Positions 1 to 55,960 of a stretch of DNA of 55,960 nt are shown here, in pieces. A program made the position numbers and the translations under genes. Under the pieces are notes generated by a model that had not been told where the DNA came from, ran no database searches, and saw only the letters and a list, made by a program, of their open reading frames with translations. Numbering within the stretch: the first letter of the stretch is position 1; each line of letters begins with the position of its first letter. Origin of the DNA: Chromatiales bacterium (GTDB taxonomy: Bacteria > Pseudomonadota > Gammaproteobacteria > SpSt-1174); the NCBI GenBank assembly GCA_014762505.1, contig JABURS010000031.1, positions 1-55,960 of the forward strand. Direction: 5' to 3'.

Positions 1-151
1 TGATATTTTGCCAAATATCCACTTCAGAGTGGTCTACTTATTGGGGAAGCTTACGCGTGCATGTGGCATCTCCTTCTGATTGCGGTTGGTGAGAGGGCTG
101 GCGAGGCACGCCGGTGGCGGGCCGTGGCTGGCGGGATGATTTCGGACCAAA

Positions 152-170
152 GCAAATGATAACCATTCGC
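152..170. promoter_or_regulatory. Fur-box-like site in an otherwise gene-free left end
   Basis: The 19 bases from 152 match about 13 of 19 positions of the classical Fur box (core AAATGATAACCATT). Positions 1-256 hold no convincing gene; the short frames there lack coding character. The site lies beyond the 3' end of the first bacterioferritin gene, so it could serve a gene outside the window or be fortuitous. Confidence 0.35.
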
Positions 171-205
171 ATTAAAAATGCAAGCGGCCTGCTGCCGGGC
201 ATGAA

Positions 206-229
206 AAACGCGCCTGATGAGGCGCGTTT
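206..229. terminator. Bidirectional intrinsic terminator after bacterioferritin
   Basis: A perfect 9-bp stem (AAACGCGCC / GGCGCGTTT) with a 6-base loop is flanked by A and T runs on its two sides. It sits 27 bases beyond the stop codon of the minus-strand bacterioferritin gene and would end that transcript. Confidence 0.75.
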
Positions 230-256
230 CGGTGTATCCCGGGTTGTGGCCGCTGA

Positions 257-724
257 CTAGAGCTGCGACTGGAGGTAGTTCTGCAGCCCCAGCTTCTCGA
301 TGAGGCCGAGCTGCTGCTCCAGCCAGTAGGCGTGGTCTTCCTCGGTGTCCTTGAGCAGTACCTCGAGGATCTCGCGGGTCTGGTAGTCCCGTTCGTCCTC
401 GCAGATGGCGATGGCCTGCTTGAGGGCGGCATCCACGGCATATTCCACGTCGAGATCGCATTGCAGCATCTCCGGGACGGTCTTGCCGATGCGCAGGGGA
501 TCGATGCGGGACAGGTCGGGCGTTCCTTCCAGGAAGAGCATGCGGCGGATCAGCGCGTCGGCATGCTGGCCTTCCTCCACGGACTCGTGGCCGATGCGTT
601 CGGCCAGCCGGGTGAGCCCCCAGTCTTCGTACATGCGGGCATGGGTCAGATACTGGTCGCGGGCGGCAAGCTCGTTGCGCAGCAGGATGGCGAGCTGTTC
701 GAGTACTTTGGCACTGCCTTTCAT
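257..724 (-). CDS. bfr: Bacterioferritin, ferroxidase-type subunit lacking the haem Met
   Basis: This 155-residue protein is a full-length bacterioferritin: a four-helix-bundle subunit of the 24-mer iron store in the cytoplasm. It starts [11 protein letters not shown] and ends with the typical [11 protein letters not shown]. The ferroxidase ligands are present: Glu in the NELA motif (E18), Glu and His in EEGQHAD (E51, H54), Glu in helix C, and EEDH near the end (E127, H130). The residue at the haem-ligand position 52, normally Met, is Gly. The subunit should therefore oxidise iron but cannot supply a haem ligand. It lies 31 bases downstream of a second bfr gene with the opposite pattern, so the two probably co-assemble. 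The family call is certain; the heteropolymer is inference from known two-subunit bacterioferritins. Confidence 0.93.
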
Positions 725-755
725 GATTCCGGTCCTCCCTCGTTCTGTATCCGGC

Positions 756-1220
756 TCAGCTCTGGGACTGCAGGTAGTTCTGCATCCCCAGGTGTTCCAT
801 CGACCACTGCTGGGTCTCCAGCCAGTCGATATGCTCTTCGGTCTCTTCCAGGAGGTCTTCCACCAGCTCGCGGCTGATGTAGTCCTGCGCGGCCTCGCAC
901 TGGGCGATGATCTCCACGAGTTCGCCGCGGATGGCCCGCTGCAGGGCCAGGTCGTGGGCGATGATCTCGGGGACGTCCTCGCCGATCAGCAGCTTGCCGA
1001 GGTCCTGCAGGTTGGGCAGCCCCTCCAGGAAGAGGATGCGCTCGATGAGATGGTCGGCCTGTTTCATGGCCTTGATCGACTGGTGGTAGTCGCGCTCGTC
1101 CAGTCGGCCGAGCCCCCAGTTCCGGGCCATGCGGGCATGGAGGAAGAACTGGTTGATCGCCGTGAGCTGGGAACGCAGGGCCCGGTTCAGGGCGCGTACG
1201 ATTTCCGCATCACCTTTCAT
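756..1220 (-). CDS. bfr: Bacterioferritin, haem-binding subunit with a lost ferroxidase centre
   Basis: This 154-residue subunit begins MKGDAEIV and ends [11 protein letters not shown], and is collinear with E. coli Bfr. The haem ligand Met52 is kept (KAMKQAD). The dinuclear iron site is gone: against E. coli, E18 reads Gln, E51 Ala, H54 Gln, E94 Gln and E127 Thr, leaving only the final His. It should bind haem and route electrons but not oxidise Fe(II) at a ferroxidase site. It is the upstream partner of the ferroxidase-type bfr and is divergent from bfd across a 153-base spacer. The residue assignments come from aligning by eye. Confidence 0.93.
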
Positions 1221-1329
1221 TTGCAGACTCCTGTTATTAGGGCGGGGCAGGTCTGAGTCTGGTTCATCGGGCCAGTACTCGCCACCCCGCCATCGGGGAT
1301 GGGTATGTTGACATGGCCGCGGACTGGAT

Positions 1330-1348
1330 TATAATGAGAATCGTTCTT
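1330..1348. promoter_or_regulatory. Fur box between bfr and bfd
   Basis: The bases TATAATGAGAATCGTTCTT match about 14 of 19 positions of the Fur consensus. They lie about 25 bases upstream of the bfd start, in the divergent spacer between the bfr pair and bfd. Iron-dependent Fur repression of bfd is the usual arrangement; its action here is inferred. Confidence 0.65.
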
Positions 1349-1373
1349 GTTCGCGTTATCTGTGGGGTGTCTT

Positions 1374-1586
1374 ATGTATGTCTGCGTCTGCAATGCCGTG
1401 ACCGACCGCCAGATCCGCAGGGCCGCCGCCCGCGGCGCGACCACGGTCGAGGACCTGAGCCGCGAGCTCAAGGTGGCCACCTGCTGTGGACGTTGCCGCG
1501 ACTGCGCACGGGGTGTGCTCGAAGAGGCCCTGGACGCGCAGGACGTCCTGCCGATTGGCGCCCTGGCGGGCATGGCCCCTGCCTGA
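1374..1586 (+). CDS. bfd: Bacterioferritin-associated ferredoxin
   Basis: This 70-residue [2Fe-2S] protein reduces the haem of bacterioferritin so that stored iron can be released. The sequence MYVCVCNAVTDRQIR shows the first Cys pair (CVC), and CCGRCRDC supplies the other ligands, as in the BFD-like fold. I chose the ATG at 1374 because the family starts directly at the MYVCVCNAV motif; the in-frame codons upstream add no conserved sequence. It is transcribed away from the bfr pair with a Fur-like box upstream. The next 255 bases to the converging lpxR-like gene hold only a weak 35-codon reading frame. Confidence 0.93.
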   Translation: MYVCVCNAVTDRQIRRAAARGATTVEDLSRELKVATCCGRCRDCARGVLEEALDAQDVLPIGALAGMAPA

Positions 1587-1841
1587 GGCCGGCCGCATGT
1601 CCCGTGTGATACGTCTGCTCTGCCGCATCTGCGCGGCATCCCCGAATGCCCGTCAGGCGCGCTGGCGTGAGCTGCGCCGGCACGCACACATGGCACGGCG
1701 CTAGTCGCGGCTGTTGCGCATCACTGCTGCGGTCGGTCCTGTGGCCTGACTCACGGGTCGGCGACCGCGCCGCTTCTTCCTGTCCTCACCCGCTGCTGTT
1801 GCCGGGGCCGCAGGCCTTCTCCCGACCGGTACACCGCCTTT

Positions 1842-2837
1842 TCAGAACTTCCAAGACACGTTGAAGGCCCCGAACGCGTCGCTCTCGTCCTGGGTCTCGA
1901 ATTCGCGCGTGCGCAGGACGTGGGTATAGCTGAGGCGGATGCGCTGCCAGTCCACGACCAGGCCGAACTGGAAGTCGTTGACCACGGGTTTCCTGTCCAC
2001 GCTGCGGCTGTCGTCCCAGGTGTTGCCGTCGAGGAAGATGTTGCGGGCGACGGCCCGTGCCTCGTAGCCGGCGAACAGGTACCAGCGGAAGTCGGTGGCG
2101 GGGGAGAAGTCGCCCGAACCCGGCAGGCCGGGCTGGATGCGCGGCGGGCCGTAGTCGTTGGGCAGGCGTTCTCCATAGCGCAGGGTGAGGCCGGCGTTGG
2201 CGTAGGTGAAGACGTTGCCGAGGGTGGCGCCGAAGTGGGGTGTGAAGTCGAGCTGGTTGCCGGAGAAGGTCTGGGTGACGAGGCCGCGCCAGCTGCGCTG
2301 GTAGAGCAGCACGACGCCGAGCTCGTTCTGCAGCTGGGTATCCCAGCCCTGGGGGTCGTCGCCGGCGATGTTGTCGTGCACGAATTTCTGCGTCTGTTCG
2401 GCGAAGGAGGCGGGGCCGACCATGCCGACGGTGAGACCGAACTGGTCGAGCTGCCGGCCCTGTTCCAGACCGAGACCGATGGTGCCGTAGAGCCAGCCGG
2501 CGTAGGGCCGGTCGTCGGGCGACGGGTCGGGGGTGCTGATGTCGCGCGGCGTGAACATGCTCTGGCCGAAGGCGTAGCCGTGTTCGATCCGCCCGTTGGC
2601 GGTGGAGAACCAGGGCGCCATCCCGGCCAGTTTCACGGCCCACTCGGGGGTGGGCGTATCCGAACCCGGCACCCAGAGGAAGCGCACGCCGTTGGTGTAG
2701 TGTCGGTCTACATCGTAGAAGACGTCGTTCTCCAGCACGAAGCTGAAGGTGCCGGTGCGCCCCGGCAGCTCCTCGGCCAGGGTAACGGCAGGGCTGGCGA
2801 GGGCGAGCAGCAGGATCAGGCGGGCCGGTTTCATCAT
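1842..2837 (-). CDS. LpxR-family outer-membrane lipid A 3'-O-deacylase (DUF2219)
   Basis: This 331-residue protein has an N-terminal signal peptide (about residues 1-21, ending TLAEE) and then the family signature FSFVLENDVFYDVDRHYTNGVR, in which the Asn-Asp pair corresponds to catalytic residues of LpxR. The rest alternates short beta strands and ends in an aromatic residue (VSWKF), typical of a 12-strand outer-membrane barrel. LpxR removes the 3'-linked acyloxyacyl chain of lipid A in the outer leaflet. It stands alone, divergent from the diguanylate cyclase. The family is well supported; activity on lipid A is inferred. Confidence 0.85.
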   Translation of the reverse strand: MMKPARLILLLALASPAVTLAEELPGRTGTFSFVLENDVFYDVDRHYTNGVRFLWVPGSDTPTPEWAVKLAGMAPWFSTANGRIEHGYAFGQSMFTPRDISTPDPSPDDRPYAGWLYGTIGLGLEQGRQLDQFGLTVGMVGPASFAEQTQKFVHDNIAGDDPQGWDTQLQNELGVVLLYQRSWRGLVTQTFSGNQLDFTPHFGATLGNVFTYANAGLTLRYGERLPNDYGPPRIQPGLPGSGDFSPATDFRWYLFAGYEARAVARNIFLDGNTWDDSRSVDRKPVVNDFQFGLVVDWQRIRLSYTHVLRTREFETQDESDAFGAFNVSWKF

Positions 2838-3073
2838 ATATACAGTGGAAGGGTTGCCCGGATCAGGCCGGTGGGGGAATGGGGAGCAGTGTACCGTCGT
2901 CTTCCGGTCGGCGCATGTCTGTCCGGGCCGACCGGGGCGATGGTATTCAGGATGAACAGCATTTTCATTTGCGGTGTACGGGATTAGTCTGTAATGAAAC
3001 CGGTCTGCGATTCATTGCAGGCTGAGCCCGGGTGGCAGGAAGGCCGTGCCCTGCGTGCAGCGTTAGGATCTGA

Positions 3074-4138
3074 ATGGCTTTCCGGATGCTCCCGATGAAG
3101 TTTGGTGATACCCCCGCCGAGATCGAGAACCGTCGCAAGACGCTCCTGATCTATACCTTCGCCACCCTTGGCAGTGTGTTTCTCATGACCTTCGCCCTGG
3201 CCTCGCTGCTCAGCGGCCGGCTCGAACTGGGCGGTATCCTGGTGCTCACCAGCGCGGCGGTACTGTCGCTGGCCTACGTGGCGCGCCGCCTGCGCTCGGC
3301 GCAGCCGGTGAGCCTGGCGCTGGCGGCCATCCTGCTCTTTCTCTCTTCCTATCTGGTGCTCACCGGCGGCGTAGGCGGCACGGGCTTCTACTGGTCCTAC
3401 CCGTTTGTGATGCTGATGGTGCTGCTGGTCGGCCCCCGGGCCGGCACGGTGTATCTGCTGCTGTACCTGGCGATCATCGCCGCGGGGCTGGCGAGCGGCA
3501 TGCCCTGGATCCATGACTACGAGCCACACCATGTGGTGCGCTTCATGGCCGCCCTGCTGGCGCTGTCCATCCTGCTGCTCGGCAGCGAGTGGATCCGGGT
3601 GCTCTCCTACGGGGCCATTACCGTGACCGCGGAGAACCATCGCCAGCTGGCCCACCGCGATGCCCTCACGGGCACGCTGAATCGCGCGGGCGTGGACCAC
3701 GTGATGGCGGACTGGCCGGCGGATACGGACGCCGTGGTGGCGCTGGTGGACATGGATCACTTCAAGGCGGTGAACGACAGCCATGGACATGACGTGGGCG
3801 ACAGGGCGCTGGTGAAGCTCGTCCGGTTGCTCAAGGGCAATACCAAGGGCCGTGACCTGGTGGTGCGCTGGGGCGGCGAGGAGTTTCTTCTGCTGTTGCC
3901 CCATACGTCGCTCGCCGCGGCCTGGCAGCTGGTGGACTCGATACGCCAGCAGCTGGAAAGGGAGCCGCTGCGTGCCGGCCGGCGGCAGGTGGCGCTCAGT
4001 TTCAGTGCCGGGCTCGCGGTCATGCAGGGGATCGACGGCTTCGAGGCCGCCGTGAAGGCGGCCGATGAGCAGTTGTATGCGGCCAAGCATGCCGGTCGCA
4101 ACCGGGTGCTGGCCGGGGGGCTGCCGGCACCGGCCTGA
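3074..4138 (+). CDS. Membrane-bound diguanylate cyclase
   Basis: This 354-residue protein has about six hydrophobic segments in residues 25-190 and a C-terminal GGDEF domain (about 195-345). The signature is GGEEF, an active variant, preceded by DALTGTLNRAG and the metal-binding VDMDHFKAVND motif. It should make cyclic di-GMP from two GTP at the inner membrane. The inhibitory I-site position reads KGRD instead of RxxD, so product feedback may be weakened. The 236-base spacer to the divergent lpxR-like gene should hold its promoter. In-frame ATGs at 3086 and 3095 are possible alternative starts. The signal sensed by the membrane part is unknown. Confidence 0.9.
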   Translation: MAFRMLPMKFGDTPAEIENRRKTLLIYTFATLGSVFLMTFALASLLSGRLELGGILVLTSAAVLSLAYVARRLRSAQPVSLALAAILLFLSSYLVLTGGVGGTGFYWSYPFVMLMVLLVGPRAGTVYLLLYLAIIAAGLASGMPWIHDYEPHHVVRFMAALLALSILLLGSEWIRVLSYGAITVTAENHRQLAHRDALTGTLNRAGVDHVMADWPADTDAVVALVDMDHFKAVNDSHGHDVGDRALVKLVRLLKGNTKGRDLVVRWGGEEFLLLLPHTSLAAAWQLVDSIRQQLEREPLRAGRRQVALSFSAGLAVMQGIDGFEAAVKAADEQLYAAKHAGRNRVLAGGLPAPA

Positions 4139-4203
4139 TCGTCGCGGGCCGTCCCGACTGCCCGGGGCTTGCCTGCCCCGCGTCGGCCGCCGATGATCGT
4201 CCT

Positions 4204-4836
4204 GTGAGCATGACCTTTCCCGACATCGCGGCGCTGGCCGCGGCCATGGCGCTGCTGGCGGCCGTGCCCAGCGTGAGCGTGCTGGCCGTCTCTTCCCGGG
4301 CGCTGGCCTTCGGCTTCTGGCAGGGGGCGGCCACCGCCCTCGGGGTGGTGGCCGGCGACCTCGTCTTCATCCTGCTGGCCCTGTCCGGCCTGGCCCTGCT
4401 GGCCGAGACGCTGGGCGGGCTGTTCTTCCTGGTGGAGTGGCTGGCCGGGGCCTGGCTCGTCGGGCTGGGGGTCGTCCTGTGGCGCCTGCCGCTGCGCACG
4501 CGGCGGGCCGATGCGCCGGCCGATGCCTCGCCGGGGTCGGGCCTGGCGCTGGGGTTCCTGCTCACCCTGGGCGACCAGAAGGCGGTACTCTTTTATCTCG
4601 GCTTCCTGCCGGCCTTCGTCGACCTGTCCGCGGCCGGCTGGGGCGATGCGGGCGTGATCGCGCTGGTGACCCTGCTTGCCGTGGGCGGGGTGAAGCTCGG
4701 CTACGCGGCCCTGGCCGCGCGGGCGGGGCGGGTGGTCGGCGCGCGGGCGGCGCGGGGCATGAACCGGCTGGCGGCCTGTGTCATGATCGCCGTCGGTGGC
4801 TACCTGCTGCTCGGCGCCTGGCCGCCGCCTGCCTGA
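4204..4836 (+). CDS. LysE/RhtB-family amino-acid exporter
   Basis: This 210-residue inner-membrane protein has about six hydrophobic helices and family features: the N-terminal segment AVPSVSVLAVSSRALAFGFW, a later GFLLTLGDQKAVLFYLGFLPAFV segment and a hydrophobic C-terminus. LysE/RhtB carriers export lysine, threonine, homoserine or related metabolites by proton or sodium antiport. Substrate cannot be read from the sequence. A GTG at 4204 and an ATG at 4210 are both usable starts. It is followed after 18 bases by the YaiI-family gene, probably co-transcribed. Confidence 0.85.
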   Translation: MSMTFPDIAALAAAMALLAAVPSVSVLAVSSRALAFGFWQGAATALGVVAGDLVFILLALSGLALLAETLGGLFFLVEWLAGAWLVGLGVVLWRLPLRTRRADAPADASPGSGLALGFLLTLGDQKAVLFYLGFLPAFVDLSAAGWGDAGVIALVTLLAVGGVKLGYAALAARAGRVVGARAARGMNRLAACVMIAVGGYLLLGAWPPPA

Positions 4837-4854
4837 CGAGGATGATGGAAGACG

Positions 4855-5307
4855 ATGCAGATCTGGGTCGATGCCGATGCCTGCCCCGCGGTGATCAAGG
4901 AGATCCTGTTCCGTGCCGCCGAGCGCGCCGGGGTGCTGGTGACGCTGGTGGCCAACCATGCCCTGCGCATCCCGCGCTCGCCGCAGATCCGGTTTCTGCA
5001 GGTGGCCTCGGGCTTCGACGTGGCGGACGACGAGATCGCGCGGCGCGTGGCGCCGGGTGACCTGGTGATCACCGGCGACATCCCGCTGGCCGCCGAGGTG
5101 ATCGAGAAGGGCGGTCACGCCCTGAGCCCGCGCGGCGAGCGCTACACGCCGGACACCATCCGCGCCAAGCTCACCATGCGCGACTTCATGGAGACCATGC
5201 GGGCCAGCGGGGTGCAGACCGGCGGTCCGCCGGCCCTGAACCAGACCGACCGCAAGGCCTTCGCCGACCAGCTCGACCGCCTGCTGGCGGCGGCCGCGAA
5301 ATCCTGA
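4855..5307 (+). CDS. yaiI: YaiI/YqxD family protein (UPF0178, DUF188)
   Basis: This 150-residue protein opens with [22 protein letters not shown], the signature of the UPF0178 family, and contains [11 protein letters not shown] and [12 protein letters not shown], both conserved in it. The fold is predicted to be PIN/NYN-nuclease-like with Asp residues near the N-terminus, but the molecular function is not established. Length matches the family. It is 18 bases downstream of the LysE-type gene. Confidence 0.9.
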
Positions 5308-5386
5308 GTCGCCGCGGGGCCTTTCGCTCGCCGCGCAACCGGTTTGCTAAGCTCAGGCCGTCGCATTACCCATAGAGGAGAGCCCC

Positions 5387-5662
5387 ATGCCGAATCCCGT
5401 GATTGCCGCCAACCAGCCGGCCAAGGTCTCGCTGACGAAAGGCAAGGAGTACTGGTTCTGCCGCTGCGGTCGTTCGAAGAGCCAGCCGTTCTGCGATGGT
5501 TCCCACGAGGGCACGGGGTTCGAGCCGCTGGCCTTCACCGCCCAGAAGGATGGCGACGCCTTCCTCTGCCAGTGCAAGCACACGGGCAATCCCCCGTACT
5601 GCGACGGCACGCACCAGCAGTTCACCGACGACCAGGTCGGCCAGGCGGGCCCGGGCGTCTGA
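5387..5662 (+). CDS. Double CDGSH-type iron-sulfur protein
   Basis: This 91-residue protein carries two mitoNEET-like CDGSH domains. The first is FCRCGRSKSQPFCDGSH (about residues 25-41) and the second is LCQCKHTGNPPYCDGTH (about 64-80). Each has the 3-Cys/1-His pattern that binds a [2Fe-2S] cluster. There is no membrane anchor, so it is a soluble cytoplasmic protein, possibly in redox or cluster transfer. A good GAGGAG ribosome-binding site precedes the ATG. The exact role of bacterial tandem-CDGSH proteins is not known. Confidence 0.9.
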   Translation: MPNPVIAANQPAKVSLTKGKEYWFCRCGRSKSQPFCDGSHEGTGFEPLAFTAQKDGDAFLCQCKHTGNPPYCDGTHQQFTDDQVGQAGPGV

Positions 5663-5704
5663 CGCCCGTCCCTCAATCACCCCTCACACCATAACGGAGT
5701 CCCC

Positions 5705-6049
5705 ATGCCCGCCTGGCTCGTTCCCGCCCTGAAGGCCGTGCTGCCCCACGTCGGTTCCATCGTGGCCGCGGCCGCGCCGGTGTTCACGCAAAAGCGCGCG
5801 GGCGAGGCCTCGGCGGGGCAGGCCGCCGTGGTGCAGCAGCAGATCGCGGAGCTGCAGCAGGCCGCCTCGCAGAACGCGGTGCACGTGCGCGAGCTGGCCG
5901 AGCAGCTGGGCCAGACGGTGACGGCGCTGGAGCGTGCGGCCGAGCAGGCGGAGGCGCGCATGCGCCGCGCGGTCGGCCTCAGCCTGGTGGCGGTCGGCCT
6001 GGCGGGCGTGGCGCTGCTGCTCGCCCTGGTGGTGCTGCTGCGCGGCTGA
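5705..6049 (+). CDS. Small tail-anchored membrane protein, unknown function
   Basis: This 114-residue protein is not recognised. Residues 1-35 are alanine-rich and weakly hydrophobic. Residues 36-85 are a likely helical coiled coil rich in Gln, Glu and Ala. Residues 86-114 form one transmembrane helix ending LVVLLRG. The layout suggests an inner-membrane protein with its coiled coil exposed to one side. It follows the CDGSH gene by 42 bases and may share its transcript. Codon use matches its neighbours, so I treat it as real. Confidence 0.6.
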   Translation: MPAWLVPALKAVLPHVGSIVAAAAPVFTQKRAGEASAGQAAVVQQQIAELQQAASQNAVHVRELAEQLGQTVTALERAAEQAEARMRRAVGLSLVAVGLAGVALLLALVVLLRG

Positions 6050-6130
6050 GGACTGAACGATCCGCCGCCCGGCGGGTCCCAAGCCTGGATGGCCGCCCTG
6101 CCAGGAGCGTATACCGGCTGTGCATTTGCA

Positions 6131-6251
6131 CGGCGACGACGAGGATCTTCTTCATGCTTGCTGCATTCCCAACGGGTGGTCGCGCCGCCCCCGCCGGCGC
6201 GACCACCCGTTGGGAATGCAGCAAGCATGAAGAAGATCCTCGTCGTCGCCG
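6131..6251. repeat. Perfect 57-bp inverted repeat with 7-base loop over the RND adaptor start
   Basis: Bases 6131-6187 are the exact reverse complement of 6195-6251, separated by seven bases (6188-6194). The right arm contains the ATG (6227) and first codons of the RND adaptor gene; the left arm is its mirror copy in the intergenic gap after 6049. In RNA the start codon would be buried in a very stable hairpin. A genuine cruciform or translational control element and an assembly or amplification fold-back artefact would look the same. Confidence 0.97.
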
Positions 6252-7282
6252 TGGTGCTGATCATCGGCGCAGGGGCCTGGTACTACCAGGCGACCTCAAG
6301 GCAGCCGGCCGGCGGCAAGCGCGGCGGCCCCATCCCCGTGGTGGTGGCGCCAGTGGTGCGCGACAGCTTCGCCACCACGGTGCAGGCGGTGGGCACGGCC
6401 CGGGCCAACGAGTCGGTGGACATCACCGCCAAGGTCACAGAGACGGTGGCGCGCATCAACTTCGAGGACCGCCAGCAGGTGCAGGCCGGCGACCTGCTGG
6501 TGCAGCTGTCCACCGACCGCCAGCTCGCCGAGCTCGAGATCGCCAAGGTGAACCTCGCCGAGCAGGAGCGGGAATACCGGCGGCTCTCCGGTCTGGTGCA
6601 GCAGCGCGCCATCCCCCAGTCCCAGCTCGATGCCCAGCTCTCGCGCCTGGAGTCGGCGCGCGCGCAGCTGGCCGCCGCCCAGACCAGCGTGGCCGACCGC
6701 CGCATCGTCGCCCCCTTCGACGGCGTGCTCGGCCTGCGCCGCGTGAGCCCGGGGGCGCTGGTCTCGCCCGGCACCGTGCTGGTGACGCTGGACGACATCG
6801 ATCCCATCAAGCTGGACTTCACGATCTCCGAGGTCTTCCTGCCGGCGCTGCACCCGGGGCTGGCGATCGTGGCACGCAGCGCGGCCTATCGCGACGCCCC
6901 CTTTGCCGGCGAGGTGATGAGCGTGGACTCGCGCGTGGACCCGGTGACCCGCGCCGTGGCCGTGCGCGCCCATCTGCCCAATCCCGATGGCCGCCTGAGC
7001 CCCGGCATGCTCATGACCGTGCGCCTTCAGACCGACGCGCGCGAGGCCCTGGTGATCCCCGAGGCGGCCCTGGTGCCGCTGGAGGATCGCCAGTACGTGT
7101 TCGTGGTCGACGAGGCGGGCAAGGCCCAGCGCGTGGAAGTGGAGATCGGCCGGCGCCGGCCCGGCGAGGTGGAGATCCTCTCCGGCCTGGAGGAAGGCCA
7201 GCGCGTGGTGGTGGAGGGCACCATCCGCCTGCGTCCCGGTACCGAGGTGCGCATCGCGCGGGAGACCGGCAACGCCGGTTGA
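6227..7282 (+). CDS. RND efflux periplasmic adaptor (membrane fusion protein)
   Basis: This 351-residue protein starts MKKILVVAVVLIIGAGAWYY, one N-terminal membrane anchor with no lipobox Cys. It continues with the adaptor order: barrel-sandwich half (VVAPVVRD to VEAIN-like), an alpha-helical hairpin rich in Glu, Gln and Arg, the lipoyl half (RIVAPFDGVLGLRRVSPGALV), a beta-barrel (VTRAVAVRAHLPN) and a membrane-proximal part. It links the inner-membrane RND pump encoded seven bases downstream to an outer-membrane channel not encoded here. I chose the ATG at 6227 because the anchor helix follows directly; longer in-frame starts lie in the inverted repeat's left arm and give arginine- and proline-rich sequence. 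Confidence 0.9.
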   Translation: MKKILVVAVVLIIGAGAWYYQATSRQPAGGKRGGPIPVVVAPVVRDSFATTVQAVGTARANESVDITAKVTETVARINFEDRQQVQAGDLLVQLSTDRQLAELEIAKVNLAEQEREYRRLSGLVQQRAIPQSQLDAQLSRLESARAQLAAAQTSVADRRIVAPFDGVLGLRRVSPGALVSPGTVLVTLDDIDPIKLDFTISEVFLPALHPGLAIVARSAAYRDAPFAGEVMSVDSRVDPVTRAVAVRAHLPNPDGRLSPGMLMTVRLQTDAREALVIPEAALVPLEDRQYVFVVDEAGKAQRVEVEIGRRRPGEVEILSGLEEGQRVVVEGTIRLRPGTEVRIARETGNAG

Positions 7283-7288
7283 TGCACC

Positions 7289-10200
7289 ATGCTGATCACC
7301 GATGTCGCCGTCAAGCGCCCCGTCTTCGCGACGGTCATCAGCCTGCTGCTGGTGGCCTTCGGCCTGATCAGCTTCGACCGCCTGCCGCTGCGTGAATACC
7401 CGGACGTGGATCCGCCCATCGTCTCCATCGAGACGACCTATCCCGGCGCCTCGGCGGCGGTGGTGGAGACCAAGATCACCCAGCTCATCGAGGACCGCGT
7501 GAGCGGCATCGAGGGCATCCGCACCATCACCTCGCAAAGTCGCGACGGCCAGTCGTCCACCACCATCGAGTTCACCCTGGACCGCGACATCGACGCGGCC
7601 GCCAACGACGTGCGCGAACGCCTCTCGCGGGTGATCGACAACATCCCGGACGAGGCCGACCCGCCCGAGATATTCAAGGTGGATTCCAACACCGGCGTGA
7701 TCATGTGGCTCAACCTGTCGAGCCCGGTGCTCAACCGCCTGGAGCTCACCGACTACGCCGAGCGCTACCTGGTCGACCGCCTCTCCGTGCTGCCGGGCGT
7801 GGCGCGGGTGCGCGTGGGCGGGCAGCAGCGCTACGCCATGCGCATCTGGCTGAATCGCGAGCAGCTCGCCGCCCACCAGCTCACCGTGGCCGACGTGGAG
7901 GCCGCCCTGCGCGAGCAGAACGTGGAGCTGCCGGCCGGACGGCTGGAGTCGGTGGACCGCGAGTTCACCGTGCGCACCGAGCGCGTATACAACAATGTGG
8001 ACGACTTCCGCGGCCTGGTGCTGGCCCGCGGTGCGGACGGGCACCAGGTGCGGCTGGCCGACGTGGCGCGCGTGGAGCGGGCGGCCGAGGACCTGCGCAA
8101 CGAGCTGCGCGGCAACGGCGTGAACATGGTGGGCCTGGGCATCACCCGCCAGTCCACCGCCAACACCCTGGAGGTGGCGCAGGCGGTGAAGGCCGAGGCC
8201 GAGCGCATCCGCGCCGAGCTGCCCGAGGCCATCACGCTCAGCCAGAGCTACGACACCTCGGTGTTCATCCAGGAGGCCATCGACGAGGTGTACAAGACCC
8301 TGGGCATCGCCACGGCGCTGGTGGTGCTGGTGATCTATCTCTTCCTCGGCAACCTGCGCGCCATGTTCGTGCCGGCGGTGACGGTGCCGGTCTCGCTCAT
8401 CGCCGCCTCCATCGTGCTCTACGCCCTGGGCTTTTCCATCAACCTGCTCACGCTGCTCGCCCTGGTGCTGGCCATCGGCCTGGTGGTGGACGACGCCATC
8501 ATCATGCTGGAGAACATCCACCGGCGCATCGAGCAGGGCGAGCCGCCGCTGCTGGCCGCCTATCGCGGTGCGCGCCAGGTGGGCTTCGCCATCGTCGCCA
8601 CCACCCTGGTGCTGATCTCGGTGTTCGTGCCCATCGCCTTCCTCGAGGGCAGTACCGGTCGGCTCTTCACCGAGTTCGCGCTGGCCATCGCCGGGGCCGT
8701 GGCCTTCTCCAGCATCGTCGCGCTCACGCTCTCGCCGGTGATGTGCTCCAAACTGCTCAAGCCGCATGCCGCACCGGCCGGTTTCTACGGCTGGCTGGAG
8801 CGGGGCTTCGACCGGCTGGCCGCCGTGTATCGGGGCAGCCTCGAGGCGGTGCTCGACCGGCCGCTGTGGGTGGGGCTCACGCTGGTACTGATCCTGGCCA
8901 GCGTGCTGGGCCTGCTGCGCCTGGTGCCCACCGAGTTCACGCCCAAGGAGGACCGCGGGGCCTTCTTCGTGCTGGTCACGGCGCCCGAGGGCACCAGCTA
9001 CGAGAAGACCGTGAGCTACATGCGCGAGATCGAGGCGCGCATGATGCCGATGCTCGAGAGCGGCGAGGCCACCCGCGTGCTGGCGCGGGTGCCCGGCAGC
9101 TTCGGTTCCACCGAGGTGGTGAACACGGCGCGCGGCATCGTGGTGCTCGCGCCCTTCGGCGAGCGGCGCAACGGCTACGAGATCATGGCCGAGCTGTCGG
9201 GCCGCTTCGCCGACGTGCCCGGCGTGCGCGCCATCCCGGTGATGCGCCGAGGCATCGGCGGCGGTGGCGAGAGCCAGGCCGTGCAGTTCGTCATCGGCGG
9301 CCCCTCCTACGACGTGCTCGCCGGCTGGCGCGACATCATCCTCGATGCGGCCGCGCAGAATCCGGGCCTCACGGCGCTGGATGCCGACTACAAGGAGACC
9401 CGTCCGCAGGTGCTGGTCACCATCGACAAGACGCGTGCCGCCGATCTCGGCATCTCGCTGGAGCAGATCGGCCGCACCCTGGAGACCATGCTCGGTTCGC
9501 GGCGCGTGACCACCTATATCGAGCGCGGCGAGGAATACGACGTGATCGTCGAGGGCGAGGAGGCCCAGCACCGCACGGTCGAGGACATGAGCAACATCTA
9601 CGTGCGTTCCGAGCGCAGCGGGGAGCTGATCCCGCTGGCCAACCTCGTGACCACGGCGGAGACGGCGGCCTCGTCCACGCTCAACCGCTACAACCGCATC
9701 CGCGCCGTCACCATCACCGCCAACCTGGTGGGCGACTACACCCTGGGCGAGGCGGTGACCTTCCTCGAGGACCTGGTGCGCGAGGAGTTGCCGCCGGAGG
9801 CCCAGGTGGACTACAAGGGCGATGCCCTGGAGCTGAAGGAGTCCGGTGGCTCGGTGCTGTTCATCTTCGCCCTGGCCCTGCTGGTGGCCTACCTGGTGCT
9901 GGCGGCGCAGTTCGAGAGCTTCGTCCATCCCTTCGTCATCATGCTCTCGGTGCCGCTGGCGGTGGCGGGCGGCCTGTTCGGGCTGTATGTCACCGGGCAG
10001 AGTCTCAACATCTACAGCCAGATCGGGCTGATCATGCTCATCGGCCTGGCGGCGAAGAACGGCATCCTCATCGTGGAGTTCGCCAACCAGCTGCGTGACG
10101 AGGGCCGGGCCTTCCGCGAGGCGCTGGTGGAGGCCTCCGCCCTGCGCCTGCGCCCCATCCTGATGACGGCCATCACCACGGTGATGGGGGCGGTGCCGCT

Positions 10201-10399
10201 GATCCTGGCCAGCGGGGCCGGGGCGGAGAGCCGGGTGGTGATCGGCGTGGTGGTCTTCGCCGGCGTGCTGTTCTCCACCCTGTTCACGCTGTACGTGATC
10301 CCGGCCGCCTACCTCCTGCTCGCGCGCAATACCGGCTCGCCGGAGGACACGGCGCATGCCCTCGAACACCTGCAGAAGACCTCCGAGCACCGGGTCTGA
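7289..10399 (+). CDS. RND multidrug-type efflux transporter, inner-membrane pump
   Basis: This 1036-residue protein is a full-length HAE1-class RND permease: a first helix at about residues 10-30, a large periplasmic porter domain, a block of helices at about 335-555, a second porter domain and a last helix block near 860-1020. The proton-relay residues are visible: adjacent Asp pair in AIGLVVDDAIIMLENIHRR and Lys in IGLAAKNGILIVEFANQ. It uses the proton gradient to expel hydrophobic or toxic compounds with the adaptor encoded just upstream. No outer-membrane channel gene is adjacent, so a shared TolC-type protein is likely. Substrate is unknown. Confidence 0.93.
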   Translation: MLITDVAVKRPVFATVISLLLVAFGLISFDRLPLREYPDVDPPIVSIETTYPGASAAVVETKITQLIEDRVSGIEGIRTITSQSRDGQSSTTIEFTLDRDIDAAANDVRERLSRVIDNIPDEADPPEIFKVDSNTGVIMWLNLSSPVLNRLELTDYAERYLVDRLSVLPGVARVRVGGQQRYAMRIWLNREQLAAHQLTVADVEAALREQNVELPAGRLESVDREFTVRTERVYNNVDDFRGLVLARGADGHQVRLADVARVERAAEDLRNELRGNGVNMVGLGITRQSTANTLEVAQAVKAEAERIRAELPEAITLSQSYDTSVFIQEAIDEVYKTLGIATALVVLVIYLFLGNLRAMFVPAVTVPVSLIAASIVLYALGFSINLLTLLALVLAIGLVVDDAIIMLENIHRRIEQGEPPLLAAYRGARQVGFAIVATTLVLISVFVPIAFLEGSTGRLFTEFALAIAGAVAFSSIVALTLSPVMCSKLLKPHAAPAGFYGWLERGFDRLAAVYRGSLEAVLDRPLWVGLTLVLILASVLGLLRLVPTEFTPKEDRGAFFVLVTAPEGTSYEKTVSYMREIEARMMPMLESGEATRVLARVPGSFGSTEVVNTARGIVVLAPFGERRNGYEIMAELSGRFADVPGVRAIPVMRRGIGGGGESQAVQFVIGGPSYDVLAGWRDIILDAAAQNPGLTALDADYKETRPQVLVTIDKTRAADLGISLEQIGRTLETMLGSRRVTTYIERGEEYDVIVEGEEAQHRTVEDMSNIYVRSERSGELIPLANLVTTAETAASSTLNRYNRIRAVTITANLVGDYTLGEAVTFLEDLVREELPPEAQVDYKGDALELKESGGSVLFIFALALLVAYLVLAAQFESFVHPFVIMLSVPLAVAGGLFGLYVTGQSLNIYSQIGLIMLIGLAAKNGILIVEFANQLRDEGRAFREALVEASALRLRPILMTAITTVMGAVPLILASGAGAESRVVIGVVVFAGVLFSTLFTLYVIPAAYLLLARNTGSPEDTAHALEHLQKTSEHRV

Positions 10400-10456
10400 C
10401 CCGGTGCCCGCGCGGGTCGCAGACAATGCCCCGCCCGCGGGGTATGCTTGCCCCCC

Positions 10457-11773
10457 ATGACCGCGACCCTCTCCCCCGATACCCTGCGCCGCTTCCGGCA
10501 GCTGACCTGGACGATCTACGTCGTACTGGTGCTCGGCTACATCTCCGTGTACTTCCACCGCATGGCCCCCGGCGTGGTGGCCTCGGACCTGATGGCGGCC
10601 TTTTCCACCACCGGCGCGGCGCTGGGCTCGCTGGCGGCCATGTATTACTACATCTATACCGCCATGCAGATCCCGGCCGGCGTACTGGCCGACACCATCG
10701 GCATCCGCGGCGCGGTGAGCGTGGGCAACCTGGTGGCGGGGGTGGGCTCCATCCTCTTCGGCCTGGCCGAGAGCTTCGAGGTGGCCGCGGTCGGCCGCTT
10801 CCTGGTGGGGCTGGGCGTGTCCGTGATCTTCGTCAGCCTGATGAAGAGCAACGCCGTGTGGTTCTCCGAGCGCATCTACGGGCGGGTGAGCGGGGTGACC
10901 CTGCTCATCGGCAACCTCGGCTCGGTGCTGGCCGCCGGCCCGCTGGCGGCGCTGCTCGGCTACCTCAGCTGGCGCACGGTGTTCGTCGCCACCGGCCTGT
11001 TTTCGCTGCTGCTGGCCGTGCTCTCCGTCTGGCTGGTACGCAACCGCCCCGAGGACGTGGGCCTGCCCTCCGTGCGCGAGCTGGAGGGCCGCGTCGCGCA
11101 TGCCCCGCGCCGGCACCACTGGCTGCGCGAGCTGCGCTCGCTGTTGTTCAACCCCCGCATCTGGCCGGGCTTTTTCGCCAACTTCGGCCTGGCCGGCGGC
11201 CTGTTCGCCTTCGCCGGGCTGTGGGGCGTGCCACTGTTGCGCGACGTCTTCGGCCTGTCGCGGGGCGACGCCTCGCTCTACACCACGCTGAGCCTGCTGG
11301 GGCTCGCCTTCGGCGCGTTGGCCGCGGGCTGGTTCTCGGACCACCTGGGTCGGCGCAAGCCGGTGCTGGTCGGCAGCGCGCTCATCTACGGGGCCTGCTG
11401 GCTGGCCATGCTGTTCCTGCCCTGGGGGCCGGGCTGGTCGGGGATGCTGCTGTTCGCGCTGCTGGGCTTCACCGGTGCGGGCTTCGTGGTGACCTACCCC
11501 TGCGCCCGCGAGGTGAGCCCGCCGCCCTCGGCCGGCATGGCCATCAGCATCGTCAACACCGGCCTGTTCCTCGGCGCGGCGCTGATGCAGCCGCTGTTCG
11601 GCTGGGCGCTGGACCTGGCCTGGGACGGGGTGCTCGTCGACGGCGTGCGCGTGTACGGCGCGACGGCCTACGACGCCGGCCTGTGGCTGATGTTCGGCTT
11701 CGCCGTCATCGCGCTCGTCGCCACCCTGCGCATCACCGAGACGCGCGGGCGCAACATCACGGTGGCCGACTGA
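10457..11773 (+). CDS. Major facilitator superfamily transporter
   Basis: This 438-residue protein has about 12 transmembrane helices with an MFS loop motif between helices 2 and 3 (GVLADTIGIRGAV) and a related one in the second half (DHLGRRKPVLVG). The sequence YISVYFHRMAPGVVASDL resembles the sugar-phosphate/anion:cation symporter branch. Substrate is not predictable. I chose the ATG at 10457; a TTG three codons earlier is possible. Its stop is immediately followed by the tag start, so the two are co-transcribed. Confidence 0.85.
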   Translation: MTATLSPDTLRRFRQLTWTIYVVLVLGYISVYFHRMAPGVVASDLMAAFSTTGAALGSLAAMYYYIYTAMQIPAGVLADTIGIRGAVSVGNLVAGVGSILFGLAESFEVAAVGRFLVGLGVSVIFVSLMKSNAVWFSERIYGRVSGVTLLIGNLGSVLAAGPLAALLGYLSWRTVFVATGLFSLLLAVLSVWLVRNRPEDVGLPSVRELEGRVAHAPRRHHWLRELRSLLFNPRIWPGFFANFGLAGGLFAFAGLWGVPLLRDVFGLSRGDASLYTTLSLLGLAFGALAAGWFSDHLGRRKPVLVGSALIYGACWLAMLFLPWGPGWSGMLLFALLGFTGAGFVVTYPCAREVSPPPSAGMAISIVNTGLFLGAALMQPLFGWALDLAWDGVLVDGVRVYGATAYDAGLWLMFGFAVIALVATLRITETRGRNITVAD

Positions 11774-11774
11774 G

Positions 11775-12350
11775 ATGACCACGCGTTGCGGCTGGTGCGG
11801 GGACGATCCGCTGTATGTGGCCTATCATGACCGGGAATGGGGCGTGCCCTCGCGCGACGATGCGCACCTGTTCGAGATGCTGCTGCTGGAGGGGGCGCAG
11901 GCGGGCCTGAGCTGGATCACCATCCTGCGCAAGCGCGAGAACTACCGCCAGGCCCTGCATGGCTTCGACCCGGAGCGCATCGCCCGCTACACGGCGCGCG
12001 ACATCGAGCGCCTGATGGGCGACGCCGGCCTGGTGCGCAACCGTCTCAAGCTGGAGTCGGCGGTGCGCAACGCCCGTGCCTTTCTCGCGATGCAGGAGCG
12101 GCACGGCAGCTTCGCCGACTTCCTGTGGGGCTACGTGGACGGTACCCCGGTACAGAACCGCTGGCGCTCGCTGGCCGAGGTGCCGGCGCGTACGCCGCTC
12201 TCGGACCGCCTGGCCCGCGACCTGAAGAAGCTCGGCTTCAACTTCGTGGGCTCCACCATCTGCTATGCCTACCTGCAGTCGGTGGGTCTGGTCAACGACC
12301 ACCTAACCACCTGCTTTCGCCACCGCGAGCTGCGCCGCGAACAGCCATAG
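11775..12350 (+). CDS. tag: DNA-3-methyladenine glycosylase I
   Basis: This 191-residue base-excision repair enzyme removes 3-methyladenine from alkylated DNA. It shows the Tag signature: RCGWCGDDPLYVAYHDREWGVP at the start with the zinc Cys, EGAQAGLSWITILRKRENYR, and the C-terminal zinc ligands in STICYAYLQSVGLVNDH and CFRH. Length is normal for the family. It starts one base after the MFS stop codon. Two hairpins follow, the first a perfect 20-bp palindrome directly at its stop. Confidence 0.95.
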   Translation: MTTRCGWCGDDPLYVAYHDREWGVPSRDDAHLFEMLLLEGAQAGLSWITILRKRENYRQALHGFDPERIARYTARDIERLMGDAGLVRNRLKLESAVRNARAFLAMQERHGSFADFLWGYVDGTPVQNRWRSLAEVPARTPLSDRLARDLKKLGFNFVGSTICYAYLQSVGLVNDHLTTCFRHRELRREQP

Positions 12351-12370
12351 GCCCGTCCGGCCGGACGGGC
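12351..12370. repeat. Perfect 20-bp palindrome after tag, followed by a second hairpin
   Basis: GCCCGTCCGG followed by its exact reverse complement begins at the base after the tag stop codon. About ten bases further (near 12380-12404) lies a second, slightly imperfect GC-rich stem with a TGG loop. No T-run follows, so these are more likely transcript-stabilising or pausing hairpins between tag and rnk than full terminators. Confidence 0.6.
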
Positions 12371-12420
12371 GTGTCGCATCGCCCGCCGGATGGTCCGACG
12401 GGCCTGATAGGAGGAATGAC

Positions 12421-12834
12421 GTGAACAGCAAACCCAAGATCATCGTCTCGGAACAGGACTACGAGCGCCTGGACCGGCTGCTCGACTCCCTGCCGCCGGA
12501 CGGTTTTCCCGGCAAGGCGGCCCTGCGGGCCGAGCTCGAGCGCGCGGAGATCGTGGACCCGAAGGACGTGCCGCCGGACGTGGTCACCATGAACTCCACG
12601 GTCCGCTTCCGGGTGTCCTCCTCCAACGAGGAGTTCCGCCTGACGCTGGTCTACCCGAAGGACCTGGACGCCAGCGGGGAGAAGATCTCCATCCTCGCCC
12701 CGGTGGGCAGCGCGCTGCTGGGGCTCGCCCAGGGCGACGAGATCGAGTGGCCGAGCCCGGGCGGCGGCATGCTGAAGGTGTGCATCGAGGAGGTGGTCTA
12801 CCAGCCGGAGCGGGCGGGGGAGTACCACCGCTAG
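12421..12834 (+). CDS. rnk: Nucleoside diphosphate kinase regulator, GreA/GreB-like
   Basis: This 137-residue protein matches Rnk: a short N-terminal helical part (about residues 1-50, KIIVSEQDYERLDRLLDSLP) and a C-terminal GreA/GreB-type domain (about 50-130) with VTMNSTVRF, FRLTLVYP and ISILAPVGSALLGL. Rnk binds RNA polymerase and influences nucleoside-triphosphate balance. It uses a GTG start preceded by a strong GGAGG site. It is monocistronic, with terminator-type hairpins downstream. Confidence 0.88.
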   Translation: MNSKPKIIVSEQDYERLDRLLDSLPPDGFPGKAALRAELERAEIVDPKDVPPDVVTMNSTVRFRVSSSNEEFRLTLVYPKDLDASGEKISILAPVGSALLGLAQGDEIEWPSPGGGMLKVCIEEVVYQPERAGEYHR

Positions 12835-12944
12835 GCCCGGGGAGGGACGGAGCGGACGGGGTCTGGCGGCCCCGTTTGCCGTTGTGGAGCGACCGGCCCG
12901 CGTGGCGAGACCCGCCGGCAGGGCGCGCTGGGCCGCCATATCGG

Positions 12945-12975
12945 GCCCCCGCGGCAGGGCGCCGGGGGCTTTCTT
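12945..12975 (+). terminator. Intrinsic terminator upstream of the carboxysome promoter
   Basis: A 7-bp stem (GCCCCCG at 12945 / CGGGGGC at 12963) with an 11-base loop is followed by TTTCTT. It insulates the cbbL operon from rnk. A weaker hairpin (ACGGGG / CCCCGT) lies near 12858-12878. Confidence 0.7.
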
Positions 12976-13174
12976 GACAAAGCGCTGTGGGTGGACGAGA
13001 GTTACCCACCCTCAGTCTGCGCGGGGGCGCGCTGTGGCGACCTATAGATTTAAATCTATCCATTGTAAATAAAAGATCGATTGGATTAATGGATAGATCC
13101 TTACCTATGATTCATTCAACTATCAAAAGTTATTAACTGAACTGTCCATTCCAGCAACCGAACAGGAGTTGACC
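12974..13174 (+). promoter_or_regulatory. AT-rich control region of the cbbL carboxysome operon
   Basis: This region is sharply more AT-rich than the flanking genes. It starts with a TTGACA at 12974. A perfect 16-bp palindrome, ATAGATTTAAATCTAT, lies at 13044-13059. An overlapping 11-bp inverted repeat pairs ATCTATCCATT (13054-13064) with AATGGATAGAT (13088-13098). A TNA-N7-TNA motif of the CbbR type lies at 13123-13135. These are good candidates for CbbR/LysR binding and the operon promoter; start site and binding are not shown by sequence alone. Confidence 0.65.
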
Positions 13175-14590
13175 ATGGCTCAAAAAAAGTATGACGCGGG
13201 TGTAAAAGAATACCGCGACATGTATTGGACGCCGGACTACGTTCCGCTCGACACCGACCTCCTGGCCTGCTTCAAGTGCACTGGTCAGCCGGGCGTCCCG
13301 CGCGAGGAAGTCGCCGCTGCTGTGGCCGCTGAGTCCTCCACGGGTACCTGGAGCACCGTGTGGTCCGAACTCCTGACGGACATGGAGTTCTACAAGGGCC
13401 GCGCCTACCGCATCGAAGACGTGCCGGGCGACTCCGAGTCCTTCTATGCCTTCATCGCCTACCCGATCGACCTGTTCGAAGAAGGTTCGGTTGTGAACGT
13501 GCTGACCTCCCTGGTCGGTAACGTGTTCGGCTTCAAGGCCCTCAAGCACCTGCGTCTGGAAGACATCCGCTTCCCGATCGCCTACATCAAGACCTGCGGT
13601 GGCCCGCCGGCCGGTATCACCGTCGAGCGCGACCGTCTGAACAAGTACGGCCGTCCGATGCTGGGTGCCACCATCAAGCCGAAGCTGGGTCTGTCCGCCA
13701 AGAACTACGGCCGTGCCGTGTACGAATGTCTGCGCGGCGGTCTGGACCTGACCAAGGACGACGAAAACGTCAACTCCCAGCCGTTCATGCGCTGGCGCGA
13801 CCGTTTCGAATTCGTCGCCGAGGCCATCCAGAAGGCCGAGGCCGAAACCGGCGAGCGCAAGGGTCACTACCTGAACGTGACCGCTTCCACCCCGGAAGAG
13901 ATGTACAAGCGCGCCGAGTTCGCCAAGGAATGTGGCGTGCCGATCATCATGCACGACTTCCTGACCGGTGGCTTCACCGCCAACACCGGCCTGGCCAACT
14001 GGTGCCGCGACAACGGCATGCTGCTGCACATCCACCGCGCCATGCACGCCGTTATCGACCGTCATCCGAAGCACGGTATCCACTTCCGCGTCCTGGCCAA
14101 GTGCCTGCGTCTGTCCGGTGGTGACCACCTGCATACCGGTACCGTCGTCGGCAAGCTGGAAGGCGACCGCGCCTCCACCCTGGGCTTCGTCGACCAGCTG
14201 CGCGAATCCTTCGTGCCGGAAGACCGCTCCCGCGGTGTGTTCTTCGACCAGGATTGGGGTTCCCTGCCGGGCGTGTTCGCCGTGGCCTCCGGTGGTATCC
14301 ACGTGTGGCACATGCCGGCGCTGGTCACCATCTTCGGTGACGACTCCGTCCTGCAGTTCGGTGGTGGTACCCAGGGTCATCCGTGGGGCAACGCCGCTGG
14401 CGCCGCCGCCAACCGCGTCGCGCTGGAAGCCTGCGTCAAGGCCCGCAACGAAGGCCGTGAGCTCGAGCGCGAAGCGCGCGACATCATGACCGAGGCCGCC
14501 GCGCACAGCCCCGAGCTGGCCATCGCGATGGAAACCTGGAAGGAAATCAAGTTCGAGTTCGAGACCGTCGACAAGCTGGACGTGGCCTAA
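13175..14590 (+). CDS. cbbL: Form IA RuBisCO large subunit
   Basis: This 471-residue protein is the catalytic subunit of ribulose-1,5-bisphosphate carboxylase, which fixes CO2 inside the carboxysome. Visible active-site motifs are [13 protein letters not shown] (Lys175 region), [11 protein letters not shown] with the carbamylated Lys, the loop-6 GKLEGD, and [12 protein letters not shown] near the end. Sequence and context mark the carboxysomal form IA. The start is the ATG at 13175 after AGGAG; the family begins [13 protein letters not shown]. Codon choice is strongly biased to C-ending codons, as in a highly expressed gene. It is first in the operon, with cbbS 55 bases downstream. Confidence 0.98.
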
Positions 14591-14645
14591 GGCCGCGTCC
14601 GCTCCCGGTCCGTAACCGCAACCGAATTCTTACGAGGAATAGAAC

Positions 14646-14987
14646 ATGGCAAACTTTGAAATGGGTGATTACCAGACCGCCCAGACGCTGGAAACCTTCG
14701 GCTTCCTGCCCAAGCTGAACCCGGAAGAGATCCAGGCCCAGATCGCCTACATCATCGCCCAGGGCTGGACCCCGGCCATCGAGCACGAGCATCCGAGCCA
14801 GTCCGGTAACCACTACTGGACCATGTGGAAGCTGCCGTTCTTCGGCCAGACCGACGTCAACTCCGTGCTGGCTGAGCTGGACGCCTGCCGTCGCAAGTAT
14901 CCGGATCACCATGTCCGTCTGCTTGGCTACGACAACTACTCGCAGAGCCAGGGCTCCTGCTTCGTGGTTTACGAAGGTCGCAGCTAA
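14646..14987 (+). CDS. cbbS: Form IA RuBisCO small subunit
   Basis: This 113-residue protein caps the L8S8 enzyme. It shows the form IA pattern: TFGFLPKLNPEEI, the Tyr-Ile-Ile region, EHEHPSQSGNHYWTMWKLP and the C-terminal YDNYSQSQGSCFVVY. Length and position behind cbbL are typical for alpha-carboxysomes. A GAGGAAT ribosome-binding site precedes the ATG. A strong hairpin lies between it and csoS2. Confidence 0.98.
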   Translation: MANFEMGDYQTAQTLETFGFLPKLNPEEIQAQIAYIIAQGWTPAIEHEHPSQSGNHYWTMWKLPFFGQTDVNSVLAELDACRRKYPDHHVRLLGYDNYSQSQGSCFVVYEGRS

Positions 14988-15003
14988 TCGATGAGTGGAT
15001 TCA

Positions 15004-15029
15004 CGGTCGCCCCGTTCTCGGGGCGGCCG
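15004..15029 (+). promoter_or_regulatory. Stem-loop between cbbS and csoS2
   Basis: An 11-bp stem (one G-T wobble) with a TTCT loop lies 17 bases after the cbbS stop, with no T-run following. Known alpha-carboxysome operons carry a stem-loop here that helps keep cbbLS transcripts far above shell-gene transcripts. The same role is inferred here. Confidence 0.65.
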
Positions 15030-15068
15030 CCACGATCAGAAACGAATTTCGACGCGACGGGGTTAACG

Positions 15069-17354
15069 ATGACAGCAAATACCAACAGCAACAGTGCACG
15101 CGAGGCGTCTCTCGCCCGGCGCCGTGCCTTGTCGACCAAGGGCAAGGCTGCGCTTGGCGCTAGCTCCGCCACGGCCGGTCGCAGTACGCCTGCTTCGAGC
15201 GCGACTGCGGCTAGTGGTAGCAGTGCTCCGGTGGCTCGTCCGACGACGACTCCCGGCGGTTCGGCCCGTGCTGCCTCCCGGGCGCGTCGCCAGGCGATGT
15301 CCGTGCGTGGCAAGGCGGGTCTTGGCAACCGCGACCGCGTACGCAATCCCTCGGCCCCCAAGTCCGGTCCGACCCCGACGGCTGCCCCGGCGGCGAAGGG
15401 CGACTGTGGCTGCGGCTGCAAGGGTGAAGGCAAGGATCGCGCCACGGCGCGTGACAGTCAGCCTGCTGTCAGCACGACGAAGCCGCGGTTGAACCCGGCC
15501 GTGCTGAGCAAGGCCCCCAGGAACATCAATCCCACGCGTGCCGCCTCCCTGGCCCGTCGCCAGGCGATGTCCACGCGCGGGAAGGCTGGTATCAGCAAGA
15601 ACGGTATGAGCGCCGCGCAGACCGCGCGTGCTGCCAACCCGAACATGACCAGCCGTGAACTGGCACAGGAGCTGCGCGCGCAGCGCAGCAAGAACGGCAA
15701 GACCGGCCAGCGTCAGCAGAAGAGTGAACCGGTCGGGCGCCGTCGCAGCAAGGCCGGTCAGGCCGGTGCGGCCGCCGATCAGCCCTGGAAGGTGGGTGTC
15801 AGCGAGACCGTGCGCGGTCAGGCCGTCACCGGCACCATGGTCGGTCGCAGCGCGAAGACCACCGGCGACGAGCCGAGCACCTGCCGTGCCGTGACCGGCA
15901 CCGAATACATGGGTGCGGACATCTTCCGCCAGTTCTGCCAGAGCGAACCGGCCAAGACGCCGCGCAAGGTGCGGGTGAGCCCGACCAGTCACGGCAACCG
16001 CGTGACCGGTAACGAAGTGGGTCGCAGCGGCAAGGTGACCGGTGACGAGCCCGGTACCTGCAAGCGCGTGACCGGCTCCGAATACCTGAGCCCGAACCAG
16101 GTCGAGAAGTTCTGCGGCACCAAGCCCGAGGCCGGCCCGAGCAAGATCACGGGCGCCGAGACCCGCAAGGGCAAGGGCGTGACCGGCAACAACGTGGGCC
16201 GTTCCGCGAAGGTGACCGGCGACGAGACCGGTGCGGGTCGCGAACTGACCGGTACCCAGTACATGCAGAAGGGTGACGGCAAGGCCCCGGCCAAGGTCGG
16301 CACCAGCCAGACCCTGCGCGGTGGTGCCGTCACCGGCACCATGGTCGGCCGTGGCAAGAGCGTGACCGGCGACGAGCCGGGCAGCTGCCGCAACATCACC
16401 GGCGACGACTATGTCGGCCAGGAACAGTACAGCGGCTTCTGCGCCAAGACCCCGGCCCCGGCCCCGCAGGATCGCAAGGTGGGTATGTCCCAGACCCTGA
16501 AGGGTCGTCCGGTGAGCGGCACGCTGACCGGTCGTTCCGACAAGGTCACCGGTGACGAGCCCGGCACCTGCAAGGCCATCACCGGCACGCCCTACGCCGG
16601 CGCCGAGCAGTACCGCAGCTACTGCAAGCCGGAAGAGGCGACCATGGCCTCGGCGCGCACCCGCGTGCAGCGTTCCACGCCCGGCCCCGTGATGACCGGT
16701 ATCCAGCCCGGTATCAACGGTCGCCTGACCGGTGCCGGCAGGGGTGCCTGCGAACCGGTGAGCGGCACGCCCTACGTGGGTGCCGACCAGTTCGCCGCCG
16801 CCTGCCCGTCGGTGCCGGCCGAGCCCGGCAGCCCGGACTACCCGCAGCCGCTGGGCGGCACCCCCTGGGGTCAGTTCAGCGTCGAGGCGCCGGTGCATGC
16901 CGCGCAGCCCGAGGCCCGTCGCAGCAGCGTGACCGGCAGCTCCTATGAAAAGGGCACCATCACCGGCCCGTTCGGCATGGCCAGCGGCAAGGTGACCGGT
17001 ACCGAGGAAGCGCGCTTTGGTCGCGGCAACGGCAGCCAGGAGATGGCCGCGCCGATGCCGGAGACGGTGGAAGAGATCGATGGCCGCGTGAAGGGCCGCA
17101 TCACCGGTGAAGGCATGGTGGCCGGTCTGAAGATCACCGGCGACGACTGGGATCGCGGCGACCGCGTGACCGGTACCGAGGGCATGTCCGCCGTGCGTCG
17201 CAATCCGACGCGTCGCGGTGCGCCGGTGGTGAGCGCCATGCAGCCGCCCAAGCGCAACGAAGACGTGCCGGCCCCGGTGAGCAAGGTGACGGGTGGCAGC
17301 GGTAACACCGAGAAGGGTTCGCTGATCACCTATTCCGGCGGCGCCCGCGGCTAA
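15069..17354 (+). CDS. csoS2: Carboxysome assembly scaffold CsoS2
   Basis: This 761-residue disordered protein links RuBisCO to the shell. The N-domain (1-235) has four RuBisCO-binding repeats, at about 9-30, 66-86, 156-176 and 194-213, of the form ARxASxARRxAxSxxGKAG. The middle domain has six repeats from about 240 to 595 with VTG and TGDEPGTC motifs; the third (about 358-408) lacks the paired Cys. The C-domain (596-761) ends in the conserved SLITYSGGARG. A CGCGC cluster at 113-117 sits in the linker between N-repeats 2 and 3. A slippery heptamer A AAG GGC lies at 16949-16955, at the middle/C boundary. The in-frame ATG at 14991 would read through the cbbS-csoS2 hairpin and is less likely. 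Confidence 0.96.
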   Translation: MTANTNSNSAREASLARRRALSTKGKAALGASSATAGRSTPASSATAASGSSAPVARPTTTPGGSARAASRARRQAMSVRGKAGLGNRDRVRNPSAPKSGPTPTAAPAAKGDCGCGCKGEGKDRATARDSQPAVSTTKPRLNPAVLSKAPRNINPTRAASLARRQAMSTRGKAGISKNGMSAAQTARAANPNMTSRELAQELRAQRSKNGKTGQRQQKSEPVGRRRSKAGQAGAAADQPWKVGVSETVRGQAVTGTMVGRSAKTTGDEPSTCRAVTGTEYMGADIFRQFCQSEPAKTPRKVRVSPTSHGNRVTGNEVGRSGKVTGDEPGTCKRVTGSEYLSPNQVEKFCGTKPEAGPSKITGAETRKGKGVTGNNVGRSAKVTGDETGAGRELTGTQYMQKGDGKAPAKVGTSQTLRGGAVTGTMVGRGKSVTGDEPGSCRNITGDDYVGQEQYSGFCAKTPAPAPQDRKVGMSQTLKGRPVSGTLTGRSDKVTGDEPGTCKAITGTPYAGAEQYRSYCKPEEATMASARTRVQRSTPGPVMTGIQPGINGRLTGAGRGACEPVSGTPYVGADQFAAACPSVPAEPGSPDYPQPLGGTPWGQFSVEAPVHAAQPEARRSSVTGSSYEKGTITGPFGMASGKVTGTEEARFGRGNGSQEMAAPMPETVEEIDGRVKGRITGEGMVAGLKITGDDWDRGDRVTGTEGMSAVRRNPTRRGAPVVSAMQPPKRNEDVPAPVSKVTGGSGNTEKGSLITYSGGARG

Positions 17355-17368
17355 GCCGATAGCGCCCG

Positions 17369-18913
17369 ATGCTGAATCGACGTCGCAATCAGTCGCGCAC
17401 GCCGACCCGGCCCGCCGCGCCGATGCGCCGCCCCGGGGCGGTGGGTGGCGGGACGCAGCCGGTGGCCACGGCCACCCCGCGGCCCCCGGCCCCCGGCGCC
17501 GGCCGGCATCCGCTGGTGCGCAGCGACGAGAACGCCCGGCTGTTCGATTACGAGCAGCGTGTGAAGACGTCCTTCGATGCGATCGTGCCCGTGCTCAAGC
17601 GCATCTCGGGATTGCAGCACGAGCAGGACTTCGAGCTGCGCGCACAGCGCATCGCCCGCGACGAGCTCGGTTTCGAGCTGCCGCAGACGATCCTGGCGGA
17701 CGCCTGGGTGGAACAGCTGGACATGCGTCGCCTGTTTGCCTGGTGCGTGTTCGAGACGTACCGGCGCTACTGCGACGACTTTTTCACCGCCGACCCCCTG
17801 CGCTCTACGGGCAGCGGGCCGACGGACGAGGCGGGCTTCGCGGCCTTCCTGCAGGACTGCGGCTTCCATACCCTGGATGTCTCGCCCTGTGCCGATGGCC
17901 GGCTGGCCCACGTGATCCGCTACGTGCTGCGCCTGCCCTATCGCCAGGTGCGTCGCAAGTCCTACGCGGGGGCGATGTTCGACATCGAGGACAGCCTCGA
18001 GAAGTGGATCGAGACCGAGATGCTGCGGTATCGCGAAGGCCGGCCGAACGCCGCCGACGCACCGACGCGCTACCTGAAGGCGGTGGTCTACCACCACAGC
18101 TCGGTGGATCCGCATCACGAGGGCTGCGCCGCGCACGGTTCCGACACCCGGCGTGCGGCCGAGGGTGGACTGGAGAAGCTGCTGGATTTTCAGCAGGCCG
18201 TCGAGAACAGCTTCTGCTGCGGCGCCTCCATCGACCTGCTGCTGATCGGGCTGGACACGGACACGGATGCGATTCGCGTGCACGTGCCGAACGGCCAGGG
18301 TGCAATCGACCTGGAGCGTTATGTCGACACGCAGGCGCTGTACGACGCCACGCGCGGCCTGAGTGCCGCCGAGGCGCAGGCGCGGATCGCCCAGGCAGTG
18401 CAGGAAGTGGCGCCTGACGCGCAGCCGGGCATGGCCCGACTGGTGGGGCAGCTGCTGGAGAACAACCTGTCGCAGGTCGAGTACGTGCGCCGGTTCCACA
18501 ACGGCCACTACAGCGACATCGGGCACGCCGAGCGTTTCATCGGGGCGGGCATCGGGTTCGAGGAAGTGCAGCTGCGCAACCTCACCTACTTCGCCTACCT
18601 GGACACGGTGGAAGAGGCGACGCAGCACCTGGATGTCGGTGTGAAGATCTTTTCGGGACTGAACGTGGCGCATGGCCTGCCCATTCCGGTGGTGGTGCGC
18701 TACGACTATCACGGCCAGGTGCCGGGTGCCCGCGAGCGAGCCATCGAGCATTGCGAGCGTGTCACCAACGCCCTGAGCTCGCGTTACGCAGAACTCGCGG
18801 AACGCGGATTGCTGCACACGCTGCAGGTGGTACGTGACTGTAACGCCGGTGGCAGGATTGAGACGCTGGGCTGTTCCGCCAGCGGTGAGAACAACGCGCA
18901 GGAGGCTCACTGA
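17369..18913 (+). CDS. csoSCA: Carboxysomal carbonic anhydrase
   Basis: This 514-residue enzyme (also called CsoS3, epsilon class) converts bicarbonate to CO2 next to RuBisCO. The catalytic residues are visible: Cys174, Asp176 and Arg178 in PCADGR, His242 in VVYHHSS and Cys253 in HHEGC. The first 50 residues are rich in Arg and Pro and disordered, in keeping with a peptide that tethers the enzyme to RuBisCO. The catalytic domain is followed by a degenerate C-terminal half. It starts 14 bases after csoS2 and its stop overlaps the csoS4A start by one base. Confidence 0.96.
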   Translation: MLNRRRNQSRTPTRPAAPMRRPGAVGGGTQPVATATPRPPAPGAGRHPLVRSDENARLFDYEQRVKTSFDAIVPVLKRISGLQHEQDFELRAQRIARDELGFELPQTILADAWVEQLDMRRLFAWCVFETYRRYCDDFFTADPLRSTGSGPTDEAGFAAFLQDCGFHTLDVSPCADGRLAHVIRYVLRLPYRQVRRKSYAGAMFDIEDSLEKWIETEMLRYREGRPNAADAPTRYLKAVVYHHSSVDPHHEGCAAHGSDTRRAAEGGLEKLLDFQQAVENSFCCGASIDLLLIGLDTDTDAIRVHVPNGQGAIDLERYVDTQALYDATRGLSAAEAQARIAQAVQEVAPDAQPGMARLVGQLLENNLSQVEYVRRFHNGHYSDIGHAERFIGAGIGFEEVQLRNLTYFAYLDTVEEATQHLDVGVKIFSGLNVAHGLPIPVVVRYDYHGQVPGARERAIEHCERVTNALSSRYAELAERGLLHTLQVVRDCNAGGRIETLGCSASGENNAQEAH

Positions 18914-19170
18914 TGAAGATTTGCCAGGTTGAACGCCCGCTGGTGTCAACCAATCGCATCCCGGGCCTGGAGCACAAACACCTCCAGGTGGTGCGTGACG
19001 GCAGTTCCAAGGTGGTGGCGGTCGACGCGGTCGGCTGCATCCCGGGTGACTGGGTCATCTGCGTCGGCAGCTCCGCGGCACGCGAGGCGGCCGGCAGCAA
19101 GGAATACCCGAGCGATCTGACCATCGTCGGGATCATCGACCGCTGGCCCCCGGAAGGGGAGCAGGCCTGA
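18913..19170 (+). CDS. csoS4A: Carboxysome vertex protein CsoS4A
   Basis: This 85-residue protein belongs to the CcmL/EutN family, whose pentamers cap the twelve shell vertices. It starts MKICQVERPLVSTNR and carries the pentamer motifs VDAVGCIPGDWVICVGSSAAR and LTIVGIIDRW. A good AGGAGG site lies inside the end of csoSCA, and the ATG overlaps that stop codon by one base. It overlaps csoS4B in the same way, so the vertex proteins are translationally coupled to the carbonic anhydrase. Confidence 0.96.
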   Translation: MKICQVERPLVSTNRIPGLEHKHLQVVRDGSSKVVAVDAVGCIPGDWVICVGSSAAREAAGSKEYPSDLTIVGIIDRWPPEGEQA

Positions 19171-19421
19171 TGGAGATCCTGCAGGTCGAGATGCCGCTGG
19201 TGTGCACCCGTCGCATCGACGGACTGAAGCAGACCAGCCTGCGTGTCCTGCGGGATGGGAATGGCAAGCGCCAGGTGGCGGTCGACCCGGTGGGTGCCCG
19301 TGAAGGCAACTGGGTGTTCACCGTCAGCGGTTCGGCCGCGCGCTATGCCGCCGGTGACTTCGAGGTGCTGACCGATCTGACGATCGGCGGGATCATCGAT
19401 CACTGGGAAGCCGACGCCTGA
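19170..19421 (+). CDS. csoS4B: Carboxysome vertex protein CsoS4B
   Basis: This 83-residue second CcmL/EutN-type pentamer protein begins MEILQVEMPLVCTRR and shows VDPVGAREGNWVFTVSGSAAR and LTIGGIIDHW. It aligns along its whole length with CsoS4A but differs at many positions, so the pair is an old duplication. Its ATG overlaps the csoS4A stop by one base. A 63-base gap follows before csoS1. Confidence 0.96.
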   Translation: MEILQVEMPLVCTRRIDGLKQTSLRVLRDGNGKRQVAVDPVGAREGNWVFTVSGSAARYAAGDFEVLTDLTIGGIIDHWEADA

Positions 19422-19484
19422 CGCGGCCGGCTGGATTGGACAACGGTTTAGAAATCAACAAACGAGTCAGCAGGAGACATTGAG

Positions 19485-19775
19485 ATGGCAGACGAAAACT
19501 ACGGCATCGCACTGGGCATGATCGAAACGCGCGGGCTGGTGCCCGCCATCGAGGCGGCCGACGCCATGACCAAGGCCGCTGAAGTCCGCCTCATCGGGCG
19601 TGAATTCGTGGGCGGCGGTTATGTCACCGTGCTGGTCCGCGGCGAAACGGGTGCGGTCAACGCCGCCGTTCGCGCCGGTGCAGATGCCTGTGAACGTGTT
19701 GGTGACGGCCTGGTCGCCGCCCACATTATTGCTCGCCCGCATCGCGAGGTTGAGCCGGTTCTCAGCAAGAAGTAA
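19485..19775 (+). CDS. csoS1: Carboxysome shell hexamer CsoS1, copy 1
   Basis: This 96-residue BMC-domain protein forms hexamers that tile the shell facets; the pore motif is FVGGGY in REFVGGGYVTVLV. The protein from YGIALG to VEPVL is identical to the two following copies; only residues 2-4 and the short tail (SKK) differ. I leave the A/B/C suffix open because the copies cannot be told apart by their core. It has a strong AGGAG site. Confidence 0.97.
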   Translation: MADENYGIALGMIETRGLVPAIEAADAMTKAAEVRLIGREFVGGGYVTVLVRGETGAVNAAVRAGADACERVGDGLVAAHIIARPHREVEPVLSKK

Positions 19776-19818
19776 GGCTAACTGAAAGACTTTTATTTCC
19801 GACGACGGAGACACGACG

Positions 19819-20124
19819 ATGGCAAGCGAAAACTACGGTATTGCTCTGGGTATGATCGAAACCCGCGGTCTGGTGCCCGCGATCGAAGCGGCTGACGCCA
19901 TGACCAAGGCGGCTGAAGTGCGCCTGATCGGCCGCGAATTTGTGGGTGGTGGTTACGTGACCGTGCTGGTCCGTGGCGAAACCGGCGCCGTTAACGCCGC
20001 GGTTCGCGCCGGTGCCGACGCCTGCGAACGCGTGGGTGACGGTCTGGTTGCTGCCCACATCATTGCTCGCCCGCACCGCGAAGTTGAGCCGGTTCTTCCG
20101 GCTGGCGGCCCGGCTGTTGAGTAA
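19819..20124 (+). CDS. csoS1: Carboxysome shell hexamer CsoS1, copy 2
   Basis: This 101-residue BMC-domain protein has the same FVGGGY pore and the same core sequence as copies 1 and 3. Its tail reads PAGGPAVE after VEPVL. Its DNA differs from copy 1 at many third codon positions, so the identity is kept at protein level. It lies 43 bases after copy 1 in the same transcript. Confidence 0.97.
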   Translation: MASENYGIALGMIETRGLVPAIEAADAMTKAAEVRLIGREFVGGGYVTVLVRGETGAVNAAVRAGADACERVGDGLVAAHIIARPHREVEPVLPAGGPAVE

Positions 20125-20166
20125 CGAGCGCTTCAACACGAAATCCATTTGACAGGAGTTTCAACA

Positions 20167-20478
20167 ATGGCCAACGACAATTATGGTATCGCGCTCGGCA
20201 TGATCGAGACCCGTGGTCTGGTTCCGGCTATCGAAGCCGCTGACGCCATGACCAAGGCCGCCGAAGTGCGCCTGATCGGCCGCGAGTTCGTCGGCGGTGG
20301 CTACGTGACCGTGCTGGTCCGTGGCGAAACCGGCGCCGTGAACGCTGCCGTTCGTGCCGGTGCCGATGCCTGCGAACGCGTGGGTGACGGTCTGGTTGCT
20401 GCTCACATCATTGCCCGCCCGCATCGCGAAGTGGAGCCTGTGCTCTCTTCCACGGGCAATGGTCCGGCGCGCAGCTAA
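20167..20478 (+). CDS. csoS1: Carboxysome shell hexamer CsoS1, copy 3
   Basis: This 103-residue BMC-domain protein is the last of the three. It starts MANDNYGIALG and has the longest tail, SSTGNGPARS. The core is identical in protein to copies 1 and 2. I chose the ATG at 20167 over an in-frame ATG at 20149 because the family starts at this point and a GACAGGAG site precedes it. A GC-rich hairpin follows the stop. Confidence 0.97.
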   Translation: MANDNYGIALGMIETRGLVPAIEAADAMTKAAEVRLIGREFVGGGYVTVLVRGETGAVNAAVRAGADACERVGDGLVAAHIIARPHREVEPVLSSTGNGPARS

Positions 20479-20486
20479 GTGGGTCT

Positions 20487-20509
20487 GGTCGGCCTGATCT
20501 AGGCCGGCC
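20487..20509 (+). promoter_or_regulatory. Hairpin after the csoS1 genes
   Basis: A 9-bp stem (GGTCGGCCT / AGGCCGGCC, one wobble) with loop GATCT lies between the third csoS1 and the bacterioferritin-like gene. Without a T-run it is more likely to protect the shell-gene transcript from 3' decay or reduce read-through than to terminate fully. Confidence 0.5.
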
Positions 20510-20529
20510 TGCCGACTGATCCGTCGTCT

Positions 20530-21018
20530 ATGTTGTTTGCCAGCGCCGATCAGCGTGTATTCGGTTACCTCGGGCGGGCTCTGAGTCTGGAGCTCACTGC
20601 TGTACAGCAGTACAGCACCCAGGCGCGACTCGTCGCGACCTGGGGGCTGCCCGAGGCCGCCGAACACCTGCACAAGGAGGCAGGCGAAGAGATGGGCCAT
20701 GTGGACCGTATCATCGGTCGCATGCTGGCCCTGGGCGTGGCGCCTAACGCCTCGCAGCTTCGTCCTGTACGCCTGGGCAGGAACCTGCGCGAACTGCTGC
20801 TGGAAAACCATGCGTTCGAGCTCGAGCTCGTGCGTCTGTATGACGATGCGACAAGGCATTGCGCCCGTATGGGTGATCACGACAATCGAATCTTTTTCGA
20901 GACCCTTCTCGAGGAAGAGCGCGCCCATGGCCGCGAACTGGCCGAATGGATCGCGCGTCTCGAAACACCACAGCAGAACGCCGCACAGCCCGCATCGCCG
21001 GGTCGCGCGACGTTTTAA
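20530..21018 (+). CDS. Carboxysome-operon bacterioferritin-like protein
   Basis: This 162-residue ferritin-family protein is a common member of alpha-carboxysome operons, with unknown role. It has both a complete ferroxidase ligand set (Glu in LELTAVQQY, Glu and His in EEMGHVD, Glu in helix C, Glu and His in LEEERAHG) and the haem Met between E51 and H54. It differs in this from the two bfr genes at 257-1220, each of which has lost one site. The last 15 residues are a Pro/Ala tail. Iron storage, redox protection or a structural role are all possible. Confidence 0.88.
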   Translation: MLFASADQRVFGYLGRALSLELTAVQQYSTQARLVATWGLPEAAEHLHKEAGEEMGHVDRIIGRMLALGVAPNASQLRPVRLGRNLRELLLENHAFELELVRLYDDATRHCARMGDHDNRIFFETLLEEERAHGRELAEWIARLETPQQNAAQPASPGRATF

Positions 21019-21030
21019 GCGAGGTTGGCC

Positions 21031-21303
21031 ATGGCCGCAACGGAATGGCAGGAACGTAATCGCCCGGTTCGACTGGAAAAACGCTACGAGTTTCCGGATT
21101 ACGGCACGTTACGGGATTTTCTCGATCGTGCAGCCGAACTCTCCGAACGTGTGGGACTGTTCCCCGACATGGGCTTTGGTCGAGACTATGTGAATGTCAC
21201 CATTCACCTCGACGAAGGTGCCGAGGAGATCAGCCCGGAACAACGCGAATTCGCCGAGCAGCTCGACGCGCTGTCTACGGCGGACAACGAACTCAATAAC
21301 TGA
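21031..21303 (+). CDS. acRAF: Alpha-carboxysome RuBisCO assembly factor acRAF
   Basis: This 90-residue protein is a pterin-4a-carbinolamine dehydratase-like fold that acts as a form IA RuBisCO chaperone. It shows RLEKRYEFPDYGTLRDFLDRAAELSE and DYVNVTIHL, but lacks the full catalytic histidine motif of true dehydratases as far as I can see. The ATG at 21031 is chosen; a TTG two codons earlier gives no conserved sequence. It sits between the ferritin-like gene and mcdA as in other cso operons. Confidence 0.9.
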   Translation: MAATEWQERNRPVRLEKRYEFPDYGTLRDFLDRAAELSERVGLFPDMGFGRDYVNVTIHLDEGAEEISPEQREFAEQLDALSTADNELNN

Positions 21304-21313
21304 GGATACCGCC

Positions 21314-21940
21314 ATGCCCGTCATCGCTGTGGTGGGCAACAAGGGTGGTGCGGGTAAGACAACGCTGGCGGTGAATCTCGCCGCGGCATTGGCTCGTCGC
21401 GCATCCACCGTGGTGCTCGATGCCGATCCGCAGGGTTCTGCCCTTCAGTGGCGTGCCTTTGCCGACGGCCGTGCTGCCGTGGATGTCCTGTGTGCCACGG
21501 CGGGTATCGAGTCCCTGGTGCGCAACGCAGCATCGCGTCATTCCCACGTCATCATTGATTGCCCCCCTTCCGTACATTCCCCGCAAATGAATGCGGCACT
21601 GCGTATCGCGGATCTTGCCCTGATCCCGGTGCAGCCATCGCCGGTCGACCTGTGGGCCACGGTCCATGTCGAGGAGGCCGTCGCGCGGGCGCGCGAGTCG
21701 AATCCCGAACTGGACGCCCTGGTCGTCATCAATCAGCTGGAGGCACGCACCGTGCTGTCCCGACTGATGCGTGATGCGGTGTCCGAACTGGCGCTGCCGG
21801 TGGCGGATACGGCCATCCGGCGCCGTGCGGTGTTCCGCACCAGTGCGCTGGAAGGCAAGAGCGTGATGGACATGGGCAAGCGGGGCGAGGAAGCCGTCGC
21901 GGAACTCGACCAACTGATCAACGAGGTACTCAAGTCATGA
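21314..21940 (+). CDS. mcdA: Carboxysome positioning ATPase McdA (ParA type)
   Basis: This 208-residue ParA/MinD-family ATPase starts MPVIAVVGNKGGAGKTTLAV, a deviant Walker A with the signature Lys. VVLDADPQGSALQW and IIDCPPSV are the switch and Walker B regions. McdA coats the nucleoid and is released by McdB, which spaces carboxysomes along the cell. It is 10 bases after acRAF and overlaps mcdB by four bases (ATGA), so the pair is translationally coupled. Confidence 0.93.
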   Translation: MPVIAVVGNKGGAGKTTLAVNLAAALARRASTVVLDADPQGSALQWRAFADGRAAVDVLCATAGIESLVRNAASRHSHVIIDCPPSVHSPQMNAALRIADLALIPVQPSPVDLWATVHVEEAVARARESNPELDALVVINQLEARTVLSRLMRDAVSELALPVADTAIRRRAVFRTSALEGKSVMDMGKRGEEAVAELDQLINEVLKS

Positions 21941-22200
21941 GCGATACCGAAAAGACCCGACAGAAGCTGATGGACACCATTCGCCGCACCAAGGCGGGCG
22001 CCACCGGCGCGCCGGAAGAGGCCCCGCAGGCGGCCGCCGCGGCGGAAAAGCCGGCGCCTGCCGCCAGGCCCAAGACGGCGAAACCGAAGGCCAAGCCGAG
22101 CCCGAAGCCGGCTGCCAGCAAGAGCACCCCGGCGAAAAAGTCTGCGGGCGGCAGCCAGGGCGATGCCTATCAGAGCGGTCGCCGCGTCTGGCCGGACTGA
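21937..22200 (+). CDS. mcdB: Carboxysome positioning adaptor McdB
   Basis: This 87-residue disordered protein is rich in Ala, Lys and Pro. It has a charged N-terminal helix (TEKTRQKLMDTIRRTK) that would contact McdA and a C-terminal YQSGRRVWPD with the invariant Trp expected of alpha-McdB. It associates with carboxysomes and stimulates the McdA ATPase. It overlaps mcdA by four bases and ends the carboxysome operon. Confidence 0.9.
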   Translation: MSDTEKTRQKLMDTIRRTKAGATGAPEEAPQAAAAAEKPAPAARPKTAKPKAKPSPKPAASKSTPAKKSAGGSQGDAYQSGRRVWPD

Positions 22201-22260
22201 GATTTAATCATTTATAATCGTCGATATATTCGTTTCATATAATCGATTTGAAGCAAAGAG
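22201..22260 (+). promoter_or_regulatory. AT-rich promoter region of sbtAB
   Basis: Directly after mcdB the sequence turns AT-rich. It holds a TNA-N7-TNA LysR-type motif at 22205-22217 and a perfect -10-like TATAAT at 22213-22218. The 10-mer CATTTATAAT (22209-22218) recurs exactly upstream of sulP2 (25911-25920), with about 24 of 31 flanking bases also alike. No good -35 precedes it, which suits an activator-dependent promoter. Confidence 0.55.
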
Positions 22261-22320
22261 TCAGGCACCGCATACTCAATCCATTGACGTAACGACAGGT
22301 CAATTCGGAGGAAGGCACCG

Positions 22321-23325
22321 ATGTCCGCCCTCAGTAACCTGCTCATACCTGCGGTCCTGTTCTTCGCCCTGGGTTTTCTGGCCCGGGTCATCAAGTCGGA
22401 CCTGCGCCTGCCGCAGGACCTGGCGAAGATGCTCTCGATCTACCTGCTGGTGGCCATCGGGCTGCATGGCGGGTACGAGCTGGGCCAGTCGGATCTCGGG
22501 GCGGCATTCAATGCCGTACTGTGGGCGGTGATCCTGGGTTTCGGATTGCCGCTCATCGGTTACGCCCTTCTCCTGTTCACCCGTCGTGTCGACCGGATGA
22601 ATGCTGCGGCGATTGCAGCGCACTACGGTTCGGTGAGCGCCGGTACCTTTCTTACCGCCATCGCCTACCTGGACAGTGCCGGCATCACGTACGAGAGCTA
22701 TCCGGTCATCATGCTGGCGGTGATGGAGTCGCCCGCCATCATCGTCGGCCTGTTGCTGGCCTCCTGGTCGCGACGCCAGCTCGTCGATGCGGGCGATGCC
22801 GACCCGGCGAACGGCAATGGCAGCGGCCGGCGGCAGTGGAAGACGCTGGCGCACGAGGCGCTGACCAATGGCAGCGTGGTGCTGCTGCTCGGTTCGATGG
22901 TGATCGGCGCTGTTTCGCGACCGGGCTCCATGGAAAAGCTCTCGCCGTTCATCGACGAGATCTTCATGGGGGTGCTCTGCCTGTTCCTGTTCGAGATGGG
23001 CATGGAGGCGGCGCGCCGCATACGCGAGTTTCGCAAGGTGGGCCCGGTGCTGATCGGCTTCGGCCTGATCATGCCGCTCATCGGTGGCGCCATCGGTATT
23101 GCGGTGGGTCACCTGGCGCTGGATCTGAGCATCGGCGGGACCACGCTGGTCGGTGTGCTCGGCGCGAGTGCCTCCTATATCGCGGTACCGCCGGCCATGC
23201 GCCTGGCCGTGCCCGAGGCGAATCCATCCTATTATCTAACGCTCGCACTCGGTATTACCTTTCCGTTTAATGTCGTCATCGGTATTCCTCTCTATCACCA
23301 ATTGGCCATCATAGTGGGTGCCTGA
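22321..23325 (+). CDS. sbtA: Sodium-dependent bicarbonate transporter SbtA
   Basis: This 334-residue inner-membrane protein has about ten helices in two inverted halves, as in SbtA. Diagnostic stretches are RLPQDLAKMLSIYLLVAIGLHGG near the start, HYGSVSAGTFLTA and VMESPAIIVGLLL in the middle, and LGASASYIAVPPAMRLAVPEANPS near the end. It imports bicarbonate with sodium at high affinity. A GGAGG site precedes the ATG. It is followed after 17 bases by its PII-like regulator, and the pair stands next to the carboxysome operon it feeds. Confidence 0.95.
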   Translation: MSALSNLLIPAVLFFALGFLARVIKSDLRLPQDLAKMLSIYLLVAIGLHGGYELGQSDLGAAFNAVLWAVILGFGLPLIGYALLLFTRRVDRMNAAAIAAHYGSVSAGTFLTAIAYLDSAGITYESYPVIMLAVMESPAIIVGLLLASWSRRQLVDAGDADPANGNGSGRRQWKTLAHEALTNGSVVLLLGSMVIGAVSRPGSMEKLSPFIDEIFMGVLCLFLFEMGMEAARRIREFRKVGPVLIGFGLIMPLIGGAIGIAVGHLALDLSIGGTTLVGVLGASASYIAVPPAMRLAVPEANPSYYLTLALGITFPFNVVIGIPLYHQLAIIVGA

Positions 23326-23342
23326 TACAGGACATAGATGCC

Positions 23343-23663
23343 ATGCACGAGCTTTCGTCCGAGAAATTGATCACGATCATTACGACCGATGTTCTTGAAG
23401 ACCGTCTGATCACAATCGTCAAGGCGCATGGGGCAAGCGGCTATACGATTCAGCGGGCTCGTGGTGGTGGTTCGAGCGGAGAGCAAAGCGGGATGCTGGA
23501 TGTGGATACGAATATCACCTTCCACGTCGTGTTGCCGCCTGATAGGCTCTCGGGAGTACTTGCAGACTTGCATCGATTGATTCGGAAACATTATCACCTG
23601 ACGGTTTGGGTGTCCGATGTTTCGGTGCTGCGACCAGAGAAGTTTTCTGACCCACTTGCCTGA
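23343..23663 (+). CDS. sbtB: PII-like regulator SbtB
   Basis: This 106-residue protein is a PII-superfamily ferredoxin-like fold. It contains LITIITTDVLEDRLITIVKAHGASGYTI, a T-loop rich in Gly and Ser (ARGGGSSGEQSG) and the beta-strand pair ITFHVVLPPDRL. SbtB trimers bind adenine nucleotides including cAMP and block SbtA from the cytoplasmic side. I see no Cys pair of the redox-sensing C-terminal loop present in some cyanobacterial SbtB. Its DNA is visibly less GC-rich than the cso operon. Confidence 0.88.
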   Translation: MHELSSEKLITIITTDVLEDRLITIVKAHGASGYTIQRARGGGSSGEQSGMLDVDTNITFHVVLPPDRLSGVLADLHRLIRKHYHLTVWVSDVSVLRPEKFSDPLA

Positions 23664-23696
23664 CCCGGTTATTACTCGTGTAGAGGCCTATAATTG

Positions 23697-25811
23697 ATGC
23701 GGCGACTAAGCTCAAGGCTGTTCCCGTTTGTTGGTTGGTTTCCTGTCACGGCGGGTGGTTTGCGTGCAGATCTGATGGCGGGACTCGCCGTTGCGCTAGT
23801 GCTTATACCCCAGTCCATGGCATATGCGCAGCTTGCGCAGTTGCCGCCCATCTATGGCCTGTACGCAGCCTTTCTGCCGGTTATGGTTGCTGCGCTATGG
23901 GGCTCGTCAAGCCAGTTGGCCACCGGGCCAGTTGCTGTCGTATCGTTGCTTACGGGGACTGCGCTATTACCCTTTGCGGCAGCAGGCTCACCAGAGTTCA
24001 TAGCGTTGGCTATTGCACTTGCAGCGCTTATCGGGGTGATTCAGCTGCTGCTCGGGCTCTTGCGCATGGGTGTGCTCGTCAGCTTCATTTCTCATCCGGT
24101 GGTGATTGGGTTCACGAATGCTGCGGCGCTTATCATCGCGCTCTCACAGCTTAATAAGCTGCTAGGCCTTCAGCGCGATACCGAAAGTGCTTTCCTGGTG
24201 GGTATCTGGGACATGCTGTTGAGGATCGGTGACTCACATGTTCCTACTGTGATGATGGGCGTGGGTGCAATAGCCCTGATGTGGTTGCTGAAGAAGTATC
24301 TCCCGAGGGCTCCGGGTGTTCTCATTGCCGTTGTGCTGTCCATCCTGATCAGCTGGTTGGCTGGTTTTGAACGCAAGACAAGCGTGTCAATGGATGCGAT
24401 CGCAACTGAAGAAGTTCGCGCCTTGATCGAGGAGAAGCACGCTGTAAAGCTGGCTGCCGAGACGCGCGAAGAGGTAGTGCGTGATATCGATGAGCGACTT
24501 GTCGATATCACTGATGGTGAGGCGCTGATGCTGCAGCATCAGCGTAACGTCGCTGCCCATGAGGCCGAGGAGTTGCGGGAGAAAGCCAGGCTGATCGCTT
24601 CAGAGATACGCAGGATTGGCTTGCAACAGGCTGCCGGAGGTGTGGGTGTCTTCTACGCCGTCGATGTATCGCCGACAGATGTGGAGCTTGACAAGGGCAT
24701 ATGGCGATTCGTCGGTACCTCTGAGAACGAGGTGACGCTGAGCAGTGGCGGGGCTGTTGTCGGTACGGTTCCCAGGGGTTTGCCTGATCTCGCCTGGCCA
24801 AGCCTTGACTGGCAGGTGGTTACGTCGTTGATCACGTCGGCCTTCATTATTGCAATGGTCGGGTTCACTGAGGCGATTGCCATTGCCAAGGCGATGGCGG
24901 CGAAAACCGGTCAGCGCATCGACCCGAATCAGGAGTTGATAGGGCAGGGACTGGCGAATATGGTCGGCAGTATCAGTCAGGCTTATCCGGTGAGTGGTTC
25001 GTTCTCGCGTTCGGCTGTCAACCTGAGCAATGGTGCGCGCACGGGACTTTCGTCTGTGTTTACCGCGCTGATTGTGCTCGTGACATTGCTCTTCCTGACA
25101 TCTCTGCTTTATCACCTTCCCCAGGCAGTGCTTGCGGCCATCATCATGATGGCGGTCTCGGGCCTGGTGAATGTCAAGGCAGTCAAGCATGCCTGGCAGG
25201 CAAGTCGACACGACGGGCTGGCCGCCATCGTGACCTTCGTTGTCACTCTGGTGCTTGCGCCCAATCTCGAATTCGGGATTCTCGCCGGCGTAGGCCTTGC
25301 CGTGGCGCTGTATCTTTATCGAACGATGCGGCCTCGTGTAGCCGAGCTTGCGCGCTACCAGGATGGCACCTTGCGTGATGCCAGGCTGTATGGGCTGGCG
25401 CCATTCAAGAGTGCCTGCATCATTCGTTTCGACGGCGGACTGTTCTTTGCCAATGTTCCCTATTTCGAAGATGCTGTGCTGAATGCCGTTGCGCGCAATC
25501 CCGAGGCCAAGTATGTCGTGATCGTCGGCAAGGGAATCAATGAGGTCGACGCGTCCGGCGAGGAGGTTATACGTCATCTCGTACGGCGCCTGCGCGAACG
25601 GGATGTCACGTTGGTATTTGCCGGCATCAAGGCGCAGGTGCTCGATGTGATGCAGCGTACCGGTCTTTACGAGGAGATTGGCGAGAAGTACGTTTTTCGC
25701 TCGACCCAGGGTGCACTGGATGCCGTGGCGGAATGGACGGGCGACGACTCCTTGCGAGACGCAAAGTCGGAGAAATCCGGCAGTGGACACCCAGTCGCAG
25801 ATCCTGCCTGA
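23697..25811 (+). CDS. SulP/SLC26 anion transporter with coiled-coil insertion, probable bicarbonate carrier
   Basis: This 704-residue inner-membrane protein has the SulP membrane part (about 10-225 and 365-550; IPQSMAYAQLAQLPPIYGLYAAF, GFTNAAALIIALSQL, PVSGSFSRSA) and a C-terminal STAS domain (about 570-690, VVIVGKGINEVDASGEE). Residues about 226-350 (24372-24747) are an insertion where the family has a short loop: a charged helical segment, then GIWRFVG and VTLSSGGAVVGTVPRGLP. In the standard 14-helix topology this loop faces the periplasm. The neighbouring sbtAB, cso operon and cbbR make bicarbonate the likeliest substrate; sulfate is the alternative. Base composition is lower in GC than the cso genes. 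A TTG one codon upstream is an alternative start. Confidence 0.88.
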   Translation: MRRLSSRLFPFVGWFPVTAGGLRADLMAGLAVALVLIPQSMAYAQLAQLPPIYGLYAAFLPVMVAALWGSSSQLATGPVAVVSLLTGTALLPFAAAGSPEFIALAIALAALIGVIQLLLGLLRMGVLVSFISHPVVIGFTNAAALIIALSQLNKLLGLQRDTESAFLVGIWDMLLRIGDSHVPTVMMGVGAIALMWLLKKYLPRAPGVLIAVVLSILISWLAGFERKTSVSMDAIATEEVRALIEEKHAVKLAAETREEVVRDIDERLVDITDGEALMLQHQRNVAAHEAEELREKARLIASEIRRIGLQQAAGGVGVFYAVDVSPTDVELDKGIWRFVGTSENEVTLSSGGAVVGTVPRGLPDLAWPSLDWQVVTSLITSAFIIAMVGFTEAIAIAKAMAAKTGQRIDPNQELIGQGLANMVGSISQAYPVSGSFSRSAVNLSNGARTGLSSVFTALIVLVTLLFLTSLLYHLPQAVLAAIIMMAVSGLVNVKAVKHAWQASRHDGLAAIVTFVVTLVLAPNLEFGILAGVGLAVALYLYRTMRPRVAELARYQDGTLRDARLYGLAPFKSACIIRFDGGLFFANVPYFEDAVLNAVARNPEAKYVVIVGKGINEVDASGEEVIRHLVRRLRERDVTLVFAGIKAQVLDVMQRTGLYEEIGEKYVFRSTQGALDAVAEWTGDDSLRDAKSEKSGSGHPVADPA

Positions 25812-26121
25812 GGGTTGGGGTGGAGAGCGGGTCGTGACGCATGTGGCGAATCGCCGCACCACGAGCCTGCTGCCATGGGTTCTCGTCCTGAGAACGAGGC
25901 AAGAATTATACATTTATAATGGTCTATAGTTTATTTAAAAAATATCAATTAGAATAAATCACTTGTTGTGGCCATACTCCGGTGTCCTGAAGGTTTACCC
26001 AATGACGCGACTGGTAAATTGCCCGGCACTGGGCCGCTGCCTGATTCACAGCGATATGCCGTGTCGCGGCGTCGTCGACTCTCGACTGACAACGACAGTC
26101 TGAAAGACCCGGAGTAACCCG
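25812..26121 (+). promoter_or_regulatory. 310-base leader and AT-rich promoter of the second SulP gene
   Basis: No gene is visible here. A small hairpin (GTTCTC / GAGAAC, 25879-25895) may slow read-through from the first SulP gene. An AT-rich block at 25905-25965 follows, with CATTTATAAT at 25911-25920 (shared with the sbtA promoter), CTATAG at 25924-25929 and a TNA-N7-TNA motif at 25945-25957. The remaining ~150 bases to the start suggest a long untranslated leader. Confidence 0.5.
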
Positions 26122-28227
26122 ATGCACTCGCTTCTTTACACGCTGTTCCCTTTCCTGCGCTGGTTCCCCATGAATTCGGCCGGAATACGTGCCGATTTCC
26201 TCGCTGGTCTCACTGTGGCATTGGTACTTGTTCCGCAAAGCATGGCCTATGCACAGCTTGCCGGATTGCCAGTGGTATACGGCCTGTATGCCTCCTTTAT
26301 CCCCGTCATCGTCGCATCGCTGTGGGGGTCGTCCAGTCAGCTGCATACGGGTCCGGTGGCAATGCTGTCCCTGATGTCAGCAGCAGCACTTATCCCATTC
26401 GCAAGTCCAGAGAGCCCCAGTTTCATCGAGTTGTCGGTAATGCTGGCATTGATGGTTGGTGTGCTGCGTCTGGCGCTGGGTGTGTTCCGCCTTGGGGCGA
26501 TCGTCAATCTGCTGTCGAGCCCCGTGATCGTGGGTTTCACGAATGCTGCAGCGCTCATTATCGGTTTGTCGCAGCTGAGTAAGGTTCTCGGTGTGCCATT
26601 TCCTCGCACGGATAATTACCTGGCTGACCTGTGGCGTGTTCTCGAACAGATTCCAGAGTTGCATTGGCCGACCCTGATATTCGGTGTGGGTGCATGGTTG
26701 GTGATATCTCTGATGCGCCGCGTAATGCCCTCTCTCCCAGGCGTACTCGTTGCCGTTGTGCTGGCCACTCTGGTGAGTGCGGTGGTCGGCTACGAGAACA
26801 AGAAGACGGTGTCTCTGGAACAGATTGAGGACCCGGTCATTGCTGAGGCGATAGATGCCTTCGGCAAGGTGCACATGCGTATCGGTGAGCTCACAAACGA
26901 GATTGCTGAGGTCAACCGTTATGCTGAAGAACTGAAGAAGCGTGGCAACGAGAAGGATTTCGCTGAGGCTGCCATGCTGGAGGCCAGTGCGGCGGTTTAT
27001 TCGCAAAAGCTGGATAAGCTGAAATCGGAGAATACAGTGCGCCGCGTTGAACTGCATGCAATGCGGTTGACGCAGATCGCAGGTGATGACGGGGTGTCAC
27101 GTTTCGTACCCGTCGCTGCTGTGGAGTCGACCGAGGGAGGTGTATGGCGTTTCCATGGTGTCGACAAAGATGGTGTCGTACTCTCATCGGGTGGTGCCGT
27201 TGTGGGCAATATTCCGGAAGGGTTGCCGAGTTTCGAAGTGCCTACTATCCAGTGGGAGCTCGTGATTGCGTTGCTGCCCGCCGCGCTGGTCATGGCACTG
27301 ATCGGTTTCATGGAGGCAACCTCCATTTCCAAGGCCATCGCCACCAACACGGGTGAGCGAGTGGACACCAGCAAGGAGCTGGTGGGACAGGGTCTGGCGA
27401 ACATCGCCGGCAGCTTCTTCGGCTCCTATACCGTTAGCGGCTCCTTCTCGCGCTCGGCCGTGGCTGCGCGTACGGGTGCGAAAACCGGTTTGTTCGCCAT
27501 CATCAGTGCATTGGCCGTGATGCTGGTGCTGCTGTTCTTCACCGAGTATCTGTATCACCTGCCGCAGGCGGTGCTGGCGGTGATCGTGATGATGGCGGTG
27601 TTCAGCCTGATCCGTATCTCGCCGCTGGTGAACGCCTGGAAGTTCGATCGCATCGGCGCACTCATCGGCGTCATCACCTTTGTTGCCACCCTGTTAATGG
27701 CGCCATCGATTGCCAACGGAATCCTGCTTGGCGTGGCTCTGACCGTGCTTTACCACCTGGTGCGGATCATGAAGCCGCGTACCGAGATCGTCGGTCGCAA
27801 GGATGATGGCACCCTGGGCGGGATGCTCACGCATGGGCTCGAGCCGATCAGCGAGAACTTCGTACCGGTTCGTTTCGATGGCTCGCTCACCTTCATCAAC
27901 GTGGCCTATTTCGAAGATGTGATCCTCGAGGCGCATAGCGATTTCCCGGATGCCAAGGCGATCCTCGTGATCGGCAGCAGCATCAACGAGATCGATGCCT
28001 CCGGTGAGGAGAAGGTACGCGAGGTGGCACAGCGCCTGCGCGAGGTGGGTGTGAAACTTGCCTTCAGCGGTCTCAAGCACCAGGTCATGCGAGTGATGGA
28101 GCGCAGTGGGCTGGTCAAAGAGCTGGGGGCAGATGCCTTCTATCCCGACAAGCAAAGTGCACTCGATGCAATGATCAAGCAATACGGTGCCGGCCCCGCG
28201 CCGGCGCGCAGCCCTGCCGCCGGCTAA
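26122..28227 (+). CDS. Second SulP/SLC26 anion transporter with the same type of insertion
   Basis: This 701-residue protein is collinear with the first SulP (VPQSMAYAQLAGLPVVYGLYASF, GFTNAAALIIGLSQL, YTVSGSFSRSA) and ends in a STAS domain (about 570-685, ILVIGSSINEIDASGEE). The insertion at about residues 226-357 begins at the same residue number as in its neighbour. Its coiled-coil half differs greatly in sequence, but it ends in a like motif, GVWRFHG and VVLSSGGAVVGNIPEGLP. The first two thirds of the gene look more AT-rich than the last third. It has its own promoter region and lies upstream of cbbR, so a DIC role is likely but not proven. Confidence 0.88.
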   Translation: MHSLLYTLFPFLRWFPMNSAGIRADFLAGLTVALVLVPQSMAYAQLAGLPVVYGLYASFIPVIVASLWGSSSQLHTGPVAMLSLMSAAALIPFASPESPSFIELSVMLALMVGVLRLALGVFRLGAIVNLLSSPVIVGFTNAAALIIGLSQLSKVLGVPFPRTDNYLADLWRVLEQIPELHWPTLIFGVGAWLVISLMRRVMPSLPGVLVAVVLATLVSAVVGYENKKTVSLEQIEDPVIAEAIDAFGKVHMRIGELTNEIAEVNRYAEELKKRGNEKDFAEAAMLEASAAVYSQKLDKLKSENTVRRVELHAMRLTQIAGDDGVSRFVPVAAVESTEGGVWRFHGVDKDGVVLSSGGAVVGNIPEGLPSFEVPTIQWELVIALLPAALVMALIGFMEATSISKAIATNTGERVDTSKELVGQGLANIAGSFFGSYTVSGSFSRSAVAARTGAKTGLFAIISALAVMLVLLFFTEYLYHLPQAVLAVIVMMAVFSLIRISPLVNAWKFDRIGALIGVITFVATLLMAPSIANGILLGVALTVLYHLVRIMKPRTEIVGRKDDGTLGGMLTHGLEPISENFVPVRFDGSLTFINVAYFEDVILEAHSDFPDAKAILVIGSSINEIDASGEEKVREVAQRLREVGVKLAFSGLKHQVMRVMERSGLVKELGADAFYPDKQSALDAMIKQYGAGPAPARSPAAG

Positions 28228-28281
28228 GGCCGGGGCGGGCGACTGCCCAGGCAACCGGCGATGGCCAGGAAGGGGGAATAC

Positions 28282-29349
28282 ATGGGGGACGAGTCGTCCA
28301 GCCGCTCCAGACAGGGCTATCTGCCTGCCGTGGCCATGCCCGAGCACCTGATCCGGCATGCCACCCTGCGCCAGCTGCAGGTCTTCGAGGCGATTGTCCG
28401 CCTCGGCAGTTTCACGCGCGCGGCCGAGGAGCTGTTCCTGACCCAGCCCACGGTGTCCATGCAGATCAAGAAGCTCACGGATGCCGTGGGTCTGCCGCTG
28501 TTCGAGCATGTGGGGCGCAACGTGCAGCCCACCGAGGCCGGGCGCGAGCTGTACGATGCCGGCCGGCGCATGTTCGAGACCCTGGCCAACCTCGAGATGA
28601 AGATGGCCGATCTGCAGGGCATGAAGCGTGGTCGCCTGCGCCTGGGGGTTATCACCACGGCGCAGTATTTTGCGCCGGAGATCCTCGGTGAGTTCAGTGC
28701 GCTCTACCCGGGTATCGAAGTCGCCCTGAAGGTATCCAACCGCGACAGCATCATCGAACGCCTGCAGGGCAACGAGGACGACCTCTACATCATGGGCCAG
28801 GCCCCCGAGGGCGAGGTCGAGGTGGAGGCCTTTCCCTTCGCGCCCAACCCGCTGGTCGTGATCGCCCCGCGCAACCACCCGCTGGTCGGCGAGCGTGACA
28901 TCCCCCTGTCCCGTCTGGCGGAAGAGCCCTTCATCCTGCGCGAACCCGGTTCCGGTATCCGCGATGCCATCACGCGCTACTTCGACGCCGAAGGCGTGCG
29001 GCCCAAGGTGCGCATGGAACTCGGCAGTAACGAGGCCATCAAGCACGCGGTGGTCGGCGGGCTCGGGCTGTCGGTGCTGTCCCTGCACACGCTGGCGCTG
29101 GAGGGCACCAGCGGTCCCGTGGCGATTCTCGACATCGAGGGTTTCCCGATCCTGCGGCGCTGGTACCTGGTGTATCCGAAGGGCAAGGAGCTCTCGCTAC
29201 TGGCCAGCACCTTCCTCGAGTTTGCCAAGGAGAGCGAGACCAAGATCCGCGAACGCCTGTTCCGTATCTGGCCGCCGCTCAAGGAGTACGACCTCGACAA
29301 GGTCGAGCCCGCCACGCGGGTGAAGAAAAAGGCGGCGAGAAAGGGCTAG
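28282..29349 (+). CDS. cbbR: LysR-type regulator of CO2 fixation genes, CbbR type
   Basis: This protein of about 355 residues has a winged-helix DNA-binding domain (about 20-80, TLRQLQVFEAIVRLGSFTRAAEE) and a periplasmic-binding-like effector domain with the CbbR-like stretches TTAQYFAPEILGEFSALYPG and LQGNEDDLYIMGQ. CbbR proteins activate cbb genes in response to metabolites at TNA-N7-TNA sites. I prefer the ATG at 28282 with AAGGGGG before it; ATGs at 28261 and 28336 are alternatives, the last giving the usual short N-terminus. It has a Lys/Arg-rich C-terminal tail. It converges with cbbQ, 7 bases apart. Confidence 0.9.
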   Translation: MGDESSSRSRQGYLPAVAMPEHLIRHATLRQLQVFEAIVRLGSFTRAAEELFLTQPTVSMQIKKLTDAVGLPLFEHVGRNVQPTEAGRELYDAGRRMFETLANLEMKMADLQGMKRGRLRLGVITTAQYFAPEILGEFSALYPGIEVALKVSNRDSIIERLQGNEDDLYIMGQAPEGEVEVEAFPFAPNPLVVIAPRNHPLVGERDIPLSRLAEEPFILREPGSGIRDAITRYFDAEGVRPKVRMELGSNEAIKHAVVGGLGLSVLSLHTLALEGTSGPVAILDIEGFPILRRWYLVYPKGKELSLLASTFLEFAKESETKIRERLFRIWPPLKEYDLDKVEPATRVKKKAARKG

Positions 29350-29356
29350 CGCACCG

Positions 29357-30166
29357 CTAGCCGAAGCAGGCCTGGATCGCGGCCTCCAGCGTATCGCGCA
29401 TGTCCGCATCGTCTGTGAGCGGGCGCGCCAGGGTCATGCTGCAGGCGGACAGCGGTTCGATGCCCTGGGCGATGAGCCGGCCCGCATAGACCAGCAGCCG
29501 CGTCGAGATCCCTTCTTCCAGTCCATGTCCCTTCAGATGGCGTGCGCGTTCTGCGATGTGCACCAGTCGCGCCGCCGTATCTTCGTCCACGCCGCTTTCG
29601 GCAGCGACGATCTCCGTCTCGATGGCGGCCTCAGGGTAGTCGAAATCCAGCGCCGCGAAGCGCTGCCGGGTCGAGGGTTTCAGGTCCTTCATCAGGCTCT
29701 GGTAGCCCGGGTTGTAGGAGATCACCAGCTGAAAGTCCGGGTGGGCCTGAACCAGCTCGCCCTTCCTGTCCAGTGGCAGCGTACGGCGATGGTCGGTGAG
29801 CGGGTGGATCACCACGGTGGTGTCCTGTCGTGCCTCCACCACCTCGTCGAGGTAGCAGATGGCGCCGATGCGTGCGGCCGTGGTCAGGGGACCGTCCTGC
29901 CAGACCGTGCCGTGACGATCGAGCAGATAGCGGCCCACCAGATCGGCCGCCGTCATGTCCTCGTTGCAGGCGACGGTGACCAGCGGCCGACCGAGCCGGT
30001 GCGCCATGTACTCGACGAAGCGCGACTTGCCGCAGCCGGTCGGCCCCTTGAGCATCACCGGCAGGCGTGCGGCATAGGCGGCCTCGTAAAGCGCCACCTC
30101 GTCACCGACCGGGCGGTAATAGGGTGGGCTGGCAATGCGATGGGCTGTGGCAGGTGTGTCGCTCAT
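29357..30166 (-). CDS. cbbQ: RuBisCO activase AAA+ subunit CbbQ
   Basis: This 269-residue MoxR-branch AAA+ ATPase has Walker [10 protein letters not shown], Walker [35 protein letters not shown] and a C-terminal helical lid. CbbQ hexamers with the vWA protein CbbO release inhibitory sugar phosphates from RuBisCO. No cbbO gene lies next to it or elsewhere in the window, which is unusual because the two normally form one operon. I chose the ATG at 30166, preceded by GGGAG; upstream in-frame sequence is Arg/Ala-rich without conservation. Confidence 0.92.
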
Positions 30167-30397
30167 GAACGCTCTCCCGGGGGTTTGGAACGACAACGCA
30201 AGTTCTGTTCCAGTTGCCCGGCCGGCGTGTACCGGCAAGGCGAGCCGCGCCGCATGCACTGCCACGGTGCAGGCGGTCTGTCGTGCCGTTCGGCGTGCAC
30301 GGTTGGGAGTCATGCCGGCGGCGGGGGTTATATTCACGACCGGCCCCTTTTATAGTGGTGGGCGAATCCCTGCAGTTTCATCAATGGAAAGGCGGCG
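30167..30397. promoter_or_regulatory. Divergent spacer between cbbQ and amylosucrase
   Basis: These 231 bases carry the 5' regions of two divergent genes. A TATAGT at 30351-30356 is a possible -10 element for the amylosucrase gene, but I see no matching -35. Nothing else coding is visible. Confidence 0.35.
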
Positions 30398-32362
30398 ATG
30401 ACCCGGATGATGCCCAAAGACTCCGTCTGGCTGGAACGCGAGAGTGCGGCCTCGCTACAACGGCTGCTGCCGCGCATCGAGGCGCGGTTTCGCGAGCGTA
30501 CCGAGGCCGGTGACTGGGAGGCCTATGTCGAGCGTCTCACGCGGCACTTCCCGCGGCTCTTCAGTCGCCTGCATGCGCTGTATGGCGGCAACTACGATTT
30601 CTTCTATCACCTGGAGAGCATCCTCGCCTCCGCCACGCAGATGTGGCTGGAACGTCCGCAGGAGCTCAAGGCGCTGGATGCCATGCGCGAGGTGGACCCG
30701 CGCTGGTATCAGTCCAGCCGCATGGTCGGGGCGATGTGCTATGTCGACCGCTTTGCCGGCGACCTAGAGGGACTGCGCGAGCGTATTCCCTATCTCACCG
30801 AGCTGGGGATCACCTATCTGCACCTGATGCCGGTGTTCCGCACGCCGAAGGGCGACAACGACGGCGGCTATGCGGTGAGCAGCTACCGCGAGATCAACCC
30901 CGGGCTCGGCACCATGGACGACCTCGCGGCGCTGGCCACCGAGCTGCGGCACCATGGCATCTCGCTGGTGCTCGACTTCATCTTCAATCACACCTCCGAC
31001 GAGCATGAATGGGCGCAACGCGCGCTCGCGGGCGAGGAGCCCTTCCGCGACTACTACCGCATGTATCCGGATCGCGAGATGCCGGATGCCTTCGAGCGCA
31101 GCATGGGGGAGATCTTCCCGGAGGATCACCCGGGCTCCTTTACCTACGTCAACCGCATCAAGAAATGGGTGTGGACGACCTTCAACACCTTCCAGTGGGA
31201 TCTCAACTACGAGAACCCCGAGGTGTTCAACCGCATGCTGGAGGAGATGCTGTTCCTCGCCAACCAGGGGGTGGAGGTGCTGCGCCTGGATGCGGTGGCC
31301 TTTCTCTGGAAGCGGCTCGGTACCGACTGCCAGAACCTGCCCGAGGCGCACTGGCTGATCCAGGCCTTCAATGCCATCGCGAGCATCGTGGCACCGGCGG
31401 TGGTCTTCAAGTCCGAGGCCATCGTGCATCCGGATGAGGTGACCAAGTACGTGAGCCTGGATGAATGCCCCCTGTCCTACAACCCCGAGTTCATGGCCCT
31501 GATGTGGGAGGCCATGGCCACCCGCGACGTGCGCGTGCTGAATCATGCCCTGCACCGGCGCTTCGTCCTGCCGGAGGGCTGCGCCTGGGTGAACTATGCA
31601 CGTTGTCACGACGACATCGGCTGGGCGTTCTCCAACAGCGACGTGCAGGCGGTGGGTTTCGATGCCGACGAACACCGGCGCTTTCTCACGCGTTTCTACA
31701 CGGGACGTTACGAGGGCAGTTTCGCGCGCGGCCAGCCCTTCCAGGAAAACCCGCTGACCGGCGATGCGCGCGTCTCCGGGACCTGTGCCTCGCTCTGCGG
31801 TCTCGAGCAGGCACTGGCGGAGGACAGCGCGGAGTCGGTCGAACTGGCGATCCGTCGCATCCTGCTGTTGCACGGGCTGATCGTGACCATGGGCGGGGTG
31901 CCGCTCATCTATCTGGGCGACGAGATCGGCATGCTCAATGACGACGGCTACGACCAGGACCCGGGCAAGGCCGGCGACAGCCGCTGGCTGCATCGCCCGG
32001 TCTTCGACTGGGCACGCGCCGCCGATCGCAGCAACGCGGGCACCCCGGTCGGGCAGGTGTACCAGGGCATCCTGCGGCTGATCCAGCTGCGCCAGCAGAA
32101 CCCCGCCTTCCAGCGCGCCGAGACCGATATCGCGGATACCGGCAATGCGCAGGTCTTCGGCTTCTTCCGCACCCACGACCAGCACAGCGTGTTCGTGCTC
32201 GCCAACTTCAGCGACCAGCCCCAGCGCTTGGAGGCGCGCCGTCTGCGCCAGATGGGCCTGCGCAAGACCATGGTCGATCTCTTCGCCGGCCGCACCCTCA
32301 CCGCCACCCAGGAACTGGTGATGGAGCCCTACCAGTTCATGGTGCTGACCCGGGCGGTGTGA
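30398..32362 (+). CDS. Amylosucrase, GH13
   Basis: This 654-residue alpha-amylase-family enzyme matches amylosucrase from end to end. It has a helical N-domain (1-110), then the barrel with LVLDFIFNHTSDEHEW, the nucleophile Asp298 in EVLRLDAVAFLWK, the acid/base Glu340 in VVFKSEAIVHPDE, and the third acid in ARCHDDIGW (about residue 405). A C-terminal beta domain follows. Amylosucrase makes alpha-1,4-glucan from sucrose with release of fructose. In an autotroph it may link sucrose as compatible solute with glycogen, but no sucrose synthesis gene is visible here. Related sucrose hydrolases cannot be fully ruled out. Confidence 0.88.
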   Translation: MTRMMPKDSVWLERESAASLQRLLPRIEARFRERTEAGDWEAYVERLTRHFPRLFSRLHALYGGNYDFFYHLESILASATQMWLERPQELKALDAMREVDPRWYQSSRMVGAMCYVDRFAGDLEGLRERIPYLTELGITYLHLMPVFRTPKGDNDGGYAVSSYREINPGLGTMDDLAALATELRHHGISLVLDFIFNHTSDEHEWAQRALAGEEPFRDYYRMYPDREMPDAFERSMGEIFPEDHPGSFTYVNRIKKWVWTTFNTFQWDLNYENPEVFNRMLEEMLFLANQGVEVLRLDAVAFLWKRLGTDCQNLPEAHWLIQAFNAIASIVAPAVVFKSEAIVHPDEVTKYVSLDECPLSYNPEFMALMWEAMATRDVRVLNHALHRRFVLPEGCAWVNYARCHDDIGWAFSNSDVQAVGFDADEHRRFLTRFYTGRYEGSFARGQPFQENPLTGDARVSGTCASLCGLEQALAEDSAESVELAIRRILLLHGLIVTMGGVPLIYLGDEIGMLNDDGYDQDPGKAGDSRWLHRPVFDWARAADRSNAGTPVGQVYQGILRLIQLRQQNPAFQRAETDIADTGNAQVFGFFRTHDQHSVFVLANFSDQPQRLEARRLRQMGLRKTMVDLFAGRTLTATQELVMEPYQFMVLTRAV

Positions 32363-32414
32363 GAATGCCCGGGGTGATCCGGGCATGCCGTCGTGGCAGA
32401 AACTCTGCCTTGCC

Positions 32415-33146
32415 TCAGTCCTCGTCGCAGGCCACCAGCGCGGTGACGGTGACGGTCTTCCCCTCCACCCGCCAGCGAAGATCAAAATCGTACAGCCGCA
32501 TGCCGTAGTCGGCCGCCGCGGTCTCCCCGCCGCGATAGGCGGGGCGCGGGTCCAGCTGCAGGAGCTCGGTGATCAGGGCGCGCAGGTCCGCCAGCCCGGC
32601 GGCCTCGCGCGCGGTGATCTCCCGGTCGGCGCTGTCCGTGAAGGCGATACCGAGTGTCCGGTCGGGCGGGGTGGGGGCGAAGCCGCCGCGGGCCTCGGGC
32701 AGGGCGTCGGCGTAGGGGAGGTAGGGCTTGATGTCGACGACCGGGGTGCCGTCCAGCAGGTCGATGCCGCTGACATGCAGGCTGACGGCATCGCCTGCGA
32801 TCTCGATGCGGTCGAGCCGCACCACCGACAGACCCAGCGGGTTGGGCCGGTAGGTGGAGCGGGTGGCGAAGACGCCGACGCGCTCGTTGCCGCCGAGGCG
32901 CGGCGGGCGCACGGTGGCCCGCCAGGCGGCGCCGAGGTGGCGGTGGAAGAGGAAGCTGATCCACAGGTGCGAGAAGTCCTCGATGCCGCGAAAGGCCTCG
33001 GGCCGGTTGTAGGGCGCGAGGATCTCGATGCGCGCGCGGGCATGCGGCACGAGCCCCGGCTGGCGCGGGATGCCGAACTTCTCCCGGAAGCAGGAATGCA
33101 CGTAGCCGATGGGCTGCAGGGTGATGGCGTGTCTGTTCCCGCCCAT
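32415..33146 (-). CDS. trmO: tRNA (N6-threonylcarbamoyladenosine37) methyltransferase TrmO
   Basis: This 243-residue protein of the TsaA/VirR family opens with LQPIGYVHSCFREKFGIPRQP, and carries FRGIEDFSHLWISFLFH, ATRSTYRPNPLGLSVVRL and LDGTPVVDIKPYLPYAD. It methylates t6A37 in certain threonine tRNAs with SAM. It lies four bases downstream of the DUF58 gene at the end of that operon, although the functions are unrelated. Confidence 0.92.
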   Translation of the reverse strand: MGGNRHAITLQPIGYVHSCFREKFGIPRQPGLVPHARARIEILAPYNRPEAFRGIEDFSHLWISFLFHRHLGAAWRATVRPPRLGGNERVGVFATRSTYRPNPLGLSVVRLDRIEIAGDAVSLHVSGIDLLDGTPVVDIKPYLPYADALPEARGGFAPTPPDRTLGIAFTDSADREITAREAAGLADLRALITELLQLDPRPAYRGGETAAADYGMRLYDFDLRWRVEGKTVTVTALVACDED

Positions 33147-33150
33147 GTTG

Positions 33151-34451
33151 TCAGAGCCTGCCGCTGCGCTTGATGTCGAGGTAGCTGTTCACCAGCGCCA
33201 CCGAGAGCCGGTCGGGCGGCACGTCGAGGCTGAGGATGCCGCTGGCCTGGACGTTCTCGAAGGTGCGGCGGCGCGAGGCGAGGTAGCGGTGGGTGCTGGC
33301 CACGCGGATGGCGTCGTCGAAGTCCTCGACCTCGTCCTGCAGCACGTCCTCCAGCGCGCGCTCCTGCATGCTGGCGAGCAGCACCAGGTGGCGCTTCTTC
33401 AGCAGGTGCAGGGCGGGCAGCAGGTCCTCGCTGTCCTCGTCGCGCAGGTTGGTGATCACGATCACCAGGGCGCGCTTCTTCTGCCGGGCGAGGAACTGGG
33501 TGACGGCCTGGGCGTAGTCCGGCGCCTGGGTGGTGGGCTGCAGGTCGTAGACGGTGTTGAGGATGTGGTTGAGCTGGGCCTGGCCCTTGGCCGGGCGCAG
33601 CCAGCGCTGTTCGCCGCTGAAGGTGCCCAGGCCCACGGCATCGCCCTGGCGCAGGGCGACGTAGCCGAGCAGCAGCAGGGCATTGAGGGTGTGGTCGAAG
33701 TGCGAGAGGGCGTCGTCGCGGGTGAACATGCGGTGTCCGCAGTCCACCAGGAACACCACCTCCTGGTCGCGCTCGTCCTGGTATTCGCGGGCGATGAGCT
33801 TGCGCATGCGCGAGCTGGCCTTCCAGTCGATCTGGCGCGGGGAGTCGCCGCGCCGGTATTCGCGCAGCTGGTGGAAGTCCTGGCCCTCGCCGCGGCGGCG
33901 GCGCTTGAGGATGCCCATCTGGCTCAGGCGGTTGTCCATGGCCAGCAGGATGTACTTGCTCACGGCGGCGAAGTTCGGATAGACCTGCGCGCGTCCCTCC
34001 AGCGGCACCCGCAGGCTGCGCTGCCACAGGCCCAGCGGCGAGGTGAGGCGCAGCTGCACGCCGGGAAAGACCAGCTCGCCCCGTTCGACGGGGCGGATCT
34101 GGTAGCCGAGCTCGACGTGCTGGTCCGGGGCCAGCGTCGCGCCCTGTGGCAGGCCCTCGGCCGTCACCGCCTCGGGGTGGTGGTCGTAGATCTCAAGACG
34201 CAGCCGCCGCCGGCCCGGGTTGTGCACCCGCAGGGTGACCGGCCGCCTCACCCCCAGCGGCAGCGAGCCGGCCAGCTCGCGCGTCACCGGCGGCGGGCGC
34301 ATGCGCCAGGCGGCCAGGGCGTCGACGAGGACCACCCCCGCCAGGGCGGCCAGGGCCCAGCCCCAGGCAGGGGCGAGCACCGGCCACAGGGCGGCGGCCA
34401 GTCCCAGGGCGGCCAGCAGCCAGAGGGCGAGGAAGAGGCGGCGGGCGGGGA

Positions 34452-34455
<4 letters not shown>
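33151..34455 (-). CDS. DUF58 domain protein with vWA-like fold
   Basis: This 434-residue protein has two N-terminal membrane helices (about 5-50), a periplasmic beta domain and the DUF58 core (about 195-290) with [19 protein letters not shown] and [18 protein letters not shown] von Willebrand A-like segment ([13 protein letters not shown], then [11 protein letters not shown]) follows. Such proteins are the usual partners of MoxR ATPases. Its ATG overlaps the moxR stop by four bases. The biological process is unknown. Confidence 0.9.
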
Positions 34456-35464
<1,009 letters not shown>

Positions 35465-35468
<4 letters not shown>

Positions 35469-36610
35469 AGCTGCTTCCTGATGGTTTCGAGCGTTCGGAT
35501 GAGGCGGGTGAAGTCCTGCGCCTGGCTGTGGTCGCGACGATGCAGGAGTTCGTGGATCTCGGCCGGCGGCAGGCCGGTGAGTCTTGCCAGGTGCTGCTGA
35601 CGTTCCTCGACGGGCAGCTCGGCCCAGCCCGGGTGCACCCGGCACAGGCGCGCGTCCAGCGCCTGGCGCACGTCGTCCACCAGGGCCTGGCGGCGGTCGT
35701 GGCGCCACAGGTAATGGCCGGCGGCCTCGATGTGCTCGAGCAGGCGTCGGCGGGTCGGCGGCGGCACCGGTACCAGCGGGCCGAAGCGCTGGCCGGCGGC
35801 CAGCAGCCAGGCGAGGAACAGCAGCCCCAGGCTGAGGATGAGCGCGGGGGCGTGACGCCACAGCCAGACCGGCAGGCCCGGCATCTCGTCGAAGCGCACC
35901 AGCCAGACCTGCGAGGGGACGTGTTGCAGGTGCACGAGATGCCAGAGGAATTCGGCGTGGTCGTGGTCGCCGATGTACCAGTTGTTGATGAACTGCATGG
36001 GCCCGAGCAGGGTGATGCCGCCCTCGCCCAGGTGCCGGTGGACGAGGTGGGTACGGGCATCGCTCTGGATGACGCGGTCGTCGGCCTGTGCGCCGGTGAA
36101 GTGGATCCAGTTGTCGAAGTCGACCGCCAGCGGCTCGTCGGCGGCCTGCAGCGGCACCTCGACGGGGCCGGTGAGGTAGTCCGTGTGCTCGATGCCCAGG
36201 TCGAGGCGCGCGAGCAGCGGGTCCTGGCCACCCTGCAGCTGCCAGTCCTCCGCATCGCTGTCCCATGTGAAGTCGCGGCTGCGCACCACCAGGTGGCCGC
36301 CGGCGCGCACCCAGTCGAACAGGCGGTCGTAGTGGCTCTCCACCAGGGTGAGGCGCTCGGTGGTGATGACCAGCACCGCGTCGGTGGCCGGCAGCTGCTC
36401 GAGCTGCTGCAGCGAATCGACGTCCTCTGCCGGCACGCCCATGGCGCGCAGGAAGCGGCCGGCGGCCAGCAGCGGGTTGTGCCGGGCCTCGGCGCTGGGC
36501 CTGACCCATTCCTTCTCCGGCACCTGCTCGTAGTTTTTCAGGAACAGGGCGACGCCGCCGGCGACCAGCAGGATGAAGACGAGCCCGATCACCATGCCGA
36601 GACGGCTCAT
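35465..36610 (-). CDS. DUF4350-type membrane protein of the MoxR cluster
   Basis: This 381-residue protein has an N-terminal helix (5-25), a periplasmic domain resembling a glutamine-amidotransferase-like fold (about 40-245; [30 protein letters not shown]), a second helix (about 265-285, [18 protein letters not shown]) and a cytoplasmic helical tail ([15 protein letters not shown] onward). This is the DUF4350 layout found beside MoxR and DUF4129 genes. It overlaps both neighbours by four bases. No function is established. Confidence 0.8.
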
Positions 36611-38232
36611 GCCGCGGCCTCCCCGTCGTCCCCGGCGAAGTGCGTCTGCCATTGCGCCAGCAGGCGCTGGCTTTGCGTGGACTCCGGCTCGCGGTGGGCG
36701 TAGGCGATGAGCTGCCAGACACCGGTGAGCTCGGCCAGGTACTGGTGGCGCGGGGCGGAGATGGCCTGGCGGGCCAGGGCGAGGATGTCGCCCTCGGTGT
36801 GGCTGTCGTGCAGGGCCAGGCCCTCGCGGTGGACCAGCGCCGCCAGGGCGCCGCGATACAGCAGGCTCATGGCCTCGCGGTGGCGGCCGGCCTGCCACAG
36901 GGCCCGGGCGGCGGCCGCGATGTCCTCGGGCAGCGAGTCGGCGCGCAGGTCCAGGCCGAACAGGGTGTCGGGCGGACGATAACCCGGCTGCCGGCGGCGA
37001 CGCCCCGTGATCAGGCCCAGCCAGCGGTCACGGTAGACGATGAGCAGCAGGACGGCGAGGCCCAGCAGGAACCATAGCGAGGCCCGGGTGAGGGTGGCCA
37101 GGAGCTCGGCCAGGTCCTCGAAGAACTCGCCGAATTCGGGGCCGTCCTCCCGGGTGTTCTTGCCGTCGTCCTCGCGCGGCTTGAAGCGCCAGCGCAGCAC
37201 TTCGCGCTGGTGACCGAAGTCCTTCGCGGCCAGCACGGCCTCGATGGTCCCGGCGGCGCGGTCCGCCGACAGGCGGGTGGGGTTGACGGTCTCGCCGACG
37301 GCGGCCGGTTCCTCACCCGGTTCCTCCCGGGTCGGCAGCTCCTGGGTCTGTTGCTCCTCGGCCTGTTGCTCCTGCGCCTGTCCCTCCTGGGCCTGGACCG
37401 GGGCCGGCAGGCCGAGGGTGAGCAGGGCGGCCAGCAGCAGGGCGGCCAGGGGGGCGAGGAACAGGGCCGCGGCCTGTGCGCGCAGGGCGGCCAGGCGCTG
37501 CGCCAGCCGGCGGAAGACGATCTCGATGTCCCAGCCCTCGAGCTGGGTGCGGCGATTGAGGTAGAGGGTGAAGCCGCCGGCCACGAACAGGGGCTCGATC
37601 AGGCTGACCACCAGGAAGTACATGCCGGCCTGCACCGCGCTCACCCAGTAGGCCGGGTCGTCGCGAAACAGCAGGTCCGGCAGGTCGAAGTCCAGGTGCG
37701 CCGGCAGCAGCAGCCAGATCAGGCCGTACAGTCCCAGCCAGACGATGAACTCGAAGCCCACGCAGACCAGGGTGAGCCACACGGCGTAGGGACGTGCCCG
37801 GATCTGCAGGACGCCCTGGCGGCGCCGGCGTATCCGGCCGCGCAGCCCCTCGAGCTGCCAGACGGGCAGGGTGAAGCTGCGCGTGAAGCTCGGGATGCGC
37901 AGCAGGGTGAGCTGGCTCAGCAGCCCGGTGCGCAGCAGGCCGGGCACGGCGCCGAGGGCCTGGCGGGCGGTCGTGCGCTCGTCGAAGATGGCCCGGCTGA
38001 GCACGAACAGCACCACGCGGTCGTAGAAGGGCTTGCACCACCAGAACAGGAGGGGCACCAGCCAGGGGTGGTCCTGGAGCGCGACGCTGAGGAACAGGAA
38101 CAGCGGCAGGACGGTGAGAAACCAGGCGGTATAGATGTCGCGCGCGTGGCGGCGTACCAGGCCGAAGCCCAGGTCGATAGCCTCCCAGGGGCTGCGGCTG
38201 CGCAGGGCGATGTTGAGCGCCTCAAGCTGCAC
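36607..38232 (-). CDS. DUF4129-type multi-span membrane protein of the MoxR cluster
   Basis: This 541-residue protein has about six helices in residues 30-275, a Gln/Glu-rich low-complexity linker (about 280-315), one further helix (about 390-415, ASLWFLLGLAVLLLIVY) and a cytoplasmic DUF4129 domain (about 450-530) with AREALR-like ARALWQAGRHREAMSLLYRGALAAL and SHTEGDILALAR. It looks like a fusion of a membrane part with DUF4129. It overlaps the SpoIIM-like gene by 11 bases and the DUF4350 gene by four. Function unknown. Confidence 0.8.
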   Translation of the reverse strand: MQLEALNIALRSRSPWEAIDLGFGLVRRHARDIYTAWFLTVLPLFLFLSVALQDHPWLVPLLFWWCKPFYDRVVLFVLSRAIFDERTTARQALGAVPGLLRTGLLSQLTLLRIPSFTRSFTLPVWQLEGLRGRIRRRRQGVLQIRARPYAVWLTLVCVGFEFIVWLGLYGLIWLLLPAHLDFDLPDLLFRDDPAYWVSAVQAGMYFLVVSLIEPLFVAGGFTLYLNRRTQLEGWDIEIVFRRLAQRLAALRAQAAALFLAPLAALLLAALLTLGLPAPVQAQEGQAQEQQAEEQQTQELPTREEPGEEPAAVGETVNPTRLSADRAAGTIEAVLAAKDFGHQREVLRWRFKPREDDGKNTREDGPEFGEFFEDLAELLATLTRASLWFLLGLAVLLLIVYRDRWLGLITGRRRRQPGYRPPDTLFGLDLRADSLPEDIAAAARALWQAGRHREAMSLLYRGALAALVHREGLALHDSHTEGDILALARQAISAPRHQYLAELTGVWQLIAYAHREPESTQSQRLLAQWQTHFAGDDGEAAA

Positions 38233-39205
38233 GGCGGCGCCCCAGGAAGAGGAAGTAGGCGATGACCAGCACCCAGAGGGCGATACCCACGCCCCACTTG
38301 ATCGTCACCGGCGTGGCGGCGATGGACGACCAGAAGGCCTCGATGAAGGCGGCGATGAAGAACATGGTGGCGGCGCCGAAGACCAGGGTGACGGCGACGC
38401 GGCCGTTGTCCAGCAGGGCCCGCAGCCGGCTTTTGCGACCCGGCCGCACCAGGCCGGCGGCCAGCTTGAGCCCCGCCGCCCCGGAGATGACGATGGCGGT
38501 GAGCTCCATGGCGCTGTGGCCGGCGACGAAGCCCCAGAAGGTCTCGATGTAGCCGATGTGGGTGAGGTGGCCGGCCACGGCGCCGATCACCAGGCCGTTG
38601 TAGATGAGATAGAACAGCGTGCCCAGGCCGAAGACCAGGCCGCCGGCGAAGGTCTGGAAGCCGATGCTGGTGTTGTTGCGGATGTAGTAGCCGAACATCA
38701 GCACGTCGGAGTCGGCCTCGCGCTCGCGCCCCAGCCGCTCGTGGTTCTCCGGGTCGTACATCGACTCCATGTTCACCACGGTCCAGCCGTCGAGCACGGT
38801 GTAGACGAACTCGGGGGCGAACTGCACCGTCACCAGCATGCCGAAGAAGGGGCCATAGAACAGCAGGCAGGCGAGCAGCAGGGCACGCCACTCGCGGCGG
38901 ACGGTGGCGGGGAAGTCGGCGGCGGCGAAGCGCAGCATGCGCCCGGCCAGCCCGCTGCGCGACTGGTACAGCCGCTGGTGGCCGCGCAGTACCAGGTCGT
39001 CCAGGCGTTCGATCAGCGGCTGGCTGTAGAGCCTGGCGCGGGCCAGGGCCAGGTGATGGCAGGCCTCGCGGTAGAGGCGCGGGAACTCGCCGGGGTCGAC
39101 GGGCGGGGCGTCCGCCTGCGCCGGCCTGCCGCGGCCCGCTGCGAGCAGGTCCTCGAGGCGCTCCCAGTTCGCCTGGTGACGGGCGATGAACTGTTCCTGG
39201 TTCAT
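38222..39205 (-). CDS. Stage II sporulation protein M-like membrane protein (DUF95)
   Basis: This 327-residue protein has a cytoplasmic N-terminal helical part (1-105, starting MNQEQFIARHQANWERLEDLL) and about five to six helices after it, with GYYIRNNTSIGFQTFAGGLVFGLGT and GHSAMELTAIVISGAAGLKLA, both typical of SpoIIM/DUF95 proteins. In Gram-negative bacteria it is not linked with sporulation and regularly neighbours RDD and MoxR genes. Overlaps on both sides imply translational coupling. Confidence 0.85.
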   Translation of the reverse strand: MNQEQFIARHQANWERLEDLLAAGRGRPAQADAPPVDPGEFPRLYREACHHLALARARLYSQPLIERLDDLVLRGHQRLYQSRSGLAGRMLRFAAADFPATVRREWRALLLACLLFYGPFFGMLVTVQFAPEFVYTVLDGWTVVNMESMYDPENHERLGREREADSDVLMFGYYIRNNTSIGFQTFAGGLVFGLGTLFYLIYNGLVIGAVAGHLTHIGYIETFWGFVAGHSAMELTAIVISGAAGLKLAAGLVRPGRKSRLRALLDNGRVAVTLVFGAATMFFIAAFIEAFWSSIAATPVTIKWGVGIALWVLVIAYFLFLGRRRAA

Positions 39206-39948
39206 GCCACCGGGCCTCCGTTGCCGTTACCGCTGCCATTGCCCCTGCCGTTCGGCGCGCGCCGCCCGGCGATCCAGCTGGCCATGCCCTGCAGCTCGGC
39301 GAGCGGCTGCGCGCTGCCGGCGACCAGCTCGCCGGTGAGCCCCGCCAGCTCCTCGGCCCGCTCCCGGGTGAGACGCGGGCTGCGCTCGGCGAAGCCCAGC
39401 ACGGCCTGCTGTTCCTCCAGTTGCAGGGCGAAGGGCGGGGTGTGCGGGTCCGCCTCCGGCAGCTGCAAGGCCTTGTCGCGCTTCGTCACGTAGACCACCA
39501 CCGTGCCGGCCACCAGGTCGCCCAGGCGCTTGAAGTCGCGGTTGAGCAGGCAGCTCACCAGGCCGAAGGCATAGAACAGGGGCAGGAAGTCGACCACCCG
39601 CAGCAGGTTGCGGGTCATGGCGCCGCCCCAGTTCACCGGGGTGGCGTCGTCGTTCAGCACGCGCAGGCCCATGGCGGCCTTGCCCGGGGTCTGCCCCTTG
39701 TTCAGCACCTCGAAGAACACCGGGTAGAACCACTCGGTGAGGAAGAACAGGATGAAGAGGATACCGACGCCGAAACGCCCGAGCAGCGGCAGGGTGTATA
39801 GCAACGCCATGTAGATGCCGGTGCGGATCAGCTGGTCGATGACGAAGGCCAGGGCCCGCGGCACCGGCCCGGCCGTGGCCAGGCCCAGGGCGATGCCCTC
39901 CGGCGTCTCGACGGTGTGGCGGGTATCGAAGCGTTGCGTGGCGCTCAT
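39202..39948 (-). CDS. RDD-family membrane protein
   Basis: This 248-residue protein has the RDD domain (about 25-165), named for conserved Arg-Asp-Asp residues, with PRALAFVIDQLIRTGIYMALL, NKGQTPGKAAMGLRVLNDD and FKRLGDLVAGTVVVY. The C-terminal 60 residues are charged, then Gly/Asn-rich. RDD proteins are inner-membrane proteins, some linked with ion or compatible-solute transport. It is the first gene of the overlapping MoxR cluster, five bases after apaH. Confidence 0.87.
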   Translation of the reverse strand: MSATQRFDTRHTVETPEGIALGLATAGPVPRALAFVIDQLIRTGIYMALLYTLPLLGRFGVGILFILFFLTEWFYPVFFEVLNKGQTPGKAAMGLRVLNDDATPVNWGGAMTRNLLRVVDFLPLFYAFGLVSCLLNRDFKRLGDLVAGTVVVYVTKRDKALQLPEADPHTPPFALQLEEQQAVLGFAERSPRLTRERAEELAGLTGELVAGSAQPLAELQGMASWIAGRRAPNGRGNGSGNGNGGPVA

Positions 39949-39953
39949 CGGTC

Positions 39954-40793
39954 TCAGGCGTCCCTGCCGGGTTGCTGGGCCATGGGGCAGTCCACGGCAT
40001 GGATGGTCACACCCTGCGGGTCCAGCCGTGCGGCGGTGAGCCGCCCGCCCCAGACGCAGCCGGTGTCCAGGGCGAGCAGCTTGTCGCGCTGCAGCAGGCC
40101 CAGCGTGGACCAGTGGCCGAAGACGATGCGCTGGTCGACGAGACGCCGCCCCGGCACCTCGAACCAGGCCATCAGCCCGCCCGTCTCCTCGCCCGGCCGG
40201 CCCTTGAAATCCAGGTCCAGCCGGCCCGTTGCATCGCAGTAGCGCATGCGGGTGAAGGCGTTGACGATGTAGCGCAGGCGCCCGGTGCCGGTGAGCGAGT
40301 CCTGCCATTCGGTCGGCTCGTTGCCGTACATCTGGTCGAAGAAGGCCGGGTGGTCGTCGCCGCGCAGCACGGCCTCGACCTCGCGGGCACAGGCCCTGGC
40401 GGTGGCCAGGTCCCAGGCGGGGGCGATGCCCGCGTGCGCGAGCACGACGCCCAGCCCGGCGTCGTGATGCAGCAGCGGGCGGTGGCGCAGCCAGTGCAGC
40501 AGCTCCCCGGCATCCGCGGCGGCCAGCAGTTCGGCGAAGCTGTCCTTGGGCTTCAGCGGCTGTGCGCCGGCGTGCACGGCCAGCAGGTGCAGGTCGTGAT
40601 TGCCGAGCACCACGGTCGCCGCCTCGCCCAGCCCGCGGAAGAAGCGCAGGGTCTCGAGCGACTGCGGCCCGCGGTTGACCAGATCGCCCACCGACCAGAG
40701 CTGGTCGGCTTCGGGGTCGAAGCGCAGGTCGTCGAGCAGCCGCCGCAGCGCATCGAAACAGCCCTGGATGTCGCCGATTGCGTAGATCGCCAT
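39954..40793 (-). CDS. apaH: Diadenosine tetraphosphatase
   Basis: This 279-residue metallophosphatase hydrolyses Ap4A to two ADP. The calcineurin-like metal motifs are present: YAIGDIQGCFDAL, WSVGDLVNRGP, VLGNHDLHLL and later VVLAHAGIAPAWD. Length matches the symmetrical ApaH of E. coli. In E. coli it follows apaG directly; here a methyltransferase and a DUF2238 gene lie between them. Confidence 0.95.
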   Translation of the reverse strand: MAIYAIGDIQGCFDALRRLLDDLRFDPEADQLWSVGDLVNRGPQSLETLRFFRGLGEAATVVLGNHDLHLLAVHAGAQPLKPKDSFAELLAAADAGELLHWLRHRPLLHHDAGLGVVLAHAGIAPAWDLATARACAREVEAVLRGDDHPAFFDQMYGNEPTEWQDSLTGTGRLRYIVNAFTRMRYCDATGRLDLDFKGRPGEETGGLMAWFEVPGRRLVDQRIVFGHWSTLGLLQRDKLLALDTGCVWGGRLTAARLDPQGVTIHAVDCPMAQQPGRDA

Positions 40794-40841
40794 GGCGCTA
40801 TCGCCCGCCGTCGTCGCGCTGGATGGGTGCGTGCGCTGCCA

Positions 40842-41465
40842 TCAGCCGGCTCGCTGCAGACGGTGGATCTGGCGGTCGTGCAGGCGGGCCAGCAGGAGCT
40901 GGCCGGCCATGGCGCCGAGGAAGGCGAGGAACATGTCCCACTGGGTGTCCCAGTGATCGCCCTGGGTGCCGAGGAAGGCCGCGGCGGCCTCCTCGGAGAG
41001 CAGGGCCGCCCACCACTCGATGAATTCATAGAAGGCCGACAGCGCCAGGCAGAAACAGGTGACGAGAAAGAACAGCCACTTGCCGGGTTGCAGCGGCGAG
41101 CGGCGGATCAGGATCTCGCGGGCGAGGATGGCCGGGATGAAGCCCTGGGCGACGTGGGCCACGCGGTCGTAGTGGTTGCGCGAGAGGTCGAAGGCATCGC
41201 GCAGGTCGTTGAACAGCGGCACCTCGGCATAGGTGTAATAGCCGCCGAGCATCAGCATGAAGGCATGCAGGGCCAGCAGGTGGTAGGTGAGCGGCGTGAG
41301 GCGGAAGACGCGATAGGTGGGCACCAGGATGAGGATGCCGAGCATCACCGGCGCGGTCTCGAGGAACCAGGTCAGGCGGTCGGCCTCGGGGTCGATGCCC
41401 GAGAGGATCAGCGCGCCGAGCACGATGCCGAGCAGCAGTCCGGGATGCAGACCGTCACGCCACAT
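40842..41465 (-). CDS. DUF2238 inner-membrane protein (YjdF-like)
   Basis: This 207-residue protein has about five to six membrane helices and the DUF2238 stretches YHLLALHAFMLMLGGYYTYAEVPL, RNHYDRVAHVAQGFIPAILAREILIR and FYEFIEWW, ending with a DTQWDMFLAFLGA motif. Function is not known. Its ATG overlaps the end of the methyltransferase gene by 11 bases. Confidence 0.87.
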   Translation of the reverse strand: MWRDGLHPGLLLGIVLGALILSGIDPEADRLTWFLETAPVMLGILILVPTYRVFRLTPLTYHLLALHAFMLMLGGYYTYAEVPLFNDLRDAFDLSRNHYDRVAHVAQGFIPAILAREILIRRSPLQPGKWLFFLVTCFCLALSAFYEFIEWWAALLSEEAAAAFLGTQGDHWDTQWDMFLAFLGAMAGQLLLARLHDRQIHRLQRAG

Positions 41466-42063
41466 GGCGCTTCTCCAGTTCGATGTGCCGGAACCAGCCG
41501 CCGGCCAGGGCCGGGCGGTCGTCGATGAGGGCGAGTTCGGGGACGGCGGCGAGCAGTTCCTCGAAGACCACGTCGGTGCGGGTGGCCAGGTGGCGCAGCA
41601 GCCGGCTCGCCGCCCGCCGCAGCGGGGCGCGCTGGCCGGGGGCGAGGAACTTGTCCAGGACCAGCAGCCGCCCGCCGGGGCGCAGCACGCGCGCGGCCTC
41701 GGCCAGCGCCTGTCCGGGGTCCGGTACCACGGCGACGATGAGGTGCATGACGACGGCATCGAACTGCCGGTCGGCGTAGGGCAGGCGGTGGGCGTCGGCC
41801 TCCTCCAGGGCGATGGCGAGGTCGTGACGCGCGGCCCGGCTGCGCGCGCGGGCGAGCATGGCGGGGGTGAGGTCCACGCCGGTATAGCGTGGGCCGCGGG
41901 GGAGATGGGGGATGTCGAGCCCGGTGCCGACGCCGATCAGCAGGACCTCGCCGCTGTCCGCCGGCAGCCGCTGCAGGCTGCGCTGGCGCAGCTCGCGGGT
42001 GGCGAGGTCCACCGCCAGGTCGTAGACCGGCGCCCAGAGGGTATAGGCGTGGCGCAGGCTCAT
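41455..42063 (-). CDS. Class I SAM-dependent methyltransferase
   Basis: This 202-residue protein has the SAM-binding motif EVLLIGVGTGLDIPHLP, the acidic motif YTGVDLTPAMLARA, and ALEEADAHRLPYADRQFDAVVMHL. The N-terminus (HAYTLWAPVYDLAV) resembles UbiE- and phosphatidylethanolamine-methyltransferase-type enzymes. Substrate is undetermined. It is coupled to the DUF2238 membrane protein, which might point to a lipid or quinone substrate; that is inference. Confidence 0.85.
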   Translation of the reverse strand: MSLRHAYTLWAPVYDLAVDLATRELRQRSLQRLPADSGEVLLIGVGTGLDIPHLPRGPRYTGVDLTPAMLARARSRAARHDLAIALEEADAHRLPYADRQFDAVVMHLIVAVVPDPGQALAEAARVLRPGGRLLVLDKFLAPGQRAPLRRAASRLLRHLATRTDVVFEELLAAVPELALIDDRPALAGGWFRHIELEKRHVA

Positions 42064-42125
42064 GCCGCTGCCCCGAAGACGCCGCTACCCAGTCCCTGGT
42101 GGCGTGTCTTCCGTCCGCGCATCGC

Positions 42126-42509
42126 TTAGTGCAGCACCCGCGGCGCGGCCAGCGTGAAGGGGGCGATGGGGGCATCGAAGGTGGCCCCGTCGTCCGCCAC
42201 CAGGTGGTAGCTGCCCTGCATGGTGCCCACCGGCGTGCCGATCATGGTGCCGCTGGTGTACTGGAAGGCCTCGCCGGGACGCAGGTAGGGCTGTTCGCCC
42301 ACCACGCCCTCGCCTTCCACTTCCTGCACCCGGCCATTGGCGTCGGTGATCACCCAGTGGCGCGCCAGCAGGCGTGCCGGCACCTGGCCCTCGTTGTGGA
42401 TGGTGATGGTGTAGGCGAAGACATAGCGCTCGTTGTCCGGGTCGGACTGCGCGGGAATGAAGTCGGTCTCGACCTCGACGCGGATCTGGTGCTCGGTTTG
42501 GTTGCTCAT
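42126..42509 (-). CDS. apaG: ApaG domain protein
   Basis: This 127-residue protein has an immunoglobulin-like fold with the family motifs FAYTITIHNEGQVPARLLARHWVITDANG, VEGEGVVGEQPYL and GEAFQYTSGTMIGTPVGTMQGSY. ApaG is widespread in Proteobacteria but its molecular role is not settled. It is normally adjacent to ksgA and apaH; here two genes split it from apaH, and pgl and glk split it from ksgA. Confidence 0.95.
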   Translation of the reverse strand: MSNQTEHQIRVEVETDFIPAQSDPDNERYVFAYTITIHNEGQVPARLLARHWVITDANGRVQEVEGEGVVGEQPYLRPGEAFQYTSGTMIGTPVGTMQGSYHLVADDGATFDAPIAPFTLAAPRVLH

Positions 42510-42576
42510 GCCGGCGATTATACGGGGACGCGAGGCCGTGTGTCAGTGGGGGCGGCCGGTCGTGCAGGCGTTTTTT

Positions 42577-42639
42577 CCACAGAGCGCACGGAGGCCACAG
42601 GCTGGATCCATCATCCGGTCATCTCCGTGTCCTCTGTGG
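42577..42639. repeat. Imperfect inverted repeat of the CCACAGAG type
   Basis: CCACAGAG..CACGGAG at 42577-42593 pairs with CTCCGTG..CTCTGTGG at 42623-42639 (15 of 17 positions), across a 29-base spacer. A T6 run precedes the left arm. It lies in the 164-base gap between glk and apaG, which holds no gene. The wording resembles a short dispersed intergenic repeat seen in many bacterial genomes rather than a terminator. Confidence 0.6.
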
Positions 42640-42673
42640 CGCATCGACTCCGGGACAACGGACAACGGCCCCA

Positions 42674-43693
42674 TCAAACCATCGTCGCGTCCTGCAGGGC
42701 CAGGCGGGTGGCGTGATGGGCGGCGCCGATGAGGCCGGCGTGCTCGTTGAGGATGACGTGCACCGGGATCTCGTCGAGCAGGGCGCTCATGGGCGGCCTG
42801 TGCCTGAAGGTCTGCATGAAGATGGGTTGTTGCAGGAAGGGCAGGAGCTTGGGGGCGATGCCGCCGGCGATGTAGAGCCCGCCGCGGGCGAGGTGGGCCA
42901 GGGCGAGGTCGCCGAGCTGGCCGGCATAGAGGCGCATGAAGAGGGCGATGGCCTGTTCGGCCAGCGGGTCGCGGCCGTTGGCCGCCGCGCTGCCGATGGC
43001 GGCGGCGGGATCGCCGGCGGCCAGCGCCCCGGCCAGGGCCTCCCCGGGTTCCTGGGCGCGGGTCTCGCGCAGGAAGGCAAAGATGCGGCGGATGCCCGCG
43101 CCGGAGAGCAGGTGCTCGCGGCTGCAGCGGCCCTCGCGTCCGGCCACCCAGGCCCACACCGCCGCCTCCTCGGCATCCGCCGGGGCGAAGCCCGCGTGAC
43201 CGCCCTCGGTAGGCATGACCACCAGCTCGCCGGCGTGGGGCACGGCGGCACAGACACCAAAGCCCGTGCCGGCGCCGGCCACCAGCCGCAGGCCCTCGGC
43301 ATGGGGGTCGCCGGCCTGCAGGGTCTCGAGGTCCCCGACCTTGAGCTGGTCGACGCCGTAGGCGATGCCGGCGAAGTCGTTGATCAGGCGCACGCGGGGG
43401 ATGTCGAGGGCGCGCGCCAGCGCCACGCTGTCCAGGCGCCAGGGCAGGTTGGTCAGCGTCGCGGTCTGCTGTTCGGGGCGGTGATGCACGGGGCCGGCGA
43501 TGGCGAAACAGGCGGCGACCACGGGCCGCTCGGGGCGGGCCCGCGCGAGGAGCTCGCCGACCATGGGCTCGAGGCCGCTGAAGGCGGCGCTGTCGAAGCG
43601 CTGCTCGATGCGGGTGTGGTGTTCGCGCCCGTCGCTCTCCACCAGGCTGAGGATGGTCTTGGTGCCGCCGATGTCGCCCGCGAGGATGAGCAT
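42674..43693 (-). CDS. glk: Glucokinase
   Basis: This 339-residue protein phosphorylates glucose with ATP. It has the phosphate-binding motif LAGDIGGTKT at the N-terminus, LINDFAGIAYG with the catalytic Asp, GAGTGFGVC, and the C-terminal GGLYIAGGIAPKLL. Length fits the bacterial Glk group. It follows pgl after three bases, so both genes feed the upper hexose pathway. Confidence 0.95.
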   Translation of the reverse strand: MLILAGDIGGTKTILSLVESDGREHHTRIEQRFDSAAFSGLEPMVGELLARARPERPVVAACFAIAGPVHHRPEQQTATLTNLPWRLDSVALARALDIPRVRLINDFAGIAYGVDQLKVGDLETLQAGDPHAEGLRLVAGAGTGFGVCAAVPHAGELVVMPTEGGHAGFAPADAEEAAVWAWVAGREGRCSREHLLSGAGIRRIFAFLRETRAQEPGEALAGALAAGDPAAAIGSAAANGRDPLAEQAIALFMRLYAGQLGDLALAHLARGGLYIAGGIAPKLLPFLQQPIFMQTFRHRPPMSALLDEIPVHVILNEHAGLIGAAHHATRLALQDATMV

Positions 43694-43696
43694 GGG

Positions 43697-44446
43697 TCAG
43701 GGTTCCTGTCGTTCGTGCAGATCCTGTGCCGCCGCCTGGTCGAGCAGCCAACGCCCCCGGCCGGCGGCGAGCCGCGCCACGGGGTAAGGCGCGGCCGCCT
43801 GCGGGGCGGCCAGCACTTTCGCGAGGACCGGGGCCTTGGCCGCGCCGGCCACCAGGAACAGGCGCTCGCGCGCCCGCGCCAGCACGGGGTAGGTGAGGCT
43901 GATGCGCCAGCCCTTGCCCGGTACCGCCACGGCCGCCACCGGGCGGTCGTCGACCGCCAGGATGTCCGTGCCCGGAAACAGCGAGGCCGTGTGGCCGTCG
44001 TCGCCCATGCCGAGCAGCACGAGGTCGAGCACGGGCACGCCCGCTGCCGTGGTCAGGTCCCGGGCGAGCTGTTCGGCATAGGCCTGCGCATCCGTCGCCG
44101 GGTCGTCGGGGTGCTGGACCATGGGGTGGACCTGCGCGGCGGGAATGGGCACGTGGTCGAGCAGGGCCTCGCGGGCCATGCGGTAGTTGCTGTCGGCGTG
44201 GTCCGCCGGCACGCAGCGTTCGTCGCCGAACCAGATCTGCCAGTGCGTCCAGTCGACCCGGTCCGCCGGCGTGGCGGCCAGCAGCTGGTAGAGGCGGCGC
44301 GGGGTGCTGCCGCCGGCCAGGGCGAGGTGGAAGACGCCGCGGGTGGCGATGGCCGCCTGCGCCGCGGCCAGCACGTACGCGGCCGCGGCCCGGCTCAGGG
44401 CCTCGGCGTCGGCGTGGATCTCGGGGGTGACGGCCAGGGATTGCAT
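43697..44446 (-). CDS. pgl: 6-phosphogluconolactonase
   Basis: This 249-residue enzyme (DevB type) hydrolyses 6-phosphogluconolactone in the oxidative pentose phosphate pathway. It shows FHLALAGGSTPRRLYQLLA, WFGDERCVPADHADSNYRMAREALL and LVLLGMGDDGHTASLFPGT. Neighbouring glk is consistent with hexose catabolism; the zwf gene is not in the window. Confidence 0.95.
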   Translation of the reverse strand: MQSLAVTPEIHADAEALSRAAAAYVLAAAQAAIATRGVFHLALAGGSTPRRLYQLLAATPADRVDWTHWQIWFGDERCVPADHADSNYRMAREALLDHVPIPAAQVHPMVQHPDDPATDAQAYAEQLARDLTTAAGVPVLDLVLLGMGDDGHTASLFPGTDILAVDDRPVAAVAVPGKGWRISLTYPVLARARERLFLVAGAAKAPVLAKVLAAPQAAAPYPVARLAAGRGRWLLDQAAAQDLHERQEP

Positions 44447-44486
44447 GGGCTGACTATAAGCCTTTGCCCGTCGGCTTGCAGCGTCC

Positions 44487-45275
44487 TCAGTCCAGCGAGG
44501 CGTCGGCCAGGCGGACGAAGCCCTCCACCGGGACCTGTTCCGGGCGCTCGCCCGGGTCGATGCCGGCGGCGGCGATGGCCTCGGCGTCCAGCAGTTGCTT
44601 CAGGCTGTTGCGCAGGGTCTTGCGGCGCTGGGAGAAGGCCCGGTTGACGAGCTCCGCCAGCCGCTGCTCGTCGCGCGCGGGGAAGGGGAGTTCCGCGTAG
44701 GGGGTGAGCCGCACCACGGCCGAGTCCACCTTCGGCGGCGGCGAGAAGGCGCCGGGGCCGACGCGGAACAGGCCCTCGGCGCGGCAGCGGTACTGCACCA
44801 TCACGCTCAGCCGGCCGTAGTCGCCGCCGCCCGGGGCGGCGGTGAGGCGGTCCACCACCTCCTTCTGCAGCAGGAAGTGCATGTCGGCGATGACGGCGGC
44901 ATCGTCGAGCAGGTGGAAGATCAGCGGGGTGGAGATGTTGTAGGGCAGGTTGCCCACCACGCGCAGGGATTCACCCGGTGCGGCCAGGGCGCTGAAGTCG
45001 AACTTCAGCGCGTCCACGTTGTGCACCCGCAGCTCGCCCTTGCCGGCACAGGCCTGCTCGAGATGCGGGATCACGTCGCGATCCAGTTCCACCACGTCGA
45101 GCGCGCCGTGACGTGCCAGCAGCGGGGCGGTGAGCGCGCCCAGCCCCGGGCCGATCTCGACGAGATGGTCGCCAGGCTGTGGGCCGATGGCCGCGATGAT
45201 GCGTTCGATCACGCCGCGGTCGTGGAGGAAGTGCTGGCCGAAGCGCTTGCGCGCCCGGTGGGGTGTCTGGGTCAT
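44487..45275 (-). CDS. rsmA: 16S rRNA dimethyladenosine transferase
   Basis: This 262-residue enzyme (KsgA) dimethylates the two adenosines near the 3' end of 16S rRNA. Motifs are [39 protein letters not shown], and the catalytic NLPYNIS (NLPY), with the C-terminal [13 protein letters not shown]. In E. coli it directly follows pdxA; here dabA and dabB lie between them. Confidence 0.97.
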
Positions 45276-45323
45276 GCGGATCCGCTGCAGGGGGCGTGTG
45301 GGCGGATGATAACGAAAACCGTG

Positions 45324-45344
45324 CGCCGGGCCCAATGCCCGGCG
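45324..45344 (-). terminator. Intrinsic terminator after dabA
   Basis: A perfect 8-bp stem (CGCCGGGC / GCCCGGCG) with a 5-base loop lies 32 bases beyond the dabA stop; read on the minus strand it is followed by a short GGTTTTC tract. It separates the dabBA transcript from rsmA. Confidence 0.6.
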
Positions 45345-45375
45345 TGACCCACAGGGGCCAACGGATGCGGGGAGG

Positions 45376-47931
45376 TCACACGGTGCGGTGCAGCATCGTG
45401 TCGGCCCGAACCCACTCGCGGGTGGAGCGGCGGCGGTAGACGTTGCCGCTCTCGCCGATACGGAACAGGTGCAGCCAGCCGTTCTCGACCAGTTCGCGCA
45501 CGGTCTCGTGCCGGGAAACGACGTCGTCGATGGCCGCCCGCGGTGCCTCGATGAACACACTCAGGCGCAGCGGTTCGTGCATCCACTGTTCACCATCGTG
45601 CAACGACTGCAGCGGCAGGCCGGTGCGCAGGTCGCCGCCATTGCCCTCGAGCACGCCGACGGCGCCGCCCACCACGTTGTGCAGCACCTTGTTGCCGCTG
45701 CCGAAGCGCCGGTTGTCCACCGTCGATCCGTAGTACTGCATGTTGATCCAGTGGGCGACGATCATGGGGGCGGTCATGATGAGTTCCAGTACCTGGAAGT
45801 CGGTGTCGTCCTGCCAGCGGTAGTCGTGGAGGAAGGCGCGTCCGTCGAGGTCGACGCCGGCAGTGCGCTCGCGCGGTGCGGCGATGAAGGCGGCATTGTT
45901 GGCCAATGCCCATTCGGGCCGTACCTGCGACCAGTCGCGGCTGCGACGCTCGAGCGCGGCTGCCAGCGCCGCGGGGTCCGCTCCATCCAGGCCGAGGCGT
46001 GCCGCCCGCTGGATGCGCGTCAGTTCACTGGCCTGTTCCAGCCCCTCCCGCAGCGACGCGAGGTCGGCGGCATGGGTCTCGGGCAGGGCCTTCGTATCGA
46101 ACAGCGTCACCCGGTCGGTGGTGGTGTCGTGCAGGCCGGCGAGGAAGTGCGTGTCCTCGGGGATGACGATGCCGCGTTCGCCGAGGCGGCGGCGCACGCC
46201 CGGGTCGTTGAGCAGGGCGACCACCACCCGTGCGCTGGCCTCGCCGGACTGCCCGGCACAGGCACCGCAGTCCAGGCCCGCGGCATGCGGGTTGTTCACC
46301 GTGGTGGCGCCATGGCCGATCAGCAGCACGAGGCGGGCGAGGTGGTCGGTGAGCGACATGCCGCGCAGGATGCGTTCGGCCAGGTCGGCGCGCTCGATCT
46401 CGGGGATGCCACCACCGGCATCCATCGCCTCCAGGCTTGGCATCAGCCGGGCGTGGTGATCGGCATCCAGCCCGTGACGGCGGGGGTCGGGGACGGGGCG
46501 CGACCAGCCGAGGCTGTCGGACAGCAGTTTGTGTGCATACAGCATCCCGCTCGATTCCACGAACGAGAAGCAGGAGGCCGCCGAGAACTTGAACTGCTTC
46601 CAGACCTTGCCGAGCCCGATGCGCTCGCGGCGCCTTGCGCCGAGCCGGGCGGTTTCCTGTCGGTCGTGGCCACAGCATTCGTAGACCCGGTAGCCCGGTG
46701 TGAGCAGCACCGGCACATGCGGACGCCCCTCGGTGGCGCCCAGCGGTACGTATTCGATGGGTGCGCCGAAAAAGCCCGCAAAGCCCAGCGTCTGCGTGTG
46801 AGGGGCCACCGTTTCGAGGGCGCGGCGGAGGACCTCGGAGCGTACGTCGATGCAGAATGCGGCTTGCACGGCCGGCCGTTCGCTGAGGCCAGTCTTCGCC
46901 CGCGGGGGACGCCGGAGGCTGGTGATGACCCGGCGCTGGTAGGCGAACTCGGCGGCCGCCAGCAGCACCCGGTCGATCTCCACTGCACGACGCCATTCCG
47001 GGGTGGGTTCGCGCAGGGCGGCACCCACGGCTGCCTGCCAGGCGCGTTCGGTGGTCTCGCTCAGGCGTGCCCGGTAGATGAGGGCCTCCCAGGCCACGCG
47101 AATGGCCAGCAGTTCCATGACCGAGTCGTCCCGCTCACCGGCCAGCTCGGCCTGCCAGCCCCGATAGCGCATCCAGGCGGACCAGCCGCCGATGCTCAGC
47201 AGGGCAGCGTGGAGATAGCGCTCCAGCTGCGATTCGGGTATGCCGAGTGCGCGTACGGCCCGGGTGATGGCCTCGCGCGGGTCCGACGGCAGTGCCGCCA
47301 CGTGGTGGTGAAAGTCCGCGAGGCCCGCGGCCGCCGGTGTCAGGTCGCGGGCTGCGAACTGGCACCAGGCGGTATAGAGCGGTTGGTCGCGCCAGGGCAG
47401 GGTGAAGTTTGCCTGTCCCTGGTCGGCGTAGGCCGCACAGAAACGGCTGATGGACTCGGTGACGAAGTCCGTCCAGACGTGGTCTTCCACCGCATCCAGG
47501 ACCGCGGTGACCAGCGGCATGCCCGGGTCGGGCTCGGGGGCGGGCTCGGTGACGGCCTGGCGGATCGAGGCCACGTCCAGCCGGCTGCCGCAGCGCGCCA
47601 GTGCCAGTTCAATGTCGCGCTCGGCGATACGCCCGTCCTCCACGCGCGTGCGGTAGTAGGAACGTGGCATGTAGAGCCTGGCCCCCGCCACCCGCGCCAG
47701 CAGGTCGGCCGCATCGTGAAACTTCCAGTCGCTCAGACCCTGGAAGGGGTTCACCGCGACGAACTGCTGCAGGGGCCAGAGCGGGGCCATGCGCCGGCAG
47801 GCGGCCGTGATATGCGGGGCCAGTGCCCTGGGGCTGGTCGCCGCCGGCGCTGCCGCGAATGCCTGGGCAGTGGAGTCGTCGGGCATGGAGTCAGTGGAGG
47901 GCCGGAAGGCCATGGCATCGGTCGGGTTCAT
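45376..47931 (-). CDS. dabA: DIC transporter subunit DabA (DUF2309), beta-carbonic-anhydrase-like
   Basis: This 851-residue protein is the cytoplasmic-side subunit of the DAB inorganic-carbon pump. Its zinc site follows the beta-carbonic-anhydrase pattern: Cys360 and Asp362 in FCIDVRSEV, then His540 in LLIGHGA and Cys555 in GLDCGAC, with the same 15-residue spacing as in characterised DabA. It is thought to hydrate CO2 one way, powered by the ion gradient through DabB. The ATG at 47931 has a strong AAGGAGG site inside the end of dabB; a TTG two codons upstream is unlikely. Confidence 0.95.
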
Positions 47932-47933
47932 GC

Positions 47934-49568
47934 TCAACCTCCTTCAGGACGGTAATTGGCGAGGGCCTGCGGTGAGGGCGTGGGCCAGAGGCGATCGAGG
48001 GCGCGGGTGACCACGGTGTCGATGTAAAGGCCGTTGTAGAGGTGTACGTAAAGCGCCTCTGCCAGCGGTGTGGCGGTGAAGCGGAACAGCTGCTGGAAGA
48101 CGAGCAGCAGCAGGAACACCACCACGGTGGTCGCGGTCAGCGCGAGCATCAGGGCACTGTGGGGCTCGGCGACCGGGAAGATGCTGTCGGCCAGGATGTG
48201 CTCGAACAGGCCGTGGAACAGGAAATAGGCCCCGGTGACGGCCACGCTGAGGCCCGCCGCCTGCAGCATGAAGACGGGGCGGCTGGCCTGTCGGCGTGCC
48301 TGCAGCAACAGCTGCGTGATGGCGATCGCGACCACGGCCGCGGCGGCAAGCAGTGTGGGCTGGGACTGCACGTCCAGGCCGAACGCCATGCTCATGGCGA
48401 CGGTGATCGAAGCCGTCGCAGCGAGTGCCAGCAGCAGTTCCACGGGTCGGCAGCCCCCGGCCGGCTTCGGCATCACCGGGCCGCGGAAGGCATCCACGCC
48501 GCTGCCCGAGGACAGGAAGGCGTGGGCCTTGTACAGCGAATGGGCGACCAGGTGCAGCATGGCCAGGCTGTAGAGGCCGAGGCCGCATTCCAGCAGCATG
48601 AAGCCCATCTGCGCGGAGGTGGACCAGGCCAGCGAGACCTTGATGCTGGTCTGGGTGAGCATCACCAGCGAGGCCACGGCCAGGGTGGCAAGGCCGACGA
48701 CCGCCAGCATTGCGAGGGCGATCTCGGCCTGGGCCATCACCGGACTCATGCGCAGCACCAGGAAGGCCCCGGCGTTCACGATGCCCGCATGCAGCAGGGC
48801 CGAGACCGGCGTGGGGGCCTCCATCACCTGCAGCAGCCAGCCGTGAAAGGGCAGCTGGGCCGACTTGAGGGCTGCGCTGATGACGACAAACACGGCTGCC
48901 CAGTGCAGTGTTGCCGGCAGGGGGCCCTGCATGTCCTGAATCGCGGCGAAGACCTCGCCAAATTCCAGCGTGTGCAGGGTGCTGCCGATGAGCAGCACGG
49001 CCAGCAGCAGGCTCAGGTCGCCGATGCGGCTGACCACGAATTTCTTGTGCGCGGCCAGCACGGCCGTGGGGCGGTGACGATAGAACACCAGCAGCTGGTG
49101 GAGGCAGAGGCTGGTGGCTATCCATGCCAGGGCGAACATCAGCAGGTTGCCTACAACGATGAGAGAGAGGATCGAGGCCAGGGTGAGACTCAGCCACCGG
49201 TAGAAGCGCCCCTGTCCGTGTTCACCGTCCAGGTAGTTGCGCGAGTAGCGCGCAACCACCATCCCGACGAAGGAGACGAGCAGCAGCATGATGACGGTGA
49301 GTGCGTTCACGTACACGGACAGCGACAGGGCGCCGACGTCTCCCGGCAGGGGGGCGGACCACAGCGTCCAGGAATGGGTGGCATCGTAGGCGTGGGCGGC
49401 GGCGGCCAGCAGGGCGCTGACGAAGGCCAGCCAGGCGGCGCCCTCGGTCAGTCGCCCCATGGCGGCGGGACGGCCCCGGGCGAGCCTCGCGGGCACGAGG
49501 CCGGCCAGCAGCAGGAGGAGGGGGGCGGCCAGCACCAGATGGGGTGTCAGGGTCTGGGGCAACAACAT
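47934..49568 (-). CDS. dabB: DIC transporter membrane subunit DabB (NuoL-like)
   Basis: This 544-residue inner-membrane protein belongs to the proton-antiporter/NuoL family, with about 14 helices and the motifs GHGRFYRWLSL-like GQGRFYRWLSLTLAS, HGWLLQVMEAPTPVSALLHAG and STSAQMGFML. It carries the cation flow that drives DabA. I chose the ATG at 49568 with GGAGGT five bases before it; a GTG two codons upstream overlaps that site. Its stop lies two bases before the dabA ATG, so the subunits are translationally coupled. A CbbR-like regulator is divergent to it. Confidence 0.94.
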   Translation of the reverse strand: MLLPQTLTPHLVLAAPLLLLLAGLVPARLARGRPAAMGRLTEGAAWLAFVSALLAAAAHAYDATHSWTLWSAPLPGDVGALSLSVYVNALTVIMLLLVSFVGMVVARYSRNYLDGEHGQGRFYRWLSLTLASILSLIVVGNLLMFALAWIATSLCLHQLLVFYRHRPTAVLAAHKKFVVSRIGDLSLLLAVLLIGSTLHTLEFGEVFAAIQDMQGPLPATLHWAAVFVVISAALKSAQLPFHGWLLQVMEAPTPVSALLHAGIVNAGAFLVLRMSPVMAQAEIALAMLAVVGLATLAVASLVMLTQTSIKVSLAWSTSAQMGFMLLECGLGLYSLAMLHLVAHSLYKAHAFLSSGSGVDAFRGPVMPKPAGGCRPVELLLALAATASITVAMSMAFGLDVQSQPTLLAAAAVVAIAITQLLLQARRQASRPVFMLQAAGLSVAVTGAYFLFHGLFEHILADSIFPVAEPHSALMLALTATTVVVFLLLLVFQQLFRFTATPLAEALYVHLYNGLYIDTVVTRALDRLWPTPSPQALANYRPEGG

Positions 49569-49726
49569 GTTCACCTCCGTCTTGCCGGCGGTGTCACGCG
49601 TGAGGCCTGCCGCCAGCGGTGGGTTTCTCGATGGCAGACAGTCTAGGGAAAGGCTGACAATAACGATAATGAATAGTTATCATAGTGACTATAGCAAAAA
49701 GGCTATAGTGATTACGGAGGAGTCCC
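49569..49726. promoter_or_regulatory. Divergent control region between dabBA and a LysR gene
   Basis: An AT-rich core at 49655-49715 has two symmetric elements. A LysR-type TNA-N7-TNA site lies at 49667-49679 (TAA-TGAATAG-TTA, within GATAA/TTATC symmetry). An 8-bp perfect inverted repeat, ACTATAGC and GCTATAGT, spans 49688-49709 with a 6-base spacer. They lie just upstream of the LysR start at 49727 and could serve autoregulation and dab activation. Confidence 0.65.
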
Positions 49727-50641
49727 ATGTCGGGTATGCGCGTGACCCTGCGACAGCTGCGTTCCTTCGAGGCAGTGGCGCGACTGCGCAGCTTCTCGCG
49801 CGCCGCGGAGGAGATGCACGTGACCCAGCCCACGGTGTCCAAGCAGATCCGCCAGCTCAGCGAGGCGGTGGGCCTGCCGTTGCTGGAACAGATCGGCAAA
49901 CAGGTGTTTCTGACCCAGGCGGGTGAGGAGCTCTATGCGACCTGCGCCGACTGGCTGAACACCTGGGGCCGCTTCGAGCAGTCCATTGCCAACCTCAAGG
50001 GGCTGAAGCAGGGCCGCCTGCGCATTTGCACCGTGACCACCACCCAGTACTTCATGCCACGGGTACTGGGCCCGTTTCGCGCCCAGTACCCGGGCATCGA
50101 CATCGCCATGGAGGTGGTGAACCGCGACCGCCTGCTCGAGCGCCTGTCGCGCAACGAGGACGATCTCTACGTGATGGGTGTGCCGCCCGAGGGCTGGGAG
50201 ATCGAGAGCGAGCCCCTGATCGAGAACCCGCTGGTGCTGCTGGCTTCGCCGGCTCATCCCCTGGTGGGGCGCCAAGGCATCCCGTTTGCCGCGCTGGCGG
50301 GCGAGGCGTTTCTGGTGCGCGAACAGGGCTCGGGCACCCGCATGACCATGGAGCGCGTGTTCCGGGAGCAGGGGGTGCCGCTTAACGTTCGCATGGAACT
50401 GGGCAGTAACGAGGCCATCAAGCAGGCCGTGGCCGGGGGACTGGGCCTGGCCGTGGTCTCGTTGAGCACGCTGAACCTGGACCCCAGTGCCCGCGAGCTG
50501 GCGGTGCTCGACGTGGAGGGCTTCCCCATCCAGCGCTATTGGTACGTGGTGCGGCCGAAGGGGAAGCAGCTGTCAGTGGTTGCCACGACCTTCCTGACGT
50601 TTCTGCGCAGCCACAGCCAGATGCTGCGCCCGCGCAGTTGA
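49727..50641 (+). CDS. CbbR-like LysR regulator divergent from dabBA
   Basis: This 304-residue regulator has the winged-helix domain (about 5-65, TLRQLRSFEAVARLRSFSRAAEE) and a co-inducer domain closely like that of the first LysR at 28282 (TTTQYFMPRVLGPFRAQYPG, LSRNEDDLYVMG, ELGSNEAIK). The divergent position makes dabBA its probable target, as for LysR genes beside other DIC transporters. The GGAGG site and ATG are clear. The two regulators share the effector pocket pattern, so they may sense the same metabolites. Confidence 0.92.
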   Translation: MSGMRVTLRQLRSFEAVARLRSFSRAAEEMHVTQPTVSKQIRQLSEAVGLPLLEQIGKQVFLTQAGEELYATCADWLNTWGRFEQSIANLKGLKQGRLRICTVTTTQYFMPRVLGPFRAQYPGIDIAMEVVNRDRLLERLSRNEDDLYVMGVPPEGWEIESEPLIENPLVLLASPAHPLVGRQGIPFAALAGEAFLVREQGSGTRMTMERVFREQGVPLNVRMELGSNEAIKQAVAGGLGLAVVSLSTLNLDPSARELAVLDVEGFPIQRYWYVVRPKGKQLSVVATTFLTFLRSHSQMLRPRS

Positions 50642-50653
50642 GTGTCTGCCCGC

Positions 50654-51178
50654 TCAGCGGGTGGCGGCGCGCAGGTCCGGCCGGCGCAGCAGGCGGGCGA
50701 CGATGGCGAACGGCAGGCCGATCATCAGGCCGAGGCCCAGGCCGATGCCGATGATGAGGGTATAAAAGAACGCGGGAGATAGCCCGAGGTCCGCCGGTCC
50801 GACGGCCTCGAGCAGCGAGAACCAGAAATGGAAATGGATCCAGACGGCGAGCAGGGTGTAGGCCAGCGAGGCCCAGCTCATGCCTTCCAGGCTCAGGGCC
50901 GCCCAGCGACGATGCTTCAGCAGTGCGAGGCTGGCCCAGAGGGCGAACAGGCAGAGCAGCACATGGACGAGCAGCAGGGGGAGCAGCCTGGCCCCCAGCC
51001 AGGTCAGCGGTTCCATCCCGGGTAGCGGCGGCAGGGCGACCCAGCCGGCGAGCCACTCCCGGTACAGCGGGTAGCCGGCCAGCAGTCCCAGCAGGAGGAG
51101 CAGCAGGGTGCCGGCGTTGACCAGCCAGAACCAGCCGATGGCGGTGAGCAGGGCGGCGGGGCGGGCGGGGGTGGTCAC
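50654..51178 (-). CDS. Multi-span membrane protein, unknown function
   Basis: This protein of about 174 residues is not recognised. It has four likely helices: about 10-35 (LTAIGWFWLVNAGTLLLLLL), 60-85, 95-125 and 140-165. I chose the GTG at 51178 (VTTPARPAALL) because the longer frame runs into pdxA and encodes Pro/Trp-rich antisense-like sequence. It lies seven bases after the pdxA stop and would end the lptD-surA-pdxA transcript. Confidence 0.6.
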   Translation of the reverse strand: MTTPARPAALLTAIGWFWLVNAGTLLLLLLGLLAGYPLYREWLAGWVALPPLPGMEPLTWLGARLLPLLLVHVLLCLFALWASLALLKHRRWAALSLEGMSWASLAYTLLAVWIHFHFWFSLLEAVGPADLGLSPAFFYTLIIGIGLGLGLMIGLPFAIVARLLRRPDLRAATR

Positions 51179-51185
51179 GTCCCGC

Positions 51186-52172
51186 TCAAACGGACCGGGC
51201 GAGGGTGATGGCCAGTTCCAGGGCGGCGTGCAGGCTGCCGGTCTCGGCGCGGCCGCTGCCGGCCAGTTCCAGGGCGGTGCCATGGTCCACCGAGGTGCGG
51301 ACGATGGGCAGGCCCAGGGTGATGTTGACGGCCTGGCCGAAGCCCACGTGCTTGAGCACGGGCAGGCCCTGGTCGTGGTACATGGCCAGTACCGCGTCGG
51401 CCTGGGCGAGGTGACGCGGGGTGAACAGGGTGTCGGCCGGCAGGGGACCGATGAGGTCCAGGCCCTCGGTGCGCAGCTGTTCCAGCACGGGGCCGATGGT
51501 CTCGATCTCCTCGCGGCCGAGGTGACCGCCCTCGCCGGCGTGCGGGTTGAGGCCGCAGACCAGGATGCGCGGGCGCTCGATGCGAAAGCGCTGGCGCAGG
51601 TCGTGATCGAGGATGCGCAGCACGCGCGCGAGGCGCTCGCGGGTGATGGCGGCGCTGACCTCGGCCAGCGGCAGGTGCGTGGTGGCCAGTGCCACGCGCA
51701 GGTTGCCGGCCGCGAGCATCATCACCGGGTGGTGGCCGCCGCTGCGCTCGGCCAGGAATTCGGTGTGTCCGGTGAAGGGGATGCCGGCGTCGTTGATCAC
51801 GCCCTTGTGTACGGGGCCGGTGACCATGGCGTCGAAGTGGCCGTCGAGGCAGCCGTCCACCGCCAGGCGCAGGGTCTCGAGCACGTAGCCGGCGTTGGCC
51901 GGGTCGAGGTGCCCGCAGCGCACGGGGGTGGCCAGGGCCACGGGCAGCACCCGCAGCCGGCCGGCGACGTGGGCGGCGGGCGGGGCGCCGGGCGCGCAGG
52001 GATCGATGTCGAGCGGGATGCCGAGTTCGGCCGCGCGGTCCGCGAGCAGGGCAGGATCGGCGATGGCCACCAGTTCGGCATCGAAGGCCTGCTGCGCCAG
52101 GGCGATGACCAGGTCCGGGCCGATGCCGGCCGGCTCGCCCGGGGTGATCGCGATGCGCGGGATGGCGGCCAT
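51186..52172 (-). CDS. pdxA: 4-hydroxythreonine-4-phosphate dehydrogenase
   Basis: This 328-residue enzyme of pyridoxal phosphate synthesis has the N-terminal [39 protein letters not shown], and metal-ligand His residues in [14 protein letters not shown] and AMYHDQGLP. Length is normal. It follows surA after five bases. The usual downstream neighbour ksgA is missing from this position because the dab module intervenes. Confidence 0.96.
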
Positions 52173-52177
52173 CCGGG

Positions 52178-53521
52178 CTAGCTGCGGGTGTCGACGACGG
52201 GGGCGTCGTCGAGGCGCAGCTCCACGTAGGCCTCGTCGCGCATGCGGCGCAGCCAGACCTCGAGCTCCTCCTCGCGCTTGCGGTCGCGGATGAACTCGCG
52301 GGCACGGGCACGCAGCTGCTCGCGGGTGTTGTCGTGCTGGCGGCGCTCGATCACCTCGAGGATGTGCCAGCCGAAGGGCGACTGGAAGGGCTCGCTGATC
52401 TGGCCGGGTTCGAGTGCATTCATCACCTCCTCGAACTCGGTGACGAACTGGCCGGGGTCGGCCCAGCCGAGGTCGCCGCCCTCACGGGCGCTACCCGGGT
52501 CTTGGCTGTTGGCGCGGGCCAGGTCGGCGAAGGACTCACCACCCTCGATGCGGCGTTTGAGCGACATGAGCTGTTCGCGCGCCTCGGTACTGGAGAGCAC
52601 GGCCGAGGGGCGGATCAGGATGTGCCGGGCGTGGGTGCGCAGCACGCTGGACTGCTGGCCCCCGCGGCGGTCGGCCAGGCGGATGAGGTGGAAGCCCGAG
52701 GGGGAGCGGATGAGTTCGCTGACGTCGCCGATCTCCATCAGCGTGACCGGGCGCGAGAACAGCGAGGGCAGGCGCCCGGACGGGCGCCAGCCGAGGTCGC
52801 CGCCCTGCAGGGCGTTCTGGCCGTCGGACTCGGCGATGGCCACCTGCTCGAAGTCCTCGCCCTGCTCGACGATGCGCGCACGCAGGGCCTCGGCCCTTTC
52901 ACGGGCCTGGCGGATGTCCTCGGGGCTGGCCGCCTCCGGCACACTTACCAGGATGTGGCTCAGGCGGTATTCCACGTCGCGGTCGACCGCGCCGGCCTGG
53001 CTGGCGATGAAGTCGTCGATCTCGCGGTCGCTGACGCTGACGCGGCTGTCCACCTGGCGCTGGCGCAGGCGGGTGATGGTCATCTCGTCGCGGATCTGTT
53101 CGCGGAAGTCGTCGTAGTCGATGCCCTCGGCCAGCAGCTGTTCGCGAAAGGCGGGCAGGCTCAGGTTGTTGCCCCGGGCGATCTCCTGCATGGTGCGGTT
53201 GAGGGTGCCGTCGTCGATGCGGATGCCGATCTGCTCGGCGAACTGCAGTTGCAGCCGTTCGATGATCATGCGATCGAGCACCTGGCGGCGGAGCACATCC
53301 ATGGGGGGCTGGCGACCGTCCGGGAGGTTGCGGGCGACCTGCTGCAGGCGCGCCTCGAGCTCGCTGTGCGTGATCACGTCCTCGTTGACCAGGGCCGCGA
53401 TACGGTCGAGCAGCACGCCGTCGGCGGGCGGGGCGGCCCACAGCGGGACGGCGAGCAGGCAAAGCAGCACGAGCAGCCCGGCGGCATGGGGCGCGCGGCT
53501 GCGGTCAGTCTTGAAGTTCAT
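52178..53521 (-). CDS. surA: Periplasmic chaperone and peptidyl-prolyl isomerase SurA
   Basis: This 447-residue periplasmic protein has a signal peptide (about 1-30, ending PLWA), an N-terminal chaperone domain (about 35-175, with [22 protein letters not shown]), two parvulin domains (about 185-285 and 295-395, each with GGDLGW) and a C-terminal helix. SurA escorts outer-membrane barrels, including LptD. Its start overlaps the end of lptD by 17 bases, so the client and chaperone are translationally coupled. Confidence 0.96.
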
Positions 53522-55697
53522 AACCCAGGATACCTTCTTCGAGTAATTCGTCGATCTTCTGGCCCACGCCGGTCAGTCCCTTGAGCACGAGCTGGAAGTA
53601 GATGGCGTCATTGTATTCGGTTCCGCCGTCGGTGACATAACTGCGGGCCACGAAGCGGGCCTTCCAGCAGCAGCTGTCGTATTCCACGCCACCGAGCATT
53701 TCCAGGTCGCGGTTGTCGTCCAGGGCGTAGATCCAGCGGCCGACGGCGTTCCAGCGCCGCGCCAGCGGCCAGCCGAAGGAGAGTTCGGCCTGTTCGATGT
53801 CGTCCTGGCGGTAGCGGTAGCCGAGATTGACCACGTGCTGGCCGTCGCGACGGTACTGGATACGAGTGCTGCCGCGCGCGGTTTGTTCCGTCTCCGGGTC
53901 CCACAGCAGGCTGCCGTCCATGCGCCAGTGGTCGCCCAGCCTGGCCCCCAGCTCGGCGGCCAGGTCCGACTGGCTGCGGCTGTCCTGCGGCTGGCCGGGC
54001 AGGGTGACCTCGCGGTCTTCGAAATAGAGGATCTGGCCGATGCTGGCGCGAAAGCGCTCGCGACCGCTGGCCGTGTCGAGGAAACGGCTGGTGAGCGCGA
54101 GGCTCAGCTGGTTGGCGTCCCCCACGCGGTCGGGGCCGCTGAAGCGGTCCTCGCGAAACAGCTGGGCGAAGGTGAAGGTGAGCTCGCCGGTGTCGAACAG
54201 CGGCAGGTCGTCCTGGTCGCGGTAGGGGGTGTAGAGGTAGAACAGGCGCGGTTCCAGCGTCTGCAGGGTGCGGGCCGAGGCCTCGCGCTCGAAGATCAGG
54301 CCGCCGGCGATGCTGGCGGTGGGCACGAAGCGGTCGGGCTCGCGTGCGTCCTCCGGCACGCTGTCGTCCAGCCGGTAGGCGGTGTAGCGGCCCGTCACGC
54401 GCGGTTCCAGGAAGCTGCCTGGGGTACGCAGCGGCAGGCCGATGGACGGCTTGAGGTCCAGTCGGCTGCCGGTGACGCGGTCGTCGTGGTCGAACTTCAC
54501 CCACTCCGCGCGCAGGCCGTAATCCAGGCCCAGGGCGCCGTCCGGGATGCTGGCGTTGAGCAGCAGCTGGGGCATGCGCCGGTAGGGATACTGTACGGAG
54601 GTGAGGGTCTCGCTCACGGTCTGGTAGTTCTGTACCCGCAGCAGCAGGTCGCCCTGGTCGAAGTACCAGCGGGCATCGGCGCGCTGCTGCAGATGGGTGG
54701 TGCTCACCACGTCCAGCGAGGTGTCCAGGTCGTCGAAATACTGCTTGTCCGACACGCCGTTGAGGTCGATGTCGAGCCGGGTGCGGGCGCTCGGGCGCGT
54801 GATGTTGCGCCAGCGGCCCTGCCAGCGGTCGTCCTGGTAGAGGTCGTCATCCAGCCAGGCGAGCTGCAGGTCGCCGTTGCTGCGGGGTGTCAGGTAGCGA
54901 AAGCCGCCGTTGAGCTGCAGTCCGCGATCGGACATGTAGCGCGGCGTGAAGGTGGCGTCGTAGTTGGGGGCGATGTTCCAGTAATACGGTGTCTCCAGCT
55001 CGAAGCCGCGCTTGTCGGAGTTGCCGATGGAGGGGGCGAGAAAGCCGCTCTTGCGCTCCTCCGTGATGGGGAAGCTGATCCAGGGCATATACATGACGGG
55101 CAGGTTCGCCAGGCGCAGCACCACGTGGCTGGCACGGCCCTCGCCCTCGGGCTCGTCCAGGGTCACGCGGCTGGCCGACAGCAGCCAGTGGTTCTTGCCC
55201 GGGTCGCAGGTGGTGTAGGTGGCGTCGTGCAGCACCAGGGTATCGTCGTCCGGGCGATCGATACGCGTGGCCTCGCCGCGGCCGTGCTGGGGCGGCAGGT
55301 AATACTCGGTCTCGAGGATGCTGCCCTGGCCGGTGTCGAGATTGGATTCCATGCGGGCGCCGCGCACGGCCAGCTCCGGCGAGACCATGCTCAGATTGCC
55401 TTCGGCCTCCATCCGGCCGGTGGCCTCCTCGAACACCATGCGATCGGCGAAGACCGTCTGCTCCCCGTGGTGCATGACCACGTCGCCGGTCAGGGTCGCC
55501 AGGCCGTCCCGCTGCATCTCGGCCGCATCCGCCGTGAAGCGGGTGGCCGCGTCGAGGCTGTCGGGCAGCGGCGGCATCTGTGCCCAGTCCGGCAGGCCCG
55601 CACACAGGCCCCAGCGGCCGGACGCATCATCCTGCGCGTGCGCGGGAGAGGTCAGGCTGGCCAGCAGCAGGGGAATGAGGGCAATGGACGGACGCAC
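53505..55697 (-). CDS. lptD: LPS-assembly outer-membrane protein LptD
   Basis: This 730-residue protein inserts LPS into the outer leaflet of the outer membrane with LptE. It has a signal peptide (1-21, ending AHAQ), a periplasmic OstA-type beta-jellyroll (about 45-190; GLATLTGDVVMHHGEQTVFADRM) and a large C-terminal barrel. Cysteines lie near the mature N-terminus (WGLC), at TTCD and as an adjacent pair near the end (YDSCC), matching the disulfide pattern of LptD. It uses a GTG start. The promoter should lie in 55698-55787. Confidence 0.95.
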   Translation of the reverse strand: MRPSIALIPLLLASLTSPAHAQDDASGRWGLCAGLPDWAQMPPLPDSLDAATRFTADAAEMQRDGLATLTGDVVMHHGEQTVFADRMVFEEATGRMEAEGNLSMVSPELAVRGARMESNLDTGQGSILETEYYLPPQHGRGEATRIDRPDDDTLVLHDATYTTCDPGKNHWLLSASRVTLDEPEGEGRASHVVLRLANLPVMYMPWISFPITEERKSGFLAPSIGNSDKRGFELETPYYWNIAPNYDATFTPRYMSDRGLQLNGGFRYLTPRSNGDLQLAWLDDDLYQDDRWQGRWRNITRPSARTRLDIDLNGVSDKQYFDDLDTSLDVVSTTHLQQRADARWYFDQGDLLLRVQNYQTVSETLTSVQYPYRRMPQLLLNASIPDGALGLDYGLRAEWVKFDHDDRVTGSRLDLKPSIGLPLRTPGSFLEPRVTGRYTAYRLDDSVPEDAREPDRFVPTASIAGGLIFEREASARTLQTLEPRLFYLYTPYRDQDDLPLFDTGELTFTFAQLFREDRFSGPDRVGDANQLSLALTSRFLDTASGRERFRASIGQILYFEDREVTLPGQPQDSRSQSDLAAELGARLGDHWRMDGSLLWDPETEQTARGSTRIQYRRDGQHVVNLGYRYRQDDIEQAELSFGWPLARRWNAVGRWIYALDDNRDLEMLGGVEYDSCCWKARFVARSYVTDGGTEYNDAIYFQLVLKGLTGVGQKIDELLEEGILGYELQD

Positions 55698-55787
55698 TGG
55701 AGGCTCGAAGCGGGCTGAAATGCGGGCCTAAAATCGCATACTTTGGCGCCTTGCTCAATTCGGGCCGTATTTGCGGGCCCGGAAACG

Positions 55788-55818
55788 ACAACGGCCCGGG
55801 GCAGGCCCGGGCCGTTGT
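55788..55818 (-). terminator. Intrinsic terminator of the histone-like gene
   Basis: A perfect 13-bp stem (55788-55800 paired with 55806-55818) with loop GCAGG lies 18 bases beyond the stop of the minus-strand gene at the right edge. On the minus strand it is followed by a GTTT tract. It separates that gene from lptD. Confidence 0.8.
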
Positions 55819-55835
55819 GCATGGCCGCCGACGGC

Positions 55836-55960
55836 CTAGCGACGCTTCTTGCCGGCCGCCTTCTTCACCACCTTCTTCTTGGCGGTGGCCTTCTTCTTCG
55901 GTGCCGCCTTCTTGGCAGCGGTCTTCTTCACCGCGGCCTTCTTGGTAACGGCCTTCTTCT
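55836..55960 (-). CDS. Lysine/alanine-rich histone-H1-like protein, C-terminal part
   Basis: The minus strand from the right edge to a stop at 55836-55838 reads as repeats of Ala, Lys, Thr and Val (KKA, KKV and TAKKK-like units) and ends GKKRR. This is the low-complexity tail of bacterial histone-H1-like or AlgP-like DNA-binding proteins. Only about 41 codons are inside the window, so the start and any N-terminal domain are unseen. Terminator and stop codon support a real gene. Confidence 0.65.
   Translation of the reverse strand, partial: KKAVTKKAAVKKTAAKKAAPKKKATAKKKVVKKAAGKKRR

Follow-up and report, generated by a model that had tools for sequence, protein, structure and literature searches.

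A perfect 59-bp inverted repeat over the start of an RND adaptor gene as a probable footprint of replication template switching in a Chromatiales bacterium

Template switching during replication is an established source of mutations in bacteria, as presented in the E. coli work of PMC7202029. According to the scheme outlined there for quasipalindromes, the nascent strand snaps back, copies itself, and then returns to its template. The geometry that results from two such switches is captured by the four-point model, as set out in PMC7954356 and PMC8794818. Here, we analyse a long hairpin at the start of an efflux gene in a Chromatiales bacterium, contained in a window of 55,960 nucleotides (contig JABURS010000031.1 of assembly GCA_014762505.1), whose features can be compared with these descriptions.

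The inverted repeat consists of two perfect arms of 59 nt each, located on the plus strand at positions 6129-6187 and 6195-6253, which are 100% complementary and are separated by the 7-nt loop CCCCCGC (6188-6194), whose orientation could be ambiguous if the sequencing reads were shorter than the palindrome. The initial annotation of this DNA had described perfect 57-bp arms at 6131-6251 around a 7-base loop; the perfection of the arms and the length of the loop were confirmed, and the arm length had to be corrected to 59 nt (6129-6253). It had also taken the right arm to be the true 5' end of the coding sequence; this arm comprises a 32-nt leader and the first nine codons, from the ATG at 6227, of an RND periplasmic adaptor. 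The adaptor gene (6227-7282, plus strand) is intact and encodes a 351-residue protein of the HlyD_D23/HlyD_3 type (Pfam HlyD_D23, 87.6 bits), 85% identical to that of a congener (901 of 1056 nucleotides identical, with the same residue in 299 of 352 codons, stop included). It is followed on the same strand by an AcrB-type RND pump gene (7289-10399) and preceded by a small open reading frame of 114 aa devoid of Pfam matches (5705-6049, plus strand), whose 3' part also precedes the congener adaptor. No Pfam match was obtained for the plus-strand translations of 10426-11775, 5705-6046, and 5344-5691, nor for that of 2984-4087 on the minus strand, a frame that is possibly wrong. On the minus strand, the left arm repeats the start region of the adaptor from 6155 downwards, and MKKILVVAV can be read there by eye; this is probably meaningless.

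A chance origin of the inverted repeat is excluded, since about 4e-25 such repeats are expected in the 2.77-Mb host genome under a base-composition model. Perfect arms with loops of up to 60 nt were searched in 621,198 bases of the host genome, made up of the window together with stretches from 40 further contigs, and the next-longest arm was 23 nt. The longest perfect arms were 19 nt in the congener G001 (212,611 bases scanned), 21 nt in the genome G002 (209,000 bases), and 26 nt in 20 other genomes of the class (742,420 bases). The scans together covered samples of 23 genomes, approximately 1.79 Mb in total, and returned no further perfect arm longer than 26 nt. The second longest perfect repeat across the scans, with 26-nt arms and a 16-nt loop, lies at 16843-16910 of locus L129 (genome G023, contig C1). 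Near-perfect 30-nt arms (up to 4 mismatches, loop of 3-60 nt) were observed in three other sampled host contigs (C33, C17, and C22; loci L080, L065, and L070) and in 2 of the 40 stretches from other genomes, whereas the stretches from G001 and G002 had none. A search for further copies of the repeat returned only itself and one 34-nt match at 85% identity, and a mobile or repeated element was discarded on account of this single weak match. The RNA fold predicted for 6110-6290 has an energy of -149.5 kcal/mol, as compared to a mean of -69.0 for shuffled sequences (z -21). No intrinsic terminator sites or terminator-like T-runs were detected within 5900-6400, and a consensus scan revealed no sigma-70 promoter.

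Comparison of this intergenic region with that of a close relative, as had been proposed in the initial annotation, was carried out with the one congener in the collection that has the region (G001, loci L004 and L006), whose genome is 75% complete. Family and order scopes comprise three genomes each, and the comparison has no outgroup because the only adaptor in the third genome, G002, is distant (34% identity); relatives in the collection may have been missed by the contig search with the adaptor as query. Two other genomes share single elements, the upstream small gene in G021 (L007) and an adaptor-like stretch in G014 (L008). The right arm and both flanks of the repeat align with congener locus L006: the left flank is collinear and includes a 23-nt identical block, GGCTGTGCATTTGCACGGCGACG (6116-6138, plus strand), and the right side is collinear from the leader into the gene. 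Inside this block, just left of the hairpin, lies the palindromic GTGCATTTGCAC (6120-6131), present in one copy in the window, a possible operator for the pump operon.

Between these conserved flanks, positions 6139-6177 (plus strand) are a 39-nt inverted copy of 6205-6243 and occupy the place of 48 unrelated nucleotides of the congener (L006 287-334). The alignment of this left-arm middle with the corresponding congener segment scored 10, a value equalled or exceeded by 447 of 500 shuffles, whereas the middle of the right arm scored 37 against the right region of the congener, a value reached by none of 500 shuffles. The left middle being unrelated and the right middle related to the congener, the right arm is the older one, and the left arm is a mirror copy written over the sequence that preceded it; this polarity rests on parsimony with one congener. 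The congener region has no hairpin and no excess folding (z -0.62), so that a conserved hairpin was rejected as far as this one relative can tell. The best local complementarity of the congener left segment to its own right side scored only 14; this low score, together with the ordinary fold, indicates that the segment is not a decayed arm.

Short complementary sequences are present in the congener at the ends of the copied segment. The outer anchor CACGGCGACG (6129-6138, plus strand) is the same in the congener, where its first 7 nt, CACGGCG, pair with CGCCGTG (codons 7-9) at homologous positions and in the same register; the pairing extends to 10 nt in the window. The inner anchor GGTCGCGCCG (6178-6187, plus strand) is found in forward orientation in the congener, along with a 5-nt pair, GGTCG/CGACC, at homologous positions. 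An imperfect inverted repeat formed by the outer and inner pairs thus pre-exists at the site in the congener, as in the quasipalindromes described in E. coli. With register ignored, chance alone produced complementary pairs of at least 7 nt in 116 of 2000 random stretch pairs, and the congener anchors are weak, since the fold of that region is not unusual. Furthermore, GGTCG and CGACC are separated by 3 nt in the congener and by 17 nt in the window, a difference that calls for at least one more change.

These observations make it likely that the hairpin is a recent replication template-switch mutation, that is, the conversion of a quasipalindrome to a palindrome. As in the four-point model of short-range switches, collinear flanks enclose an arm that is reverse-complementary to sequence nearby, and a two-junction replacement between pre-existing anchors is the signature of such an event. 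The recent inverted duplication suggested in the initial annotation is upheld as regards a recent inverted copy; what does not hold is an added duplication, as a segment of similar length was replaced between two pre-existing anchors. In the proposed mechanism, the ancestral leader would have contained two short complementary pairs, GGTCG/CGACC as an inner hairpin and CACGGCG/CGCCGTG outside it. While the bottom strand was being synthesised, its growing 3' end would have folded back at the inner hairpin and copied the strand it had just made, corresponding to the leader and first codons of the gene, before rejoining its proper template at the outer anchor. In this way, about 48 nt would be overwritten by the 39-nt inverted copy, giving rise to the perfect 59-bp stem.

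At the level of sequence, the comparison establishes the geometry of the repeat, the identity of the new arm, the collinearity of the flanks, and the existence of the anchors in the congener. The strand and the snap-back route are what we infer from this arrangement, and the event would be recent, judging from the arms, which have no mismatch yet. Of 7 bins along the window, 6 have a G-rich plus strand, which weakly suggests that a snap-back on the bottom strand would be a lagging-strand event. Template switching in E. coli favours the leading strand in the accounts given in PMC7202029 and PMC8794818; set against this bias, the lagging-strand hint means that a switch between strands is also possible.

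An alternative to the template switch is an artefact of assembly, library preparation, or amplification, by which chimeric snap-back reads would have been built into positions 6129-6253 of the contig. Snap-back of this kind can also happen in vitro, the assembly is a draft of 43 contigs, and arms without a single mismatch would be compatible with such an origin. However, a simple fold-back creates one junction followed by inverted sequence, whereas here both sides regain sequence collinear with the congener; this return to conserved flanks disfavours the simple form of the fold-back chimera raised in the initial annotation, and for the same reason a simple fold-back duplication was discarded as the main reading. 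In addition, the site is internal to an 84.6-kb contig, and no systematic problem is evident, given that 621 kb of the genome contained no second perfect arm above 23 nt. We therefore regard an artefact as unlikely, though still to be reckoned with.

Another explanation is selection of the hairpin as a control element, acting in RNA or DNA, that hides the start of the adaptor until a signal, an upstream ribosome, or RNase III opens it. In the predicted RNA fold, the 32 nt preceding the start codon, the start codon itself, and nine codons are inside the stem, and this coverage, along with the extreme predicted energy, would be in line with such a role. So would the adaptor frame, which is open from 6050 and has an in-frame ATG at 6089, upstream of that at 6227; the congener adaptor is likewise preceded by an open frame, however, so that this feature is not telling. 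Compensatory changes are lacking in the perfect 59-bp stem, and the hairpin is absent from the congener; the control-element option of the initial annotation finds no support, and we consider it very improbable. That the hairpin is ancestral and was lost in the congener is hardly credible: the comparison is limited to two genomes and both anchors are kept in the congener, but a deletion would leave a gap instead of 48 unrelated nucleotides, and that segment retains no complementarity beyond the weak local score mentioned above.

Initiation of translation should be strongly reduced at a start codon buried in a stem. The hairpin produced by the putative template switch is thus predicted to strongly sequester the ribosome-binding region and the start codon, and adaptor synthesis from the ATG at 6227 would be low. 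Translation from the in-frame ATG at 6089 could, in principle, read through the hairpin.

SbcCD is the nuclease that cleaves hairpins of this kind. The SbcD profile (TIGR00619) had no match in the host genome, nor in the congener or G002, and matched 13 of 14 control genomes, E. coli included. The SbcC profile (TIGR00618) yielded no more than two hits, both at about 20 bits and well short of the cut-off, and the SbcC Walker-B domain (PF13558), found in 12 of the 14 controls, was detected in none of the host genome, the congener, and G002. Absence of SbcCD may explain the tolerance of the hairpin. Among the 37 genomes searched, host included, SbcD matches at E <= 0.001 were obtained in 8, and 2 were above the cut-off; the absence of SbcD is thus common among them, which makes it a permissive background rather than anything special to the host. 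As a speculation to which we give little credence, long perfect hairpins left over start codons by template switches might persist in a lineage that lacks SbcCD and lock translation, in this case of an efflux adaptor, in a single, revertible step, a form of phase variation that needs no recombinase.

If the hairpin is real, it offers a natural case in which to study the tolerance of a bacterium for a 125-bp near-palindrome covering a start codon, and it raises the question of whether hosts without SbcCD keep more such hairpins. As a probable product of template switching, it would be a clean natural footprint of this process in a bacterium, in which comparison with one congener suffices to read off source, target, and anchors. 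Among the open-licence papers listed in our literature searches, we saw none on a template-switch hairpin of such length over a start codon, and the locus is probably an unusually long natural example of an established type of mutation.

Among intergenic palindromes, REP-type elements and intrinsic terminators resemble this locus in position, but the hairpin described here is single-copy, is devoid of a terminator-like T-run, and reaches into coding sequence. The four-point switches reported from great ape genomes in PMC7954356 and from microRNA and rRNA genes in PMC8794818 are similar in that, as described in those reports, one event writes a reverse-complement copy beside its source and then resumes on the original template; they differ in that the present case is on a bacterial chromosome and its stem lies over a protein-coding start instead of an RNA gene. 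The closest likeness is to the lacZ quasipalindrome reporters and the thyA hotspot of E. coli, where, in the account of PMC7202029, an imperfect inverted repeat is perfected by nascent-strand copying from short hairpin anchors. The mutations described in that account were selected in a reporter, whereas the hairpin of the window is natural; and its written copy, about 39 nt between anchors no longer than 5 and 7-10 nt, is longer than the lacZ substrate given there, an 18-bp quasipalindrome with a 4-bp change.

Follow-up and report, generated by a model that had tools for sequence, protein, structure and literature searches.

A coiled-coil and beta insert between TM7 and TM8 defines a clade of SulP transporters, with two members beside an alpha-carboxysome cluster

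Two adjacent genes of a Chromatiales bacterium, here called SulP_A and SulP_B, encode proteins of a single SulP/SLC26 clade that are presumably anion transporters of the dimeric elevator type, and the insert which both carry between transmembrane helices TM7 and TM8 is a real, unnamed domain that defines this clade. By analogy with a SulP from the literature whose gene has an equivalent position in its genome, and from the gene neighbours, the most likely substrate of both proteins is bicarbonate. We give about even odds (a probability of roughly 0.5) to the joint reading in which SulP_A and SulP_B are bicarbonate suppliers to the carboxysome and the insert is a periplasmic bracing or docking module.

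The SulP pair, its locus and its insert

The window, i.e., the whole stretch of 55,960 nucleotides that was analysed, shows the gene order cso - ParA - sbtA - PII-like - SulP_A - SulP_B - CbbR-like. Both SulP genes lie on the same (+) strand, SulP_A being followed by SulP_B after a gap of 310 bases in which a promoter scan found none. The features considered here are the following:

13169..20478, + strand: alpha-carboxysome cluster with cbbL, csoS2, csoSCA, csoS4A/B and three csoS1 genes (RuBisCO match; EutN_CcmL for csoS4A; others by sequence)
22321..23325, + strand: SbtA-type bicarbonate transporter, directly upstream (PF05982, 7e-117)
23343..23663, + strand: PII-like protein at the SbtB position, ending 33 bases before SulP_A (PF00543, 6.8e-15)
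23697..25811, + strand: SulP_A, SulP/SLC26 transporter with TM7-TM8 insert and STAS domain, 704 aa (PF00916, 1e-104; TIGR00815 above cut-off; model fold); a TTG at 23694 is an alternative start
24366..24752, + strand: SulP_A insert, residues 224-352, between TM7 and TM8 (alignment with insertion-less relatives, profile matches)
24369..24389, + strand: insert strand 1, residues 225-231 (AlphaFold2)
24408..24500, + strand: insert helix 1, residues 238-268, first arm of the coiled-coil hairpin (AlphaFold2; hydrophobic period 3.45)
24516..24614, + strand: insert helix 2, residues 274-306, second arm (AlphaFold2; hydrophobic period 3.5)
24618..24749, + strand: insert strands 2-5, residues 308-351, with a conserved Trp-Arg (AlphaFold2; W 30/32, R 29/32)
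25410..25703, + strand: SulP_A STAS domain, residues 572-669 (PF01740, 2.7e-16)
26122..28227, + strand: SulP_B, second SulP/SLC26 transporter with homologous insert, 701 aa, carboxysome-linked subclade (PF00916, 3.5e-103; tree)
26791..27195, + strand: SulP_B insert, residues 224-358 (alignment; profile match 6e-40, the SulP_B insert itself being among the profile rows)
27850..28158, + strand: SulP_B STAS domain, residues 577-679 (PF01740, 8.4e-9)
28261..29349, + strand: LysR-type regulator, CbbR-like, 33 bases past SulP_B (PF00126/PF03466; best NCBIfam model CbbR at 4e-79, below its cut-off)

Both proteins matched PF00916 (350.8 bits for SulP_A and 345.7 for SulP_B; cut-off 23.2) and passed the cut-off of 380 bits of the general SulP model TIGR00815 (433 and 399 bits, respectively). 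The PF00916 match of each was broken in two at profile positions ~219/216, and chains of known structure aligned to SulP_A as two pieces flanking that gap. Insertion-less relatives, up to ~60% identical, have 5-8 residues at this place, compared with 128 in SulP_A and 134 in SulP_B. The split profile matches and the alignments confirmed the claim of an earlier note on this DNA that both proteins contain an insertion of ~125-130 residues at the same position. Among the SulP matches listed from 60 Pseudomonadota genomes, only SulP_A, SulP_B and two proteins with the same insert were split at the TM7-TM8 place; few SulP proteins overall have the insert. With an insert profile, dozens of other genomes yielded full-length copies, almost all of which lay within open reading frames of SulP length, and the insert is therefore not a product of chance. 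In nearly all copies its length was 124-139 residues, across deeply diverged SulPs. Partial matches at the phylum level with E values of 1e-4 to 1e-3 were excluded as generic coiled coils, and the profile found no match in plasmids. Pfam yielded no family covering the 32 inserts compared, but scattered weak matches, mostly to coiled coils, and nothing relevant was found in the open-access literature on a periplasmic insert or a heterodimer in SulP proteins.

With regard to the end motifs that the same note had described as shared, both were present in SulP_A and SulP_B (GIWRFVG and GVWRFHG for the first; VTLSSGGAVVGTVPRGLP and VVLSSGGAVVGNIPEGLP for the second), but only the first belongs to the insert. 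The pattern GG-x-VVG-x-(I/V)P-x-G(L/V)P also occurs in insertion-less relatives (GGRVVGTIPEGVP, GGKVVGEIPQGLP) and is thus part of the SulP core; the insert proper ends with WRF-x-G and the next strand.

Several further features of the locus were recorded. The GC content of both SulP genes (23700-28200) is ~0.56-0.59, compared with 0.60-0.67 in most flanking genes. At 21194-22200, a ParA-like gene and, after it, the gene of an 87-residue protein rich in Ala, Lys and Pro and without Pfam match are possibly a McdAB-like carboxysome-positioning pair. Two tandem ferritin-like genes lie at 257-1220 (-), and another is found in the carboxysome cluster (20530-21018). A DabA/DabB-type inorganic-carbon complex (PF10070; Mrp-like subunit) is encoded at 45376-49574 (-), with its own LysR-type regulator at 49727-50641 (+); with SbtA, SulP and DAB, carbon uptake genes of three kinds are therefore present in the window.

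Predicted fold and sequence character of the insert

AlphaFold2 was run on the whole of SulP_A (20 aligned sequences, mean pLDDT 81.6) and on the insert alone (13 sequences, mean pLDDT 87.9). The order in the former model was seven TM helices, insert, seven TM helices and STAS domain, and its membrane part had the 7+7 TM inverted-repeat fold, VIA-align giving Z values of 52.8 with prestin, 51.4 with SULTR4;1 and 48 with the BicA TM domain. The 7+7 TM core, the STAS domain and Z values of about 48-53 are common ground with the SulP/SLC26 proteins SULTR4;1, prestin and SLC26Dg, from which SulP_A and SulP_B differ by an additional stretch of about 125-130 residues in the TM7-TM8 loop. SulP proteins have a 7+7 TM topology with a cytosolic N-terminus. 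Since seven TM helices precede the insert after that N-terminus, it would face the periplasm, and the predicted helix count on both sides, with the STAS domain at the end, agrees with the earlier proposal of such an orientation.

The insert, predicted with confidence in both models, was modelled alone as a strand, two helices (31 and 33 residues) forming an antiparallel hairpin, and four strands, so that the coiled-coil plus beta composition anticipated from the sequence was reproduced by the models. A profile search of PDB sequences with the insert returned coiled coils only, Foldseek gave nothing at E ≤ 0.001, and no solved structure resembling the insert beyond its coiled coil was found by these comparisons. 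Membrane fusion proteins of the AcrA/HlyD type, which have a periplasmic coiled-coil hairpin rising from a beta region as predicted for the insert, were among the top Foldseek rows, yet with E values of 0.2 or worse and probabilities of up to 0.28, and the insert seems to be without their lipoyl domain or barrel pair. The VIA-align rows for the insert (seryl-tRNA synthetase arm and others, Z up to 10.8) were discarded, because they covered mainly the hairpin and were no better than expected for long helices.

Cysteine was absent from all 32 inserts and no Asp, Glu or His position was invariant across them. The conserved points lie near the insert end (Trp 30/32, Arg 29/32, Gly-Gly 32/32); apart from the one Arg beside a Trp, no polar residue was strongly conserved, and the net charge averaged about -3. 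The lack of cysteine and of any conserved catalytic residue, together with the net negative charge, speaks against capture or catalysis, and these features seem more in keeping with a module that serves structure or binding than with an enzyme or anion trap. The modelled fold and the absence of catalytic or metal-binding residues suggest an interaction role.

Ancestry, distribution and gene neighbourhoods

In a tree built without the insert columns, the insert-bearing SulPs formed one strongly supported clade, which also holds a few insert-less members. Three changes of the insert are needed on this tree, most parsimoniously one gain and two losses; the tree was repeated by a quicker method with magnetosome-bearing lineages added. 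The insert was thus probably gained once and lost at least twice, and these losses would make it dispensable for the core fold. SulP_A grouped with its counterparts in genomes G223 and G019 and less tightly with those of Thiobacillus, and SulP_B with carboxysome-linked SulPs. A recent tandem duplication was ruled out by the tree, which places SulP_A and SulP_B in separate old subclades, so the pair was assembled from these two. In a genome of the same genus (G241), SbtA, SbtB, SulP_B and CbbR stand in a row with no SulP_A at the locus. The B-type SulP of another genome (G151; L071, 9039-11122) has a stop codon in the insert region and is either a pseudogene or a sequencing error.

In the class sample, the insert was found in 29 of 369 genomes, as a single copy in 25 of the 29. 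Strong RuBisCO matches were present in 26/29 carriers versus 149/340 other genomes (p 9e-7) and SoxB in 27/29 versus 123/340 (p 1e-9), these p values being computed over carriers from about 25 families that are not independent genomes. The insert occurred in 3 of the 29 genomes with SoxB only, in 2 of the 54 with RuBisCO only, and in none of the 165 with neither; in line with this last count, it is not widespread in SulP proteins of heterotrophs in this sample. Within RuBisCO-positive genomes the effect of SoxB remained (p 0.005), while within SoxB-positive genomes RuBisCO had none (p 0.29). The phylum-wide sample added 16 genomes with a full-length insert, 13 of them without RuBisCO. All 13 have magnetochrome (magnetosome cytochrome) domains, and are therefore regarded as magnetosome-bearing and taken to be Magnetococcia-like. 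dsrA was above its cut-off in all 13 and in G359, a near-complete class genome with the insert and without RuBisCO; soxB was found in just one of the 13. Taking autotrophy as the presence of RuBisCO, these 13 genomes and G359 leave the earlier description of the module as specific to autotrophs unsupported. In a tally within carriers, 43 of 45 had SoxB or DsrA, the exceptions being G357 and the incomplete G241, with neither above cut-off. It is fair to say that the insert tracks dissimilatory sulfur metabolism as closely as it tracks RuBisCO or more so, and equally that carboxysome linkage is confined to part of the insert clade.

Genes of the B subclade adjoin carboxysome genes in 9 of 15 loci, with a further locus (L068) cut by the contig end. 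Outside the window, carboxysome adjacency in the class sample was found only on the B side of the tree and for no A-type or other member. A sigma-54 response regulator is encoded near the SulP gene in 11 Thiobacillus-type loci, in all four loci of one carboxysome-side subclade, in L119 and in six magnetosome-bearing genomes (L009-L017, L019, L020; L065, L067, L076, L081; L119, L122, L124, L125, L128, L131, L133). These regulators are about 50-58% identical between lineages, as against 32-35% for other regulators from the same loci. Some of them lie together with a HAMP histidine kinase, namely those of the four subclade loci, of the six magnetosome-bearing genomes and of L011 and L119. TauE-type (sulfite-exporter) genes are near the SulP gene in five loci, a molybdopterin oxidoreductase is near it in L118, and a hexapeptide-repeat protein resembling gamma carbonic anhydrase is encoded in several Thiobacillus-type loci. 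Two unusual fusions were also seen: a TauE-type exporter fused to universal-stress-protein domains, beside insert-bearing and insert-less SulPs (L018, 3965-5917; L053, 10969-12924), and a cytidylate-kinase-like domain fused to a response regulator receiver, beside the SulPs of two deep-branching members (L077, 11209-12465; L079, 9136-10410).

Substrate and role of the insert

To our knowledge, the bicarbonate-carrying SulPs of chemolithoautotrophs have mostly been guessed from phylogeny. The cyanobacterial Na+/bicarbonate SulP BicA shares the TM fold of SulP_A (2.6 Å rmsd over 380 residues) and likely also its role at this locus; it differs in sequence (21% identity) and is without the insert, and SulP_A and SulP_B score 124.4 and 130.8 bits against the BicA equivalog model, whose cut-off is 880. 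At the TM8 and TM10 positions that we take, from the BicA structure paper, to form the Na+/bicarbonate site, the residues are replaced, in TM8 Asp by Glu392 and Thr by Ile396, and in TM10 Ala-Thr by Ser435-Phe436 and Gly by Arg438. The latter is of the SLC26/SULTR type and invariant in the clade, and the Ser-Phe-Ser-Arg motif of TM10 is common to SulP_A, SULTR4;1 and prestin. The substrate site is not BicA-like, which leaves room for sulfate or for an exchanger, and the best reading of the anion is bicarbonate and/or sulfate. In Thiomicrospira pelophila, the carboxysome-adjacent SulP-CS increases the inorganic carbon inside the cell when assayed, and it rescues carbonic-anhydrase-less Escherichia coli (PMC12628692). 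It resembles the present genes by position, its gene adjoining a carboxysome locus with sbtA.

In the preferred reading, SulP_A and SulP_B would bring bicarbonate into the cytoplasm, where it would feed the carboxysome. The insert would be a non-catalytic periplasmic protein-protein module, with a small beta platform where TM7 and TM8 meet that supports a long antiparallel coiled-coil hairpin, and may either brace the homodimer or dock a periplasmic partner. Against this reading count the substrate-site residues, the position of most non-B members away from carboxysome genes, the losses of the insert and the 13 carriers without RuBisCO.

Those 13 carriers, all with dsrA, count in favour of a less probable alternative, in which the clade exports sulfate from sulfur oxidation, some lineages doing so in exchange for bicarbonate, and the insert would have its role in this transport. 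The tracking of SoxB by the insert, with an effect within RuBisCO-positive genomes that RuBisCO does not have within SoxB-positive ones, the TauE-type genes and the molybdopterin oxidoreductase near SulP, and the invariant TM10 Arg all favour it; however, a correlation with markers does not give the substrate, the window copies sit with SbtA, the PII-like protein, the carboxysome and the CbbR-like gene, and the carboxysome-adjacent SulP studied elsewhere accumulates inorganic carbon (PMC12628692). Nothing relevant on sulfate export by SulP proteins in sulfur oxidisers was found in the open-access literature. A broader scheme, in which the clade in sulfur-oxidising proteobacteria exchanges waste sulfate for bicarbonate, the once-gained insert organises periplasmic or sensory partners and one subclade was recruited to carboxysomes, is considered unlikely.

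Transporter-kinase pairs offer a precedent for a sensor-coupling role, in which the insert would inform a partner histidine kinase of the transport state or of the anion level in the periplasm. The related sigma-54 regulators near SulP in distant lineages, some with a kinase, point in this direction, but no such kinase adjoins SulP_A or SulP_B in the window, nor most B-type genes, and we regard this role as doubtful. Less probable still is an A-B heterodimerisation module, which the earlier note had entertained: SulP_A and SulP_B are adjacent and both carry the insert, and in each of two further genomes (G043 and G184) a pair of insert-bearing SulPs lies within a few kb, but these pairs are convergent and mix other subclades, SulP_A and SulP_B themselves come from separate old subclades, and G241 has SulP_B alone at this locus. 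Since a single copy is the rule among carriers, heterodimerisation is unlikely to be the main role of the insert. The capture of bicarbonate by the insert, also raised in that note, is in keeping with its predicted periplasmic side, but a fold dominated by a coiled coil, the mean net charge of -3 and a conservation limited to Trp-Arg and Gly-Gly, with no pocket-like polar residues, argue weakly against it and make it a very improbable function.

A domain of single origin clearly marks one SulP clade. As the domain is linked to sulfur metabolism rather than to RuBisCO, it may be asked whether these proteins carry sulfate, bicarbonate or both; if true, sulfate-bicarbonate exchange by the clade would couple the two ends of the sulfur-oxidiser lifestyle.
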